From the NCBI GenBank assembly GCA_003278125.1, contig QCGX01000008.1, forward strand, positions 1 through 52,388: 52,388 bases of DNA. The letters run 5' to 3'. How positions within the stretch are numbered: the first letter of the stretch is position 1; each line of letters starts with the position of its first letter. Of the stretch, positions 1 to 52,388 are shown piece after piece. The notes beneath the pieces were generated by a model. That model was not told where the DNA came from. It searched no databases and saw only the letters and a program-made list of their open reading frames with translations. This DNA comes from Pelagibacteraceae bacterium AG-390-C22. Its GTDB lineage: Bacteria; Pseudomonadota; Alphaproteobacteria; Pelagibacterales; Pelagibacteraceae. Position numbers and translations under genes: made by a program.

Positions 1-603
1 AGGACTATTTTTTTTGTAAATTGATTTTAAAACTTTTTTGATGTGAGTAATTGTTTTAAATAAATCTTTTTGATTAGGTATTTTTCCTGTTCCAATTGAC
101 CAAATTGGCTCGTAAGCTACAATAATATTTTTTTTATTAAATTTCTTTTCTAAAACTTTTGTTAATTGTCCTCTTAATGTGCTGAATGTCTTATTATTTC
201 TTTTTTGAGATTTGTTTTCACCAATACAAAAAATAACTTTTAAATTATTTTTTAATGAAAACTTAACTTTTTCTTTTAGCATTAAATCTGTATCACCCTC
301 AGTTCTATTATCTGAATGTCCAACTAAAGTATATTTAGCACCTACACCTCTAATCATATATGGGCTTACTGCAGCTGTATTAGAAGAAAACTGATCTTTT
401 TGATAACAATTTTGTGATCCAATCATAATTTTTTTATTATTAAGTTGTTTTACAAACGACTGGATAAGTGTGTATGGAGGAGTAATAATTACTCTATATT
501 TATTTCTGTTCTTATCTCTTGAAATAAAAGAGTTGATCTTATTAAGTATGTTAATCGATCTAGGAACACCAAACATTTTCCAATTTCCAATAAAATACTT
601 CAT
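1..603 (-). CDS. tpiA: Triosephosphate isomerase, 3' end cut off by window edge
   Basis: Interconverts dihydroxyacetone phosphate and glyceraldehyde 3-phosphate in cytosolic glycolysis/gluconeogenesis. Reading leftward from the ATG at 603-601 gives 201 codons with no stop, so the C-terminus lies beyond position 1; the full family length is about 250 residues. The N-terminus reads MKYFIGNWKM, carrying the conserved Asn and Lys of the active-site signature. A later segment, AYEPIWSIGTG, contains the catalytic Glu and loop-6 region. The usual GHSERR box reads GHSDNR, so the conserved Glu and first Arg are replaced by Asp and Asn. The gene diverges from the ppiD-trp operon across a 66-base gap. 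Identity is secure from the two signatures; full activity is less certain given the altered box. Confidence 0.93.
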   Translation of the reverse strand, partial: MKYFIGNWKMFGVPRSINILNKINSFISRDKNRNKYRVIITPPYTLIQSFVKQLNNKKIMIGSQNCYQKDQFSSNTAAVSPYMIRGVGAKYTLVGHSDNRTEGDTDLMLKEKVKFSLKNNLKVIFCIGENKSQKRNNKTFSTLRGQLTKVLEKKFNKKNIIVAYEPIWSIGTGKIPNQKDLFKTITHIKKVLKSIYKKNSP

Positions 604-637
604 TATTTGCCTTAATTTAAAATTTGATTTATAGGTG

Positions 638-643
638 TATAAT
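638..643 (+). promoter_or_regulatory. Possible -10 box for the ppiD-trp operon
   Basis: A perfect TATAAT hexamer lies in the 66-base gap between divergent tpiA and ppiD, 26 bases before the ppiD ATG. No good -35 sits at standard spacing (only an A/T-rich TTTAAA 16 bases upstream). In DNA this AT-rich a TATAAT can arise by chance, so this is only a candidate. Confidence 0.3.
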
Positions 644-669
644 TTTAAAACACTTATTAAATTAATAAA

Positions 670-2124
670 ATGGCAACTTCAATAGGAAAATTATCAAAAT
701 CATTTTTTGTAAAACTACTCGTAGGTATTATTATATTACCTTTTGTGTTCTGGGGAATGGGAGATGTGTTTAGAGGTGGAAATCTAAATGTAATAGCTAC
801 GATTGACTCCAAGAAGGTAACTACTCAAGAATTTATAAGTTATTTCAAACAATTAAATTTAACTGAGGCTCAAATAAAAAATTTACCTAAAACTGATTTA
901 ATGGAAAAAGCTTTATCTGAATATATAGGGCGAAAAGTTATGGCTCTAGAAATAGAAAAATCTGGTATTACTATAAATGATAATTCTTTAAGGGATATAA
1001 TAAAAAGTGATAATTTATTTTTTAAAGATAATAAATTTTCAAGAACAGAATATGAAAAATTTCTTCTTAAAAGCAATCTTACTGCTCCTACATTTGAACA
1101 AAATATTGTTCAACAGGAATCTCGAAGACAGTTCTTGAGTTCTTTGGCTGGAGGAATAACAATTCCTGATGTGCTAGTAGAAAATGAATTTAAAAAAGAA
1201 AATCAAATAAAAACAATCCAATATATTGATTTAAATGAATACCACGCAAGTAAAAAACCAACTCAAGAAGAAATTAAAGAACTTTATGACAAGAATAAAA
1301 GTGCATTTGTTGATGAATTTAAATCTATTCAATTTGCAGAAATAACGCCTCAAATTATATCAGGTAACAATGAGTATGATAAAGCTTTCTTTAAACAACT
1401 AGATATCTTAGAAAATAAAGTTTTAGATGGACAATCTTTTGAGCAGAGTTCTAATGAAAATAATTTAAAGATAGTTTCTATCGAAAGTATTAATAAAGAA
1501 AAAAAAGACAAAAATGATAAGGAAATAAAAGATTTATCAGACAGTCTTTTCAAAAAAATTTATGAAATTGCGAATGAAAAATCACCTGAAATTTTAAAGG
1601 TAGATAGCAAATATTTTCTTGCTGAAATAAATTTTATTGAAAAAAAGAATAGGTCTTTAAATGATCCGGATGTTTTGAAATTAATCAATGCTCAACTAAA
1701 CTTTAAAAATAAAATAGAAAACAATAGTTCTATTATTAAGGATATAAGCATGGGTGGCTTTGATAAAACAAAAATAGAAAAGTTTGCTGCAAAAAATAAC
1801 TTAAAATTAAAAGAATATAAGATATCAAATTTAAAACAAAATGATATTTTTTCCGAAGGTATTATTAAAAGAATATTTTTAACTAAAGATGGTAAAGTAG
1901 ATCTTATTACAGATAGTACATTAACTAAAAACTTTTTAGTTTTAGCAGTAAAAACTCAATATAAAAAAATAAATAAAGATTCTAATGTATTTGAAAAATA
2001 TGAAGCTAAAGCAAGACTTAATTTAACCAACAAAATTTATCGAATTTTTGATGAAAACCTTAATCAAAAATATAAAGTCGAGTTAAACAAAAAAACAATT
2101 GATCGAGTAAAAAGTTCTTTTTAA
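670..2124 (+). CDS. ppiD: PpiD-like periplasmic peptidyl-prolyl isomerase/chaperone
   Basis: A 484-residue protein with the SurA/PpiD layout: a short cytoplasmic N-terminus, one membrane anchor at about residues 12-30 (ending FVFWGMGDVFRGG), a SurA_N-like helical chaperone region (about 35-190), and a middle segment where a parvulin rotamase domain would sit (about 200-320). PpiD proteins help newly secreted outer-membrane proteins fold at the inner-membrane periplasmic face. The parvulin region is divergent and lysine/asparagine rich, so I cannot confirm isomerase catalytic residues. The stop overlaps the trpE start (TAATG), so the two genes are translationally linked. A SurA/PpiD gene between tpiA and trpE fits alphaproteobacterial gene order as I know it. 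Confidence 0.85.
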   Translation: MATSIGKLSKSFFVKLLVGIIILPFVFWGMGDVFRGGNLNVIATIDSKKVTTQEFISYFKQLNLTEAQIKNLPKTDLMEKALSEYIGRKVMALEIEKSGITINDNSLRDIIKSDNLFFKDNKFSRTEYEKFLLKSNLTAPTFEQNIVQQESRRQFLSSLAGGITIPDVLVENEFKKENQIKTIQYIDLNEYHASKKPTQEEIKELYDKNKSAFVDEFKSIQFAEITPQIISGNNEYDKAFFKQLDILENKVLDGQSFEQSSNENNLKIVSIESINKEKKDKNDKEIKDLSDSLFKKIYEIANEKSPEILKVDSKYFLAEINFIEKKNRSLNDPDVLKLINAQLNFKNKIENNSSIIKDISMGGFDKTKIEKFAAKNNLKLKEYKISNLKQNDIFSEGIIKRIFLTKDGKVDLITDSTLTKNFLVLAVKTQYKKINKDSNVFEKYEAKARLNLTNKIYRIFDENLNQKYKVELNKKTIDRVKSSF

Positions 2125-3581
2125 TGAAAATTAATATCAGTTTTAACGAATTCAAAAAAAAACATTTGAGTAAAAAACATCAAGTTCTATTTAAATCAAG
2201 AATCTGTAGGGAATATTATAAGGTAGAAAATTTATTTAGATTTCTATTAGCTGAAAAAAATAGCTTTATTTTTGAGTCGGTAGAAAAAGGTAAAATAAAA
2301 GGTAGATATACTATAATTGGTTTAAATCCTGACAAAATATGGGATGTAAACAAGAATGTAATAACAATTAATAGTGTAGGAAAAAAAACTAAGATTAAGG
2401 CCAAACCTTTAATTTATATTAATAAATTAATTAAGAATTTTAAAATTAAAATTCCAAATCATTTACCTTCAATGTCTTCAATGCTGGTTGGTTATTTTTC
2501 TTATGATATCATTCGTTATATCGAAAAAATTCCTGATAGATGCAAGGATGATCTTAAAATTCCTGATGTAAGACTATCTAGACCAAAAAATCTTATTATT
2601 TATGATAATCTAAAGAAGAAAATTCACTATATAGAAAATGTATATTCGGATACAAAAATTAAAGATTATAGAGAATTCTATAAATCAATAATTGATAGAT
2701 TCGCTTTATTTGAAAATTATGAAAATATTAAATTACCAGAAAAATTTACTTATAAAAAAAATAAAAATTTAATTAAATCAAATACATCAAAAGAAAAATT
2801 TAAGTCACTAATCAGCAAAGCAAAAAAATATATTGAAAAAGGAGATATTTTTCAGGTGGTTTTAAGTCAACGGTTTGAGAGAAAAATCGTAAAAAAACCG
2901 ATTGAAATTTATAACTATTTAAGAAAATCAAACCCTTCTCCTTTCATGTTTTATTTTAATTATGAGGACTTTAATGTTTTGGGAAGTAGCCCTGAAATCT
3001 TAGTCAGATTAAGAAAAGGTGTGATAACCATTCGACCGATTGCAGGCACTAGACCTAGAGGAAAAAATAGTAAGGAAGACAAAAAATACGAATTAGATTT
3101 ACTTAAAGACAAAAAAGAATTAGCTGAACACCTTATGCTTTTAGATCTTGGAAGAAACGATGTAGGTAAAGTAGTTAAAATTAACTCTGTAAAAGTAACC
3201 GAAAAATTTAAAGTAGAGAGGTATTCACACGTTATGCATATTGTCTCTAACGTTATAGGTAAATTTAATAATAAATTTTCACTTTTTGAGGCATTATTGT
3301 CAGGTTTCCCCGCAGGAACTGTAAGTGGGGCTCCTAAAATTAGAGCTATGGAAATTATTGACCAGCTCGAAAAAAATAAAAGAAAACTTTATGCAGGAGG
3401 GATTGGATATTTTACACCTAATAATGAATTTGATACATGTATTGCTTTAAGAACAGCTCTTATTAAAGATAAAAAATTTTATGTTCAAGCTGGTGCTGGC
3501 GTAGTCGCTGATAGTAAGCCCGAAAAAGAATACGTCGAAACTGTAAATAAAGCTAAAGCATTAATGAAAGCAATAGATTAA
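2124..3581 (+). CDS. trpE: Anthranilate synthase component I
   Basis: Catalyses chorismate to anthranilate, the first committed step of tryptophan synthesis, using ammonia delivered by TrpG. Its 485 residues match stand-alone TrpE. The N-terminal regulatory region has FESVEKGKIKGRYTIIG, the counterpart of the LLES feedback-binding motif. The C-terminal chorismate-binding domain shows GDIFQVVLSQRF, PSPFMFYF, GSSPEILVRL, IRPIAGTRPRG, DLGRNDVGKV, SGAPKIRAMEIID and YAGGIGYF in the expected order. It starts inside the ppiD stop codon and is followed immediately by trpG. No leader peptide or attenuator is visible before it because there is no intergenic space, so regulation is probably by feedback inhibition or from the upstream promoter. 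Confidence 0.97.
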   Translation: MKINISFNEFKKKHLSKKHQVLFKSRICREYYKVENLFRFLLAEKNSFIFESVEKGKIKGRYTIIGLNPDKIWDVNKNVITINSVGKKTKIKAKPLIYINKLIKNFKIKIPNHLPSMSSMLVGYFSYDIIRYIEKIPDRCKDDLKIPDVRLSRPKNLIIYDNLKKKIHYIENVYSDTKIKDYREFYKSIIDRFALFENYENIKLPEKFTYKKNKNLIKSNTSKEKFKSLISKAKKYIEKGDIFQVVLSQRFERKIVKKPIEIYNYLRKSNPSPFMFYFNYEDFNVLGSSPEILVRLRKGVITIRPIAGTRPRGKNSKEDKKYELDLLKDKKELAEHLMLLDLGRNDVGKVVKINSVKVTEKFKVERYSHVMHIVSNVIGKFNNKFSLFEALLSGFPAGTVSGAPKIRAMEIIDQLEKNKRKLYAGGIGYFTPNNEFDTCIALRTALIKDKKFYVQAGAGVVADSKPEKEYVETVNKAKALMKAID

Positions 3582-4148
3582 ATGAAAATTTTACTTATAG
3601 ATAACTACGACAGTTTTACTTACAACTTATATCACTACATCGCAAAATTTAAAAAAAATGTTGATGTTTTTAGAAATGATAAAATAGATAGTAAAAATAT
3701 TTTGAAAAAAAGATATGATAAAATTGTTATCTCACCTGGACCGGGTAATCCTAATCAAGCTGGTAATTGCTTGAAAATAGTAAAAGATATCCATAAAAAA
3801 ATACCTATTTTAGGAGTATGTCTAGGGCACCAGATTATTGGTCAAGTTTTTGGAGGAAAAATTATTGGAGCTAAAAATTTAATGCACGGAAAAACAAGTA
3901 AGATCAAACACAATAAAAAAGGTTTATTTAAAAATATTCAAAATAATTTTGATGCTACCAGATATCATAGCTTGATTGTGGATAGAAAAAAATTTCCAAA
4001 AGACCTTATTATTACAGCTGAAACGAAAAATAACGTCATCATGGGTTTAATGCATAAAACCTATAATATTCATGGGTTTCAGTTCCATCCGGAAAGCATT
4101 AATACTAAAATGGGTATGAAATTAATAAAAAATTTTTTAGCTAGTTAA
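3582..4148 (+). CDS. trpG: Anthranilate synthase component II (glutamine amidotransferase)
   Basis: A class I glutamine amidotransferase of 188 residues that frees ammonia from glutamine for TrpE. It shows DNYDSFTYNL at the N-terminus, the oxyanion loop SPGPGNPNQAG (51-61), the nucleophile elbow GVCLGHQ with Cys80, and the catalytic pair His169/Glu171 in FQFHPES. It begins directly after the trpE stop with no gap and is followed one base later by trpD, consistent with one transcript. PabA (folate pathway) is very similar and some bacteria share one subunit between both pathways; position between trpE and trpD makes TrpG the primary role. Confidence 0.97.
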   Translation: MKILLIDNYDSFTYNLYHYIAKFKKNVDVFRNDKIDSKNILKKRYDKIVISPGPGNPNQAGNCLKIVKDIHKKIPILGVCLGHQIIGQVFGGKIIGAKNLMHGKTSKIKHNKKGLFKNIQNNFDATRYHSLIVDRKKFPKDLIITAETKNNVIMGLMHKTYNIHGFQFHPESINTKMGMKLIKNFLAS

Positions 4149-4149
4149 T

Positions 4150-5145
4150 ATGACCGATATAGTAGAAAAATTAAAAAAAGGTGAAAATTTATCTTTTGAA
4201 GAAAGCAAAAGTCTTTTTACAGAACTAATGGAAGGCAAACATCACGAAAACTCAATTATTGAAATACTAGAGTCATTCACTAAAAAAGGGGAAACAAAAG
4301 ATGAGCTAGCAGGAGGTATTTTTGTATTAAGAGATAAAGCTAACAAAGTTAAAGCTGACCCTAATACAATTGATACATGTGGAACTGGTGGAGATGGGCA
4401 AAATTCTCTGAATATATCTACAGCTGCAGCTATTACACTTGCTAGTATGGATATAAAAGTTGCTAAACATGGTAACAAAGCTGTCTCGTCTAATTGTGGA
4501 TCCGCTGATGTGCTTGAAGCGTTAAAAATAAATATTAATTTAAAACCGAATGAAGTAGAGAATTCTATTGATAAAACAAATTTTGCTTTTATGTTCGCTC
4601 CTAATTACCACTCTGCAATGAAGCATGTAGGGCCTGCTAGAAAAAAAATGGGAAAAAAAACTATATTCAATCTCATTGGTCCTTTGAGTAGTCCAGCCCA
4701 AGTAAAGAGACAAGTTGTTGGCGTTTTTGATAAAAAATGGATGAAACCTTTTGCTGAAGCTTTAAGAGAAAACAATGTTGTTCATGCTTATATTGTTCAT
4801 AGTGAAGATGGAATGGACGAAATTTCTCCCTTCGCAAAAACAAATATAGTTGAATTAAAGGATGCTAATATTAGTGAATTTACAATCGATCCAAAAAAGC
4901 TTGGGATTAATGCTAACAATAGAAATAATTTAAAAGGTAAAAATGCAGCTTACAACTCTTTAAAAATAATTGAAATATTTAAAGGAATATCTAATGAATT
5001 TTCACAAGCTGTAGCTTTAAATGTAGCTGCAGGTTTAATTGTATCAGGTAAAGAAAATGATTTTGAAGATTCATTTAAAAAAGCTTCTATACATTTGAAA
5101 TCAGGAAGTGTTTTTCAACATTTGTCTAAAATGAGATCCATCTAA
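4150..5145 (+). CDS. trpD: Anthranilate phosphoribosyltransferase
   Basis: Transfers the phosphoribosyl group of PRPP to anthranilate. The 331 residues are normal for the family. The PRPP-binding glycine-rich motif DTCGTGGDGQNSLNIST follows the N-terminal helical domain, then KHGNKAVSSNCGSADVLEAL and the anthranilate-site segment RKKMGKKTIFNLIGPLSSPA. It sits one base after trpG and shares a TAATG with trpC. Nothing is truncated or unusual. Confidence 0.97.
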   Translation: MTDIVEKLKKGENLSFEESKSLFTELMEGKHHENSIIEILESFTKKGETKDELAGGIFVLRDKANKVKADPNTIDTCGTGGDGQNSLNISTAAAITLASMDIKVAKHGNKAVSSNCGSADVLEALKININLKPNEVENSIDKTNFAFMFAPNYHSAMKHVGPARKKMGKKTIFNLIGPLSSPAQVKRQVVGVFDKKWMKPFAEALRENNVVHAYIVHSEDGMDEISPFAKTNIVELKDANISEFTIDPKKLGINANNRNNLKGKNAAYNSLKIIEIFKGISNEFSQAVALNVAAGLIVSGKENDFEDSFKKASIHLKSGSVFQHLSKMRSI

Positions 5146-5939
5146 TGACTAACACATTAAAAAGAATAATAGAGGATAAAAAAGGAACTTTAAGCTTAAT
5201 AAAAAAAGATAATTCTTTAGATTATTTAGAAAAAAAAATTAAAAATTTAAATTTTTTTATTGATTTTAAAAAAGCTATTCAAAATAATAAAGGAATTTCT
5301 CTGATTGCAGAAATTAAAAAAGCCAGTCCTTCAGCAGGTATTTTAGTTAAAGATTTTGATCATTTAAATATAGCAAAAACATATATTGAAAATGGATCAA
5401 CCTGCCTTTCTGTTCTAACAGAGGAAAAACATTTTTTAGGAAAGTTAGAATATATTACTGACATTAAAACTAAATTTAAAATACCAGTATTAGCTAAAGA
5501 TTTTTTCATTGACCCTTACCAAATTGCATTATCTAAAAGTTATGGCTGTGATTGTATACTTTTAATTATTTCTGCACTTAATGGTAGTCAAATAGATGAA
5601 ATTTATGATGAAGCCATTAAAAAGAATTTAAGTGTAATTATTGAAGTTCATGATCAAAAAGAAGCTGAAAAAGCTTTAAAATATAAAGATGCCTTAATTG
5701 GAATTAATAATAGAAACTTAAAAACCTTGGAAATCTCAATTAATAATACTATTTCAATTTTTGAAACTGTTAAAAGTCATAAAGGACCGATCATATCTGA
5801 AAGTGGAATTAAAAATGAAAATGATGTGAAATATATTTACGATAAAACTGGTATTAAAAACTTTCTTATTGGTGAATCACTTTTAAATTCGAGCAATCCA
5901 GCGGCATTAATCAAAAAGATCATTCAAATTAATCAATAA
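5145..5939 (+). CDS. trpC: Indole-3-glycerol-phosphate synthase
   Basis: Converts carboxyphenylaminodeoxyribulose phosphate to indole-3-glycerol phosphate. The 264-residue TIM barrel shows LIAEIKKASPSAG with the catalytic Glu/Lys strand, VLTEEKHFLG, LAKDFFIDPYQI with the catalytic Lys, IGINNRNLKT and the phosphate-binding ISESGIKN. It is monofunctional, with no TrpF domain, and trpF, trpB and trpA are not in this window. It overlaps trpD (TAATG) and ends the trpEGDC run. The moaC/moeA genes that often follow trpC in alphaproteobacteria are absent; lexA comes next. Confidence 0.97.
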   Translation: MTNTLKRIIEDKKGTLSLIKKDNSLDYLEKKIKNLNFFIDFKKAIQNNKGISLIAEIKKASPSAGILVKDFDHLNIAKTYIENGSTCLSVLTEEKHFLGKLEYITDIKTKFKIPVLAKDFFIDPYQIALSKSYGCDCILLIISALNGSQIDEIYDEAIKKNLSVIIEVHDQKEAEKALKYKDALIGINNRNLKTLEISINNTISIFETVKSHKGPIISESGIKNENDVKYIYDKTGIKNFLIGESLLNSSNPAALIKKIIQINQ

Positions 5940-5958
5940 AATAGGCGTTTATTTAAAG

Positions 5959-5985
5959 TTGTAATTTAAGTAGAACTTTTATAGA
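5959..5985 (+). promoter_or_regulatory. Candidate lexA promoter
   Basis: TTGTAA (5959-5964) and TATAGA (5980-5985) are spaced by 15 bases in the 70-base gap between trpC and lexA. The -10 hexamer overlaps the LexA operator, which is what an autorepressed promoter would look like. The spacing is slightly short, so the exact hexamers are tentative. Confidence 0.4.
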
Positions 5986-5987
5986 AC
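5973..5987 (+). promoter_or_regulatory. LexA operator (alphaproteobacterial SOS box, GAAC-N7-GAAC)
   Basis: GAAC at 5973-5976 and GAAC at 5984-5987 are separated by exactly seven bases. This is the direct-repeat SOS box (GTTC-N7-GTTC on the other strand) known for alphaproteobacterial LexA. It lies 22 bases before the lexA ATG at 6010, overlapping the candidate -10 box, as expected for autoregulation. Confidence 0.85.
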
Positions 5988-6009
5988 ATAGATGTACGAG
6001 GTTTGTTCT

Positions 6010-6684
6010 ATGCTTACAAAAAAACAAAAAAACTTATTAATTTTTATTAATAAAAAAATTAGATCTTCTGGAATATCTCCATCTTATGAAGAGATGAAGA
6101 ATTCGCTCAACCTTAAGTCGAAATCTGGAATACATAGATTAATTTCAGCTTTAGAAGAAAGAGGATTTGTTAAACGTTTGGCTCATAAAGCAAGAGCTTT
6201 AGAGGTAATAAAATTACCTGAAAATGCAAGCGCAAATGATATTTTTAATACCTTCACTCCAAGTGTAATTAAGGGTGGTTTAGATAAAAATAATAATAAA
6301 TCAACTGATGTTTCTGTTTTGGGAAGTATTGCAGCTGGAACACCAATTGAGGCAATTCAACAAGAAGTTGATAGAGTTGCTTTACCTGAAGATTTACAGA
6401 ATAATGGTGAACACTACGGCTTAAAAGTTAAAGGTGATTCTATGATTGAAGCTGGGATCAATGATGGTGATACTGTGATCGTGAAGAAAACTGCAAACGT
6501 AGATAGTGGTCAGATTGCAGTTGTTTTAATTGATGATCAAGAAGCAACTTTAAAAAGAGTTAGAAAAAAAGGAAACACAATAGCTCTAGAAGCTGCTAAT
6601 AGAAACTACGGTACAAAAATTTACGCTGCTAATAGAATAAAAATTCAAGGTAAACTTGTTTCTTTATATAGAAACTTTCACTAA
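6010..6684 (+). CDS. lexA: SOS repressor LexA
   Basis: Represses DNA-damage genes and self-cleaves when RecA is activated. I start it at 6010 (MLTKKQKNLL), not at the in-frame ATG at 5992, because the family begins this way, a GAGG ribosome-binding site (5998-6001) lies 8 bases upstream, and the upstream ATG is only four bases past the operator. From this start it has 224 residues: a winged helix-turn-helix (about 1-65), a linker, the Ala109-Gly110 cleavage site in GSIAAGTP, and a peptidase S24 domain with catalytic Ser144 (GDSMIEAG) and Lys182 (EATLKRV). All residues needed for autocleavage are present. Confidence 0.95.
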   Translation: MLTKKQKNLLIFINKKIRSSGISPSYEEMKNSLNLKSKSGIHRLISALEERGFVKRLAHKARALEVIKLPENASANDIFNTFTPSVIKGGLDKNNNKSTDVSVLGSIAAGTPIEAIQQEVDRVALPEDLQNNGEHYGLKVKGDSMIEAGINDGDTVIVKKTANVDSGQIAVVLIDDQEATLKRVRKKGNTIALEAANRNYGTKIYAANRIKIQGKLVSLYRNFH

Positions 6685-6703
6685 AATAGTCTAATTAATA
6701 GAA

Positions 6704-8092
6704 ATGTCTTTTAATTGTAGGTTTGCGCCCTCTCCTACTGGGCCTCTTCATATAGGCGGTGTTAGAACTGCCTTGTTTAATTGGCTGCTTGCTAAAAAAA
6801 ATAAAGGCAAATATTTTTTAAGAATAGAAGATACAGATAAAGAAAGATCTAAAGAAGAATTTAAAAAACAAATTATTTCTTCATTAGCATGGCTCGGAAT
6901 TGAGCATGATGGAGAAGAATATGTTCAATCTAAAAATATTTCAAAACACATTAATGTTGCGGAAGAACTTCTTAAAAAAGGATTTGCATATAAATGTTAT
7001 TGCTCTGAAAAAGAAATTAACGAACAAAAAGAAAAATGTAAAAAACAAGGTATCCCATATGTTTATAATAGAAAATGGAGAGATGCTAAAGATCTTCAAG
7101 TTCCAAAAGATGTAAAACCAGTTATAAGGTTTAAAAGTAAAATTTCCGGCAATACGGTAATTAAAGATTTAGTCCAAGGAGAAAGAAACATTTCTAATTC
7201 TACAATAGAAGATTTTGTTATTTTAAGAAAAGATAAGTCTCCAACCTATCAATTGTCAGCTACTGTTGATGATCACGAAATGAAAATTACTCATGTTATA
7301 AGAGGTGATGACCACATGATTAATTCATTTAAACAAAAACAAATTTATGATGCTATGGGATGGGAAGTGCCCTTCTTTGCTCACATACCTTTAATTCATA
7401 GTGATAAAGGCAAAAAACTATCAAAAAGAGATAATGCTTCTACATTAGAAGATTATATAAAAATTGGAATAATCGCTGATGCTTTAAGAAATTATCTTTT
7501 AAGACTAGGTTGGTCTTATAAAGATAAAGAGATATTTACTAAGCAAGAAAGCATTGATCTTTTTGATTTAAATGGTGTTGGAAAATCTCCCTCAAAACTA
7601 GATATGTCAAGAATACACTCGATTAACGAAACATATATAAAGACTATTGATGAAAAAGATTTATTCAATTTTTTAAAAGAATATGTTTCAAAATACAAAG
7701 AACCTATTAATCAATCAAAAGAACCTATACTTATTAAATCAATGAGTTTTTTAAAGAATAAAGCTAAAACTTTAGAGGATATCTGGAATAATGCTCAATA
7801 TATCATCAAAGATAAAATTGAAATTGGATCGGAAGATAAAAAACTAATTGATGATTTATCTAGAACTATAATCAAAGAATTTATAGCTGAATATGAAAAA
7901 TTAAGCTCTTTATCAAAAGAAACGTTAGAACCAGTGATAAAATCTTTAATTGATAAGCATAAAACAAATTTTAAAGGTGTGGGTCAGCCATTAAGAATAG
8001 CTTTAGTAGGGTCTAGATTTGGGCCAGGTTTGTATGATGTAATTTTATCTTTAGATAAATCTAAGATAATTAGTAGATTAAAAACAATTTAA
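6704..8092 (+). CDS. gltX: Glutamyl-tRNA synthetase
   Basis: Charges tRNA(Glu) with glutamate; in organisms using GatCAB it may also mischarge tRNA(Gln). The 462-residue class I synthetase has the HIGH-type motif PTGPLHIGG (11-19), the segment CYCSEKEIN (98-106), the conserved VIRGDDHMINSFKQ loop, and the KMSKS-type motif KKLSKRDN (237-244), followed by the helical anticodon-binding domain. It follows lexA by 19 bases. Its stop overlaps by four bases the stop of the convergent secreted-protein gene. In many alphaproteobacteria gltA follows gltX, but not here. Confidence 0.97.
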   Translation: MSFNCRFAPSPTGPLHIGGVRTALFNWLLAKKNKGKYFLRIEDTDKERSKEEFKKQIISSLAWLGIEHDGEEYVQSKNISKHINVAEELLKKGFAYKCYCSEKEINEQKEKCKKQGIPYVYNRKWRDAKDLQVPKDVKPVIRFKSKISGNTVIKDLVQGERNISNSTIEDFVILRKDKSPTYQLSATVDDHEMKITHVIRGDDHMINSFKQKQIYDAMGWEVPFFAHIPLIHSDKGKKLSKRDNASTLEDYIKIGIIADALRNYLLRLGWSYKDKEIFTKQESIDLFDLNGVGKSPSKLDMSRIHSINETYIKTIDEKDLFNFLKEYVSKYKEPINQSKEPILIKSMSFLKNKAKTLEDIWNNAQYIIKDKIEIGSEDKKLIDDLSRTIIKEFIAEYEKLSSLSKETLEPVIKSLIDKHKTNFKGVGQPLRIALVGSRFGPGLYDVILSLDKSKIISRLKTI

Positions 8093-8691
8093 CCTAAGGC
8101 TTTATTGTGCCCAGGTTCAAAATTAACTTGGATAGGACCGTTCTCTTTATCACCATCACATATTCTTAGAAAATGATACATGGATACATCTTTCATATCT
8201 TGTGGAATAGTTATTTCGGAAGTGAAATTCTTATCAATATTGATAGCTATTCTTTTGAATGAGCTACTTTCAAGTTTCCCATCTTTAAAAGTTTGATAAG
8301 GAAGATAAAATACTTTCAAATTTTTTATATCGAAAGAATCATCAAGTTCTTGGGCAATTTTTTCAAATTTTAACACTTCTTTAAGATCAACTAGATTTTC
8401 AATATTTGATAAAGATTCAAAATCTCTGGTAGGGTTATTTTTGTAAAAGAATCCCTCTTCTTCGCTAATTAAAAATTGAGAGGTAGGAACGACTGATAAA
8501 AGGGGTGCTTCTTCATCCATAGTATCTAATGTTTCGCTATATATTTGGCCAGATTCCATCAAAACAGCGGCTGCAACGGGTTTACATGTATAAATTTTAT
8601 CTTTTGCAAAGGCAGAGTTAAAAATTAAAAATATTGTTATAGTAAGAGGAAACAAAAAAATTAATAGGAAACGCATTCCCCTTTTGAACAT
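8089..8691 (-). CDS. Secreted protein of unknown function
   Basis: A 200-residue protein I do not recognise. It has a basic start (MFKRGMR), a hydrophobic stretch of about 20 residues and an AFA-K junction near residue 29, a good signal-peptidase I site, so the mature protein is probably periplasmic. An internal ATG at 8676 (MRFLLIF) is an equally plausible start. The mature part has two cysteines (in YTCKP and RICDG) that could form a disulfide, and no membrane segment. It is convergent with gltX (four-base overlap) and divergent from the methyltransferase gene, so it probably has its own promoter in the 83-base gap. No partner gene hints at a role. Confidence 0.75.
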   Translation of the reverse strand: MFKRGMRFLLIFLFPLTITIFLIFNSAFAKDKIYTCKPVAAAVLMESGQIYSETLDTMDEEAPLLSVVPTSQFLISEEEGFFYKNNPTRDFESLSNIENLVDLKEVLKFEKIAQELDDSFDIKNLKVFYLPYQTFKDGKLESSSFKRIAINIDKNFTSEITIPQDMKDVSMYHFLRICDGDKENGPIQVNFEPGHNKALG

Positions 8692-8751
8692 AAACAGATG
8701 TTTTTATTAGGTTTAAATCTTGTTAAGAAAATGATTTTTTTACTTTTTTAA

Positions 8752-8757
8752 TATAAT
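8752..8757 (+). promoter_or_regulatory. Possible -10 box for the cytosine methyltransferase
   Basis: A TATAAT lies 17 bases before the methyltransferase ATG at 8775. Transcription would then begin about ten bases before the start codon, leaving no room for a Shine-Dalgarno site, and none is visible. No convincing -35 is seen at normal spacing. This is tentative. Confidence 0.3.
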
Positions 8758-8774
8758 ATGGATTTGATTCATTT

Positions 8775-9788
8775 ATGAACAAAATTAAATCAATAGATTT
8801 ATTTGCAGGTGTTGGTGGTTTACGAATTGGCCTTGAAAAAGCTCTAAAAAAACTAGGTTTTAAACATGATTGTGTTTTTTATTCAGAAATTGATAAAAAT
8901 TGTAGAAAAACCTACGAAAAAAACTTTCCTAAGACTTTTTTAATTGAAGATATAAAGTCTGTTAGAAAAAATAATATCAAATCAATAATACCTGATCATA
9001 ATATTCTATTAGCTGGATTTCCTTGCCAGCCTTTCTCCCAGGCAGGTGTTTCTGTGAGAAATTCACTTGAAAGAAAGCATGGATTTCAAGATAAAGATCA
9101 GGGAAATCTATTTTTTAATATTTTAGATATACTTAATAAAAAAAGACCAGAAACTTTCTTATTAGAGAATGTTCAAAATTTAGTTACGTATAATAATGGA
9201 AAAGTAATAAAAAAAATTCTTAAATTGCTTAGAAAAAATTATTATGTTCCAGATCCGCAAATACTAGATGCTAGAGATTTTGGTTTAGCACAACGCAGAA
9301 GAAGAGTTTACATAGTTGGTTTTTTAAATAAATCATTAAATAATTTTGTATATCCTGAAAGAATTAAAAAAGAATTACGAGTAAAAGATTTCTTAGAACA
9401 TAAAGTAGATGATAATTATACAATATCAAACAAACTCTGGTCTGGTCATATAAATAGAAAAAAAAGAAATAAAAAAAATGGCAAGGGATTTGGTTTTAAA
9501 CTTACTCACCCATTAGATTCTTGCACAAATACCATATCTTCAAGATATTACAAAGACGGTAGTGAATGCTTAATTTCGCAAGGACTAAATAAAAATCCAA
9601 GAAAACTAACACCGCGTGAATGTTTTAGATTACAAGGTTTTCCTGAAAATTTTAAATTATCCAATTCTAAAGTAGAGGCTTATAAGCAAGCAGGTAATTC
9701 TGTTCCGGTAAAAGTAATAGAAAAAATATGCATTAATATAGTTGAATATTTGCTATCTGGAGACTCTAGGTTAAAAAAAATAAGTTAA
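8775..9788 (+). CDS. DNA (cytosine-5-)-methyltransferase of the defence island
   Basis: Transfers a methyl group from S-adenosylmethionine to carbon 5 of cytosine in a short DNA target. The 337 residues carry all key motifs in canonical order: I DLFAGVGGLRIG (8-19), IV GFPCQPFSQAG with catalytic Cys84, VI ENVQN (131-135), VIII QRRRRVYIVGF (173-183), IX LTPRECFRLQGFP (278-290) and X QAGNSVP (305-311). The target-recognition region is about 185-275 and includes a TISSRYYKDGSE segment; I cannot predict the target. It faces the AIPR-Z1 operon tail to tail with a four-base overlap of the two stops, so methylase and effectors have separate promoters. It would be expected to protect self DNA from the opposing operon; an orphan methylase is the alternative. 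Confidence 0.95.
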   Translation: MNKIKSIDLFAGVGGLRIGLEKALKKLGFKHDCVFYSEIDKNCRKTYEKNFPKTFLIEDIKSVRKNNIKSIIPDHNILLAGFPCQPFSQAGVSVRNSLERKHGFQDKDQGNLFFNILDILNKKRPETFLLENVQNLVTYNNGKVIKKILKLLRKNYYVPDPQILDARDFGLAQRRRRVYIVGFLNKSLNNFVYPERIKKELRVKDFLEHKVDDNYTISNKLWSGHINRKKRNKKNGKGFGFKLTHPLDSCTNTISSRYYKDGSECLISQGLNKNPRKLTPRECFRLQGFPENFKLSNSKVEAYKQAGNSVPVKVIEKICINIVEYLLSGDSRLKKIS

Positions 9789-11785
9789 TCAAATACCCCG
9801 TTATCTTCGGCTAATTTAATTGCTACAACCACTTTTTCAGCTTGCTTCGGAGAAGGATCATTAACCCATTTTTTTTCTGCCATACTTAAAAAACTTAAAG
9901 CTAAATTACTTAACTCTACGTCTACTTTATCTGTCTCTCTACACCAAGCCCATAAATCATTCCATTCATCAATGCTCATATCCTTACACATTTTAATATT
10001 TTGACTATCTTTTTGTGAATAGTATTTTTTAATATTAGATTTAGTTTTTTCAAACTCAAGTATCTTTCTATTAAATTGAAATTTTCTATCTAACAAATAA
10101 TCAAAGCTTTCTTCTTTTTTACACCACTCAGATATATTTCCTGATGATCCTTTTAAAATTGATTTATATACTTTTAGAGACCAGTCCTCTATTAAATATA
10201 AAAGATTATCTGAAAGACTATTGTCTTGCCAAATTAAATTATGGTGAAGATTTCCGTTAGAAGAGTCTGACATTAAAGCAACGGTAAAATTCAATACCTG
10301 TGATCTATATCCTTCAATTGTTTTATTGCTTTTAATTATCTTAGAAGTTTTATCGAATATCATTGCCTTTGCCACACAACCTTTAAAAAAATCATGGTCA
10401 TACACTGGCTTGAATTTTCTTCCATTTACATATCTCATAAACTGTATGAAATTTTTTTGAGCACCTTTATTACTTGTATATGGTTCTTTAAAATCCCAAC
10501 ACATTAAATATTTCGCTAACTCTTCTTTCGTAAATTTCATATGAGGAGGAGATAACTCGTTAAAAGAAGATTTTTTATCTTTTCCGAGATCTTTTTGTTT
10601 CATTTTTTGAAGTTGATACTCACCCCGCATTCTTTCATAAAACCATTTTTTTCCATTTGAAGTAGTGACTGTTTCTGAAAGTTTTTTAAATTCTTTATGG
10701 AATTCATGATTTGAAGAAAAGTCAGCTGTCTTAACACTGTTCTGAGTATTTGCATAAACAGAAATATTTGGAACAACTTCTGTAAACTGATCTTTACTCA
10801 CAATTGTAATTTTTGCAGGAACAATTACTTTTTTTAAATCAATACCATCTACTTTATGTGTTCTTGAAATAGTTGCAGTAGTTTGCCCGCCATTAACTAT
10901 TTGAAAACCTTTAGCTTCCTTTATAAATAATCCTTCACTGTCACTGCCGATTTCTAAATCCTCTACAACAGCTGAAATACCATTATTATAAGAAAAAAAT
11001 CTATCTGGATTTTGAATTAAAGTCTCTCTAAGACCTTTGTTTATTTTACCTGACAATTGCAAAAAAGATCGAACATTAAGGTTTAATATTCTTTGACCCC
11101 ATGAGTTATAAATATTTGCTAGTGTTTCACCCGGGATAAAAGCCATATAACTTGTAATTTCCTTAGTTTTGTGAGCTAACATACATCTTGTTTTATCGGT
11201 AAAATCTTCGAAATTAATTAAAATATTAGATAAATCAGCTCCCCCAATACTCATTTCATAAATTTTATTTAAATCATACAAATGAAATTCACATTCAACT
11301 TTTTTTGGCAGGTTCGATAAAGAAATTTTCTTTTCACAAATAAAATCTGTAAATATAAATATTCTCAAATTTTGTATAGGGTTTTTTAATTTACTTATTT
11401 TTTTTGTTAGATCGTATATTTCCTCTTTTTTATTAATTTTTGAACTTAAATCTTTTGTAGAAGATGTAAAAAAATTTAAAGATTGCTCAGCTAATTTATT
11501 TAATTCCGACGCACCTATGCTTTTAACTTCGTTCTCTTGATTTACATGCGTTATAAAAATATCAAGTTTTGAAGTGTTTTCGTCTAATGAAAAACCATTT
11601 AATTTAAGTTTTTTCCCGTTTATCTCTTTTTCAAAATAGCAAAGCTCATAATCAATTATTAAACCTTTATCGTATAAAATATCTGCATATGTTTTTGTTA
11701 AAACTTGGCCTGGAGTTTCATCATAATCATCTTTTTTCTCATTTTGTAATCTGTAAAAAAAATTTTTAATTTCGGTATCTTTCAT
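9785..11785 (-). CDS. AIPR (abortive infection phage resistance) family protein
   Basis: A 666-residue cytosolic protein. The two best markers of the AIPR family are visible: FFSYNNGISAV (263-273, NNGI at 267-270) and FQIVNGGQTTATI (294-306, NGGQT at 298-302). AIPR proteins are named after a lactococcal abortive-infection protein and recur in defence operons; their biochemistry is poorly settled. The C-terminal half, rich in Lys, Trp and acidic residues, matches nothing I can name. It is the last gene of the minus-strand operon, overlapping the upstream PD-(D/E)XK gene by four bases (ATGA), and it converges on the methyltransferase. A downstream effector role is inferred from position. Confidence 0.85.
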   Translation of the reverse strand: MKDTEIKNFFYRLQNEKKDDYDETPGQVLTKTYADILYDKGLIIDYELCYFEKEINGKKLKLNGFSLDENTSKLDIFITHVNQENEVKSIGASELNKLAEQSLNFFTSSTKDLSSKINKKEEIYDLTKKISKLKNPIQNLRIFIFTDFICEKKISLSNLPKKVECEFHLYDLNKIYEMSIGGADLSNILINFEDFTDKTRCMLAHKTKEITSYMAFIPGETLANIYNSWGQRILNLNVRSFLQLSGKINKGLRETLIQNPDRFFSYNNGISAVVEDLEIGSDSEGLFIKEAKGFQIVNGGQTTATISRTHKVDGIDLKKVIVPAKITIVSKDQFTEVVPNISVYANTQNSVKTADFSSNHEFHKEFKKLSETVTTSNGKKWFYERMRGEYQLQKMKQKDLGKDKKSSFNELSPPHMKFTKEELAKYLMCWDFKEPYTSNKGAQKNFIQFMRYVNGRKFKPVYDHDFFKGCVAKAMIFDKTSKIIKSNKTIEGYRSQVLNFTVALMSDSSNGNLHHNLIWQDNSLSDNLLYLIEDWSLKVYKSILKGSSGNISEWCKKEESFDYLLDRKFQFNRKILEFEKTKSNIKKYYSQKDSQNIKMCKDMSIDEWNDLWAWCRETDKVDVELSNLALSFLSMAEKKWVNDPSPKQAEKVVVAIKLAEDNGVFD

Positions 11786-12768
11786 ATCTTTCCTAAAAAA
11801 TCATTCTCATTAATTAAAAAGTTGCTGCATTTGTCTAAATTTATTTTATAATCTAATTTAATCTTTTCAATACCATCTGGAATATCAATTTTTGTTTTAT
11901 CAATAAATGGAAATTTTTTTCCAACAGAATAATATGAAATCTTATCAATATTAAATTTTTGAAGGTAAAAGTCTTTATGAATTTCAAAATAACCAACCTT
12001 CATTAATTTTAATAAAAAACTGTTATAATCTTCCTCAGAACTTTTTTTTAAATTTTCAGAGAATGTATAGATTAGTTCGTTTAAATTTGAACCTCCTTCA
12101 TCTTTTTTTATTTTTAAAAATGAAAGAAATAATTGTTTATCGTGATTAGGGTTGATTTGAGAGTCAGTAGTATTTATTAAATTTTCACCAGCACTTGTTT
12201 TAACCTCAATAAATGAATTTACAGTTGAAAAATCTAAACTCTTTGATGGTCCTGTCCATGTATTAAGTGCCTCGCTTGCTTTTAATTTTTTAACTAGTAT
12301 TTGACTTAATATGAATATCTCTCCAAATAATCCAAGTTGGGCTTCTAATTTTAGGGGTCTCGGCCCACGTTCATCTTCAAAAAATTCTTTATAATCGTTT
12401 AAAATACTAAGAAATTTTTTTATTTCTTCTTCAGCTTTTATTTTTTTCAAAATAATTACTGTAAGAATTAAATTAATAGTTTTAATAAAAATTTCTTGAT
12501 ATTCAGTTTTTTTTAATTCCATTATAACTCTGTCGTCTAAAAATTTTACTGACCAATTTCTAGCTTGAGGGAGTAATTTAGGATCTATTTTGATATTCTT
12601 TTCAATTCTTATTTCTAAACCAGGAAGATGGTTGTTATTTGTAATAAACCAAAATTGACCATGAGCTTTTATTTCTCCACCTCTCATAAAGCTTTCATTA
12701 TTAGTTGTACGATCAATTAATTTATCCCATTTTTCTAGAAGATTAAAAGATGAACTGCCTGTAGACAT
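11782..12768 (-). CDS. PD-(D/E)XK nuclease-like protein (DUF4420 type)
   Basis: 328 residues. The middle shows a restriction-endonuclease-fold active site: a helix with LGLFGE (Glu150), then SLDF (Asp179) and FIEVKTS (Glu188-Val-Lys190), which is the E...D...ExK pattern, preceded by a mostly beta N-terminal region. Proteins of this type (PD-(D/E)XK motif protein, DUF4420) commonly sit beside Z1 helicases. In this operon it is the obvious candidate for the DNA-cutting subunit. It starts six bases after the Z1 stop and overlaps the AIPR start by four bases. The catalytic assignment is from motif spacing, not from any alignment I could run. Confidence 0.8.
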   Translation of the reverse strand: MSTGSSSFNLLEKWDKLIDRTTNNESFMRGGEIKAHGQFWFITNNNHLPGLEIRIEKNIKIDPKLLPQARNWSVKFLDDRVIMELKKTEYQEIFIKTINLILTVIILKKIKAEEEIKKFLSILNDYKEFFEDERGPRPLKLEAQLGLFGEIFILSQILVKKLKASEALNTWTGPSKSLDFSTVNSFIEVKTSAGENLINTTDSQINPNHDKQLFLSFLKIKKDEGGSNLNELIYTFSENLKKSSEEDYNSFLLKLMKVGYFEIHKDFYLQKFNIDKISYYSVGKKFPFIDKTKIDIPDGIEKIKLDYKINLDKCSNFLINENDFLGKI

Positions 12769-12773
12769 TAAAT

Positions 12774-15700
12774 TTAGCTTGCTGCCTCGTAAGGAACATC
12801 TTTAAAATGTTCTCTAATTGCCTCAACATATTGATCGTGTCTTACCCTATTATAGGTGATGTTAAAAAATTGTGTAATTGAACTTTGGTCCGTTAAAGTT
12901 GGTGGAATAAAAATTTCCCAATTTACATTTAAACAATCATCTGAATAATTCGGATCATCTTTAAATAAAGTTGTAAATGGATATAAAACAAGCAGACCTT
13001 TTTTTCTATTTCTTTGCAGGGTTCTGCTAAAATTATCTGGCAAATAATTTATATTTTCTTTTATTTTTTTTGTCACAATAGATCCTTTTTTTTTATATAG
13101 TTCAATCCACTCATTAATTGCATTATCAAATTCATATTTAGTCAAACCGATAAACTTAGATTTGGGGTCAGCTAACGCTCCTGTAGAAAATTCTTCTGGA
13201 TGACGTATAGTAGGTTCAGCTGATCTTTGTTGTGCAGGAATTATAAGATTATTTCCAAAATTAATTGTAGGAATTTTTTTTGTATTCTCTTTTATAGAAA
13301 ATATACTTACATCCCATTTTAATTCTCTATAAGTTTCTTTAAGATTTTTAATTTTCATACTTAAAGTTTGTGGTGTCCAATGTCTTGTTGTTCTAGGCAT
13401 TTTAAAATCTTTTAAATATTGAATAATTAAATCTGTATTAATATCTCTCCATAAATAACCTTTTGAGAGTTTTGGATGTGAATATTTTTGTTCTTCGAAA
13501 ATTTTTTTTATTTCCTCTATTGATAGATCTTTTTGAATTTCTTCTTTTAATTTAGTTGGATAATAAATATTTTCTTTTTCATAATAAGAATTTAACTCTT
13601 TTTCAGTCTCAAATTTTTTATTAATTGATTTAATCAAGTTCTGTGCAATTTTTATATTATTTTTTCTTATCTGGTTATTTTTATATACAATAATTGTTTG
13701 GTGGTGATTTCCTCCAAGTGACGCAAATGGCTCTACTGCTGTTCCCATATCCTTGCCTTTACTTTTTGCAATTACGTTCCACCCAGGGAAAGTAGGTATT
13801 TCTAAAGCATATTCTCTTGGGCTAAAGCTTTTAATAGCCATTTCTGCAAATACATTTCGCGCATACTCCATTGTAAATGAAAATTGTCTAAAAAGAATAT
13901 GAAGTTGTTTTGGGCAGTATACTCTATATAAATCCTCGTAGCCATCTCTGTAACCAAACCATCTGCCCATTTGTATCAATGTGTCTGAGGTAGGCAACTT
14001 TGCTAATCTTAAAAAATAACTTACATTTAAGCCCTCTAAGGTTATACCTCTAGATATAGCAGCACCACCAATTACTATAATATTCCACGCTTTGTTTTCA
14101 CGATCTTTTCTTTCATAATCTAAACTATCATCTGAAACACTATTAATTTTCAAAACATCTATTTTGTTTTCTTCATCTGTAATTAAAGAGACAATCTTTG
14201 ACCAAAGTAGCTTAAATGTCATTTTTAAATCATCTGGATATTTCTTAAAATCTATATTTTTTCTAACTTCTTCTAACCAAATTTTTTCAAATTCATTCTT
14301 AATTTGTTTTTTTTTGGTTTCATCAACTTCTACAGTTAAAACTTGTTTTAAGTTATTTAGGTATTCTTGAACTTGAATAGTTACTGATTCTTGAACAGTC
14401 CTCGAAAATCTACTTACATGAATTAACATTGAGTTATGTTCTGACTTTAATTTTCTTTGAAAACGTAAGGCTATATTAATTAAATAAATATTAATGGCCT
14501 CTTTTAATGAAGGTGGAAATTGATTTGTCAGCTTATACATCGGATTATGGCTAATGCCATGATATAATGGTAACCATCCTTTGATTTTGTGATAGTCAAT
14601 TCTTTTAATTTTTGCCTCTTTTCTGTACTCTCTATCTCTTTCTTCATCATTATCTTTCCATTTTTCATCATCAAAATCATCTCGATAATCATAAACCCAT
14701 TTTACTTGTGGTTTGTCATTCTTATCTATATTTTCTGAAAGCGTTACTATATCATCATCTTGTTCAATATTTTTGTCAGCTGTTCCAAAAACATCATCTG
14801 GTCCTACATAATTAGGATATCTTTTTAATAATTTAATAAAATCTCTGGGAAATAAATCAGCTTCTTCATTAGTTTTAACCGAAGTATAGTCAATCATTAC
14901 ATTGGCAATAGGAGTAGCTGTATAACCCACATATGCTCTTTTTTTAAAACAGGTTAATATTCTTCTTATTAATAAATTTGTTTTAGAGGGATCAGTTTCT
15001 TGAAAATCAACAAGCTCTTCAGGAGTCATATCGGCCAGAGTTTTTTTTGAAACTCTTTTTGCAATATCAATTGAGGCTTGATCGCACTCATCATCGATTA
15101 TTAATAATGATTTATCACAAGCCAATTTATGTGTAGGTAAATCTTCTACATCACTTTCACTCCAGCCTTTCCATGTAAATTTTTCTTTAGTTGGTTCTAT
15201 TCCTTTTTGATTGGCGATCCATTTTAAAATTTCTTTTAAAATAGGTACACTTTTTTTAATAACTAAAACTGCTGGATCATTATTAAGAAATGTAAGTTTT
15301 TTTTGACCATTAAAATCATTTTGATTTTTTATTTTTCTAACTCCATCAGGTCCTATTGGATGATATTCTGGCATCTGAGTTAAAAAAACAGGTTTATTTA
15401 CTCCTGGACTAGTTTTTTGTTCACCGTGTAAGATCGAGTCCATCAATCTTTTTTGAGTTTGAGATCTTAAGGCATTATAAATACCAGTCATAACAATAAT
15501 CATTTTGTAACCACTATCTAAAGCCTTTGCTACAAGGCCCACATAATTAGCAGTTTTTCCAGATTGAACATCTCCAACTACCATACCCGTAACTGACCAC
15601 GGTTGATCATCTCTCTTTGGATCTTCAAGATCGCCTAGTGTTTCGTCTGTACTTAAATCTAAATCTCTAAAAGCACCAGGTCTTTTATAAGAATTTAATT

Positions 15701-16043
15701 TTCTATAGTAAGCGAATTGACTTTGTTTATTAGGATCATTCCATATTTTTCTTTCTGGCTTAAGCCAAAATTTATGCCCCGCACCCAAATTTCTCTCTGT
15801 ACTTTTGGCTTTAATAACTATCTCGTTTGTCCTTGGCATAACATGTATTTCATCTAAATATGCCTGCAATTCATTCGTAAATTTCTTGGCGTAGGAATGA
15901 TGGCTGATAAAAGATTTTAATAACCTTAAACCTTCTTTTCTATTTTCAGGGAACCAATGAATGGGATCTTTTGCTTTAATGCTTTTAGCAAAAGTTTCAT
16001 GGAAAGCGTCAAGTTGTCGTAAGCAATCATTAAGTTCAAACAT
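12774..16043 (-). CDS. Z1-domain superfamily II helicase/ATPase
   Basis: At 1089 residues this is the largest protein of the island. Helicase motifs are clear: Walker A GDVQSGKT (157-164), motif Ia-like IVMTGIYNALRSQTQ, Walker B LLIIDDECDQ (313-322, DDEC instead of DEAD/DEAH), motif III YTATP (374-378), motif V SRGITLEGL (664-672) and motif VI QMGRWFGYR (691-699). The segment around motifs V-VI is the Z1 signature. The family is known to associate with GHKL ATPases, C5-methylases and nuclease-fold proteins in restriction-like operons. It probably translocates on or remodels DNA to activate the neighbouring nuclease. It lies 12 bases after the GHKL gene stop and 5 bases before DUF4420. Confidence 0.93.
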   Translation of the reverse strand: MFELNDCLRQLDAFHETFAKSIKAKDPIHWFPENRKEGLRLLKSFISHHSYAKKFTNELQAYLDEIHVMPRTNEIVIKAKSTERNLGAGHKFWLKPERKIWNDPNKQSQFAYYRKLNSYKRPGAFRDLDLSTDETLGDLEDPKRDDQPWSVTGMVVGDVQSGKTANYVGLVAKALDSGYKMIIVMTGIYNALRSQTQKRLMDSILHGEQKTSPGVNKPVFLTQMPEYHPIGPDGVRKIKNQNDFNGQKKLTFLNNDPAVLVIKKSVPILKEILKWIANQKGIEPTKEKFTWKGWSESDVEDLPTHKLACDKSLLIIDDECDQASIDIAKRVSKKTLADMTPEELVDFQETDPSKTNLLIRRILTCFKKRAYVGYTATPIANVMIDYTSVKTNEEADLFPRDFIKLLKRYPNYVGPDDVFGTADKNIEQDDDIVTLSENIDKNDKPQVKWVYDYRDDFDDEKWKDNDEERDREYRKEAKIKRIDYHKIKGWLPLYHGISHNPMYKLTNQFPPSLKEAINIYLINIALRFQRKLKSEHNSMLIHVSRFSRTVQESVTIQVQEYLNNLKQVLTVEVDETKKKQIKNEFEKIWLEEVRKNIDFKKYPDDLKMTFKLLWSKIVSLITDEENKIDVLKINSVSDDSLDYERKDRENKAWNIIVIGGAAISRGITLEGLNVSYFLRLAKLPTSDTLIQMGRWFGYRDGYEDLYRVYCPKQLHILFRQFSFTMEYARNVFAEMAIKSFSPREYALEIPTFPGWNVIAKSKGKDMGTAVEPFASLGGNHHQTIIVYKNNQIRKNNIKIAQNLIKSINKKFETEKELNSYYEKENIYYPTKLKEEIQKDLSIEEIKKIFEEQKYSHPKLSKGYLWRDINTDLIIQYLKDFKMPRTTRHWTPQTLSMKIKNLKETYRELKWDVSIFSIKENTKKIPTINFGNNLIIPAQQRSAEPTIRHPEEFSTGALADPKSKFIGLTKYEFDNAINEWIELYKKKGSIVTKKIKENINYLPDNFSRTLQRNRKKGLLVLYPFTTLFKDDPNYSDDCLNVNWEIFIPPTLTDQSSITQFFNITYNRVRHDQYVEAIREHFKDVPYEAAS

Positions 16044-16055
16044 GATACTATTTAA

Positions 16056-17090
16056 TTATTCTTCTTTAATTTTATCAAGGTATTTTTCCCTTATTTTTTT
16101 TATATTTTGAAACATCGTTTTTTTGAAAAAATCAGGAATATTGATCTTATTTTTTTGACTAGGTATCCAATCTTCCACATTATTTATGGGAAGTTCAGTT
16201 AATATTCTAAGTCTTCTGAATTTATCTGTCGTGCTGAGCTTAGTTCTGGACTCACTATCAATTTCAAACCATCCTCCAAAATCTATAATGCGGTTTTTTC
16301 TTGAAAAATATAAACCTTGAAGTTCATTTCCGTTTTTATTTAGGTTTTCTGAAGAAATTTCTTTCGGAATTATATAAGGCTTTAGTATTACTTGGGAGCC
16401 TCTAGAATTTACAGGAATATCTTCTAATTTCATTGTATCTTTATTATTTTCATAAAATGGATCAAAAGATTTTATTCTATTAATTTCATCATTTCCTTGA
16501 AAAAATATATTTAAATTACTTTGAGAAATACGCTTGTGATAAATCATCGTAAAATGTTTTTTTACCCTTTCAATTTGATCATAAAAATTACCTTGTGTTG
16601 AATCTCTTCTTTTCATTAAATAATCTAAATCGCTCCACAAAATAATAGTTCCTGATTTTTTGTTTTTTAATTCTTCAATTTTTGATTTTACTATTTTATT
16701 GGATGAACATTTTGGTAAAATATCATTTGGTTTATCGTGATCCATGTGTTGGGTCTTGAATGAAAAATTTTCCTTTTTAGATAAAATTGTTAAACATTTA
16801 CAATGAGCAAAAGTTCCTTGTTTTAAACCAAGTCCATATCGTCCTAGATCGTCTGGGCCACTATCAGAATAATTACTATTATCTTCTGGTACAATTAATG
16901 CTTTATTAATTATTTCATTTTCATCCATTCCACATCCATCATCCATAGTTAAAATAAATGGATCATCGGCAAACCATAAATATAACTCGATATTTTTTGC
17001 TTTAGCTTTAATGCTATTATCAACCAGCTCCGCTAAAGACTCTGCCAGTGTGTACCCTTGGTTTCGTAAGCTTTTAAAATTAACTTTCAT
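16056..17090 (-). CDS. GHKL ATPase (MORC/MutL/Hsp90-like)
   Basis: 344 residues from the ATG at 17090; a TTG one codon earlier (17093) is the alternative. The Bergerat ATP-binding fold is unmistakable: N box ESLAELVDNSIKAKA with Asn26 (numbering from the TTG), G1 box DDGCGM (51-56), and G2 box GRYGLGLKQG (84-93), as in MORC and MutL proteins. There is no histidine kinase phosphoacceptor and no CW or PHD finger. ATP-driven N-terminal dimerisation around DNA is the general mechanism of such proteins. It overlaps the DUF2779 gene by 11 bases and precedes Z1, the arrangement described for MORC-like ATPases in bacterial restriction-modification-type operons. The exact role here is inferred. Confidence 0.9.
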   Translation of the reverse strand: MKVNFKSLRNQGYTLAESLAELVDNSIKAKAKNIELYLWFADDPFILTMDDGCGMDENEIINKALIVPEDNSNYSDSGPDDLGRYGLGLKQGTFAHCKCLTILSKKENFSFKTQHMDHDKPNDILPKCSSNKIVKSKIEELKNKKSGTIILWSDLDYLMKRRDSTQGNFYDQIERVKKHFTMIYHKRISQSNLNIFFQGNDEINRIKSFDPFYENNKDTMKLEDIPVNSRGSQVILKPYIIPKEISSENLNKNGNELQGLYFSRKNRIIDFGGWFEIDSESRTKLSTTDKFRRLRILTELPINNVEDWIPSQKNKINIPDFFKKTMFQNIKKIREKYLDKIKEE

Positions 17091-18615
17091 CAAAAAAATA
17101 TTTAATCAAATAATATAACGCAAGTGTATCTTTAGAACAGTATTCTAATAAAAGTTTTTTTTGTTTTTCTTTATCTTCTACTGTTGTTTTTGGATCAGTG
17201 CAAATAAACCAAGCTAAAACAGCGTCATCGCCACCTGAAATATTTTCATCTTCTGTATAGCTTATTTTAGAATTGGGTAATGCATTAATAATAGATTTTA
17301 TACCCCAATCTCCATTCATTAATGGTGAATAAAAATTATGTTTGGCAATTATTGCTGTGTCTTCAACTCTAGCTATTAGGTTATCAATTTTACCAGATAA
17401 ATCTTTGCAACTATCTTTTTCTTTGAGTCTTTCTAAAGTTTTAATTTCTACTGACTGAGCGCTATGAGCGAATATTGTACCTTCATTTCCTACGGCATCT
17501 AAAAGAGTCTCTATAAACTGTCTTTCAATATCTTGATCGTTAAATTTTAAAAAAGATTTTCCTTTATCTACTGTTTTATTTTTAGACTCCCATTTGTGAA
17601 CAGACCATTGAAATGGTAAGGGATAATACGGATCTGTACCTATAATTATAGGTACACCTTGTTGAGCAGTTTCAAAATCAATAAAATATAAAGGAAATTT
17701 AAATTTCTTTATGATTTCTTTTAAGTTTGAACTAAACCATGGTTTGTTATTTTTATGAGCTTCTTGTATTATTTGATGGTAGCCTGGTGCGTAATCTTTT
17801 CGATCTATAAAGAAACTGGAAGGAACTTTTTGTAAATCAACTGTATTGTTGTCTTCCATGTATTCAATTAATTTTTTACTTTTTCCTATATAAGGTAAAA
17901 TTGTATATGGTGTCACGTTTGGTGCTTTTAAAACTGATTTACATCTTTCAATATAATCACATGGATAAGGTTTAACACAATGTAAGCCTATATCTATTTT
18001 TGGGCAATTGGCTTCTTTACTTGTAATAGGTAATAATTTTTTTATATAACTTTGAACTTCTTTTTCATTAACACGTTTCGTTAAATCATTGTCATCACTG
18101 ATTAAATTCTTATAGTCGCCCTTTTTTTTTAAAACGAATTCTGTATTGATATGAATTAACTTTATATTTAACAATTTTTTACCAATTACCTCCAAACTTT
18201 TTCTAGCTATATATGATTGAATTGAAACATCTGGGATATGTTCAGGTTTAAGTTTTGTTGAAGATTTAGCTTCAATTAAATCCCATCCATTATTGTTTTT
18301 AATTAAAACGTCAGTTCTTACTAAAGTATTATTGTATTCAAATGTAGCTTCAAAAATTATGTCGATCTTGTCTGACTTAATGGCATTTAATGTATCTTTT
18401 ACGGCAATGTTTGGCCAGGTTTCTGATAAATCAAGTATTTTTAAGTTTTTTTGAGAATAATTTTTTATTACTTGATCTCCAAAAAGACGCCCTCTATTGA
18501 AAGCAGCTTTCTTTTTTTTTTTTAACGGTTGGTGAACTTCGTTCCACAGTTTCTTTTCACATTGTAAACCGCTAGCAATCTTGGTTTTTGTAAGATAGTT
18601 ATATATTCTTCCCAT
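17080..18615 (-). CDS. DUF2779 protein: RecB/Cas4-like nuclease fused to DnaQ-like exonuclease
   Basis: A 511-residue two-domain protein. The N-terminal part (1-230) resembles RecB/Cas4-family nucleases: Asp102 in VRTDVLI, then Glu115-Ala-Lys117 (LIEAKSS), a QSYI helix, and cysteines Cys19, Cys213, Cys219 and Cys225. One N-terminal plus three C-terminal cysteines is the layout of iron-sulfur nucleases such as AddB and Cas4. The C-terminal part (about 305-505) has YFIDFET (Asp313/Glu315), an AHSAQ segment and YCSKDTLAL (Asp496), a DEDD exonuclease-like pattern typical of DUF2779. A tract of 12 adenines encodes Lys32-36. It is the first large gene of the operon, three bases after a 58-aa gene. 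Activity of either site is unproven. Confidence 0.82.
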   Translation of the reverse strand: MGRIYNYLTKTKIASGLQCEKKLWNEVHQPLKKKKKAAFNRGRLFGDQVIKNYSQKNLKILDLSETWPNIAVKDTLNAIKSDKIDIIFEATFEYNNTLVRTDVLIKNNNGWDLIEAKSSTKLKPEHIPDVSIQSYIARKSLEVIGKKLLNIKLIHINTEFVLKKKGDYKNLISDDNDLTKRVNEKEVQSYIKKLLPITSKEANCPKIDIGLHCVKPYPCDYIERCKSVLKAPNVTPYTILPYIGKSKKLIEYMEDNNTVDLQKVPSSFFIDRKDYAPGYHQIIQEAHKNNKPWFSSNLKEIIKKFKFPLYFIDFETAQQGVPIIIGTDPYYPLPFQWSVHKWESKNKTVDKGKSFLKFNDQDIERQFIETLLDAVGNEGTIFAHSAQSVEIKTLERLKEKDSCKDLSGKIDNLIARVEDTAIIAKHNFYSPLMNGDWGIKSIINALPNSKISYTEDENISGGDDAVLAWFICTDPKTTVEDKEKQKKLLLEYCSKDTLALYYLIKYFFDES

Positions 18616-18618
18616 CTA

Positions 18619-18795
18619 TTAATATATTTTAGAAACGTATCTAGCTAAGATGGGTTTGGTTGAGCTTTCACACATAATATCAATCTTACCATCTTGATGA
18701 TAAAAATATACTCTGTAAAAATGAAGTCCATCTTCATGGTCGTGTACTTCTTCTACTCTGATTTCAGTAAGTTTATTTAATTTGTTATTCATCAT
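18619..18795 (-). CDS. 58-residue protein of unknown function at the head of the defence operon
   Basis: A short reading frame starting with two ATGs (18795 and 18792; 58 or 57 residues) and ending TAA three bases before the DUF2779 start. It overlaps the end of the upstream 61-residue gene by 11 bases, the same coupling style as the rest of the operon. The product is acidic and charged in the first half (EIRVEEVHDHEDG), has an aromatic strand-like middle (LHFYRVYFYHQDG), and ends CESSTKPILARYVSKIY. No membrane segment or known motif is seen. Tight coupling on both sides supports translation. It could be a small regulator or belong to a resident core operon that the island joined. Confidence 0.6.
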   Translation of the reverse strand: MMNNKLNKLTEIRVEEVHDHEDGLHFYRVYFYHQDGKIDIMCESSTKPILARYVSKIY

Positions 18796-18970
18796 ATAGT
18801 TTAATCACCTTTTTTTTTGATTTTAAAGACTCTATTTGAAGTTGTAGCAATTCTAGCTGATCTTCTAATCTTATTAGTCTTTGTTTGGTTTTAATATAAT
18901 CAGTAACAAAAAGATCGCCTTCTGATATTGATTTTTGCTTGAGTAAGTAAAAGTCTGCGGTTTTTTTCAT
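18785..18970 (-). CDS. 61-residue coiled-coil protein, first gene of the minus-strand operon
   Basis: 61 residues, largely one amphipathic helix with leucines and isoleucines at heptad-like spacing (RLIRLEDQLELLQLQIESLK), so probably a dimerising coiled coil. No helix-turn-helix is evident, so it is not an obvious restriction-modification controller protein. It has an unusually strong Shine-Dalgarno for this window: AGGAGG (18982-18977) six bases before the ATG. A good promoter lies about 50 bases upstream. It overlaps the 58-residue gene. Function unknown; scaffold, antitoxin-like or regulatory roles are all open. Confidence 0.65.
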   Translation of the reverse strand: MKKTADFYLLKQKSISEGDLFVTDYIKTKQRLIRLEDQLELLQLQIESLKSKKKVIKLYDE

Positions 18971-18981
18971 AATTAGCCTCC

Positions 18982-18998
18982 TTGTTGGGTTTCAACAA
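18982..18998 (-). promoter_or_regulatory. Inverted repeat abutting the Shine-Dalgarno of the island operon
   Basis: TTGTTG (18982-18987) and CAACAA (18993-18998) form a six-base-pair stem with a five-base loop in the leader of the 61-residue gene. The stem touches the AGGAGG ribosome-binding site (18977-18982) by one base. It could be an operator or a translational hairpin; the short A/T-rich stem is weak as RNA. Confidence 0.4.
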
Positions 18999-19017
18999 AC
19001 TAATGTTACTTAATTCT

Positions 19018-19045
19018 AATATAATAACTATTTCTTAAATTTCAA
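19018..19045 (-). promoter_or_regulatory. Promoter for the 61-aa/58-aa/DUF2779-GHKL-Z1-AIPR operon
   Basis: On the minus strand TTGAAA (19045-19040) and TATATT (19023-19018) are spaced by 16 bases. A start near 19011 gives a leader of about 40 bases holding the inverted repeat and the strong Shine-Dalgarno. It is the only clear promoter upstream of the operon, whose genes are all coupled or a few bases apart. Confidence 0.5.
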
Positions 19046-19075
19046 GAGATAAAAAATTTAATATATGATTCGTAT

Positions 19076-19104
19076 TTGCGTTTATAAGAATAGTTAATTA
19101 TATT
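19076..19104 (+). promoter_or_regulatory. Possible promoter for the DUF1476 gene
   Basis: TTGCGT (19076-19081), a 17-base spacer and TATATT (19099-19104) precede the ATG at 19111. The predicted transcription start falls at or next to the ATG, so the mRNA would be leaderless, in keeping with the absence of a Shine-Dalgarno. Confidence 0.35.
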
Positions 19105-19110
19105 ATTGAT

Positions 19111-19425
19111 ATGAGTTCCTTTGACGATAGAAAAAAATCATTTGAAAAAAAATTTATAAATGACCAAGAACTACAATTCAAAATCACAGGACGAAGGAAT
19201 AAATACTTCGGAGAATGGGTGGCTGAAAAACTGAGTAAAAAAGACCATGAAATTGAAGAATATACTAATGAAGTAATTAAAGCTGATTTAAAAGAACCTG
19301 GTGATATGGATCTTATTGAAAAAGTCCAAAAAGATTTAGAAAGCCTAAATGATAAAATTTCTTTAGACGAAATTAAATCTAAACTAGATGAATGTTTTGA
19401 AAAAGCTAAAAAAGATTTTTTATAA
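19111..19425 (+). CDS. ATPase inhibitor subunit zeta (DUF1476)
   Basis: 104 residues beginning MSSFDDRKKSFEKKF, with the family's QFKITGRRNKYFGEWVAEKL segment and an all-helical acidic C-terminus. In Paracoccus denitrificans and relatives this protein (zeta) binds F1 and blocks ATP hydrolysis by ATP synthase. It is essentially restricted to alphaproteobacteria and is one of the better taxonomic markers here. It stands alone on the + strand, sharing a divergent gap with the defence operon and ending one base from the convergent membrane operon. It looks like a core gene stranded between two accessory blocks. I assign the family firmly; how strongly it inhibits varies between species. Confidence 0.9.
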   Translation: MSSFDDRKKSFEKKFINDQELQFKITGRRNKYFGEWVAEKLSKKDHEIEEYTNEVIKADLKEPGDMDLIEKVQKDLESLNDKISLDEIKSKLDECFEKAKKDFL

Positions 19426-19426
19426 A

Positions 19427-20320
19427 TTAATTAAATTTAATTATAAAGCTTCTAAAAAGTAACAACAAAAACAATAGTGAAACTATTTGGAAAAAAATAC
19501 TTGTTAAAATGTAAAAATTTTTTTTAATATGTGAAGATTTTAGTTCACTTAATTTTTCATTCGATTTTTTATACAATTCATCAGATTTTAGTATAAATAA
19601 TTCGCTTAATTCGTCCATAATTTTCATGTCGTTTTCAATTTTTTTGAATAAAAGCATTTTATACTTATAGACATCGTACCAATCTCTTAATCTAAATTCT
19701 TTTATAGCTTTTTCCCTATATTCTTGTAGATCAGAATAACTTTTATCTATCCAATGATAATTAAAACCGAGCAGCTTTGTATAAACAAGTACATTTTTAT
19801 TAAAAAATTTGTCTTTATCTTTTTTAAAAGGATTCATATCAGCTTCAAATAAGTCAGACAATGAGTGGTATTCATCTTTTCCTACTTTTTCAAATATTTT
19901 CTCATTTATAATATATAGTTGTTCGTATTGAGATCTAATCTCTATTGTCATATCTGTAACTTCTAAAATCTCTTTCATCATCATTCTTCCTAGATCTTGA
20001 GCATTTATTTTATTGCTTTTTCTATTAAAAAAATCATATCTATCAATCTCATTTAAAATATAAGATTTTATAAGTAAGTTTCTTCTTAATATAATTGGGG
20101 TAAAATTTAGTCCTCCACCCATTGAAATACTATCCAGAGTCTCGCTTATTGTTTCATGTTTAGATAAATTATTATTAATATTTTGATATTCTATATTTAA
20201 ATTTCTAATCTTATCTTCTGTTCTAATAACCATTTGATCGAAACCAAAAGATAAAATTGTAGACAAAGCTACAAAGAAAATTAATATTATAGATGTTTTA
20301 TTTAGTGTACCTCGTCTCAT
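19427..20320 (-). CDS. Membrane protein with two terminal helices and a large helical loop (partner B)
   Basis: 297 residues, family not recognised. One membrane helix lies at about 9-26 and a second at about 270-292, with some 240 charged, helix-prone residues between (starting RTEDKIRNLNIEYQNI), as in four-helix-bundle sensor loops. A short cytoplasmic tail (FIIKFN) follows. No kinase, HAMP or signalling domain is attached. It is last in a five-gene operon and overlaps the preceding gene by four bases (ATGA). Its length and topology match that preceding gene closely, suggesting a paralogous or heteromeric pair. Function unknown; the proximity of a PrsW protease makes a sensor or substrate role conceivable but unproven. 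Confidence 0.7.
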   Translation of the reverse strand: MRRGTLNKTSIILIFFVALSTILSFGFDQMVIRTEDKIRNLNIEYQNINNNLSKHETISETLDSISMGGGLNFTPIILRRNLLIKSYILNEIDRYDFFNRKSNKINAQDLGRMMMKEILEVTDMTIEIRSQYEQLYIINEKIFEKVGKDEYHSLSDLFEADMNPFKKDKDKFFNKNVLVYTKLLGFNYHWIDKSYSDLQEYREKAIKEFRLRDWYDVYKYKMLLFKKIENDMKIMDELSELFILKSDELYKKSNEKLSELKSSHIKKNFYILTSIFFQIVSLLFLLLLFRSFIIKFN

Positions 20321-21213
20321 AATTTTTTCTTTCTTTTTAAAGCAATTCTTACTGATGAAATCTCAAAAAATTGGATTATAATAAAGACTAATAATTGAAG
20401 GAAAAAAGCTACCAAAATTATACTTTTCTCTTTATTTGAGAGATCAATTATCTCTTCGTTAATTGTTTCTAAATTAACATCTACGGAAATTAAGCTCGCG
20501 TTCATGTACCTTAAAAGATAACTAAAAAGAGTTTCAAGATCTTCCCATAAATAAATTGTCTCATTATACACTTTCTCAAATTGACCTTGGTCTTTTAGAT
20601 ATTTAAATTTACTTTCATTTCTCATTGAAGATTTTATCTCTTCACCCAAATCTTGAAAAGACCTTTGAAAAATTATGCTTTCTAATTCTATTGGATTAAG
20701 TTTTTCTAATAAAATAAATGTTTTTTTCACATTTTCAGTTATAATTTTATAATTTTTAATTTCTTCATCAGTAAAAACATCGGAATCAAATAAAAAATTA
20801 TTTTCGTCCAATATCAAAACAAATTCCGACATAAATTTTTCTTCACGAACTATGTCGTATAATGCGTAAACCTGTAAATCATTTGGAGATGAAACCACTT
20901 TTCCGAATTGATTAAGTCTCAAAAACTCTAGATGTTGTTCAAAAGATCCCTCAAGGTTTCTATATTGTCTTAGTTTATTTTTATAATCTATTATCATTTT
21001 AGTATATTTTTCAGTTTCTGATTTGGCTCTTGACTGTTGGAGATGTTCGAATTCTAAATTGCTTACTTTATTCTCTATATAAATTGATATTGATGCTGCT
21101 GAGAGAGCGAATATAGATAAGAATAATCCTACATTAATCAAAAATATTGCTCTCTTCGAATTTTTAGCTATAGCAAAGTAGTTAATTAATAAAGATAGTT
21201 TAAGAAGTTTCAT
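20317..21213 (-). CDS. Membrane protein with two terminal helices and a large helical loop (partner A)
   Basis: 298 residues, not recognised. A basic N-terminus (residues 1-22) leads to a membrane helix at about 25-47 (INVGLFLSIFALSAASISIY), a coiled-coil start (ENKVSNLEFEHLQQSRA), a long soluble loop, and a second membrane helix at about 268-288 followed by a basic tail ending KRKKKL. The topology resembles chemoreceptor-type periplasmic loops, but no cytoplasmic signalling domain exists. It starts four bases after the PrsW stop and its own stop overlaps the next gene. Near-identical size and layout to that neighbour argue that the two work together. Confidence 0.7.
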   Translation of the reverse strand: MKLLKLSLLINYFAIAKNSKRAIFLINVGLFLSIFALSAASISIYIENKVSNLEFEHLQQSRAKSETEKYTKMIIDYKNKLRQYRNLEGSFEQHLEFLRLNQFGKVVSSPNDLQVYALYDIVREEKFMSEFVLILDENNFLFDSDVFTDEEIKNYKIITENVKKTFILLEKLNPIELESIIFQRSFQDLGEEIKSSMRNESKFKYLKDQGQFEKVYNETIYLWEDLETLFSYLLRYMNASLISVDVNLETINEEIIDLSNKEKSIILVAFFLQLLVFIIIQFFEISSVRIALKRKKKL

Positions 21214-21217
21214 GCCA

Positions 21218-22006
21218 TCAGTAAATCAAATGCATTAAATAATTCAAGATTAAATAAATTATTAACGTGCTGGCTGAAATATTAATAAAGCTTGTGATAG
21301 AAATATTGTAATATCTTTTGTTAAATATAATACTTTTTTTTTGTCGTAATTTTAAATCTTTAAATATAAGATAAGCTCTGATTGCAAATATTAGTAATAA
21401 AAAATATGCAACTTTGTAACTTATTACAGAACTTAAAAAACTAAAATTATATAAGCCATGTATTCCTACGGGTATAAATAAAGCAAGGAATAAATTTAAA
21501 TAATTATGTTTTTTTTCAAAAATACTTTGAGAGATCAAAAATCCCATTACTATCCCACATAACGCATGCATTGGTATGGCTGTAAATGCCCTAATTAATG
21601 CAACATCAAAAGAAGGGACTTCATAATAATATAAAACATATTCAATATTTTCATAAGCAGCAAACCCTAAAGAAGCTGCTATACCATATATTACTCCGTC
21701 CATTGGCTCATCAAAAGCTGTTTTACGAGTACAATAAAATATAATTACGCATGCTTTAAAAAACTCCTCAACAAAAGCCGCTCGTATAAAATTATCAAAG
21801 AAATTATAAGTTTCACCACTTAAATATTCTTTACTATAATCATCTAGGACAGGTGTAATTAAATTTATTGCTAAGATTGTTCCACATCCAAATAAAAATG
21901 TTTTGAAAACTATTTTTGGAGGCTCAGGAAATTGATCTTGTTTGTAAGCATACAAAACTAATACTACTGCAGGTAATATTGCTGCTAATAAGTACACAAA
22001 ATACAT
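21218..22006 (-). CDS. PrsW-type intramembrane metalloprotease
   Basis: 262 residues with about seven to eight membrane helices. PrsW/CPBP-like motifs are in place: FVEEFFKA with Glu80-Glu81 (EExxK), DGVIYGIAASLGFAAYEN (103-120) ending in Glu119-Asn120, His147 in AIPMHALCG, and His183 in GIHGLYNF. In Bacillus, PrsW makes the first cut in the RsiW anti-sigma factor; homologues elsewhere have varied or unknown substrates. No anti-sigma or sigma factor is adjacent here. It lies one base after the DUF2167 gene and four bases before the paired membrane proteins, so those neighbours are the first candidate substrates. Metal-ligand assignment is from family motifs. Confidence 0.85.
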   Translation of the reverse strand: MYFVYLLAAILPAVVLVLYAYKQDQFPEPPKIVFKTFLFGCGTILAINLITPVLDDYSKEYLSGETYNFFDNFIRAAFVEEFFKACVIIFYCTRKTAFDEPMDGVIYGIAASLGFAAYENIEYVLYYYEVPSFDVALIRAFTAIPMHALCGIVMGFLISQSIFEKKHNYLNLFLALFIPVGIHGLYNFSFLSSVISYKVAYFLLLIFAIRAYLIFKDLKLRQKKSIIFNKRYYNISITSFINISASTLIIYLILNYLMHLIY

Positions 22007-22007
22007 T

Positions 22008-22928
22008 TTATTTTTTTCTTTTACGCTTTCTTACAAGTGTTGAAGTATCTTTTGTAGAATTGTTAGAATTTTCTTTTCCACTTAAGAATTTTCCTAAAAA
22101 AACTAAAGGTGCAAGTAATATCCACCAAAATTTAGCTAACTTAACTAATAGACCAGTTTTAGCTAAAGCTTTGACACCTAGAGATCCAGCTACCAATCCT
22201 CCTATACCTGCTACAGCTACTTTGTCGCCAGATTTATAGTCAGAATATTTAAAGCCATCATTAAATCCTACTCCGTTAACAAAATCTTTTGAAAATTCAG
22301 AATGGTAATTAAAATCTAATTCTTTATTATAACCAACCACATAAGCGCTTTCTAAATAGCCTTTTTTTCCTAAAATCAAATTTTTTGACTCCATTGTCTC
22401 CCTACCTGTACTCCAAAAAACCTTATAAGAGTAACTTACTGATTTATTTTCCTTATTAAGTGTAGGCTTAAATATCCAATCAATTTTAGTCACGTATTCT
22501 AGATTGTTTTTCTTCAAATATTTTGCATTAATTGATGCTGTTTCTCTCAATTGTTTTAATAAATCTTTTGGATTAACACTTTCCCATTCATCTAATTTCA
22601 CATAACCGTCATCTGAGTAATTTAGATAAATTGTGTATTCATCACCTTTTATTAAAAAAATAGTATCTGAGTCAGTGTAACCATATGACCACCAATGATA
22701 CTGATCAATTTCCTGTCTGTTATCTAAATAAATTTCACTTTCTATTATAAGAACATTTGCATTCGTATCTTTAATTTTTTTGGAATGTTCTATTGAATCA
22801 AGATTTTTCCAATTAAGAGTTACAAGTTTTTTATACCTCTCTTCAGGATCATCTATTTTTTTCTTTTCAATTGCTAAAATATTAGTATTGAAAAAGAAGA
22901 ATAATAAAATTAATGAAATGTGCTTCAT
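22008..22928 (-). CDS. DUF2167 membrane-anchored periplasmic protein
   Basis: 306 residues from the ATG at 22928 (MKHISLILLF), which opens directly into a signal peptide; a TTG at 22949 adds seven residues and is less likely. The body matches DUF2167: an N-terminal LNWKNLDSIEHS, later QYHWWSYGY, YVKLDEW, INAKYLKKNNLEYV and SYSYKVFWSTGRE segments. The C-terminus (about 237-285) is glycine/alanine-rich and hydrophobic (VAVAGIGGLVAGSLG, then FWWILLAPLVFLGKF), with a basic end RKRKRKK on the cytoplasmic side. DUF2167 proteins are described only as membrane-anchored proteins of unknown role. The gap to PrsW is one base. Confidence 0.85.
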   Translation of the reverse strand: MKHISLILLFFFFNTNILAIEKKKIDDPEERYKKLVTLNWKNLDSIEHSKKIKDTNANVLIIESEIYLDNRQEIDQYHWWSYGYTDSDTIFLIKGDEYTIYLNYSDDGYVKLDEWESVNPKDLLKQLRETASINAKYLKKNNLEYVTKIDWIFKPTLNKENKSVSYSYKVFWSTGRETMESKNLILGKKGYLESAYVVGYNKELDFNYHSEFSKDFVNGVGFNDGFKYSDYKSGDKVAVAGIGGLVAGSLGVKALAKTGLLVKLAKFWWILLAPLVFLGKFLSGKENSNNSTKDTSTLVRKRKRKK

Positions 22929-22939
22929 TAATCTTTTAA

Positions 22940-23116
22940 TTATTTCCAATCAGCCTTTAATAAAGCTCCACCTATCAATCCTATAATAATTGGACTAAAT
23001 CTAGAAATTCCATCAGGTAAAAATGGAGTTAAATTATAGCCTGCATATGAGAGGCCGAAATCTGCGATTGCAAATATAACTAGTATACCTCCTATACCTT
23101 GAATAATTGATTTCAT
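22940..23116 (-). CDS. 58-residue two-helix membrane protein
   Basis: An ATG at 23116 opens 58 codons ending TAA at 22940, eleven bases before the DUF2167 ATG. The product has a first hydrophobic stretch (SIIQGIGGILVIFAIADFGL), a short polar loop containing NLTPFLPDG, and a second hydrophobic stretch (FSPIIIGLIGGALLK) ending KADWK. It looks like a small inner-membrane hairpin protein with both ends on the same side. It is the first gene of the membrane operon. I recognise no family. Its codon make-up and tight spacing support it as a real gene. Confidence 0.65.
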   Translation of the reverse strand: MKSIIQGIGGILVIFAIADFGLSYAGYNLTPFLPDGISRFSPIIIGLIGGALLKADWK

Positions 23117-23198
23117 ATTTAAATTAAACTTTATATTTAGCTAAAAATCAAATTAAATTTCTTAACTTTTTTCTTTATTAGATAGGTAAATTAATAGA

Positions 23199-23204
23199 AT
23201 TATA
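23199..23204 (-). promoter_or_regulatory. Possible -10 box upstream of the membrane operon
   Basis: A minus-strand TATAAT (23204-23199) lies in the 111-base gap before the 58-residue membrane protein, the only gap in this cluster large enough for a promoter. No -35 of normal spacing is seen, so this is tentative. Confidence 0.25.
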
Positions 23205-23227
23205 AGTGATATAAACTTCAATTTTGA

Positions 23228-23881
<654 letters not shown>

Positions 23882-23960
23882 AGAATCACTATATTTTATT
23901 AAGGAATAATTACTATGATATTTTATTAACTATATGTACGATTTGGGGTGTTGTGGATAT

Positions 23961-24887
23961 TTAGTTTTTTAATGCTAATAAATGGTGTTTAATGCTTTCT
24001 GATAAAGCTAGCAGGTCATAACCACCCTCTAAAAAAGAAATTATTCTACCTTTAGAATGTATTCTACTTAGATCTACAATTTGTTTTGTAATTTGATAAA
24101 AATCTTCTGATTCTAAATTAATATTTGCTAAAGGATCTCTTTTATGTGCATCAAATCCAGCAGAAATTAAAATTATCTCTGGTTTGAACTTATCAATTGG
24201 TCTAAGTATCTTTTGATCAAATATTTTTAAAAATTCTTTACCTTCGATTCCATTCTTTAAAGGGGCATTAAAAATATTACCTACACCTGTCTCTTGCTCA
24301 GAACCTGTGCCTGGAAATAATGGAAATTCATGGGAAGAAGCATATAATATAGTTTTATCATTATAAAAAATCTCTTGTGTTCCATTACCATGATGAACAT
24401 CAAAGTCTATAATAGCTATTTTGTTAACTTTGTATTTATTCTGCAAATATTTGGCGGTAACAGCAATGTTATTCACAAAGCAAAAACCCATAGCTTTTGT
24501 TGTCTCTGCATGATGTCCTGGAGGTCTAATAGCGCAAAATACTCTTTCATTTTTTTTCATTAAATCATCTGCTGCTGCGATTCCAGCTCCACATGATCTT
24601 AAAATTGCCTTTTTACTATTAGGACAAAGCATAGTATCTGCGTAAGGTTCTTTTTCCACACCTATCAATCCTGATTTAGGTATATTAGAAAATATTTTTT
24701 CAATATGTTTTTTTGGATGAACTAAAGAAATTGTTTCAATATCAGCAAGAGGTGCGTCCTTATAATTAATTTCAAAATCTTTTAGTTGTTTAATAGACTC
24801 TAAGATGCTTTCTATTCTTTCTTTTCTTTCAGGATGGTTAAATCCATTATCTTTAAGTAAACAATCATTATGTTTATAAATTAACAT
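23961..24887 (-). CDS. Histone deacetylase-fold protein (acetyl-lysine/acetylpolyamine deacylase)
   Basis: A zinc-dependent deacylase of 308 residues. It shows RPPGHHAE with tandem His125/His126, AMGFCFVNNIAV, IIDFDVHHGNGTQEIF with zinc ligands Asp163 and His165, and SAGFDAH with the third ligand Asp246. The family includes AcuC, acetylpolyamine amidohydrolases and class II HDAC-like proteins; the substrate cannot be read from sequence. It starts at the lpxB stop (one-base overlap), so it is the distal gene of the long lpx operon. It marks the boundary between accessory block 2 and the core run. Confidence 0.93.
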   Translation of the reverse strand: MLIYKHNDCLLKDNGFNHPERKERIESILESIKQLKDFEINYKDAPLADIETISLVHPKKHIEKIFSNIPKSGLIGVEKEPYADTMLCPNSKKAILRSCGAGIAAADDLMKKNERVFCAIRPPGHHAETTKAMGFCFVNNIAVTAKYLQNKYKVNKIAIIDFDVHHGNGTQEIFYNDKTILYASSHEFPLFPGTGSEQETGVGNIFNAPLKNGIEGKEFLKIFDQKILRPIDKFKPEIILISAGFDAHKRDPLANINLESEDFYQITKQIVDLSRIHSKGRIISFLEGGYDLLALSESIKHHLLALKN

Positions 24888-26017
24888 TACAAAAATTTGT
24901 TTAATGATAGGCTGGCTAACTCTGAAGAAGATCCATTAGTTTTGAGTTTATTCAAAACATTTTGAACTTTATTAACTTGCTCTTTAATTTTATTTGGATC
25001 CTCTAAAAAATTACTTACATGTTTAAAAATATTTTTAGAATTACAATTAGATTGAAGGAGTTCAGGTATGATTTCTTCGTTAGCTGCAAAATTTATAATA
25101 TTTGCATATTTTGTTTTAACAAGACTTTTTACTATCATAAAATTTATAAAACCCATCTTATAAAGAATAATTGAAGGTATCTTTGCATTTGAGATCTCCA
25201 AAGAAACTGTTCCCGATTTAGCAACAGCAAACACTGATTTGTGTAAAATATGATTTTTAATTTTATCATCACTCACTATTTCACAATTTGATAGACTACT
25301 TTCATTTATGAATGATTGGATGAGATCTAAATATTCTCTTGTAGAATGAAACACATAGGTCATATCTGTATACTTCTCGTTCATTAATTTTATAAAGTCT
25401 AATAAAATTGGCATTAAAACTAGAATCTCTGACTTACGGCTTCCAGCAAACACTGAGATTAATGCTTTATTTTTTCCTATGATTTGATTGATATCAATTT
25501 TACTTCTTTCCTTGTTTTGTAATAATGGGTGACCTACAAACTCACAGCTTACATTTTCTTTTTCAAAATATTTTTTTTCAAAATTAAATAATAATAAAAT
25601 ATGATCTATAAAATTTTTTATTTTTTTGACTCTTCCTTCTCTCCATACCCAAACTTGTGGGGCCACATAGTGAACAGTCTTAATTTTAGCATTTATTTTT
25701 TTTACTTTTTCTGCAACCCTAAGAGTAAAATCAGGGCTATCAACAGTGAACAATACATCTGGATTATAGCTTATGATTGATTTTACAGTTTCATTAATTT
25801 TTTTATTTATCTTAAATATGTTTAAAATTACATTTGTAAAACCTAAGTAGGTAATTTCTTTCAAATCGTAAATAGATTTTATTCCCAAAGATTGGAGGTG
25901 TTCTCCTCCAACAGATAAAAATTCTAAATTTTGATTTATTTTTTTTAAATCGTTAATTACTTTTGACGCTAATTTATCTCCTGATGGTTCACCTGTAAGA
26001 ATAAATACCTTTTTCAT
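24887..26017 (-). CDS. lpxB: Lipid-A-disaccharide synthase
   Basis: Joins 2,3-diacylglucosamine 1-phosphate and its UDP form into the lipid A disaccharide at the inner membrane. 376 residues, normal for the family, with GEPSGDKLASKVI at the N-terminus, SPDFTLRVA, YVAPQVWVWREGRVKKIK, EFVGHPLL and VFAGSRKSEI as signature segments. In alphaproteobacteria gltA or gltX normally lies downstream; here an HDAC-fold gene and the accessory blocks do. It overlaps the preceding dehydrogenase gene by four bases. Confidence 0.97.
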   Translation of the reverse strand: MKKVFILTGEPSGDKLASKVINDLKKINQNLEFLSVGGEHLQSLGIKSIYDLKEITYLGFTNVILNIFKINKKINETVKSIISYNPDVLFTVDSPDFTLRVAEKVKKINAKIKTVHYVAPQVWVWREGRVKKIKNFIDHILLLFNFEKKYFEKENVSCEFVGHPLLQNKERSKIDINQIIGKNKALISVFAGSRKSEILVLMPILLDFIKLMNEKYTDMTYVFHSTREYLDLIQSFINESSLSNCEIVSDDKIKNHILHKSVFAVAKSGTVSLEISNAKIPSIILYKMGFINFMIVKSLVKTKYANIINFAANEEIIPELLQSNCNSKNIFKHVSNFLEDPNKIKEQVNKVQNVLNKLKTNGSSSELASLSLNKFL

Positions 26018-27075
26018 TTATACATTCTCCAAAGCTCTCCATTATCTGACAACATATAAAGATCTCCAGTATCTTTTTGTATTTTTATATCTCTTATTCT
26101 GCCTATATTACCTTTAAAGATAATTTCCTCGTTTAAAAATTTGTTATCTTTAAATTTAATTTTTCTCAGAGATTGATCTTTTAACGATGTAATTAAAGCG
26201 TCGCCATTCCAATCATTAAATGTAGTTCCTTTATAAATAGTCATTGCGCTGACTGCTATCGAAGGTACCCAATATTTGATTGCTTTTGTGTATCCAGGTT
26301 TCCATTTAGGTCCTATTTTAGTTCCAGAGTAATTAGTTCCACCCCAACCTAATATTTTCCATCCATAATTTTCCCCAAAATTTGCTGTACCAAACCAGTC
26401 GCCTCCCTTAGCTCCATGATTTGTTAAATAAATTTTATCATTAAATGGGGACAGCGCCATCCCTTGAGGGTTTCTAACCCCTATTTGAAAAATTTCAGGC
26501 AACCAATCTTTTTTACCTTTAAATTTTGGGTTATCTTTTGGAATAGATCCATCGAGATTAATTCTAATTATGCTTCCAGGGTGTTTAGTTGCGTCTTGAG
26601 CAATCATACCTTGGCCTCTTTCGCCTGCTGTCACATATAAATGTTTGTCTCTAATAACTAACCTAGATCCAAAATGGTAACCTGAATCAATTGGTGGTTC
26701 TGCTCTAAAAATATTCTTAAATACTATTTTTTCTTTATTAAATATTCCTTTCGCTACGGATGTGCTAGTTTCCCAGTTACCTCTATTTTCTGAGTAAGAG
26801 ACATAAATTGTGTTGTCTCTATACAAAACATCAAGTAATCCACCTTGACCAAGGCTAATTAGTGAGAGATTGTGCTTTATCTCATTTATATTTTTGTTTT
26901 TTAAATTTAAAATTAATAATCTACCTGTTTTTTCAGTTATTATTACATTTTCTTTATTAATAAATGATAAACTCCAAGGTTTGTTTAAATCGTCAAATAT
27001 TTTTTCAAACTTAATTTCTGAAGAGTATAAATTAGAAAAACTAAATAAAAATAAACAGATAATTAGCTTTTTCAT
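26014..27075 (-). CDS. PQQ-dependent sugar dehydrogenase family protein (soluble, secreted)
   Basis: 353 residues: a signal peptide (MKKLIICLFLFSFSNLYSS) and a six-bladed propeller of the soluble aldose sugar dehydrogenase (YliI/GdhB-like) family. Recognisable pieces are the KPWSLSFI start of blade 1, GQGGLLDV, YHFGSRLVI, GERGQGMIAQDATKHPGS, QIGVRNPQGMALSP, a tryptophan-rich NYGWKILGWGG, and a final DLYMLSDNGELWRMYK. Members oxidise aldoses in the periplasm with PQQ, though some use no PQQ. Insertion between lpxI and lpxB, with four-base overlaps on both sides, is unusual for an lpx operon. No PQQ biosynthesis gene is visible here. Confidence 0.88.
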   Translation of the reverse strand: MKKLIICLFLFSFSNLYSSEIKFEKIFDDLNKPWSLSFINKENVIITEKTGRLLILNLKNKNINEIKHNLSLISLGQGGLLDVLYRDNTIYVSYSENRGNWETSTSVAKGIFNKEKIVFKNIFRAEPPIDSGYHFGSRLVIRDKHLYVTAGERGQGMIAQDATKHPGSIIRINLDGSIPKDNPKFKGKKDWLPEIFQIGVRNPQGMALSPFNDKIYLTNHGAKGGDWFGTANFGENYGWKILGWGGTNYSGTKIGPKWKPGYTKAIKYWVPSIAVSAMTIYKGTTFNDWNGDALITSLKDQSLRKIKFKDNKFLNEEIIFKGNIGRIRDIKIQKDTGDLYMLSDNGELWRMYK

Positions 27076-27863
27076 TTTACCAATATAAACATTTTATTTT
27101 TATTAGCGAAACTAATGCATTTTTTTCTCTCTAAAAAAACATTTTTTTTATCTTTTATGACGATTCCTTTTAGTCCAGCTAATTTACATTGTTTTAAAGT
27201 TTTTAAACCCACAGTAGGTAAATCAATTCTTAAATCCTGCTTCTTTTTGGGGAATTTAACTAATACTCCTTTTTTTTTAAATTTTTTACTTTTGCACCTC
27301 TTTAGCATTTTTTGAGTGCCACCTTTTCCTTCAATAGCAATTACTTTCTTGTTTCTAACAACTGTTCCTTGACTGAAAGTATATTTTCCCAATCGATTAA
27401 GAGTTGCAATAGCTTTATTAATATCAAGTTTGTCGATCTTATTAGGTTTTGTTGTTGAATAATTTCCTTTTTTTAAAGTGAGTTCTGGGTTAAAAGCTAA
27501 GGAGCTGATTGTTTTAATATTTTCTTTTTTTAACACATTAATTATTTCTTTTAGAATAGCTGCGTCACCTAGCTTAGCGCTTTTAATAATTCTAGGCATG
27601 TAATAAACTGCTTTTAAATCTAGTCGAAGTTTAGAAAATTTAGGTTTTTTCACTTTACCCGCAAATAAAACTTTCTTACATTTATTATCTTTTAAAATTT
27701 TAATAATTTTTCCAAATTGTCCTAGGGAAACTGAATAAGAATTTCTATCTTTTTTAAATTTTTTATTTTTAGTTAAATCAATAATTAAATACTTTTTTTT
27801 ATTCTTAACTTTTTTTAAGATTTGCTTGGGAAAATCTGTTTCTCCAAATATAAGGCCAATCAT
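27072..27863 (-). CDS. lpxI: UDP-2,3-diacylglucosamine pyrophosphatase LpxI (DUF1009)
   Basis: Produces lipid X by hydrolysing UDP-2,3-diacylglucosamine; in alphaproteobacteria LpxI replaces LpxH. 263 residues showing VSLGQFGKIIKILKDN and VLFAGKVKKP in the N-terminal domain, KLGDAAILKEIINVL, then VIAIEGKGGTQKMLKRC and the C-terminal RIDLPTVGLKTLKQCKLAG. It lies 7 bases after lpxA and overlaps the sugar dehydrogenase by four bases. Confidence 0.95.
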   Translation of the reverse strand: MIGLIFGETDFPKQILKKVKNKKKYLIIDLTKNKKFKKDRNSYSVSLGQFGKIIKILKDNKCKKVLFAGKVKKPKFSKLRLDLKAVYYMPRIIKSAKLGDAAILKEIINVLKKENIKTISSLAFNPELTLKKGNYSTTKPNKIDKLDINKAIATLNRLGKYTFSQGTVVRNKKVIAIEGKGGTQKMLKRCKSKKFKKKGVLVKFPKKKQDLRIDLPTVGLKTLKQCKLAGLKGIVIKDKKNVFLERKKCISFANKNKMFILVK

Positions 27864-27870
27864 AATTAAC

Positions 27871-28650
27871 TTAGATTTTTGGTGAACAAATAGGTCTTTT
27901 TTTGTCTTTTTCTATAAAAGTGATTACTTCATTTACTAGCTCATTGCCTTTGTGTTCCCCATTAATTTTACTAAGATTTTCATGCAAATTCTTTGAAGCA
28001 AATATTTCTTTATAAGCTTTACTTAATCCCATAATTTTTTGATTTTCATATTTTTTTCTTCTTAATCCTATCAAATTTAATCCTTCTAAATAATTTCTAT
28101 TACCAATTGATAAACCAAATGGTATGACGTCTTTTAATACTCCGGTCATCCCCCCGATCATTGCTAATCTTCCTATTCTAGTAAACTGTTGAACTGCAGA
28201 ATTTCCTCCAATAACCACTGAATCTTCAATGGTAACATGTCCGCCTAAAGGAACATTATTTGCTATAATAACGTTATTACCAATTATACAATCATGAGCT
28301 ATATGCGAAGAAATCATGAGCAAGCAGTTGTTCCCAATAGTTGTTTTTGATTTGTCTCCTGCTGTACCTGGGTTGATTGTTACATACTCACGGATTAAAT
28401 TATTTTCTCCTATCTCAAGACTGTTTTTTTCACCTTTAAATTTTAAATCTTGTGGTTGAGTCCCAATACTAGCAAATGGAAAAACTCTAGTCCCTTTTCC
28501 AATTTTTGTGTTACCCTCAATGTGAACATTTGATACTAGCTCTACATTATCTTCGAGAATTACATTTGGTCCTACATAACAGAAAGGACCGATCTTAACA
28601 TTTTTTAAAATTTTAGCTTTAGAGTCTATTACGCTAGATTTATGAATCAT
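27871..28650 (-). CDS. lpxA: UDP-N-acetylglucosamine acyltransferase
   Basis: Catalyses the first lipid A step, 3-O-acylation of UDP-GlcNAc from acyl-ACP. 259 residues forming left-handed beta-helix hexapeptide repeats from residue 1 to about 190, with SSHIAHDCIIG containing the catalytic His119 and VPLGGHVTIED downstream, then a helical C-terminus. It overlaps fabZ by four bases. Length and motifs are normal. Confidence 0.97.
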   Translation of the reverse strand: MIHKSSVIDSKAKILKNVKIGPFCYVGPNVILEDNVELVSNVHIEGNTKIGKGTRVFPFASIGTQPQDLKFKGEKNSLEIGENNLIREYVTINPGTAGDKSKTTIGNNCLLMISSHIAHDCIIGNNVIIANNVPLGGHVTIEDSVVIGGNSAVQQFTRIGRLAMIGGMTGVLKDVIPFGLSIGNRNYLEGLNLIGLRRKKYENQKIMGLSKAYKEIFASKNLHENLSKINGEHKGNELVNEVITFIEKDKKRPICSPKI

Positions 28651-29102
28651 TTATTTCGATCTACTATAGTTGCTGACCATTCTGCATCGGCCATTCTCTT
28701 TCCATCTACTTTTGCTGTACCTTTATATTTCCAAACTCTACCGTGTGATCTGACTGCTTCTATTTCCAAATGCAATTCGCACTCTGGAATTATTGGGCTT
28801 CTAAACCTCGCTTTATCTACACTCATTAAATAAACCAGCTTGTTAGCATACTCTTTTGGATCAATTCCGTGTGCAGTTAAAGCTGCAGCAGCCTGACCAA
28901 AAGCCTCAACGATTAAAACGCCTGGCATAACAGGTTGGCCTGGAAAATGTCCTTGAACATAAAAGCCGTCTTTTTTTACGTACATTATTGCAGTTGCAGA
29001 TTTAAGCGGAACTATTTTAGTTAACTTGTCTATTAATAGCATTGGCTCTCTATGAGGCAATAAACTTTCTATTTTTTTTTTATCAATTTCCGTTTCGCTC
29101 AT
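28647..29102 (-). CDS. fabZ: (3R)-hydroxyacyl-ACP dehydratase
   Basis: Dehydrates 3-hydroxyacyl-ACP in fatty acid elongation. I start it at the ATG at 29102 (MSETEIDKKK, 151 residues), which shares its A with the lpxD stop (TAATG); a TTG at 29114 is less likely. The hot-dog fold shows LLPHREPMLLID, the catalytic His52 in GHFPGQPVMPG and Glu66 in LIVEAFGQ. Its place between lpxD and lpxA is standard: both draw on 3-hydroxyacyl-ACP, so the genes share a precursor. Confidence 0.97.
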   Translation of the reverse strand: MSETEIDKKKIESLLPHREPMLLIDKLTKIVPLKSATAIMYVKKDGFYVQGHFPGQPVMPGVLIVEAFGQAAAALTAHGIDPKEYANKLVYLMSVDKARFRSPIIPECELHLEIEAVRSHGRVWKYKGTAKVDGKRMADAEWSATIVDRNK

Positions 29103-30064
29103 TATTTTTTCCAATTTTTTATAAACTCTTTAAATGGTACGGCTGGATATCCCATAACAATTTGGTTATCCTCTATATCTTTAACTACTCCGCTACCTCC
29201 ACCAATTTTAACATTATTTCCGATAGTTAAATGACCTGATATACCGGCTTGACCGCCTATTGAAACGTTATTGCCAATTGTAGAACTTCCTGCAAAACCT
29301 ACCTGACCAGCAATCATGCAGTTTGAGCCAATTTTAACATTGTGAGCAATATGAACCTGATTATCTAAATAAGTGTTTTTTCCAATTTCTGTATCGTCTA
29401 CCGAACCTCTATCAATTGTACAACCTGAAGCAATTTCTACATTACTGTTAATTAAAACTCTACCAATATGAGGAAATTTAAAATTTTCATCTTTGATTGG
29501 TATAAAGCCAAATCCTTTCAAACCTATTTTACATCCACTTTGTATCACTACATTGTCACCTATTATTGAATTTTTCAAAATTACATCAGGGCCTATTACA
29601 CAATTTTTACCTATAATGACATCGTGTTCAATTATAGAATTAGGTCCAACGAGTGTATTTCTACCTATTTTTACATTTTTACCAACTAAAACATTATTAC
29701 CAAATTTTACATGTTTGAATTTACCTTTAGATGATAATTTAAGTGACGTATCAGGATAATCAACATCAGCCGATGGGTAAAGTTTTTTTAATACCTTTGC
29801 TAATTCAAATAGTACGTTTTTAACAATTATTTTTTCTATTGAGTCAGGTAAAAATTTTTTTAACTTCTCATTTGTAATACAAAAAGAAGCTTTTGTATTT
29901 AGCGCGAAATCTTTATATTTTATGTTATCAAAGAATGTTAAATCATACTTATTAGATTTATTAAGTGTTGCAACGCTATTAATTTTAATGTTGCTTTTTA
30001 TTTTTGGAAAAATTTTACTTATAGGTATAGATTTTTTTTTTTTAAAAAAAAAAGGTAATTTCAT
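29102..30064 (-). CDS. lpxD: UDP-3-O-acylglucosamine N-acyltransferase
   Basis: Adds the N-linked acyl chain in the third lipid A step. 320 residues: an N-terminal substrate domain (1-100) that begins with a very basic stretch after FFF, then many hexapeptide repeats with HIAHNVKIGSNCMIAGQVGFAG including the expected catalytic His, and a short helical end (PFKEFIKNWKK). The start region contains a 10-T/12-A homopolymer junction in the coding strand (30032-30053 on the + strand as T12A10), encoding FFFKKKK. It is 8 bases downstream of skp. Confidence 0.96.
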   Translation of the reverse strand: MKLPFFFKKKKSIPISKIFPKIKSNIKINSVATLNKSNKYDLTFFDNIKYKDFALNTKASFCITNEKLKKFLPDSIEKIIVKNVLFELAKVLKKLYPSADVDYPDTSLKLSSKGKFKHVKFGNNVLVGKNVKIGRNTLVGPNSIIEHDVIIGKNCVIGPDVILKNSIIGDNVVIQSGCKIGLKGFGFIPIKDENFKFPHIGRVLINSNVEIASGCTIDRGSVDDTEIGKNTYLDNQVHIAHNVKIGSNCMIAGQVGFAGSSTIGNNVSIGGQAGISGHLTIGNNVKIGGGSGVVKDIEDNQIVMGYPAVPFKEFIKNWKK

Positions 30065-30072
30065 TAAACAAA

Positions 30073-30594
30073 TTAATTTAATTTAATAGATTTAAGTTTT
30101 TTATTCAATAAATCAGTAATTTCTTTTGTAATATCTAACTTTTCATCAGCGAGTAAAATACTTTTTTTTTCTAAAACCAATCTTATATTCTTTTCTTTCA
30201 TATAGTCTTTAATAATTGGATTCAAAGTCTTTAAAAGTTCAGTTCTTGCTTTTGATCTTTGTTTTGCAATACTGTCTAAAAGTTTACTTCTTTCAGTTTG
30301 TAAGGAAGAAACTTTTTTTCTTAATGCCATTACTTTTTTTTTATACTCTTCAGCTGAAATCAATTTTTTTTGCTTTATAATATCTTTTTCTTCATCTTGT
30401 ATTGCTTTTTCTTTATTTTTTAGGTTTTTTACTCCATTATCTAATCTTTTTTTTAAATATGTCTGAGCTTCTTTGCCCGCTTTGCTTTCATTTAAAACAT
30501 ATTTGAAATCAACATATCGAATTTCAGCAAGCAACTTATTTTCTAAACTAAAAAATACAAATAAGGTAAATAAAATTATCTTAATTGATTTCAT
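30073..30594 (-). CDS. skp: Periplasmic chaperone Skp/OmpH
   Basis: 173 residues: a signal peptide ending near LLAE, a short strand region (IRYVDFKYVLNESKAGKEA), a long lysine/glutamate-rich coiled-coil arm (about 45-125), and a return segment with IRLVLEKKSILLADEKLDIT. This is the jellyfish-like Skp layout that carries unfolded outer-membrane proteins to BamA. It lies one base downstream of bamA, the conserved arrangement. Confidence 0.92.
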   Translation of the reverse strand: MKSIKIILFTLFVFFSLENKLLAEIRYVDFKYVLNESKAGKEAQTYLKKRLDNGVKNLKNKEKAIQDEEKDIIKQKKLISAEEYKKKVMALRKKVSSLQTERSKLLDSIAKQRSKARTELLKTLNPIIKDYMKEKNIRLVLEKKSILLADEKLDITKEITDLLNKKLKSIKLN

Positions 30595-30595
30595 G

Positions 30596-32830
30596 CTAGA
30601 AAGTTGTTCCTAAGTTAAAATTGAAACTTTCTGTTACATCTGTTGATGCTTTCGAAATATTAGTTGCTAATGTAAAATTCATAGGCCCCAAAGGTGAGTT
30701 CCAATTTACTATTGCTCCTGTCGAAGATCTTATTTTATTACTATCATCAATAGAGTCATCATAATCAACTCCCCATACATTTCCAAAATCTAAAAAGAAA
30801 CCAATATCTGTTTGGGTTGCTTCAGGTAAAAAATTTGGTAAATTAGCCTCAAAGTTTAAGGCTGCTGCGTAATTTCCTGCTATATGATCTTTACCGTCTA
30901 GAGGCCCTACTTTACCCTTTTCAAATCCTCTTAACCTTGATCCGCTTAAAGCTCTTCTTTTACTCAATCTGACATCATCAGAACCAAGTCCATTAATTGC
31001 TGAAAAATATATTTTTGTTGCGCCAATCACATCTTCCGTTATGGTTCTATAGGTGCTAGCTGATAATGTGTTAGAAATAAATGACTTATCTGCATATATC
31101 GGTAAACTTTGACTAAAACTAATTATGGATCCATCTGTTGGCATAAATGATCTATTCCTTTTATCAAATGTAAAACCATAAGTGCCTGAAATTTCATCAA
31201 AAGTTCCACTTTGTTTTTTTAATGAAGCACTTGCGTTATCTTGAGTTTGTAAATCATCGTGAGCAGCGTTGATTCCTAAAGTAGTGTAAACATCATTATA
31301 TTGTTCAAAAGTGGTACTTATTCCTGCTCCTATAATAGTATTTTCATAACCTTGGTCTGGCTGGTCGTTCGTTTCACTTGTTAAATAATATCTTAAAGCA
31401 TTACCTAAAAAATCATAATTTGGATTAGTATAGTTTAAAGTTCCTTTAATAGACTCTTTGTCTATTTCCATGTTAAATCCAACATTTTTACCTTCTCCAA
31501 GATAATTATTTTCTTTAACATTAAAAGCAAAAGTTCCACCATTTGTTCCAATGCCTGCGCCTGCGCTGACTTCTCCTGTAGGTTTTTCTTCAACTGAAAT
31601 ATCAATAACTTTTAAATTTTTTGCAGATCCTTCAGAAATTTTGTAATTTATGTCTTTAAATATATTTCTGGCTTTGAGGTTAGCAACAGACTTATTTAAA
31701 CCTAATGTAGTAAATGGATCACCTTCATCAAGCTCCATTTCACTTCTAATGACTGCTTCATTAGTTACGTTGTTTCCTAAAACATTAATTCTTTCTACTA
31801 AAATCTTCTCTCCTTCATAAATATTAAATTTTATCACAATAGAGTCATTTTCGATGATTTCTTCAACATTATGCTCAATAAATTGTAAATTATTTATTTC
31901 AATCAGCTCATCAATCCTCTCTAAAAGTTTTTTAATTTTAAATGGAGAATAATAAGATCCAATAGTGTCTTGATACTCTTTATTTAATGAATAAAATATA
32001 TCTTTATCAATTACTGGATCCGCATTAGTAATGATCTTTTTAATAATATATCTATTACCTGCATCTATAGAATAAATTAATTCAATATCTCCATCTTTTT
32101 TATTGATCTGAGCTGAATTAGATTGAATCTTAACATCATAATATCCATTAGATCTATAGTAATTTTCCAACAATCTTTTATCCATATTAATTAAATTTTC
32201 ATTAAACTTAGTATTTCTAGAAATTACTTTCCAAAATTTGTGCTCTTCACTTGCAACTATATCTCTCAATCTTTTATCACGAATTTTTTTATCTCCTACA
32301 AAAGTAATTTTTGTAATTTTAGTTTGTTCACCTTTTTTAATTTCAAATATTAAATCTAAATTTGAACTATCTATTTTTTTTATTTTTGTATCTACTTCAG
32401 TAAAATTATATCCTTGGGATGCATAAATTTTTTTAATTGTTTCAACGTCATTAGCAATATTATTTTTAATATAAGAATCTTTTTCTTTAGACTTAATTAA
32501 TTTTTTTATTTGTTCCTTATATTTATTACTTGGTTCACCAACTAGAATTAATTGATTTATAACTGGATGCTCAATTAACTTAATATTCAGAACATTATTA
32601 GAAAGTTCAACTTGAACATCTTCAAAAAAATTAGTAGAAAATAAATTATTAAGTATTCTATTTAAGTCTTGTTCAGTATAATTTTCATTAATCTTAATAC
32701 CGCCATAAATTTTTATCGTTTCATTACTAACTCTGCTATTTCCAGTAATATTAATTTTATTTACTACTTCTGCCATTGTAGGAAGAAAGTAAAAAAGATA
32801 AATAAGAGTAGTAATTAATAATTTACGCAT
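30596..32830 (-). CDS. bamA: Outer membrane assembly factor BamA
   Basis: 744 residues: signal peptide (ends near TMAE), five POTRA domains (about 22-420; POTRA-style starts at INKINITGNSRV, ITKITFVGDKKI and ILVERINVLGNNV are clear), then a 16-strand barrel. The barrel includes EVSAGAGIGTNGG and RGFEKGKVGPLDGKDHIAGN (the VRGF/Y-type loop-6 motif reads LRGF), and the protein ends in phenylalanine (NFNLGTTF), as BAM substrates do. Central component of outer-membrane protein insertion. It overlaps dxr by eight bases; the rseP gene usual in between is missing. Confidence 0.97.
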   Translation of the reverse strand: MRKLLITTLIYLFYFLPTMAEVVNKINITGNSRVSNETIKIYGGIKINENYTEQDLNRILNNLFSTNFFEDVQVELSNNVLNIKLIEHPVINQLILVGEPSNKYKEQIKKLIKSKEKDSYIKNNIANDVETIKKIYASQGYNFTEVDTKIKKIDSSNLDLIFEIKKGEQTKITKITFVGDKKIRDKRLRDIVASEEHKFWKVISRNTKFNENLINMDKRLLENYYRSNGYYDVKIQSNSAQINKKDGDIELIYSIDAGNRYIIKKIITNADPVIDKDIFYSLNKEYQDTIGSYYSPFKIKKLLERIDELIEINNLQFIEHNVEEIIENDSIVIKFNIYEGEKILVERINVLGNNVTNEAVIRSEMELDEGDPFTTLGLNKSVANLKARNIFKDINYKISEGSAKNLKVIDISVEEKPTGEVSAGAGIGTNGGTFAFNVKENNYLGEGKNVGFNMEIDKESIKGTLNYTNPNYDFLGNALRYYLTSETNDQPDQGYENTIIGAGISTTFEQYNDVYTTLGINAAHDDLQTQDNASASLKKQSGTFDEISGTYGFTFDKRNRSFMPTDGSIISFSQSLPIYADKSFISNTLSASTYRTITEDVIGATKIYFSAINGLGSDDVRLSKRRALSGSRLRGFEKGKVGPLDGKDHIAGNYAAALNFEANLPNFLPEATQTDIGFFLDFGNVWGVDYDDSIDDSNKIRSSTGAIVNWNSPLGPMNFTLATNISKASTDVTESFNFNLGTTF

Positions 32831-34007
32831 TTTTATAATTTATTTTTTTATAAACTGTACTTCTTGACCATTCATCTACCAGAAATATCTGGTTAATGTT
32901 TTTAGGTTCTTTTATAGCATATTTCCTATAATTTCTATCGTTTAGAACCTTTAATAGATACTTATAAAAGGTGTTAAAACTTATTTTTCCTTTTAAATAT
33001 TGATCAACTAATATTTCATTAGCCGCATTAATGATTATTGGTGTGGAAATATGCTCATTTATTCTATTCTTCAATTTTATAATTGGAAATCTTTTTTTCT
33101 CCACTTTTAAAAAATTTAAACTCTTAAAAGAAATTAAACTTTCACTGTTTTTTTTGGGTTTTAAATAATTATCTATATTAAGATCTTTATCAAATATAGC
33201 ATTAGCTAATGGTATTAACATTGTAGTGTCATGATAGATAAATTTACAAAGTCCGTTTTTAAATTCTATTATTGCATGTACTAGAGATTGAGGGTGAATA
33301 ACTATATCAATTTTTTTTAAATCTATTGAGAAAAGTTTGCTTGCCTCTATTACTTCTAAAATTTTATTCATTAATGTTGCTGAGTCGATTGAAATTTTTT
33401 TTCCCATCTTCCACTTAGGATGTTTTAGCGCCTGATAAGGTTTTACTTTTTTCAATTTTGAAATTTTATAATTTAAAAAAGGACCTCCTGATGCAGTGAG
33501 ATAGACTTTTTTAACATCTTTAATTTTATGATTTTCTAGCAATTTCATTATTGAAAAATGTTCTGAGTCAACAGGAATAATCTTTGTTTTGCTTTTCGAA
33601 GCAATTTTTTTAATTAAGCTCCACCCACATATAATTGACTCTTTATTTGCAATTAAAACTTTCTTGCTTTTTTTTATTAATTCAATTGTAGGTTTAAGTC
33701 CAGCTATTCCAGGAATAGCTGCAATAGTTATATCAGATTTTTGAAAATGATTTTTTTGATTTTCAAATTTATTTATAATTATAATATTTTTTTTTTTAAA
33801 TCTTTTTTTAACTCTTAAGTATGTTTCTTGATTGTCAATTATAAAAATTTTTGGTTTAAACTTTATAATTTGATCACAAATTAAATTATAGTTTTTATTT
33901 GCAGCTAAAATATTCACTTTAAAAGTATCTTTTTTTCTACTTAGTATTTTAAAAGCATCTAAACCAATGGAACCCGTCGATCCTAAAATTGAAATATTTT
34001 TTTTCAT
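32823..34007 (-). CDS. dxr: 1-Deoxy-D-xylulose 5-phosphate reductoisomerase
   Basis: Makes MEP, the second step of the non-mevalonate isoprenoid pathway, using NADPH. 394 residues with the Rossmann start LGSTGSIGLDAF, IANKESIICGW, PVDSEHFSI (metal-binding Asp and Glu), LTASGGPF, HPKWKMGKKISIDSATLMNK and VHPQSLVHAIIEF. It lies one base after cdsA and upstream of bamA. Together with uppS it ties isoprenoid supply to envelope synthesis. Confidence 0.97.
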   Translation of the reverse strand: MKKNISILGSTGSIGLDAFKILSRKKDTFKVNILAANKNYNLICDQIIKFKPKIFIIDNQETYLRVKKRFKKKNIIIINKFENQKNHFQKSDITIAAIPGIAGLKPTIELIKKSKKVLIANKESIICGWSLIKKIASKSKTKIIPVDSEHFSIMKLLENHKIKDVKKVYLTASGGPFLNYKISKLKKVKPYQALKHPKWKMGKKISIDSATLMNKILEVIEASKLFSIDLKKIDIVIHPQSLVHAIIEFKNGLCKFIYHDTTMLIPLANAIFDKDLNIDNYLKPKKNSESLISFKSLNFLKVEKKRFPIIKLKNRINEHISTPIIINAANEILVDQYLKGKISFNTFYKYLLKVLNDRNYRKYAIKEPKNINQIFLVDEWSRSTVYKKINYKNA

Positions 34008-34008
34008 A

Positions 34009-34659
34009 TTAATAGATGTTTAATAAAGTTAAAAATCCTATAGGCGTTCCTACCAAAATGCCATCTATTCTGTCTAGAACCCCTCCATGTCCTGGTAAAA
34101 AATTTCCTGTATCTTTTAAAAAGGATTTTCTTTTTAAAAATGAAAAGAATAAATCACCAGCTTGACAACTAATAGAAGTAACAAGTCCAATAATAATAAT
34201 ATTAGGATCAAAATTCTTAGTAAGATGATAAATTAAAAAAGTCGCAAAAGTGCTCGATAGTATTAGAGAACCTATTGCTCCAGATATTGTTTTTTTTGGA
34301 CTTATTGTACTTAGTCTGGGTCCTTTAAAAATTTTTCCAAATACAAATCCTCCAATGTCTGAGGCTACACAAGTTAATAAAATTACAAAAATTAAAATTT
34401 TTAGATATACAGATGACGATAATACTAAAAAAGCTGTGGAAAGATAAAAAACGTAAAATATAAAAATTAAATTAACAAAAAAATTTAAGATTTTTTTTTT
34501 TTTTAAAATAATCTTCATTATTCCAGAAAACTCTATTACAGAAAATATGGCAAAAATAATTAACACATAACCAAGCAAATAATTATTAATAAATGAAAAA
34601 AATAAAAGTAATAATAATAAAATTGAAGTGAAAGTTCTTTTTTTTAAATTTTCTTTCAT
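34009..34659 (-). CDS. cdsA: Phosphatidate cytidylyltransferase
   Basis: Makes CDP-diacylglycerol from phosphatidate and CTP for phospholipid synthesis. I begin at the ATG at 34659 (MKENLKKRTF, 216 residues), one base after uppS; a TTG at 34674 would overlap uppS. It is shorter than typical CdsA (about 260-285) but has several membrane helices, ASDIGGFVFGK, and the C-terminal signature KRKSFLKDTGNFLPGHGG followed by LDRIDG. The N-terminal membrane part is the compacted region. Confidence 0.93.
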   Translation of the reverse strand: MKENLKKRTFTSILLLLLLFFSFINNYLLGYVLIIFAIFSVIEFSGIMKIILKKKKILNFFVNLIFIFYVFYLSTAFLVLSSSVYLKILIFVILLTCVASDIGGFVFGKIFKGPRLSTISPKKTISGAIGSLILSSTFATFLIYHLTKNFDPNIIIIGLVTSISCQAGDLFFSFLKRKSFLKDTGNFLPGHGGVLDRIDGILVGTPIGFLTLLNIY

Positions 34660-34660
34660 A

Positions 34661-35329
34661 TTATATCGATCCAAAATTTCTTTTTACTTTTTTAAATTTT
34701 TTAACAATTCTTTCAAAATCTTTACTGTTAAAATCAGGCCATAGTTTATCTATAAAATAAATTTCAGTATAAGCAAGTTGCCATAACATAAAATTACTTA
34801 ATCTTTTGTGCCCTCCTGTCCTTATCAAGATATCAGGATTAGGCAAACGCTGAGTATAAAGATTTTTACTTAAAGATCTGACATTAATTCTACCTTTCAC
34901 TTTTTTACATGCATTTACTATTTCATCTCTTGATCCATAATTAATTGCCAAATTTACAATGATCTTTTTATTTTTCTTTGTTTTTTTTACTACATCTTTT
35001 AATGAAATTTTTATTTTTGAAGGTAATCGATTTATTTTGCCTATAATATTTATTTTAATACCATTTAAAATAACTGTATCCAATTCTTGTCTAAAATAAT
35101 TTATTATTAATTTAAATAAAAAATTAATTTCGGATTTAGGTCTTCGCCAGTTTTCAGTTGAAAAAACATAGAAAGTTATAATTGGAATTTTTAATTTAAA
35201 GGATTTTTTTACAATTTTCTTAACAGTTTCAACTCCATTGAAATGACCAAAATTTCTTCCTTTATTTTTTTTTTGGCCCCACCTCCCATTACCATCCATA
35301 ATAAAGGCAACGTGGTTGAGTTTATTCAT
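34661..35329 (-). CDS. uppS: Undecaprenyl diphosphate synthase
   Basis: Cis-prenyltransferase that builds the C55 carrier lipid for peptidoglycan. 222 residues with FIMDGNGRWGQ (diphosphate-binding Asp), RNFGHFNGVETVKKIV, YVFSTENWRRP, LAINYGSRDEI and ILIRTGGHKRLSNFMLWQLAYTEIYF in sub-segments typical of the family (RTGGEXRLSNF here with His). It overlaps frr by four bases (ATGA). Confidence 0.96.
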   Translation of the reverse strand: MNKLNHVAFIMDGNGRWGQKKNKGRNFGHFNGVETVKKIVKKSFKLKIPIITFYVFSTENWRRPKSEINFLFKLIINYFRQELDTVILNGIKINIIGKINRLPSKIKISLKDVVKKTKKNKKIIVNLAINYGSRDEIVNACKKVKGRINVRSLSKNLYTQRLPNPDILIRTGGHKRLSNFMLWQLAYTEIYFIDKLWPDFNSKDFERIVKKFKKVKRNFGSI

Positions 35330-35886
35330 ATCTGTAGTATCTCTTTTTCTTTATCAGACAAAGTTTTGTCTATAATTTCAATGTTCTTATCAGTTAATTT
35401 TTGAATATTTTTTTCAAAAGTTTTATTCGCATCTTCTGAAATTATTTTATCTTTTAACTTCTTTTTTAATTCTTCATTTGCTTCTCTTCTTATATTTCTG
35501 ATTGAAATTTTTCCTTTTTCTCCCATATTTTTTAAAACTTTTATTAAATCTTTTCTTCTTTCTTCAGTTAAATCGGGAATTCTTAATCTTATTATTTGAC
35601 CGTCAATTTGAGGATTAATACCAAGCTCTGATTTTTTAATTGCAGAGTCTATCAAAGTTATGTTTGCTTTATCCCAAACTTGAATTGATATTAACCTTGC
35701 TTCTGGAACACTAATTGTACCTAGCTGTTCTATTGGCATTAATTGGCCATACACATCGATCTTTATAGTATCAAGCATGTTTGGATTAGCTCTTCCAGTT
35801 CTTAGTGTGGATAGATCCTTTTTTAATGACTGAATGCTCTTATCCATTTTTGATGAATAATTATTTTCATTAAACTCTGAGCTCAT
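35326..35886 (-). CDS. frr: Ribosome recycling factor
   Basis: Splits post-termination ribosomes with EF-G. 186 residues, standard length, with LRTGRANPNMLD, YGQLMPIEQLGTISVPEAR, IQVWDK and IRIPDLTEERRKDLIK in the tRNA-mimic fold. It follows tsf after two bases. In most alphaproteobacteria pyrH sits between tsf and frr; it is absent here. Confidence 0.97.
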   Translation of the reverse strand: MSSEFNENNYSSKMDKSIQSLKKDLSTLRTGRANPNMLDTIKIDVYGQLMPIEQLGTISVPEARLISIQVWDKANITLIDSAIKKSELGINPQIDGQIIRLRIPDLTEERRKDLIKVLKNMGEKGKISIRNIRREANEELKKKLKDKIISEDANKTFEKNIQKLTDKNIEIIDKTLSDKEKEILQI

Positions 35887-35888
35887 TT

Positions 35889-36755
35889 TTAAACTCCTTC
35901 ACCAACTTTATATCTAATAAAGTCTAATATCTTAATTTCTTTATCAACTTTATTTTCTTTAAGTATATCAGATACTTTCTTTTTAGGATCCATTATCCAA
36001 ATCTGATTTAGAAGGGTATTATCATTAATAAACTTAGAAATTTTACCTTTAGAGATCTTTTCTGCCATTTCAGCAGGTTTTCCAGAATTTGTTATTTCTG
36101 CTTTTATTATTTCTAGTTCCTTGTCTATAATTTCTTTTTTAATACCATCTTTATTAATAGCTAAAGGATTTGAAGCAGCTATATGCATTGCAATTTTTGT
36201 TCCTATTTCTTCATTTTTTCCTTTTATTAAACCCTCTAACTTAACCACTGAAACTATTTTTCCTATATTTTTTTCAATTGCTGAATGTACATAAAAAAAA
36301 TTTAAACCGTTTTTACTGTCAAAAAAATTAGACCTTCTTATAGTAATTTTTTCTCCTATCTTAGCTATCAAAGCAACTAGATTATCTTTTACTAAAGTTC
36401 CATTTTTCATATTGGTGTTATTAAGCTTATCTAAATTTCCCATATTTGAGAAATTTATTTCTGATAGTTCTTTGCAGAAAGAAATAAAATCTTTATTTTT
36501 AGCAACAAAATCTGTTTCACTATTTATTTCGATTATGGATATTTTGTTATTGTCTTCTTTTATTAGAGCTAAACCCTCCGAGGCTGTTCTGCTCATTTTT
36601 TTTGAAGCTTTTGCAATTCCTTTTTTTCTTAAAAATTCTATTGACTTTTCTATATCACCATTAGACTCATCCAAGGCTGACTTACAGTCTTTAAAACCTA
36701 CTCCAGTCAATTCTCTAAGTTTTTTAATATTATCTAATAAATCCTTGTTTGACAT
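35889..36755 (-). CDS. tsf: Translation elongation factor Ts
   Basis: Nucleotide exchange factor for EF-Tu. 288 residues with the N-terminal UBA-like segment LRELTGVGFKDCKSALDE, the core motif IEINSETDFVAKNKDF, and MHIAASNPLAI in the dimerisation part. It lies 17 bases after rpsB in the usual rpsB-tsf pair, so it is presumably under the same leader control. Confidence 0.97.
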   Translation of the reverse strand: MSNKDLLDNIKKLRELTGVGFKDCKSALDESNGDIEKSIEFLRKKGIAKASKKMSRTASEGLALIKEDNNKISIIEINSETDFVAKNKDFISFCKELSEINFSNMGNLDKLNNTNMKNGTLVKDNLVALIAKIGEKITIRRSNFFDSKNGLNFFYVHSAIEKNIGKIVSVVKLEGLIKGKNEEIGTKIAMHIAASNPLAINKDGIKKEIIDKELEIIKAEITNSGKPAEMAEKISKGKISKFINDNTLLNQIWIMDPKKKVSDILKENKVDKEIKILDFIRYKVGEGV

Positions 36756-36772
36756 CTGGTTAATAATTGAAA

Positions 36773-37543
36773 TTACTTTTTCTTTTTATCAGATTTTTTT
36801 TCTTCTTTAACTTGTACTTTTTCAGATTTTTTTTCTTCGTTAGCTTCAGAACTTTCTATAGATTTTTCAGCATCCTTAATTGTATTTTTTAGCAAGTCAC
36901 AATAAAGATTTATAGATCTTCTTGCATCATCATTTCCTGGTATTGGAAAATCTATACCTGTAGGATCCGAATTTGTATCTAAAATAGCTATAATTGGTAT
37001 TTTTAATTTTTTCGCCTCAGCTACCGCTAGAGACTCCATGTTTGTATCAATTATAAAAATGAGATCAGGTGTTTTTTTCATCTCTGAAATTCCTCCTAAT
37101 GATCTTTGAAGTTTCTCTTTCTCTTTACTAAATTTTAAAATTTCTTTTTTCGTGAAACCAATATTTTCTTTTGATAACTGCTCATTTAATTTTTTCAGTC
37201 GCTTAATTGAATTTTGAATGGTGTTCCAATTTGTAAGCATTCCGCCAAGCCATCTATAGTTTACATAAAATTGTCCTGTTTCTTTAGCTAAATCACTTAC
37301 CTGTTCTGTTGCTTGTTTTTTTGTGGACACAACAAGCACCTTCCCGCCACTAGAAATTGTTTTATGAACTTGTACTAAAGCATTTTTTAAAAATTCTACG
37401 GTTTGAGTTAAGTCAATTATGTGTATAGAGTTCTTTTCTCCAAAAATATATTGCTTCATTTTCGGATTCCATCTTAAGGTCTTATGACCAAGATGCACGC
37501 CTGCTTCTAATAGTTGTTTAATATCTACTTTAGGTACGTTCAT
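36773..37543 (-). CDS. rpsB: Small ribosomal subunit protein S2
   Basis: 256 residues with [67 protein letters not shown] in pieces, and [12 protein letters not shown] Lys/Glu-rich tail of about 30 residues (ending [10 protein letters not shown]) extends past the conserved fold. It is first in the rpsB-tsf-frr-uppS-cdsA-dxr-bamA run and is preceded by a GC-rich structured leader. Confidence 0.97.
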
Positions 37544-37564
37544 AATATTTTCCGGTTAATCCAC

Positions 37565-37615
37565 CACAGTTACTCCAAATTAATGGACCGGGAGGGCAAT
37601 GCCCTTAAAACTGTG
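37565..37615 (-). promoter_or_regulatory. rpsB leader: structured cis-regulatory RNA
   Basis: The leader is strikingly GC-rich for this window and folds on paper. An outer stem pairs CACAGTT/AACTGTG (37609-37615 with 37565-37571), and an inner hairpin GGGC-ATT-GCCC is at 37594-37604. A structured element upstream of the S2 gene was reported for Pelagibacter from intergenic-region searches, and S2 autoregulation of rpsB is known in E. coli. No U-tract follows, so it is not an intrinsic terminator. The exact fold is my reading. Confidence 0.65.
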
Positions 37616-37631
37616 TGCGAAATTAAATACT

Positions 37632-37659
37632 GATATATACAACCAATGTAAAAAATCAA
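37632..37659 (-). promoter_or_regulatory. Promoter for the rpsB-tsf operon
   Basis: Minus-strand TTGATT (37659-37654) and TATATC (37637-37632) have a 16-base spacer. Transcription would begin near 37625 and give an 80-base leader containing the whole structured element. This is the only substantial gap between dnaE and rpsB. Confidence 0.5.
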
Positions 37660-37663
37660 CCTT

Positions 37664-40600
37664 CTAAACAGTTATTTTTTTTACGTATTCCTTGGTTTTC
37701 ATTGTTTTTAGCTGATTAAAATCAAATTTTCTAGGATTTTGAAGATTGAAATGTATTCTCTGATTTTTTTTATTAATGATTAAATTTATTTCGGTTTGGC
37801 CCTCTTTTTTCAAAATTTGTTTTATTTCATTAATATTATAATTTTCTTTTAGTTCTATTGTTATCTTTGAGTAAGGTTTATTGATTATATCATCTAGGCT
37901 TAATATTTTTCTAATATTTATTCTTCTTTTAGATATATCAGTTATCGACTTGTCTTTTTGCAGAGTTAAAACAAAAGACTCACTCTCTTTTATTTTATCT
38001 CTATTATTAATTAAAATTTCAGCAAATAAAAATAATTCAAATTCACCTTTATTATCGCTGAATTTTACAATAGCAAAAGGAGTACCTTTGGCACTTTTTT
38101 TTTCTTGTATCGACATTATAGTGCCGGCAACAAGGGCTTCGCTTTCACTGTTAGTTAAAAAATCATTGTAAGATGTAATTTTTAATTGAGTAAAAATTTC
38201 GCTATATTCGTTTAATGGATGGTCTGAAATATAAAACCCTAAAGATTTAAACTCTTCTAATAAAAGCTCTTTTTTAGTCCATTTCGTCGATTTGATATAG
38301 TCAAATTCACTTTTTTCCTCATTATCATTGTTAAATAAATTGGTCTGATTGCTCAGTTTGTCATCATTAACATTTTTTATTTGTTGAATTATCTTTGGTA
38401 TGGAATTTAAAATTTTATTTCTATCTCTATCAAATTCGTCAAATACACCTGCTTTAACTAGGCCTTCTAATTGTAATTTGTTAACATCTTTAATGTCTAC
38501 TCTGCCGATAAAATCAATTATAGATTTAAATTTACCATTTTTTTCTCTCTCTTTTACTATATTAGATATTGCTTCAAACCCTACGTTTTTAATTGCGCCT
38601 AAACCATAATAAATGGTATTTATTTCTGCTTTAAACTCTGCAAAACATTTGTTGATTTCAGGTCTAACTATTTTAATCTTTAATCTTTTTAATTCTTCTA
38701 CAAACTCTCTTAATTTAGAAGTATTTGTCAATTCAGTTGACATTGTAGCTGCTATAAAATCTTCTTTGTAATAAGTTTTCAAAAACGCTGTTTGATAAGC
38801 AATTAGAGCGTAGGCAGCGGCATGACTTTTATTAAATCCATATTGAGCAAATGGCTCAATTTTAGTAAAAACAAAATTTGCTACATCTTTTTTAATGCCG
38901 TTCTTAATTGCTCCATTAATAAATCTTTCCTTTTGTTTATCTAATTCCGCTTTTTTCTTTTTTCCCATAGCTCTTCTTAAGATATCTGCTTCACCTGCAG
39001 TAAAACCTGCTAGAGTCTGTGCAATTTGCATTACTTGTTCTTGGTAGATGATAATTCCGTAAGTTGGTTTTAATATTTTTTCTAAAGTTGGATGAATATA
39101 GTCAGGTGTTTTAATTCCATTTTTACAATCATTGTAAATTGATATATTGCTCATTGGTCCTGGTCTATAAAGAGCTACTAGTGCAATAATATCATCAAAT
39201 CTATTTGGTTTCATTTGTTTAATAGCTTCTCTCATTCCTGTACTTTCTAATTGAAATAATCCTGTAGTTTCCCCTGTTGATAAAAGATTATAAACTTTTT
39301 CATCTTCAAGATTGATTTTACTAATGTCTAAATCTATTTTTTTTAATTTTAATCTTTTTAAAGTTTTATCGATTACAGTCAAAGTTTTTAAACCAAGTAA
39401 ATCAAATTTTACTAAGCCAGCGTTCTCCGAAGAATACATGTCATATTGTGTAGAAGGTAAAATTAAGTTTGAGCTTTGGTCTATATATAAAGGAAACTGT
39501 TCAGCTAATTTATTCCCTGCAATAACAACACCTGCAGCATGAGTAGCCATATTTCGATTTAGTCCTTCTATTTTTAAAGAAAGATTAATTAGTTTTTCAA
39601 CTTTACTATTATTTTTGATCTCTTCTTTAAATCGGGGCTCTCTATCAATTGATTCCTGCAAAGTTAAAGGCCTAGATGGATCAAAAGGTATCATTTTACA
39701 AATTTTATCTACGTGACCATATGATAGTCCTAAAACTCTTCCAACATCTCTCAATGCCATTCTAGCTTTGAATTTTCCAAATGTAATAATATGGGCTACA
39801 CCATCTTTATATCTTGATTTTAAATACTCAAAAACTTTATCTCTTTGTTCCTCGCAAAAATCTATATCAAAATCCGGCATAGAGACTCTATCTGGGTTTA
39901 AAAATCTTTCAAAAATTAAATCAAACTCAATGGGATCAAGATCAGTAATATCTAAGCTATAAGCTACCAGAGAGCCTGCTCCAGATCCTCTACCAGGTCC
40001 TACTGGAATAGAATTTTTTTTAGCCCACTTAATATAATCAGATACGATCAAAAAATAACTCGAGTAATCCATCGAATTAATAATTGTAAGCTCATGTAAT
40101 AATCTATCTTCATAAATCTTCTTGATCTCGCTAGAAGAACTTTTTTTATTTTTCTTTAAAATAAATTTATTTAATCTTTCTTCTAATCCTTTTTTAGCTT
40201 GTTCCATGAGTTCTTTTTCTACAGATATATTCTTATTATTTGATATAGATGGTAAAATAGGTTTTGATTTTTTTGGCTTAAAATTAAACCTTAAAGGAAA
40301 ATTAAAATTATTCTCTAATGCCTCAGGAATATCTTTGTAAAGTTTTTTAATTTCCTCACTTTTTTTAAGATAGTGTTGACTGCTATAGCGAAATCTATTT
40401 TTATCATCTATAAAATTTTTTTCACCTATACAGATTAAAGCATCATGAGCTTCCGCCATACTTTCATCTAAGTAATATACTTCTTGCCCAGCAATTATTG
40501 GAAGATCATATGAAGAAGAAACATTAAGTAAATAATTTTCATAATTTGACTCTTGGTCCTCGCCATGTCTTTGAATTTCAATGTAAAGGCGATCTTTAAA

Positions 40601-41080
40601 AGAAGATCTTAGTTTTTTGATTATTTGCTCAAAATACTTTGTCTTATTAGCGTAAAATAATTTTCCGAAGAAATCTTTATAATTGCCTGTTAGTAATATT
40701 AAATCTTCATTGTTTAAAATTAAATCACTAATTTCACAGTATGGATCATGAGAGGCTTTATTGTTTAAATAACTTTTAGAAGATAATTTTGTTAAATTTT
40801 TATAACCTTGCTCTGAGGTAGCATATAAAGTTATTTTTCCTATTTGATTTTCACTTAAAATATTTATTTGAGTTCCTATAATCGGTTGTGTCCCTGTTTT
40901 ACTTATTTTTTCGGCAAACTCTAAAGCACCACACAAATTATAACTATCCGCAAGTCCTATTGCTCTAATTTTATTAGTCTTACAATAATTAGCTAAATCA
41001 TCGATCTTAATTGCGCCTTCACAAATTGAGTATTGAGTATGTACTTTGATATTATTAAATTCTTTCTTATTATCGAGCAT
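37664..41080 (-). CDS. dnaE: DNA polymerase III alpha subunit
   Basis: Main replicative polymerase. 1138 residues: PHP domain at the start (KVHTQYSICEGAI), C-family polymerase palm with GPGRGSGAGSLVAYSLDI and the catalytic PDFDIDF (Asp403/Asp405), IYQEQVMQIA and RRAMGKKKK in the fingers, YGFNKSHAAAYALIAYQTA, a clamp-binding motif QTNLF (912-916), and a C-terminal OB fold. It is close to the E. coli length. Its PHP metal site looks only partly conserved, so PHP proofreading is doubtful. It overlaps lolD by 11 bases and ends the proS-lolC-lolD-dnaE run. Confidence 0.98.
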   Translation of the reverse strand: MLDNKKEFNNIKVHTQYSICEGAIKIDDLANYCKTNKIRAIGLADSYNLCGALEFAEKISKTGTQPIIGTQINILSENQIGKITLYATSEQGYKNLTKLSSKSYLNNKASHDPYCEISDLILNNEDLILLTGNYKDFFGKLFYANKTKYFEQIIKKLRSSFKDRLYIEIQRHGEDQESNYENYLLNVSSSYDLPIIAGQEVYYLDESMAEAHDALICIGEKNFIDDKNRFRYSSQHYLKKSEEIKKLYKDIPEALENNFNFPLRFNFKPKKSKPILPSISNNKNISVEKELMEQAKKGLEERLNKFILKKNKKSSSSEIKKIYEDRLLHELTIINSMDYSSYFLIVSDYIKWAKKNSIPVGPGRGSGAGSLVAYSLDITDLDPIEFDLIFERFLNPDRVSMPDFDIDFCEEQRDKVFEYLKSRYKDGVAHIITFGKFKARMALRDVGRVLGLSYGHVDKICKMIPFDPSRPLTLQESIDREPRFKEEIKNNSKVEKLINLSLKIEGLNRNMATHAAGVVIAGNKLAEQFPLYIDQSSNLILPSTQYDMYSSENAGLVKFDLLGLKTLTVIDKTLKRLKLKKIDLDISKINLEDEKVYNLLSTGETTGLFQLESTGMREAIKQMKPNRFDDIIALVALYRPGPMSNISIYNDCKNGIKTPDYIHPTLEKILKPTYGIIIYQEQVMQIAQTLAGFTAGEADILRRAMGKKKKAELDKQKERFINGAIKNGIKKDVANFVFTKIEPFAQYGFNKSHAAAYALIAYQTAFLKTYYKEDFIAATMSTELTNTSKLREFVEELKRLKIKIVRPEINKCFAEFKAEINTIYYGLGAIKNVGFEAISNIVKEREKNGKFKSIIDFIGRVDIKDVNKLQLEGLVKAGVFDEFDRDRNKILNSIPKIIQQIKNVNDDKLSNQTNLFNNDNEEKSEFDYIKSTKWTKKELLLEEFKSLGFYISDHPLNEYSEIFTQLKITSYNDFLTNSESEALVAGTIMSIQEKKSAKGTPFAIVKFSDNKGEFELFLFAEILINNRDKIKESESFVLTLQKDKSITDISKRRINIRKILSLDDIINKPYSKITIELKENYNINEIKQILKKEGQTEINLIINKKNQRIHFNLQNPRKFDFNQLKTMKTKEYVKKITV

Positions 41081-41756
41081 TAACTCGTTTTATATTACCT
41101 TTTGAAATACTCAACTTATAATCTGCCTTGTTAGCAAGTTCTCTATTGTGAGTTGCAAAAATTATAGCTTTATTTAATTTTTTTAATTTTAAAAAATAAG
41201 AAAATATATCCTCTGAAGTTTCGTAATCTAAATTTCCAGTAGGCTCATCAGCTAAAATTAAATTAGTTTCTGAAATTAAAGCTCTTGCTATAGCAACTCT
41301 TTGTTGTTCGCCACCAGATAGTTCGCTTGGAAAATGATTTATTCTGTTTAAGATTTTAACTTCTTTTAAAATTCTTTTAGCTTTTTGTATTGAAGTTTTG
41401 GTTTCTTCTCCTTTTATAATTAAAGGCATCATTACATTTTCAAGCGCATTAAAATCTGTAAGTAAATTATTATCTTGAAAAATAATTGATATATTGTTTC
41501 TTCTTGCTTGATTTTTCTCTTCATCGCTAAAATTTGCTGTGTCTTTATTCTTCAATAATATTTTGCCTTTACTAGGATCATCTAATAAAGCAAGTAAATG
41601 TAAAAAAGAAGATTTTCCAGACCCGGAAGGACCCACTAATGCAATTAAATCTCCAGATTTTATTTTAATATTCACTTTATCAAAGAGATCAATAGTTCCA
41701 TTTTTATGCTGATAATTTTTTTTTAAATTAACTGTCTCTAATAAAGTTTTATTCAT
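41070..41756 (-). CDS. lolD: Lipoprotein-releasing ABC transporter ATPase
   Basis: Powers LolC/E extraction of lipoproteins from the inner membrane. 228 residues with Walker A GPSGSGKSS, the Q-loop in IIFQDNNLL, signature LSGGEQQRVAIARAL, Walker B LILADEPTGNLD and the H-loop in FATHNREL. It overlaps lolC by eight bases and dnaE by eleven. MacB-type ATPases are the closest alternative, but pairing with the lolC-like gene decides it. Confidence 0.95.
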   Translation of the reverse strand: MNKTLLETVNLKKNYQHKNGTIDLFDKVNIKIKSGDLIALVGPSGSGKSSFLHLLALLDDPSKGKILLKNKDTANFSDEEKNQARRNNISIIFQDNNLLTDFNALENVMMPLIIKGEETKTSIQKAKRILKEVKILNRINHFPSELSGGEQQRVAIARALISETNLILADEPTGNLDYETSEDIFSYFLKLKKLNKAIIFATHNRELANKADYKLSISKGNIKRVNAR

Positions 41757-42981
41757 ATTTTAAAGCTCGAAAAGTTTTCATTTTAGAAATAGCCATAGCA
41801 GGAAGATAAGATGCCAAGGCAGATATGATTAAAGAAAATATAAAAATTACTATAATTGAGTAGGTATTAATTTCACTAGGTAGTTGTTCTAAAAAATAAA
41901 CATCTGAAGGAAAGATTTCAAAATTAAAAACATTTGATAAAATAATTCTAATCTTTTCAATATTCAAAGCAAAAGTAATACCTAAAAATATGCCAGTGAT
42001 TGTTGCAAAAAATCCAATTGTAAATCCTGTTAAGAAAAATGATTTCTTTATAGAATTATTGCTAAGTCCCAAAGTTTTTAAAATAGCAATTTCTTTTGTC
42101 TTATTTTTAATTAAAATAGTTAACCCTGAAATAATATTGAATGCTGCTACTATTAAAATTAAAGTTAAAATTATGAACATGACATTTCTCTCTACTTTTA
42201 ATGCACTAAAGAAAGATTTGTTTAAATCTGACCATGAATAAACAAAATAGTTTTGATTTAATTTTTGTATTTGATTTTTAAATAAATCAGCTTTCATAGG
42301 GTTTGTTAAATAAATTTCGAGATTTTGATCATATTCTTCTTTATCAAATATGGACAGAGCGTCAGAAAGATTTAAAAAGACAAAATTTTGATCAAATTCG
42401 TAGAAACCTGTATTAAAAACTCCTGTTACTGTTAAAGTTTCTTGTTTTGGTAAGCCTCCAAATGGAGTAGCGACAAAAGCTGAAGACATTAAATTTATTT
42501 TATCGCCTACTTTTATATTCAAATTAAAAGCTAATTCTGCTCCTATAAAAGCAGTATTTTTTTTAAATTTATTTAAATCTCCCTTAGAAATATTTTTCTC
42601 TAAAAAATTTAAGCTTTCTTTGTTATTTGAGTCAATGCCTTTAATAATGATTCCTTTAGCATTACCATTATTAACTACAATGCCTTCTCCAGAATATGTT
42701 TTAGAGATATTAATATTTTGAAACTTTTTTTTGAGTTTTTCTATAAATTCATTTTCAATTTTAAAGCTATTTGATTCAATTATTACATGAGGATTTAAGC
42801 CTAAAATTTTTTTAGTTAAATCGTTTTTAAATCCATTCATAACTGACATAACAATTATTAAGATTGCAACTCCAAGCATAATTCCTAAAAAAGAAAAAAT
42901 AGAGATTACTTTTAAAAATCCCTCTTTTTTCTTTGGGCGTAAATTTCTTAATGAGATTAATCTTTCTGCTTTAGTAAACAA
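41749..42981 (-). CDS. lolC: Lipoprotein-releasing ABC transporter permease (LolC/E)
   Basis: 410 residues with the LolCE plan: an N-terminal membrane helix preceded by the family start (MFTKAERLISLRNLR), a large periplasmic domain (about 50-265), and three C-terminal helices. The start is a TTG at 42981, since no ATG upstream is available and the next ATG is inside the first helix; the first residues match the family, so the TTG is well supported. Alphaproteobacteria usually have one LolC/E permease acting as a homodimer. It lies one base after proS. Confidence 0.93.
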   Translation of the reverse strand: MFTKAERLISLRNLRPKKKEGFLKVISIFSFLGIMLGVAILIIVMSVMNGFKNDLTKKILGLNPHVIIESNSFKIENEFIEKLKKKFQNINISKTYSGEGIVVNNGNAKGIIIKGIDSNNKESLNFLEKNISKGDLNKFKKNTAFIGAELAFNLNIKVGDKINLMSSAFVATPFGGLPKQETLTVTGVFNTGFYEFDQNFVFLNLSDALSIFDKEEYDQNLEIYLTNPMKADLFKNQIQKLNQNYFVYSWSDLNKSFFSALKVERNVMFIILTLILIVAAFNIISGLTILIKNKTKEIAILKTLGLSNNSIKKSFFLTGFTIGFFATITGIFLGITFALNIEKIRIILSNVFNFEIFPSDVYFLEQLPSEINTYSIIVIFIFSLIISALASYLPAMAISKMKTFRALKYE

Positions 42982-42982
42982 T

Positions 42983-44299
42983 TTATTTTTTCTTAAGTTG
43001 AGACTTAATATCTTCCAAACTTAACATATCACTTTTTGAATTTAGCTCTTTAAATTCAAATTTATCTTCTGCGGATTTAGAGCCTATTATTATTTGGTAA
43101 GGGACACCTATTAAATCATGTTTTTTAAATTTATTAGACATATTTTCATCTACATCGTCTAACAATACGTCAATATTTTGTTTTTTTAATTCTTTATAAA
43201 TTTTTTCAGCTTTTTGTAGGTTTTCTTTATTGTTTTTACTAATACTGGGAATGATAACAACATCAAAAGGAGATATCGATTTAGGCCATTTCATTATATC
43301 GTTATTGAAATTGGCTTCTATGGTAGCTCCAACTAATCGTGAAATTCCAATGCCATAGGATCCCATTTTAACAGCAATCTTTTTGCCGTCTTGAGCATCA
43401 ATTAAACAATTTAATGGTTTAGAATATTTATCACTAAAGTAAAAAATATGACCAACTTCGATACCTTTTGTTTTGATTTGATTTTCTTTTTTAACCTTTG
43501 CATTAAAATCTTTTTCTTTATATTTTTCGTCTGTTACAGCATAAATTGAAGAAAAATCTTCTCTCATCTTTTGAAGTGAATTGTCAGAAAAATCATATTT
43601 ATCTAAATCCACTTCAAATATTTTTTTATCAGCATAAATTTGGCTTTCACCTGTATCAGCTAGAATAATAAATTCATGAGATAAATCCCCTCCGATTGGT
43701 CCAGTTTCTGCTGCCATTGGTATAGCTTTCAAACCTAGACGATTAAAAGTTCTTATGTAAGAGTAAAACATTTTATTATATGATTTTTTTGCATCATCAT
43801 CACTTAAATCAAAAGAATATGCATCTTTCATATAAAACTCCCGACATCGCATTACTCCAAATCTTGGTCTTATCTCATCTCTAAATTTCCATTGTATGTG
43901 ATAAAGCATTTGTGGAAGTGATTTATATGATTTGATGCTTGATCTAAATATATCGGTTATCAATTCTTCGTTAGTTGGTCCATACAACATTTCACGACCT
44001 TGTCTGTCTTTAATTCTAAGCATTTCCTCTCCATAATCTTCATACCGTCCGCTTTCTTTCCATAATTCAGAAGATTGAATTGTAGGCATAAGCATTTCTT
44101 GAGCTCCAATTATATTTTGTTCTTCTCTAACAATTTGTTCAATTTTTTTCATTACTTTAAATCCTAATGGTAGCCATGAGTAAATTCCTGCGGAAGATTG
44201 CTTTATCATTCCTGCTCTTAACATTAATTGGTGAGATTTTATTTTTGCTTCGGTTGGAAGATCTTTTGTGATAGGTATAAAAAGTTTAGATAAATACAT
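42983..44299 (-). CDS. proS: Prolyl-tRNA synthetase, short alphaproteobacterial form
   Basis: Charges tRNA(Pro). 438 residues, the short type lacking the ~180-residue INS editing domain between class II motifs 2 and 3, as in other alphaproteobacteria. Visible: GIYSWLPLGFKVMKKIE, GPTNEELITD, the motif-2 stretch WKFRDEIRPRFGVMRCREF, MKDAYSFD, and the motif-3 region KMGSYGIGISRLVGATIEAN, then an anticodon-binding domain. Editing of mischarged Ala-tRNA(Pro) must be done by another protein. It has a 62-base gap to rnj. Confidence 0.97.
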   Translation of the reverse strand: MYLSKLFIPITKDLPTEAKIKSHQLMLRAGMIKQSSAGIYSWLPLGFKVMKKIEQIVREEQNIIGAQEMLMPTIQSSELWKESGRYEDYGEEMLRIKDRQGREMLYGPTNEELITDIFRSSIKSYKSLPQMLYHIQWKFRDEIRPRFGVMRCREFYMKDAYSFDLSDDDAKKSYNKMFYSYIRTFNRLGLKAIPMAAETGPIGGDLSHEFIILADTGESQIYADKKIFEVDLDKYDFSDNSLQKMREDFSSIYAVTDEKYKEKDFNAKVKKENQIKTKGIEVGHIFYFSDKYSKPLNCLIDAQDGKKIAVKMGSYGIGISRLVGATIEANFNNDIMKWPKSISPFDVVIIPSISKNNKENLQKAEKIYKELKKQNIDVLLDDVDENMSNKFKKHDLIGVPYQIIIGSKSAEDKFEFKELNSKSDMLSLEDIKSQLKKK

Positions 44300-44361
44300 T
44301 GTTTAAATTCTCTTAATTTAAAAAGTTACTTTTCATTAAACAATATATCACATAATACCTA

Positions 44362-46023
44362 TTAAATTCTAGCTATATTAATATTTGTAAAAGGTTTCTT
44401 CCCAGTTTTCTCTTTAATTATTTTTCTACAATTTTGTTTGATAGTTTCTATTAAATTTTTTTCTTGATTTTTACTTTCTAAAGAAAAAGTTCTACAAATA
44501 TTAAAAATTTCATCTTCCATATCAAAAATAAAATTTTCATTTTCAGCATTTTCAGGAATCCCTTTAAATGAAATTATAGGTTTTTTTATTTTTCCATTAT
44601 TAGAAACTATTAATGTTATTTCTAAATAGCCATTAATTGAAATATTTCGTCTTTCTTTAATTGACTGAGAGTCTGAATCTACTCCTAAATTACCATCCAA
44701 ATAAACTTTTCCTGATGGTGCTTTATCTATTATTTCTGGTTTATTTCCAGGTAGAATTTTAATTATATCCCCATTTTCAATTAGCAAAGTTTTAGGAACT
44801 TGCATTTCTTTGGCAAAAGAGACGTGTTCAGCCATATGACGGTGCTCCCCATGAACTGGTATTACGCACTGTGGCTTCACCCATTTGTACATATCTTTTA
44901 AATCATCTCTGTTAGGATGACCAGATACATGAACAAAAGCATTTTCTTCACTGATCATTTCCATCTTATTTTTTACTATTAAGTTTTGTAAATGATATAA
45001 TTTTTTTTCATTACCAGGTATGATTTTAGATGAAAAAATTACACAGTCTCCACTTTCTAAGTTAACATCTGGGTGAATACCGTTAATTATCCTATTCATC
45101 GCTCCCATTGGTTCACCCTGGCTACCTGTTGCTAAGTATAAGATTTTATTTTTTGTAACTTTTTTTGCATCCCTAGGTTCTAATGGTTCTATAAGTCCTT
45201 GAAGATAACCACATTGTTTTGCAGCTTTATAAATTCTCTGCATTGATCTTCCTACTAAACAAATATTTCTTCCTAATTTTTTTGCGCAATAGAAAATGGA
45301 CTCCATTCTGGCTACATTTGAAGCAAAAGAAGTTACGAGTATTCTATTTGTTTTAATTTCCATAATCCTTAAAAGACTATCTCTTACATCAGACTCTGAA
45401 CCTGCTCTGCCAGGACTAAAAATATTCGTTGAATCGCATATCATTGCGGATACACCGTTGTTTCCAATGGACTTTAATTTTTGCTCATCAATTTGGCTTC
45501 CAATCAACGGGTTTGGATCAATCTTCCAATCTCCAGTATGTAAAACTGTTCCCAGTGGAGTTTTAATACTTAACCCATTTGGTTCTAGAATAGAATGAGT
45601 CAAAGTAACAAAGTCAATTTCAAAGTTTCCAAGTTTAATTTTACTATTTAATGCAACCACTTCTAAGTAGGATGAAATATCAATTTTTTTTTCTTTAAAT
45701 TTTCCAAGAATAAGAGCGGCTGTAAATGGTGTTGCATACATTTTGCATTTTAAATAAGGCCATATATGTGCAACGGCTCCGATATGATCTTCATGAGCGT
45801 GTGTTAAAACTATTCCAAGTAAATCATCTTTTTTATCAATAATGAAACCTGCGTCTGGCATAATTAAATCTACTCCAGGAACAGAGTCGTCAGCAAATGA
45901 AACACCCATATCTACAATAATCCATTTTTGATCATCTTTTTTTCCGTAAGAATATAAATTCATATTTCCACCTATCTCTCCAGATCCCCCTAACGGACAA
46001 AAAAGTAATTGTTCTTTGCTCAT
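44362..46023 (-). CDS. rnj: Ribonuclease J
   Basis: A metallo-beta-lactamase/beta-CASP ribonuclease with 5' exonuclease and endonuclease activity used in RNA processing. 553 residues: GGSGEIGGNMNLY at the start, zinc motif THAHEDHIGAV (74-84; His75, His77, Asp79, His80), His142, HTGDWKIDP (161-169), DSTNIFSPG, VHVSGHPNRDDL, and PVHGEHRHMAEH. RNase J occurs in alphaproteobacteria alongside RNase E. Its start overlaps the coaX stop by four bases, and it sits between coaX and proS as in related genomes. Confidence 0.95.
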   Translation of the reverse strand: MSKEQLLFCPLGGSGEIGGNMNLYSYGKKDDQKWIIVDMGVSFADDSVPGVDLIMPDAGFIIDKKDDLLGIVLTHAHEDHIGAVAHIWPYLKCKMYATPFTAALILGKFKEKKIDISSYLEVVALNSKIKLGNFEIDFVTLTHSILEPNGLSIKTPLGTVLHTGDWKIDPNPLIGSQIDEQKLKSIGNNGVSAMICDSTNIFSPGRAGSESDVRDSLLRIMEIKTNRILVTSFASNVARMESIFYCAKKLGRNICLVGRSMQRIYKAAKQCGYLQGLIEPLEPRDAKKVTKNKILYLATGSQGEPMGAMNRIINGIHPDVNLESGDCVIFSSKIIPGNEKKLYHLQNLIVKNKMEMISEENAFVHVSGHPNRDDLKDMYKWVKPQCVIPVHGEHRHMAEHVSFAKEMQVPKTLLIENGDIIKILPGNKPEIIDKAPSGKVYLDGNLGVDSDSQSIKERRNISINGYLEITLIVSNNGKIKKPIISFKGIPENAENENFIFDMEDEIFNICRTFSLESKNQEKNLIETIKQNCRKIIKEKTGKKPFTNINIARI

Positions 46024-46766
46024 ATTAATTCCTTATAAACTTTTGCAATTCCTTTAATAGTTATATTTTGATCAATAATTGTTTTTTTTTTGATAATCTT
46101 TTTAAAAAAATGAGCATAACCCCCAGTTAATATTATTTTGTATTTCATTTTCCATTTATTAGTAATTTTATTAATAATATTATTTATCAATCCTTCATAA
46201 CCCCAAATAAATCCTGCGTTCAACGCATCTTTTGTATTTTTTCCATAATTATTCTGATTTTTTTTCAAAGTAAACATTGGCAACAGTGCCGTAGAGTTAC
46301 TTAAATTCATCATAGATAATTTTACTCCAGGTGCTATTACACCTCCTTCATATACTCCATTCTTGATTATGTCGAAAGTGGTCGCCGTTCCAAAATCTAA
46401 AATTAAGCAATTTTTATATTTTTTTCCTGCGATAGCGTTTACGATTCTATCTGAACCTAGTTGATTAATCTTTTTCACATTTATTCTTATTATTTTTTTT
46501 ATTTTAAGACTTTTAATTTCTATAGTTTTATACTTTGAGCCTTTAAGATTTTTTTTGATTTCTTTGTATGCTTTAGGAACAACGCTAGAAAATAATAATT
46601 TTAAACTTGATTTCTTATTTAGGAATTTTTTAATAATATTCTTAAAATATCCTCTGTTAAAAATTTTATTCGTGTCAAAAATAATTGATTTTATAATTAT
46701 AAATTTGTGATTTAATAAACAAATCTTAGTAGCTGTATTTCCAATATCGCCAACAATATAATTCAT
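46020..46766 (-). CDS. coaX: Type III pantothenate kinase
   Basis: Phosphorylates pantothenate in the first step of coenzyme A synthesis. 248 residues with the ASKHA phosphate loop VGDIGNTATKICL (5-17), GSDRIVNAIAG, LDFGTATTFDII with catalytic Asp, and YEGGVIAPG. Placement between birA and rnj is the classical alphaproteobacterial arrangement. Type III enzymes are not feedback inhibited by CoA. It is one base downstream of birA. Confidence 0.95.
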   Translation of the reverse strand: MNYIVGDIGNTATKICLLNHKFIIIKSIIFDTNKIFNRGYFKNIIKKFLNKKSSLKLLFSSVVPKAYKEIKKNLKGSKYKTIEIKSLKIKKIIRINVKKINQLGSDRIVNAIAGKKYKNCLILDFGTATTFDIIKNGVYEGGVIAPGVKLSMMNLSNSTALLPMFTLKKNQNNYGKNTKDALNAGFIWGYEGLINNIINKITNKWKMKYKIILTGGYAHFFKKIIKKKTIIDQNITIKGIAKVYKELI

Positions 46767-46767
46767 T

Positions 46768-47334
46768 TTAATTTATCATCTTTTTTTTTAGTTTTTTATA
46801 TGAAAACTTTTTTATCTCAATTAAAAATTTTTCGTAATTATTTTTAATATTTTTTAATATTTTTTTGTTATCTATTTTCCTATCTATTATATTTTTTAAA
46901 GAAGTAGATGAAAAGCTTTTGTTTTTTGGAGCAATATTAGTGTTTACACCTATGCCAACTATCAAATAATTTTTTTGATTATAAGTTATTACTTCTTGTA
47001 AAATCCCACTAATTTTCTCTTTCTTATACAATAAATCATTGGGCCATTTTATTTTAATTTTTTTAGAAATAAACTTTGAAAATAACTTTCTTAACAAAAA
47101 AGCATTTAAAATTGCAAATTGTTTAAAATTAATTTTTTTTTGATCTATTTCAAAGAAAATCGATATAAATAGATTTCCTTTTTGAGATATCCATTTTTTA
47201 CCCATTGTTCCTCTTCCTTTTGTTTGGATTTCAGAAAAAATTAATGTCGGCTGTACTTTTTCTTTTCTAATAAGTTTTATTGCAATATCATTTGTGCTCT
47301 TAACGCTTTTAAATTTGATTAATTTAATTTTCAT
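46768..47334 (-). CDS. birA: Biotin--protein ligase, catalytic domain only
   Basis: Attaches biotin to carboxylase carrier proteins. 188 residues against 321 in E. coli BirA: no N-terminal DNA-binding domain, so it cannot repress biotin genes, and the C-terminal SH3-like domain appears trimmed. The active-site loop KGRGTMGKKW (39-48), WPNDLLYKKEKISGIL and VGIGVNTN are present. It shares one base with the nuoN stop region and precedes coaX. Confidence 0.94.
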   Translation of the reverse strand: MKIKLIKFKSVKSTNDIAIKLIRKEKVQPTLIFSEIQTKGRGTMGKKWISQKGNLFISIFFEIDQKKINFKQFAILNAFLLRKLFSKFISKKIKIKWPNDLLYKKEKISGILQEVITYNQKNYLIVGIGVNTNIAPKNKSFSSTSLKNIIDRKIDNKKILKNIKNNYEKFLIEIKKFSYKKLKKKMIN

Positions 47335-48749
47335 TAGTTAGCAAATAAAGAACTGACTATATTGCTTAAAATTGCAGGATATAAAAAGAAAGTTAATAAA
47401 ATACTGCAGCTTAAAAAAATTGAAACTTGAGCTGTTTTATTTTTTACTTTTTCTAAAATGATAAAACTATCATCAAAATAAATAGTTTTAATGATTTTTA
47501 AATAATAAAAAGCTGAAATTACTGTTGTTAATAAACCTATGATTGCTAATGCATACATTTCTTTTTCTAAAACAGCAGTAAAAATATAAAATTTAGCAAA
47601 AAATCCTCCTAGTGGGGGAACCCCAGCCATAGAAAATAAGATTATCAAAAGTGAAATAGCTAGAAGAGGATGTTTTTTAGAAATACCTGATAAGTCAGAA
47701 ATATTTTCTTTATATTGTCCATCTTTTTTTAATAAGTAAAGACATGAGAAGGCACCTATGTTCATAATAACATAAATTGAGATATAAACAATTGAACTTT
47801 CATATCCAGATATTTCACCTGTCGCTACTCCAGCCAAAGCATAACCAATATGGCCTATAGAACTATAGGCCAAAAGTCTTTTAATATTTTTTTGAACTAT
47901 TGCAGCAACGGCTCCTAAAATCATAGAAGCAATTGAAATAAAAATTAAGATTGTTTGCCATTCTAACAATATATTAGAAAACGGTATAAGCATAAATTTT
48001 ATTAATAAAGCTAATCCTGCAACTTTTGGAACTACTGCAAAATAATTTGTTATAGATGTTGGCGCTCCTTCATAAACATCTGGGGTCCACATATGAAATG
48101 GAACTGCTGAGACTTTGAATGCCAAGCCTACTAAAATAAAAACCATTGCAAAAACTGCTCCTACATTTTCCTTGGTAAGTTGATTTGCAATCAAATCAAA
48201 ATTAGTCGAGCCCGTAAATCCATATAATAGCGAACAACCATATAATAATAAGCCTGAAGATAAAGCACTTAAAACAAAATACTTAATGCCTGACTCAGAT
48301 GATCTTAAGTTATCTCTATCAATTGAGGCTAAAATATAAAGAGATAAAGATTGAAGTTCTAGGCCCAAATAAAATAAAATTAGATCATTAGAGCTAACCA
48401 TGAAAAACATACCTAGAATTGATAGCAGGATTATTATTGGATACTCAAATTTATCTAGATTATTTTCTGTAATAAAATTTTTTGATGAATTTAAAACAAA
48501 TAATGAAGAAATCAGAATTAGAATTTTGAAATAGTTTGAAAAACTATCCCTTATAAAACTATCTAAAAATATTTTTACTTCATTATTTGGATTGTTTAAG
48601 ATTATTGCTATAGTTAAAATTAAAATTAACGAAGTTAAATTAAATACTATATTGAAGCTTTTTTTTATAAAAACTCCAAGCATTAAAATGCTAAAGATTG
48701 ATAAAGATAAAAAAATCTCTGGAAGTAGTATATTTAAATTATTGATCAT
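47334..48749 (-). CDS. nuoN: NADH-quinone oxidoreductase subunit N
   Basis: Antiporter-like proton-pumping subunit in the membrane arm of complex I. 471 residues, about 14 membrane helices, with FYLGLELQSLSLYILA (helix-5 Glu), FKVSAVPFHMWTPDVYEGAP with the discontinuous-helix Lys region, KRLLAYSSIGHIGYALAG, and SMAGVPPLGGFFAKFYIF. It is last of the nuo genes, three bases after nuoM, and is followed by birA. Confidence 0.97.
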   Translation of the reverse strand: MINNLNILLPEIFLSLSIFSILMLGVFIKKSFNIVFNLTSLILILTIAIILNNPNNEVKIFLDSFIRDSFSNYFKILILISSLFVLNSSKNFITENNLDKFEYPIIILLSILGMFFMVSSNDLILFYLGLELQSLSLYILASIDRDNLRSSESGIKYFVLSALSSGLLLYGCSLLYGFTGSTNFDLIANQLTKENVGAVFAMVFILVGLAFKVSAVPFHMWTPDVYEGAPTSITNYFAVVPKVAGLALLIKFMLIPFSNILLEWQTILIFISIASMILGAVAAIVQKNIKRLLAYSSIGHIGYALAGVATGEISGYESSIVYISIYVIMNIGAFSCLYLLKKDGQYKENISDLSGISKKHPLLAISLLIILFSMAGVPPLGGFFAKFYIFTAVLEKEMYALAIIGLLTTVISAFYYLKIIKTIYFDDSFIILEKVKNKTAQVSIFLSCSILLTFFLYPAILSNIVSSLFAN

Positions 48750-48752
48750 CTG

Positions 48753-50231
48753 TTATCTGTTATTTAAGGCAAGTTGATAATTGTCAATCAAACCATTAAC
48801 TGAAACACTAAATGTTTCCATTAATGGCATAGGATAAAATCCAAAAAATATTACAAAAAAAGCTAAAGTAGCCAACATTATAATTTCTGACTTGTTTACA
48901 TCGCTTAAAGTTTGAATTTTAGGATTTTGTGTAACTCCAAAAATCACTCTTTTAGTCAGCCACAACATGTAAGCGGCCCCTAAGACTACTCCTAGAGTTG
49001 CTAAAATAGCAGCTAAATAACTTTTTTGGAAAGTACCAGTTAAAATTAAAAACTCACCCAGAAAACCAGTAGTTCCAGGCAAACCTAGAGCTGCTAAAGC
49101 AAATATTAAGAATAAAAGTGAATACTTGGGTAGATAATTTACTAAGCCACCATAAGTGCTTATTAGTCTAGAATGTAATCTGTCATATACTACGCCAACA
49201 CACAAAAATAATGCTGCAGAAATTAATCCATGACTAATCATTTGATAAATACTTCCTTCGATACCTTGTTTAGTAAAAGTAAATATACCTAAAGTTACAT
49301 AACCCATATGAGCAACAGATGAATATGCTATTAACTTTTTCATATCCTCCTGCATTAAAGCTACGAGTGAAGTATAAATAATAGCTATAATACTTAAGCT
49401 GAAAATTAATGGAGTAAAAAACTCAGAAGCATAAGGAAACATGGGTATTGAAAATCTTAAAAAACCATATCCTGCCATTTTTAAAAGGATAGCAGCTAAT
49501 ATTACTGATCCAGCGGTAGGAGCTTCAACATGAGCATCAGGTAGCCAAGTATGAACTGGCCACATAGGCATTTTAACTGCAAATGAACTTAAAAAAGCCA
49601 ACCATAATAAATTCTGGTGTTCTTTTGGAATTTTTATTTCATAAATTTCTGTAATATCCGTAGTCCCTGTTAACCAATAAATTACTATTATTGCAACAAG
49701 CATTAAAACTGAGCCTAGCAAAGTAAAAAGAAAAAATTTAAAGGCAGAATAAACTCTTCTTGAGCCTCCCCAAACACCAATAATTAAAAACATTGGGATC
49801 AACCCTCCTTCAAAAAATAAATAAAATATAACTAAATCTAAAGAACAAAAAACGCCTATCATAAAAGTCTCGAGTACTAAGATGGCTATTAAAAATTCTT
49901 TGACTCTATCTTTAACGCTATTGATGCATGAAATAATACATATTGGAGTAATAAAAGCCGTTAAAACAATAAATAAAATAGAAATTCCATCAACTCCTAA
50001 TTTAAATTTAATAAAATTGTTTATCCAAGATTTTTCTTCAACAAACTGAAATTCAGCTGTATTTGCATCTAACGAATACCATAAAAACAAAGACAATAAA
50101 AAAGTAGCTATACTGCTAAATAATGAAATATAAATTGAACTAAAATTATTTTTTTTATCTTTTGATAAAAAAATAAAAAAAGAACTTATTAAAGGCAAAA
50201 AAATTAAAGTCGATAAAATTGGAAAATTCAT
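48753..50231 (-). CDS. nuoM: NADH-quinone oxidoreductase subunit M
   Basis: Second antiporter-like subunit of complex I. 492 residues with GVDGISILFIVLTAF, FYLFFEGGLIPMFLIIGVWG (proton-channel Glu), FAVKMPMWPVHTWLPDAHVEAPTAGSV split around the key Lys, KKLIAYSSVAHMGYV and LGLPGTTGFLGEFLIL. Length and helix count are normal. One base separates it from nuoL. Confidence 0.97.
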   Translation of the reverse strand: MNFPILSTLIFLPLISSFFIFLSKDKKNNFSSIYISLFSSIATFLLSLFLWYSLDANTAEFQFVEEKSWINNFIKFKLGVDGISILFIVLTAFITPICIISCINSVKDRVKEFLIAILVLETFMIGVFCSLDLVIFYLFFEGGLIPMFLIIGVWGGSRRVYSAFKFFLFTLLGSVLMLVAIIVIYWLTGTTDITEIYEIKIPKEHQNLLWLAFLSSFAVKMPMWPVHTWLPDAHVEAPTAGSVILAAILLKMAGYGFLRFSIPMFPYASEFFTPLIFSLSIIAIIYTSLVALMQEDMKKLIAYSSVAHMGYVTLGIFTFTKQGIEGSIYQMISHGLISAALFLCVGVVYDRLHSRLISTYGGLVNYLPKYSLLFLIFALAALGLPGTTGFLGEFLILTGTFQKSYLAAILATLGVVLGAAYMLWLTKRVIFGVTQNPKIQTLSDVNKSEIIMLATLAFFVIFFGFYPMPLMETFSVSVNGLIDNYQLALNNR

Positions 50232-50232
50232 T

Positions 50233-52140
50233 TTAGGTTAAAATTAAATAAGTTAAAAGAATAGACAGGCCAATAAGCATTACAAATGCATAGTCGTAAA
50301 TAAAACCTGTTTGTATTCGTCCAGCTTTATTGGAAATCGTCTTAATTAGTTTTGAAATTCCATCAGGTCCAAATCTATCTATTGTTCCGATGTCACCCTT
50401 TTTCCAAAAGAAAGAACCAATTTTTTTGGTTGGTTTAATAAATAGTGAATCGTATAATTCATCTATATACCATTTGTTCAATAAAAAATTGTACAATGGC
50501 AAAGTATTATTTTTAATTTCTTCAAGAATTTTAGTGTTAGATATATAATAGTAAAACGATAAAGGTATAGCAATAGTAACTAAAATAGGTGTGATTACTA
50601 ACAACCATAAAGGAATATGATCGTGCTTGATTTCATTGATAAAGAAAATGGATGTTTGCCAAAAATCGTTACTACCGTTTCCTATAAAAGTTTCCTTAAA
50701 TAAAAACCCAGCAAATAAAGCTCCAATTCCTAAAAGAAATAAAGGCACTAACATTGTTAAAGGAGATTCACGAGTCTCGTGAATAGGCATACTTTTATTG
50801 TTATAGGAACCATGGAATGTTTTAAAAAATAATCTCCAAGAATATATAGAAGTTAAAAATGCAGTTAAGATACCGACAATAACGGTATAATTTCCTAGAG
50901 GTGAATTGCTTAAATATGCAAATTCAATAATGGCATCCTTCGAATAAAAACCCGAAAGGAAAGGAAATCCTGTTAAAGCTAATGTTCCTATCAGCATAAA
51001 GACATAAGTGAATGGTAATTTTTTTCTTACACCACCCATGTTTCTTATATCTTGTTCATTATTAAAAGCATGAATTACAGATCCAGAACCTAAAAAAAGT
51101 AGAGCTTTAAAGAAAGCATGTGTAAACAAATGAAAAATTGCTACGTGATAAGCGCCTACCCCTGCTGCGAAAAACATGTAACCTAGCTGACTACAAGTTG
51201 AGTATGCTACAATCTTTTTTATATCATTTTGCACTAAAGCAACTGAAGCGGCAAAAATTGCGGTTACTATACCTACTATAGCAACAATATTAAGTGCTAC
51301 TTGGGAGAATTCAAACAAAGGAGAACATCTCACAACTAGAAATACACCAGCTGTTACCATGGTTGCAGCATGAATTAGTGCAGAAACAGGGGTTGGTCCT
51401 TCCATAGCATCGGGTAACCAAGTATGGAGTAAAAATTGAGCAGATTTTCCCATCGCTCCAATAAATAAAAATAAGCAAATTAAAGTAATTAAACTAAACT
51501 CAAATCCGAAGAATAATAATTTTGTTTCTACAAATTTAGGTGTAGCTTGAAAAACTTCTTCAAAATTAATACTACCGAAAAAGAAAAAAATTAGAAAAAT
51601 TCCTATTGCAAGACCAAAATCCCCAATCCTATTTACTATGAATGCTTTGATTGCTGCATCGTTTGCAGTTTCTTTTTTATACCAAAAACCTATTAACAAA
51701 TAAGAACATAGCCCAACACCTTCCCAACCAAAAAATAATTGTAAAAAGTTATCAGAAACTACTAAGACTAACATTGAAAAAGTAAAAAGTGATAAATAAG
51801 ACATAAACCTTGGTTTATGGGGGTCGTGGCTCATATATCCAATAGAGTAGATATGAACCAGGGCTGAAACAAAAGTAACTACTACTAGCATAACTGAACT
51901 CAAAGGGTCTAAGTTAATTGACCAATTTGCTACAAAATCACCTGAGCCTATCCATTCAAAAATTTTATAATTGTCATAATTATTAATTTGGATACCGTTC
52001 CAAAAAACAATAATAGAGAAAATTGCTGAAACACTTACGAGTAAACTAGTAAATATTTCTGAAAATAATTTATTTATTGATCTTCCTAAATAACCAAATA
52101 TAGATCCGATTAAGGGAAGAAAAATTATTGCATATTCCAT
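50233..52140 (-). CDS. nuoL: NADH-quinone oxidoreductase subunit L
   Basis: Distal antiporter-like subunit of complex I carrying the long lateral helix. 635 residues with INLDPLSSVMLVVVTFVS, FFGWEGVGLCSYLLIGFWY (Glu), FLFIGAMGKSAQFLLHTWLP (Lys), EGPTPVSALIHAATMVTAG, KKIVAYSTCSQLGYM and FPFLSGFYSKDAI. The C-terminal lateral helix and final membrane helix (about 540-635) are complete. The start is immediately after the nuoK stop. Confidence 0.98.
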   Translation of the reverse strand: MEYAIIFLPLIGSIFGYLGRSINKLFSEIFTSLLVSVSAIFSIIVFWNGIQINNYDNYKIFEWIGSGDFVANWSINLDPLSSVMLVVVTFVSALVHIYSIGYMSHDPHKPRFMSYLSLFTFSMLVLVVSDNFLQLFFGWEGVGLCSYLLIGFWYKKETANDAAIKAFIVNRIGDFGLAIGIFLIFFFFGSINFEEVFQATPKFVETKLLFFGFEFSLITLICLFLFIGAMGKSAQFLLHTWLPDAMEGPTPVSALIHAATMVTAGVFLVVRCSPLFEFSQVALNIVAIVGIVTAIFAASVALVQNDIKKIVAYSTCSQLGYMFFAAGVGAYHVAIFHLFTHAFFKALLFLGSGSVIHAFNNEQDIRNMGGVRKKLPFTYVFMLIGTLALTGFPFLSGFYSKDAIIEFAYLSNSPLGNYTVIVGILTAFLTSIYSWRLFFKTFHGSYNNKSMPIHETRESPLTMLVPLFLLGIGALFAGFLFKETFIGNGSNDFWQTSIFFINEIKHDHIPLWLLVITPILVTIAIPLSFYYYISNTKILEEIKNNTLPLYNFLLNKWYIDELYDSLFIKPTKKIGSFFWKKGDIGTIDRFGPDGISKLIKTISNKAGRIQTGFIYDYAFVMLIGLSILLTYLILT

Positions 52141-52388
52141 TTATCCTTTCATCCCGTGGATGTCTTCAACTCTTATTGATCCTCTATTTCTGTAATAGAT
52201 AAGAATAATAGCAAGGCCGATAGCAGCTTCTGCAGCTGCTATAGTTAGAATAAGCATAGTAAATATTTGTCCAACTATATCCCCAGAAAAAATAGAAAAT
52301 GAAATTAAATTTATGTTAACAGCTAATAAAATTAGCTCAATTGACATTAAAATTACAATTACATTTTTTCTATTTAAAAAGATACCAA
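52141..52388 (-). CDS. nuoK: NADH-quinone oxidoreductase subunit K, 5' end outside the window
   Basis: The reading frame runs off the right edge. Upstream of an internal ATG at 52347 the frame stays open and reads [20 protein letters not shown], the conserved centre of NuoK, so the ATG at 52347 is not the true start. About 82 of roughly 100 residues are visible, with two further helices, the conserved Glu in MSIEL and in [10 protein letters not shown], and the end [10 protein letters not shown]. It forms the small three-helix subunit next to NuoN in complex I. Confidence 0.96.

Follow-up and report, generated by a model that had tools for sequence, protein, structure and literature searches.

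PrsW genes of SAR11 bacteria and their exchangeable membrane partners point to a protease serving cell-surface receptors

SAR11 bacteria are some of the ocean's most numerous cells. In the window, the whole 52,388-nucleotide stretch of a SAR11 (Pelagibacteraceae) genome analyzed here, five ORFs lie together on the minus strand, flanked by lpxB and a defence set resembling MzaB-E:

22940..23116, minus strand: hp58, an ORF for a 58-aa membrane hairpin, with one transmembrane (TM) segment by hydropathy and a second hydrophobic stretch by eye
22008..22928, minus strand: DUF2167 protein (PF09935, E 1.5e-30), with an N-terminal signal or TM segment, a periplasmic domain, and a C-terminal TM hairpin, a topology inferred from hydropathy
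21218..22006, minus strand: PrsW-family intramembrane protease, 262 aa (PF13367, E 2.2e-34)
20317..21213, minus strand: loopA, 298 aa, with a short N-terminal end, TM1, a long stalk, a variable helical head, a return stalk, and TM2 (predicted model, pLDDT 74.7)
19427..20320, minus strand: loopB, 297 aa, of the same predicted architecture as loopA (pLDDT 73.1) and diverging in step with it
21190..21220, no strand: recombination junction between the core (hp58-DUF2167-PrsW) and the loopA-loopB cassette, with the best single breakpoint at 21196

The sequence-only reading had placed five co-directional genes here, and recomputed ORFs confirmed these positions and the successive intergenic gaps of 11, 1, 4, and −4 bases from hp58 to loopB. 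For DUF2167, its choice of start (ATG at 22928) was retained; the mechanical ORF begins at a TTG at 22949. The order hp58-DUF2167-PrsW-loopA-loopB appears again in SAR11 records L003, L007, and L010, and L005 has the same order without hp58 and with loopB interrupted by the contig end. This recurrence argues that the five-gene set is not a product of chance. A promoter scan found 30 sites against 30.6 expected from shuffles, with no excess, and was thus uninformative, leaving the spacing to support the proposal of one transcript.

The two family assignments made from sequence held: DUF2167 scored 106.7 bits on PF09935 (cut-off 25), and PrsW scored 119.2 bits on PF13367, passing the curated Pfam cut-off of 23.5. 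Residues E80, E81, K84, E119, H147, and H183 of PrsW are invariant across 31 aligned SAR11 sequences (the window and 30 others, with the truncated L011 left out). We take the conserved E-E-x-x-K and the later Glu/His motifs to be catalytic, and the active site is, judging from this alignment, intact. In these respects the protein resembles known glutamic-type intramembrane proteases, whereas it reaches only 130.2 bits on the NCBIfam equivalog NF033739 (whole-protein cut-off 225) and has receptor-like modules as neighbors; its scores identify it as a PrsW-family member rather than that named equivalog. PF13367 spans residues 28–207 of 262, and a search at E 1 gave no further Pfam domain, so no fused toxin is seen; here it differs from the PrsW-associated polymorphic toxins of the same family in the available part of PMC3482391.

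For DUF2167, no described function was found in the literature searched; among 197 SAR11 genomes, five of the six with DUF2167 also carry PrsW. The hp58 family retains D19 and F20, N28-L29-T30, F32, F40, and G49 in an alignment of 11 relatives. By ORF clustering, hp58 lies close to PrsW in 14 of 31 loci, a count that omits the L003 and L010 copies, which were removed by an ORF overlap filter and detected by tblastn. Neither hp58 nor the loop proteins matched a Pfam or NCBIfam family over cut-off, and a PDB sequence search with loopA, loopB, PrsW, and DUF2167 gave no credible relative.

The loop proteins each have two conserved hydrophobic membrane segments enclosing a variable part, with pairwise identities of 0.56–0.63 in the TM segments versus 0.22–0.24 in the heads. 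The conserved TM segments could stem from ordinary membrane constraints. Single-chain models of middling confidence predict long periplasmic stalks with helical heads, a receptor-like shape. The best PDB fold matches of the two models reached VIA Z 10.3 (rmsd 7.6, 177 aligned) and 12.2 (rmsd 5.2, 170 aligned), in the range under ~13 for which the tool warns about long helices. Generic coiled coils, BAR domains, SMC arms, chemoreceptors, and toxin stalks all appeared, none prominently, and no fold family is claimed on such generic matches. Profile comparison gave no significant homology between loopA and loopB, and neither protein matched a PADLOC family over threshold. In a draw of 240 Alphaproteobacteria genomes, loopA was found in the window's own genome only. 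The pair constitutes an undescribed protein family and an exchangeable cassette.

Evidence for exchange comes from a recombination breakpoint at the PrsW/loopA junction (21196; Fisher P 2e-84, too optimistic as related loci are treated as independent). Compared with L007, the window is 83% and 82% identical in loopA and loopB and 58% in PrsW; compared with L010, the values are 43% and 52% for the loops and 86% for PrsW. Identity matrices of loopA and loopB correlate at r 0.97 (reached by 8 of 40320 permutations), and those of the two loops correlate with PrsW at r 0.59 (1015/40320) and 0.68 (345/40320), all with kinship ignored; PrsW divergence thus tracks loop divergence weakly. In L039 and L043, loopA/B are oriented divergently to PrsW, and L039 and L051 combine loopA/B and PrsW with no DUF2167 match. 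The picture of a fixed five-gene operon fits in part only; the locus is a core of hp58, DUF2167, and PrsW with a separately exchanged loopA+loopB cassette. The expectation that these neighbors are conserved together was borne out in part: the PrsW-DUF2167 and PrsW-loopAB linkages are significant (kinship ignored), but the set is modular.

Elsewhere in SAR11, the place of the loops is taken by a second class of membrane protein. The slot occupant in L009 matched PF02932 over cut-off (5e-8), and PF02931 was over cut-off in L050 and in the second channel of L048; other matches within this set fell below. Searched against the PDB, a 13-sequence profile of these proteins matched 284 distinct sequences at E<=1e-3, the best being 9ftg (E 9.8e-38) and 6v4a (E 1.1e-37), the latter presumably DeCLIC. 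On these profile matches, the occupants in L009, L048, and L050 are pentameric ligand-gated ion channels (pLGICs), akin to the solved prokaryotic channels (DeCLIC, ELIC, GLIC). In contrast, the window's loop proteins had no PF02931 or PF02932 match, and loopA showed no significant homology to the pLGIC profile (hhalign probability 0.6%).

Among the 197 SAR11 genomes, 22 have PrsW over cut-off, and 16 of these carry loopA/B or a pLGIC, compared with 26 of 197 overall (P 2e-12, uncorrected for ancestry). PrsW is present in six of seven loopA/B genomes and in 11 of 20 pLGIC genomes, always on the same contig and within 7 kb; in the seventh loopA/B genome (G122), the contig ends inside loopA, at the expected position of the neighbor. 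Six of the 22 PrsW genomes have neither partner, and nine of the 20 pLGIC genomes lack PrsW. A pLGIC occupies the loopA/B place beside PrsW in 12 of the 31 loci, and the adjacency occurs in two gene orders (L044 and L046 versus L050 and L053). Closely similar proteases face different partners: L007 and L008 share 85% PrsW identity, with loopAB in the former and a pLGIC in the latter, and L048 and L051 share 91%, with a pLGIC and loopAB, respectively.

Several choices shape these counts. The hypergeometric, Fisher, and permutation values overstate significance, since they count kindred genomes and loci as independent, and the 31 loci include near-duplicates (e.g., L006/L011, L008/L009, L041/L042, L047/L049, and L057/L058) and 10 loci found with the window's own PrsW. 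Genomes with only sub-cut-off PrsW matches (G012, G085, G098, and G164) were dropped, as was a second such match in G069. L060–L065, comprising G067 and five sub-cut-off matches, lie outside the 31 loci, although G067 (47.6 bits, over cut-off) remains among the 22 genomes. The loopA count drops G029, G185, and G067 (E 3e-4 to 9e-4, in 504–639-aa frames), and the loopB count drops G076 (8e-4). The pLGIC threshold of E<1e-15 was set after inspection of the list and removes 14 of 34 genomes (E 1e-5 to 1e-3, covering model positions 15–153 only in ~202-aa frames); all 14 lack PrsW, and their inclusion would place PrsW in 11 of 34.

To our knowledge, few physiological partners have been described for the bacterial relatives of animal neurotransmitter-gated channels. 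A literature search found no link between PrsW and pLGICs. The available part of a 2004 pLGIC survey names PBP-II, Cache, and Na+/H+ symporter genes as bacterial neighbors and does not contain the words protease or peptidase (PMC549065). In the 240-genome Alphaproteobacteria draw, PrsW occurred in 14 genomes (13 over cut-off) and PF02932 in four (one over cut-off), with no genome holding both; this negative is weak since PF02932 is a blunt probe, detecting 11 of the 20 SAR11 pLGIC genomes and missing nine. By blastp, PrsW neighbors in 12 of 18 regions from other Alphaproteobacteria included no DUF2167, loop, or pLGIC homolog, although ORF calls in these high-GC regions were noisy (no PrsW frame marked in L110, L114, and L120; PrsW fragmented in L121).

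Because several loci sit in variable islands, part of the linkage may reflect shared residence there. On that account, hp58, DUF2167, PrsW, loopAB, and pLGICs would be separate passengers of the same variable sites with no joint function. The position of the window operon between lpxB and the MzaB-E-like set agrees with this, as does the independent recombination of cassettes. One neighborhood with NAD-kinase- and EF-Tu-like genes (by eye) holds loopAB in G122 (L105), DUF2167 in G092 (L106), and a pLGIC in G115 (L107), three genomes with no PrsW match. We nevertheless consider mere co-residence unlikely, if deserving of serious weight: PrsW-loopA and PrsW-pLGIC joints overlap or nearly abut in several contexts and in both gene orders, and the only loopA/B genome without PrsW is the one cut off at its contig edge.

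Constitutive quality control or maturation is a more doubtful account, in which PrsW would clear signal-anchor remnants or unassembled subunits of an adjoining membrane complex with no sensing involved. Unrelated clients paired with near-identical PrsW types would suit it, as would the outcome of a Sigma70_r2 search, in which no ECF-type sigma factor was found; a housekeeping role would, however, predict wide presence rather than the restriction to 22 of 197 genomes. Improbable, in our estimate, is an anti-phage or anti-element membrane system, with the variable heads detecting or escaping phage and either PrsW or the channel acting as effector. The heads are variable and swapped as a cassette, MzaB-E model matches adjoin the operon (defence genes may be common in SAR11 islands), and L002 matches Cas4 (weakly), helicase, and MTase models. 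Against this, no PADLOC model matched loopA, loopB, PrsW, or either of two pLGICs at E 0.01, DUF2167 had only a marginal match (E 0.0025, 15.6 bits), and loopA was absent from the viral contigs searched (253 pattern matches, 0 confirmed).

PrsW is known chiefly as an anti-sigma-cutting enzyme. The sequence-only reading had remarked that no sigma or anti-sigma gene is present; genome-wide, in a 90%-complete genome, the Sigma70_r2 search returned only two proteins, of 622 and 301 aa, presumably RpoD and RpoH from their sizes. With just two sigma-70-type factors, an ECF anti-sigma route is unlikely, and it is scarcely credible that the window PrsW makes the site-1 cut in an anti-sigma factor from another locus, although the B. 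subtilis prototype cuts RsiW, as stated in the part of PMC3482391 at hand.

The explanation we favor, at a probability of roughly 0.4, is a modular membrane-receptor unit in which a PrsW core is joined to an exchangeable loopA/loopB cassette and PrsW processes the receptor subunits. LoopA and loopB would assemble, by way of their conserved TM faces, into a single hetero-oligomeric envelope receptor. PrsW would cleave or trim its subunits at conserved membrane-proximal segments, leading to maturation or switch-off, with DUF2167 and hp58 as putative accessory or assembly factors and an output that would need no anti-sigma factor. Elsewhere in SAR11, the same PrsW type may serve pLGICs, and this would account for the tolerance of one type for different partners. 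The sequence-only proposal of a self-contained envelope-sensing unit survives in its tight co-directional spacing, conserved neighborhood, intact PrsW active site, receptor-like predicted loop shape, and a Sigma70_r2 search that gave no ECF-type factor; the notion of a single obligate unit does not, as loopA/B recombines apart, flips, or gives way to a pLGIC. Of the substrates it put forward, the loop pair (or the pLGIC that replaces it) better fits the role of candidate substrate or client, and DUF2167 does poorly as a proposed universal partner, given the loci that lack it, the independent recombination, and the pLGIC replacement.

A bolder version, speculative and on balance doubtful, would make SAR11 PrsW the common partner of two unrelated classes of ligand-sensing membrane protein that stand in for one another: pLGICs, often with a PDZ-like N-terminal domain, and loopA-loopB as an undescribed, SAR11-confined two-subunit stalk receptor with an equivalent role, perhaps as a new gated channel. 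Activity would then be set by intramembrane proteolysis and not by an anti-sigma factor.

Together, the PrsW, loopAB, and pLGIC pattern points to a protease serving cell-surface receptors, with the trimming or regulation of modular membrane receptors as its most likely role. The work also defines a new cassette of putative receptors, which is exchangeable and carries variable heads on a conserved membrane core. A consistent genetic link between PrsW and pLGICs, together with substitution by a new two-protein family, would give both a testable role, in which proteolysis controls or matures surface receptors.

The five open reading frames of the operon lie on the minus strand where the sequence-only reading placed them, with gaps recomputed from the coordinates as 11, 1, 4 and -4 bases. 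Their contig, C8, belongs to a genome of 1.04 Mb. PrsW and DUF2167 pass their Pfam cut-offs; the hairpin, loopA and loopB match no family above cut-off in Pfam or NCBIfam. A search of genome contigs returned ten close relatives of the window PrsW gene, all from Pelagibacteraceae or Candidatus Pelagibacter records, which places the window in SAR11.

Features of the operon and its flanks in the window
23228-23881 (-): 217-aa Pro/Glu-repeat-rich protein, directly upstream of the operon
22940-23116 (-): hp58, 58-aa hairpin
22008-22928 (-): DUF2167 protein
21218-22006 (-): PrsW
20317-21213 (-): loopA
19427-20320 (-): loopB
downstream of the operon, opposite strand: ATPase inhibitor zeta subunit (PF07345)
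17080-18615: DUF2779 protein, adjoining the Mza-like set
9785-17093 (-): matches to the PADLOC models MzaE, MzaD, MzaC and MzaB (E 2e-74, 2e-16, 7e-100 and 4e-28)

The Pro/Glu-rich protein has two hydrophobic stretches by eye and homologs in the same position in two other SAR11 loci (L003 and L010). Judged by their model matches, the four Mza genes are an Mza-like anti-phage set.

Conservation of the neighbourhood was borne out in part: the gene order of the window is kept in the SAR11 loci L007 and L010, but the arrangement is modular. Across the core (hp58, DUF2167 and PrsW), 198 sites group the window with L007 versus 402 with L010, compared with 573 versus 100 across loopA and loopB. The switch falls at the PrsW/loopA junction (Fisher P 2e-84; best breakpoint 21,196), and the grouping reverts in the downstream zeta gene (13 versus 21, P 2e-9). 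Protein identities agree with this switch, being 0.50, 0.58, 0.83 and 0.82 to L007 for DUF2167, PrsW, loopA and loopB, and 0.63, 0.86, 0.43 and 0.52 to L010. Identity matrices over eight loci correlate at r 0.97 for loopA–loopB (8/40320 permutations), 0.59 for loopA–PrsW (1015/40320) and 0.68 for loopB–PrsW (345/40320); with all available pairs, the values are 0.97, 0.51 and 0.67, and 0.87 for DUF2167–PrsW. Together with the identities, these correlations indicate that loopA and loopB move and diverge as a pair that PrsW tracks loosely. By this sequence evidence, PrsW can combine with different loopA/loopB versions. Possible frameshifts were seen in L011, where PrsW lies in two frames (L011:8001-8775; tblastn pieces 8001-8462 and 8461-8775), and in L007, where DUF2167 is a 152-aa open frame only.

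We then compared 31 PrsW loci, comprising the ten close relatives and 21 others, with L060-L065 omitted and several near-duplicates included. Members of the loopA and loopB families lie at most 6.5 kb from PrsW in eight loci, and a second family is found near PrsW in 12; none of the 31 loci has both (P 0.01 if independent). A 13-sequence profile of the second family matched solved bacterial channels (best 9.8e-38), with 284 distinct PDB sequences hit at E<=1e-3; PF02932 is over cut-off in the L009 channel, and PF02931 in the second L048 channel and the L050 channel. These matches identify the family as a pentameric ligand-gated ion channel (pLGIC). Closely related cores bear different partners: PrsW is 85% identical between L007 (loopAB) and L008 (pLGIC), both with lpxB upstream, and 91% identical over 215 aligned residues between L048 (pLGIC) and L051 (loopAB). 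The joints are tight whichever gene comes first: pLGIC follows PrsW in L044 and L046 and precedes it in L050 and L053; in L039 and L043, loopAB adjoins PrsW with divergent transcription.

Two further conserved families were seen at these loci. One of ~154 aa (L009:8807-9271 (-); the L009 member has no Pfam match) has homologs in nine of the 31 loci, eight with pLGIC near PrsW and one, L051, with loopAB; it may act as a regulator. Another of ~277 aa lies near PrsW in 8/31 loci (L006:8778-9614 (-), L041:9255-10088 (-), L052, L054 and others); its start resembles a signal peptide, and none of three members scanned against Pfam gave a match.

Co-occurrence was counted in a single draw of 197 Pelagibacterales genomes, and the probabilities ignore shared ancestry. 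PrsW is over cut-off in 22 genomes. DUF2167 occurs in six (five with PrsW) and loopA/B, once weak matches were removed, in seven (six with PrsW); in the seventh, G122, which has no PrsW match, the contig end falls inside loopA. Of 20 genomes with pLGIC, 11 carry PrsW (P 2e-7, ancestry ignored), as do 8 of the 11 found when Pfam PF02932 is the only probe. The count of 20 leaves out 14 genomes with weak N-terminal-only matches; their ~202-aa frames (for example, G139:C1:127496-127906; E 1e-5 to 1e-3) may be free-standing relatives of the N-terminal domain of the pLGIC profile. Either partner is found in 26 genomes overall and in 16 of the 22 with PrsW (P 2e-12, again ignoring ancestry). All 17 co-occurring partner matches share a contig with PrsW at less than 7 kb, the farthest at 6.8 kb in G039, where the loop genes are broken or cut (stop, split match, contig end). 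Counting against the linkage pattern are, besides G039, six PrsW genomes with neither partner, nine pLGIC genomes lacking PrsW, and G176, which has loopAB plus a pLGIC ~6 kb from PrsW. A neighbourhood whose flanking genes were judged by eye to be NAD-kinase-like and EF-Tu-like holds loopAB in G122 (L105), DUF2167 in G092 (L106) and pLGIC in G115 (L107), as if the modules shared one insertion site.

In many SAR11 pLGICs, the channel is preceded by an additional N-terminal region.

SAR11 pLGICs with a PDZ-like N-terminal region
L048:9025-10551
L047:6301-7842
L050:8694-10259
L044:8924-10480

When the profile of this region was searched against the PDB (E up to 10), the PDZ protein GRIP1 led the list (E 0.0037). 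Next came a lipoprotein that is not a PDZ protein (0.014) and then a site-2 protease homolog, matched in its PDZ pair (0.029). PF00595 matches weakly in 4/8 members (best 0.0048, below cut-off). PrsW occurs in 9/11 long-channel versus 2/9 short-channel genomes (Fisher P 0.02), classes that we drew from the profile match start. Both the PDZ-like assignment and its PrsW preference are suggestive only.

In our searches of an open-access library, we found no joint mention of PrsW with pentameric ligand-gated ion channels or of SAR11 with ligand-gated ion channels, and DUF2167 in a genome announcement alone. PrsW appeared with Pelagibacter only in a polymorphic-toxin survey (PMC3482391). A 2004 survey lists PBP-II, Cache and Na+/H+ symporter as bacterial channel neighbours and lacks the words 'protease', 'peptidase' and 'PDZ' (PMC549065).

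AlphaFold models loopA (pLDDT 74.7, pTM 0.59) and loopB (pLDDT 73.1, pTM 0.60) each with two very long helices, 2-89 and 213-297 or 8-92 and 211-294, respectively, and a helical head between. With hydropathy, we read each helix as a probable TM segment plus periplasmic stalk. Using segment limits that we set, mean pairwise identity is 0.58/0.59 for TM1/TM2 of loopA, 0.56/0.63 for those of loopB, and 0.22/0.24 for the loopA/loopB heads. Invariant residues around loopA TM2 (I255, E262, I266, F270, Q273, F277, Q281, E284 and, as an exception, F283) are mostly spaced 3-4 residues apart, as if on one helix face. Such a pattern would be expected of a conserved TM bundle beneath a rapidly changing head with a role in sensing or recognition, if the two proteins assemble. 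A sequence search of the PDB found no solved relatives of either protein, and the PDB fold matches were generic coiled coils that point to no particular fold family. In a 240-genome Alphaproteobacteria draw, loopA turned up only in the window's own genome, and it was not found in viral contigs.

The residues E80, E81, K84, E119, H147 and H183 of PrsW, which we take to be active-site positions, are invariant over 31 SAR11 sequences, leaving the site intact as expected of an active enzyme. Because a Sigma70_r2 search of the window's genome returned only two proteins (622 and 301 aa) and no ECF-type factor, an ECF sigma route is unlikely. The sequence-only reading of a closed five-gene envelope-sensing unit gives way to a PrsW core accompanied by exchangeable receptor modules. 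In the window, loopA and loopB would form a hetero-oligomeric receptor whose subunits PrsW may cleave, with DUF2167 and hp58 in putative accessory roles.
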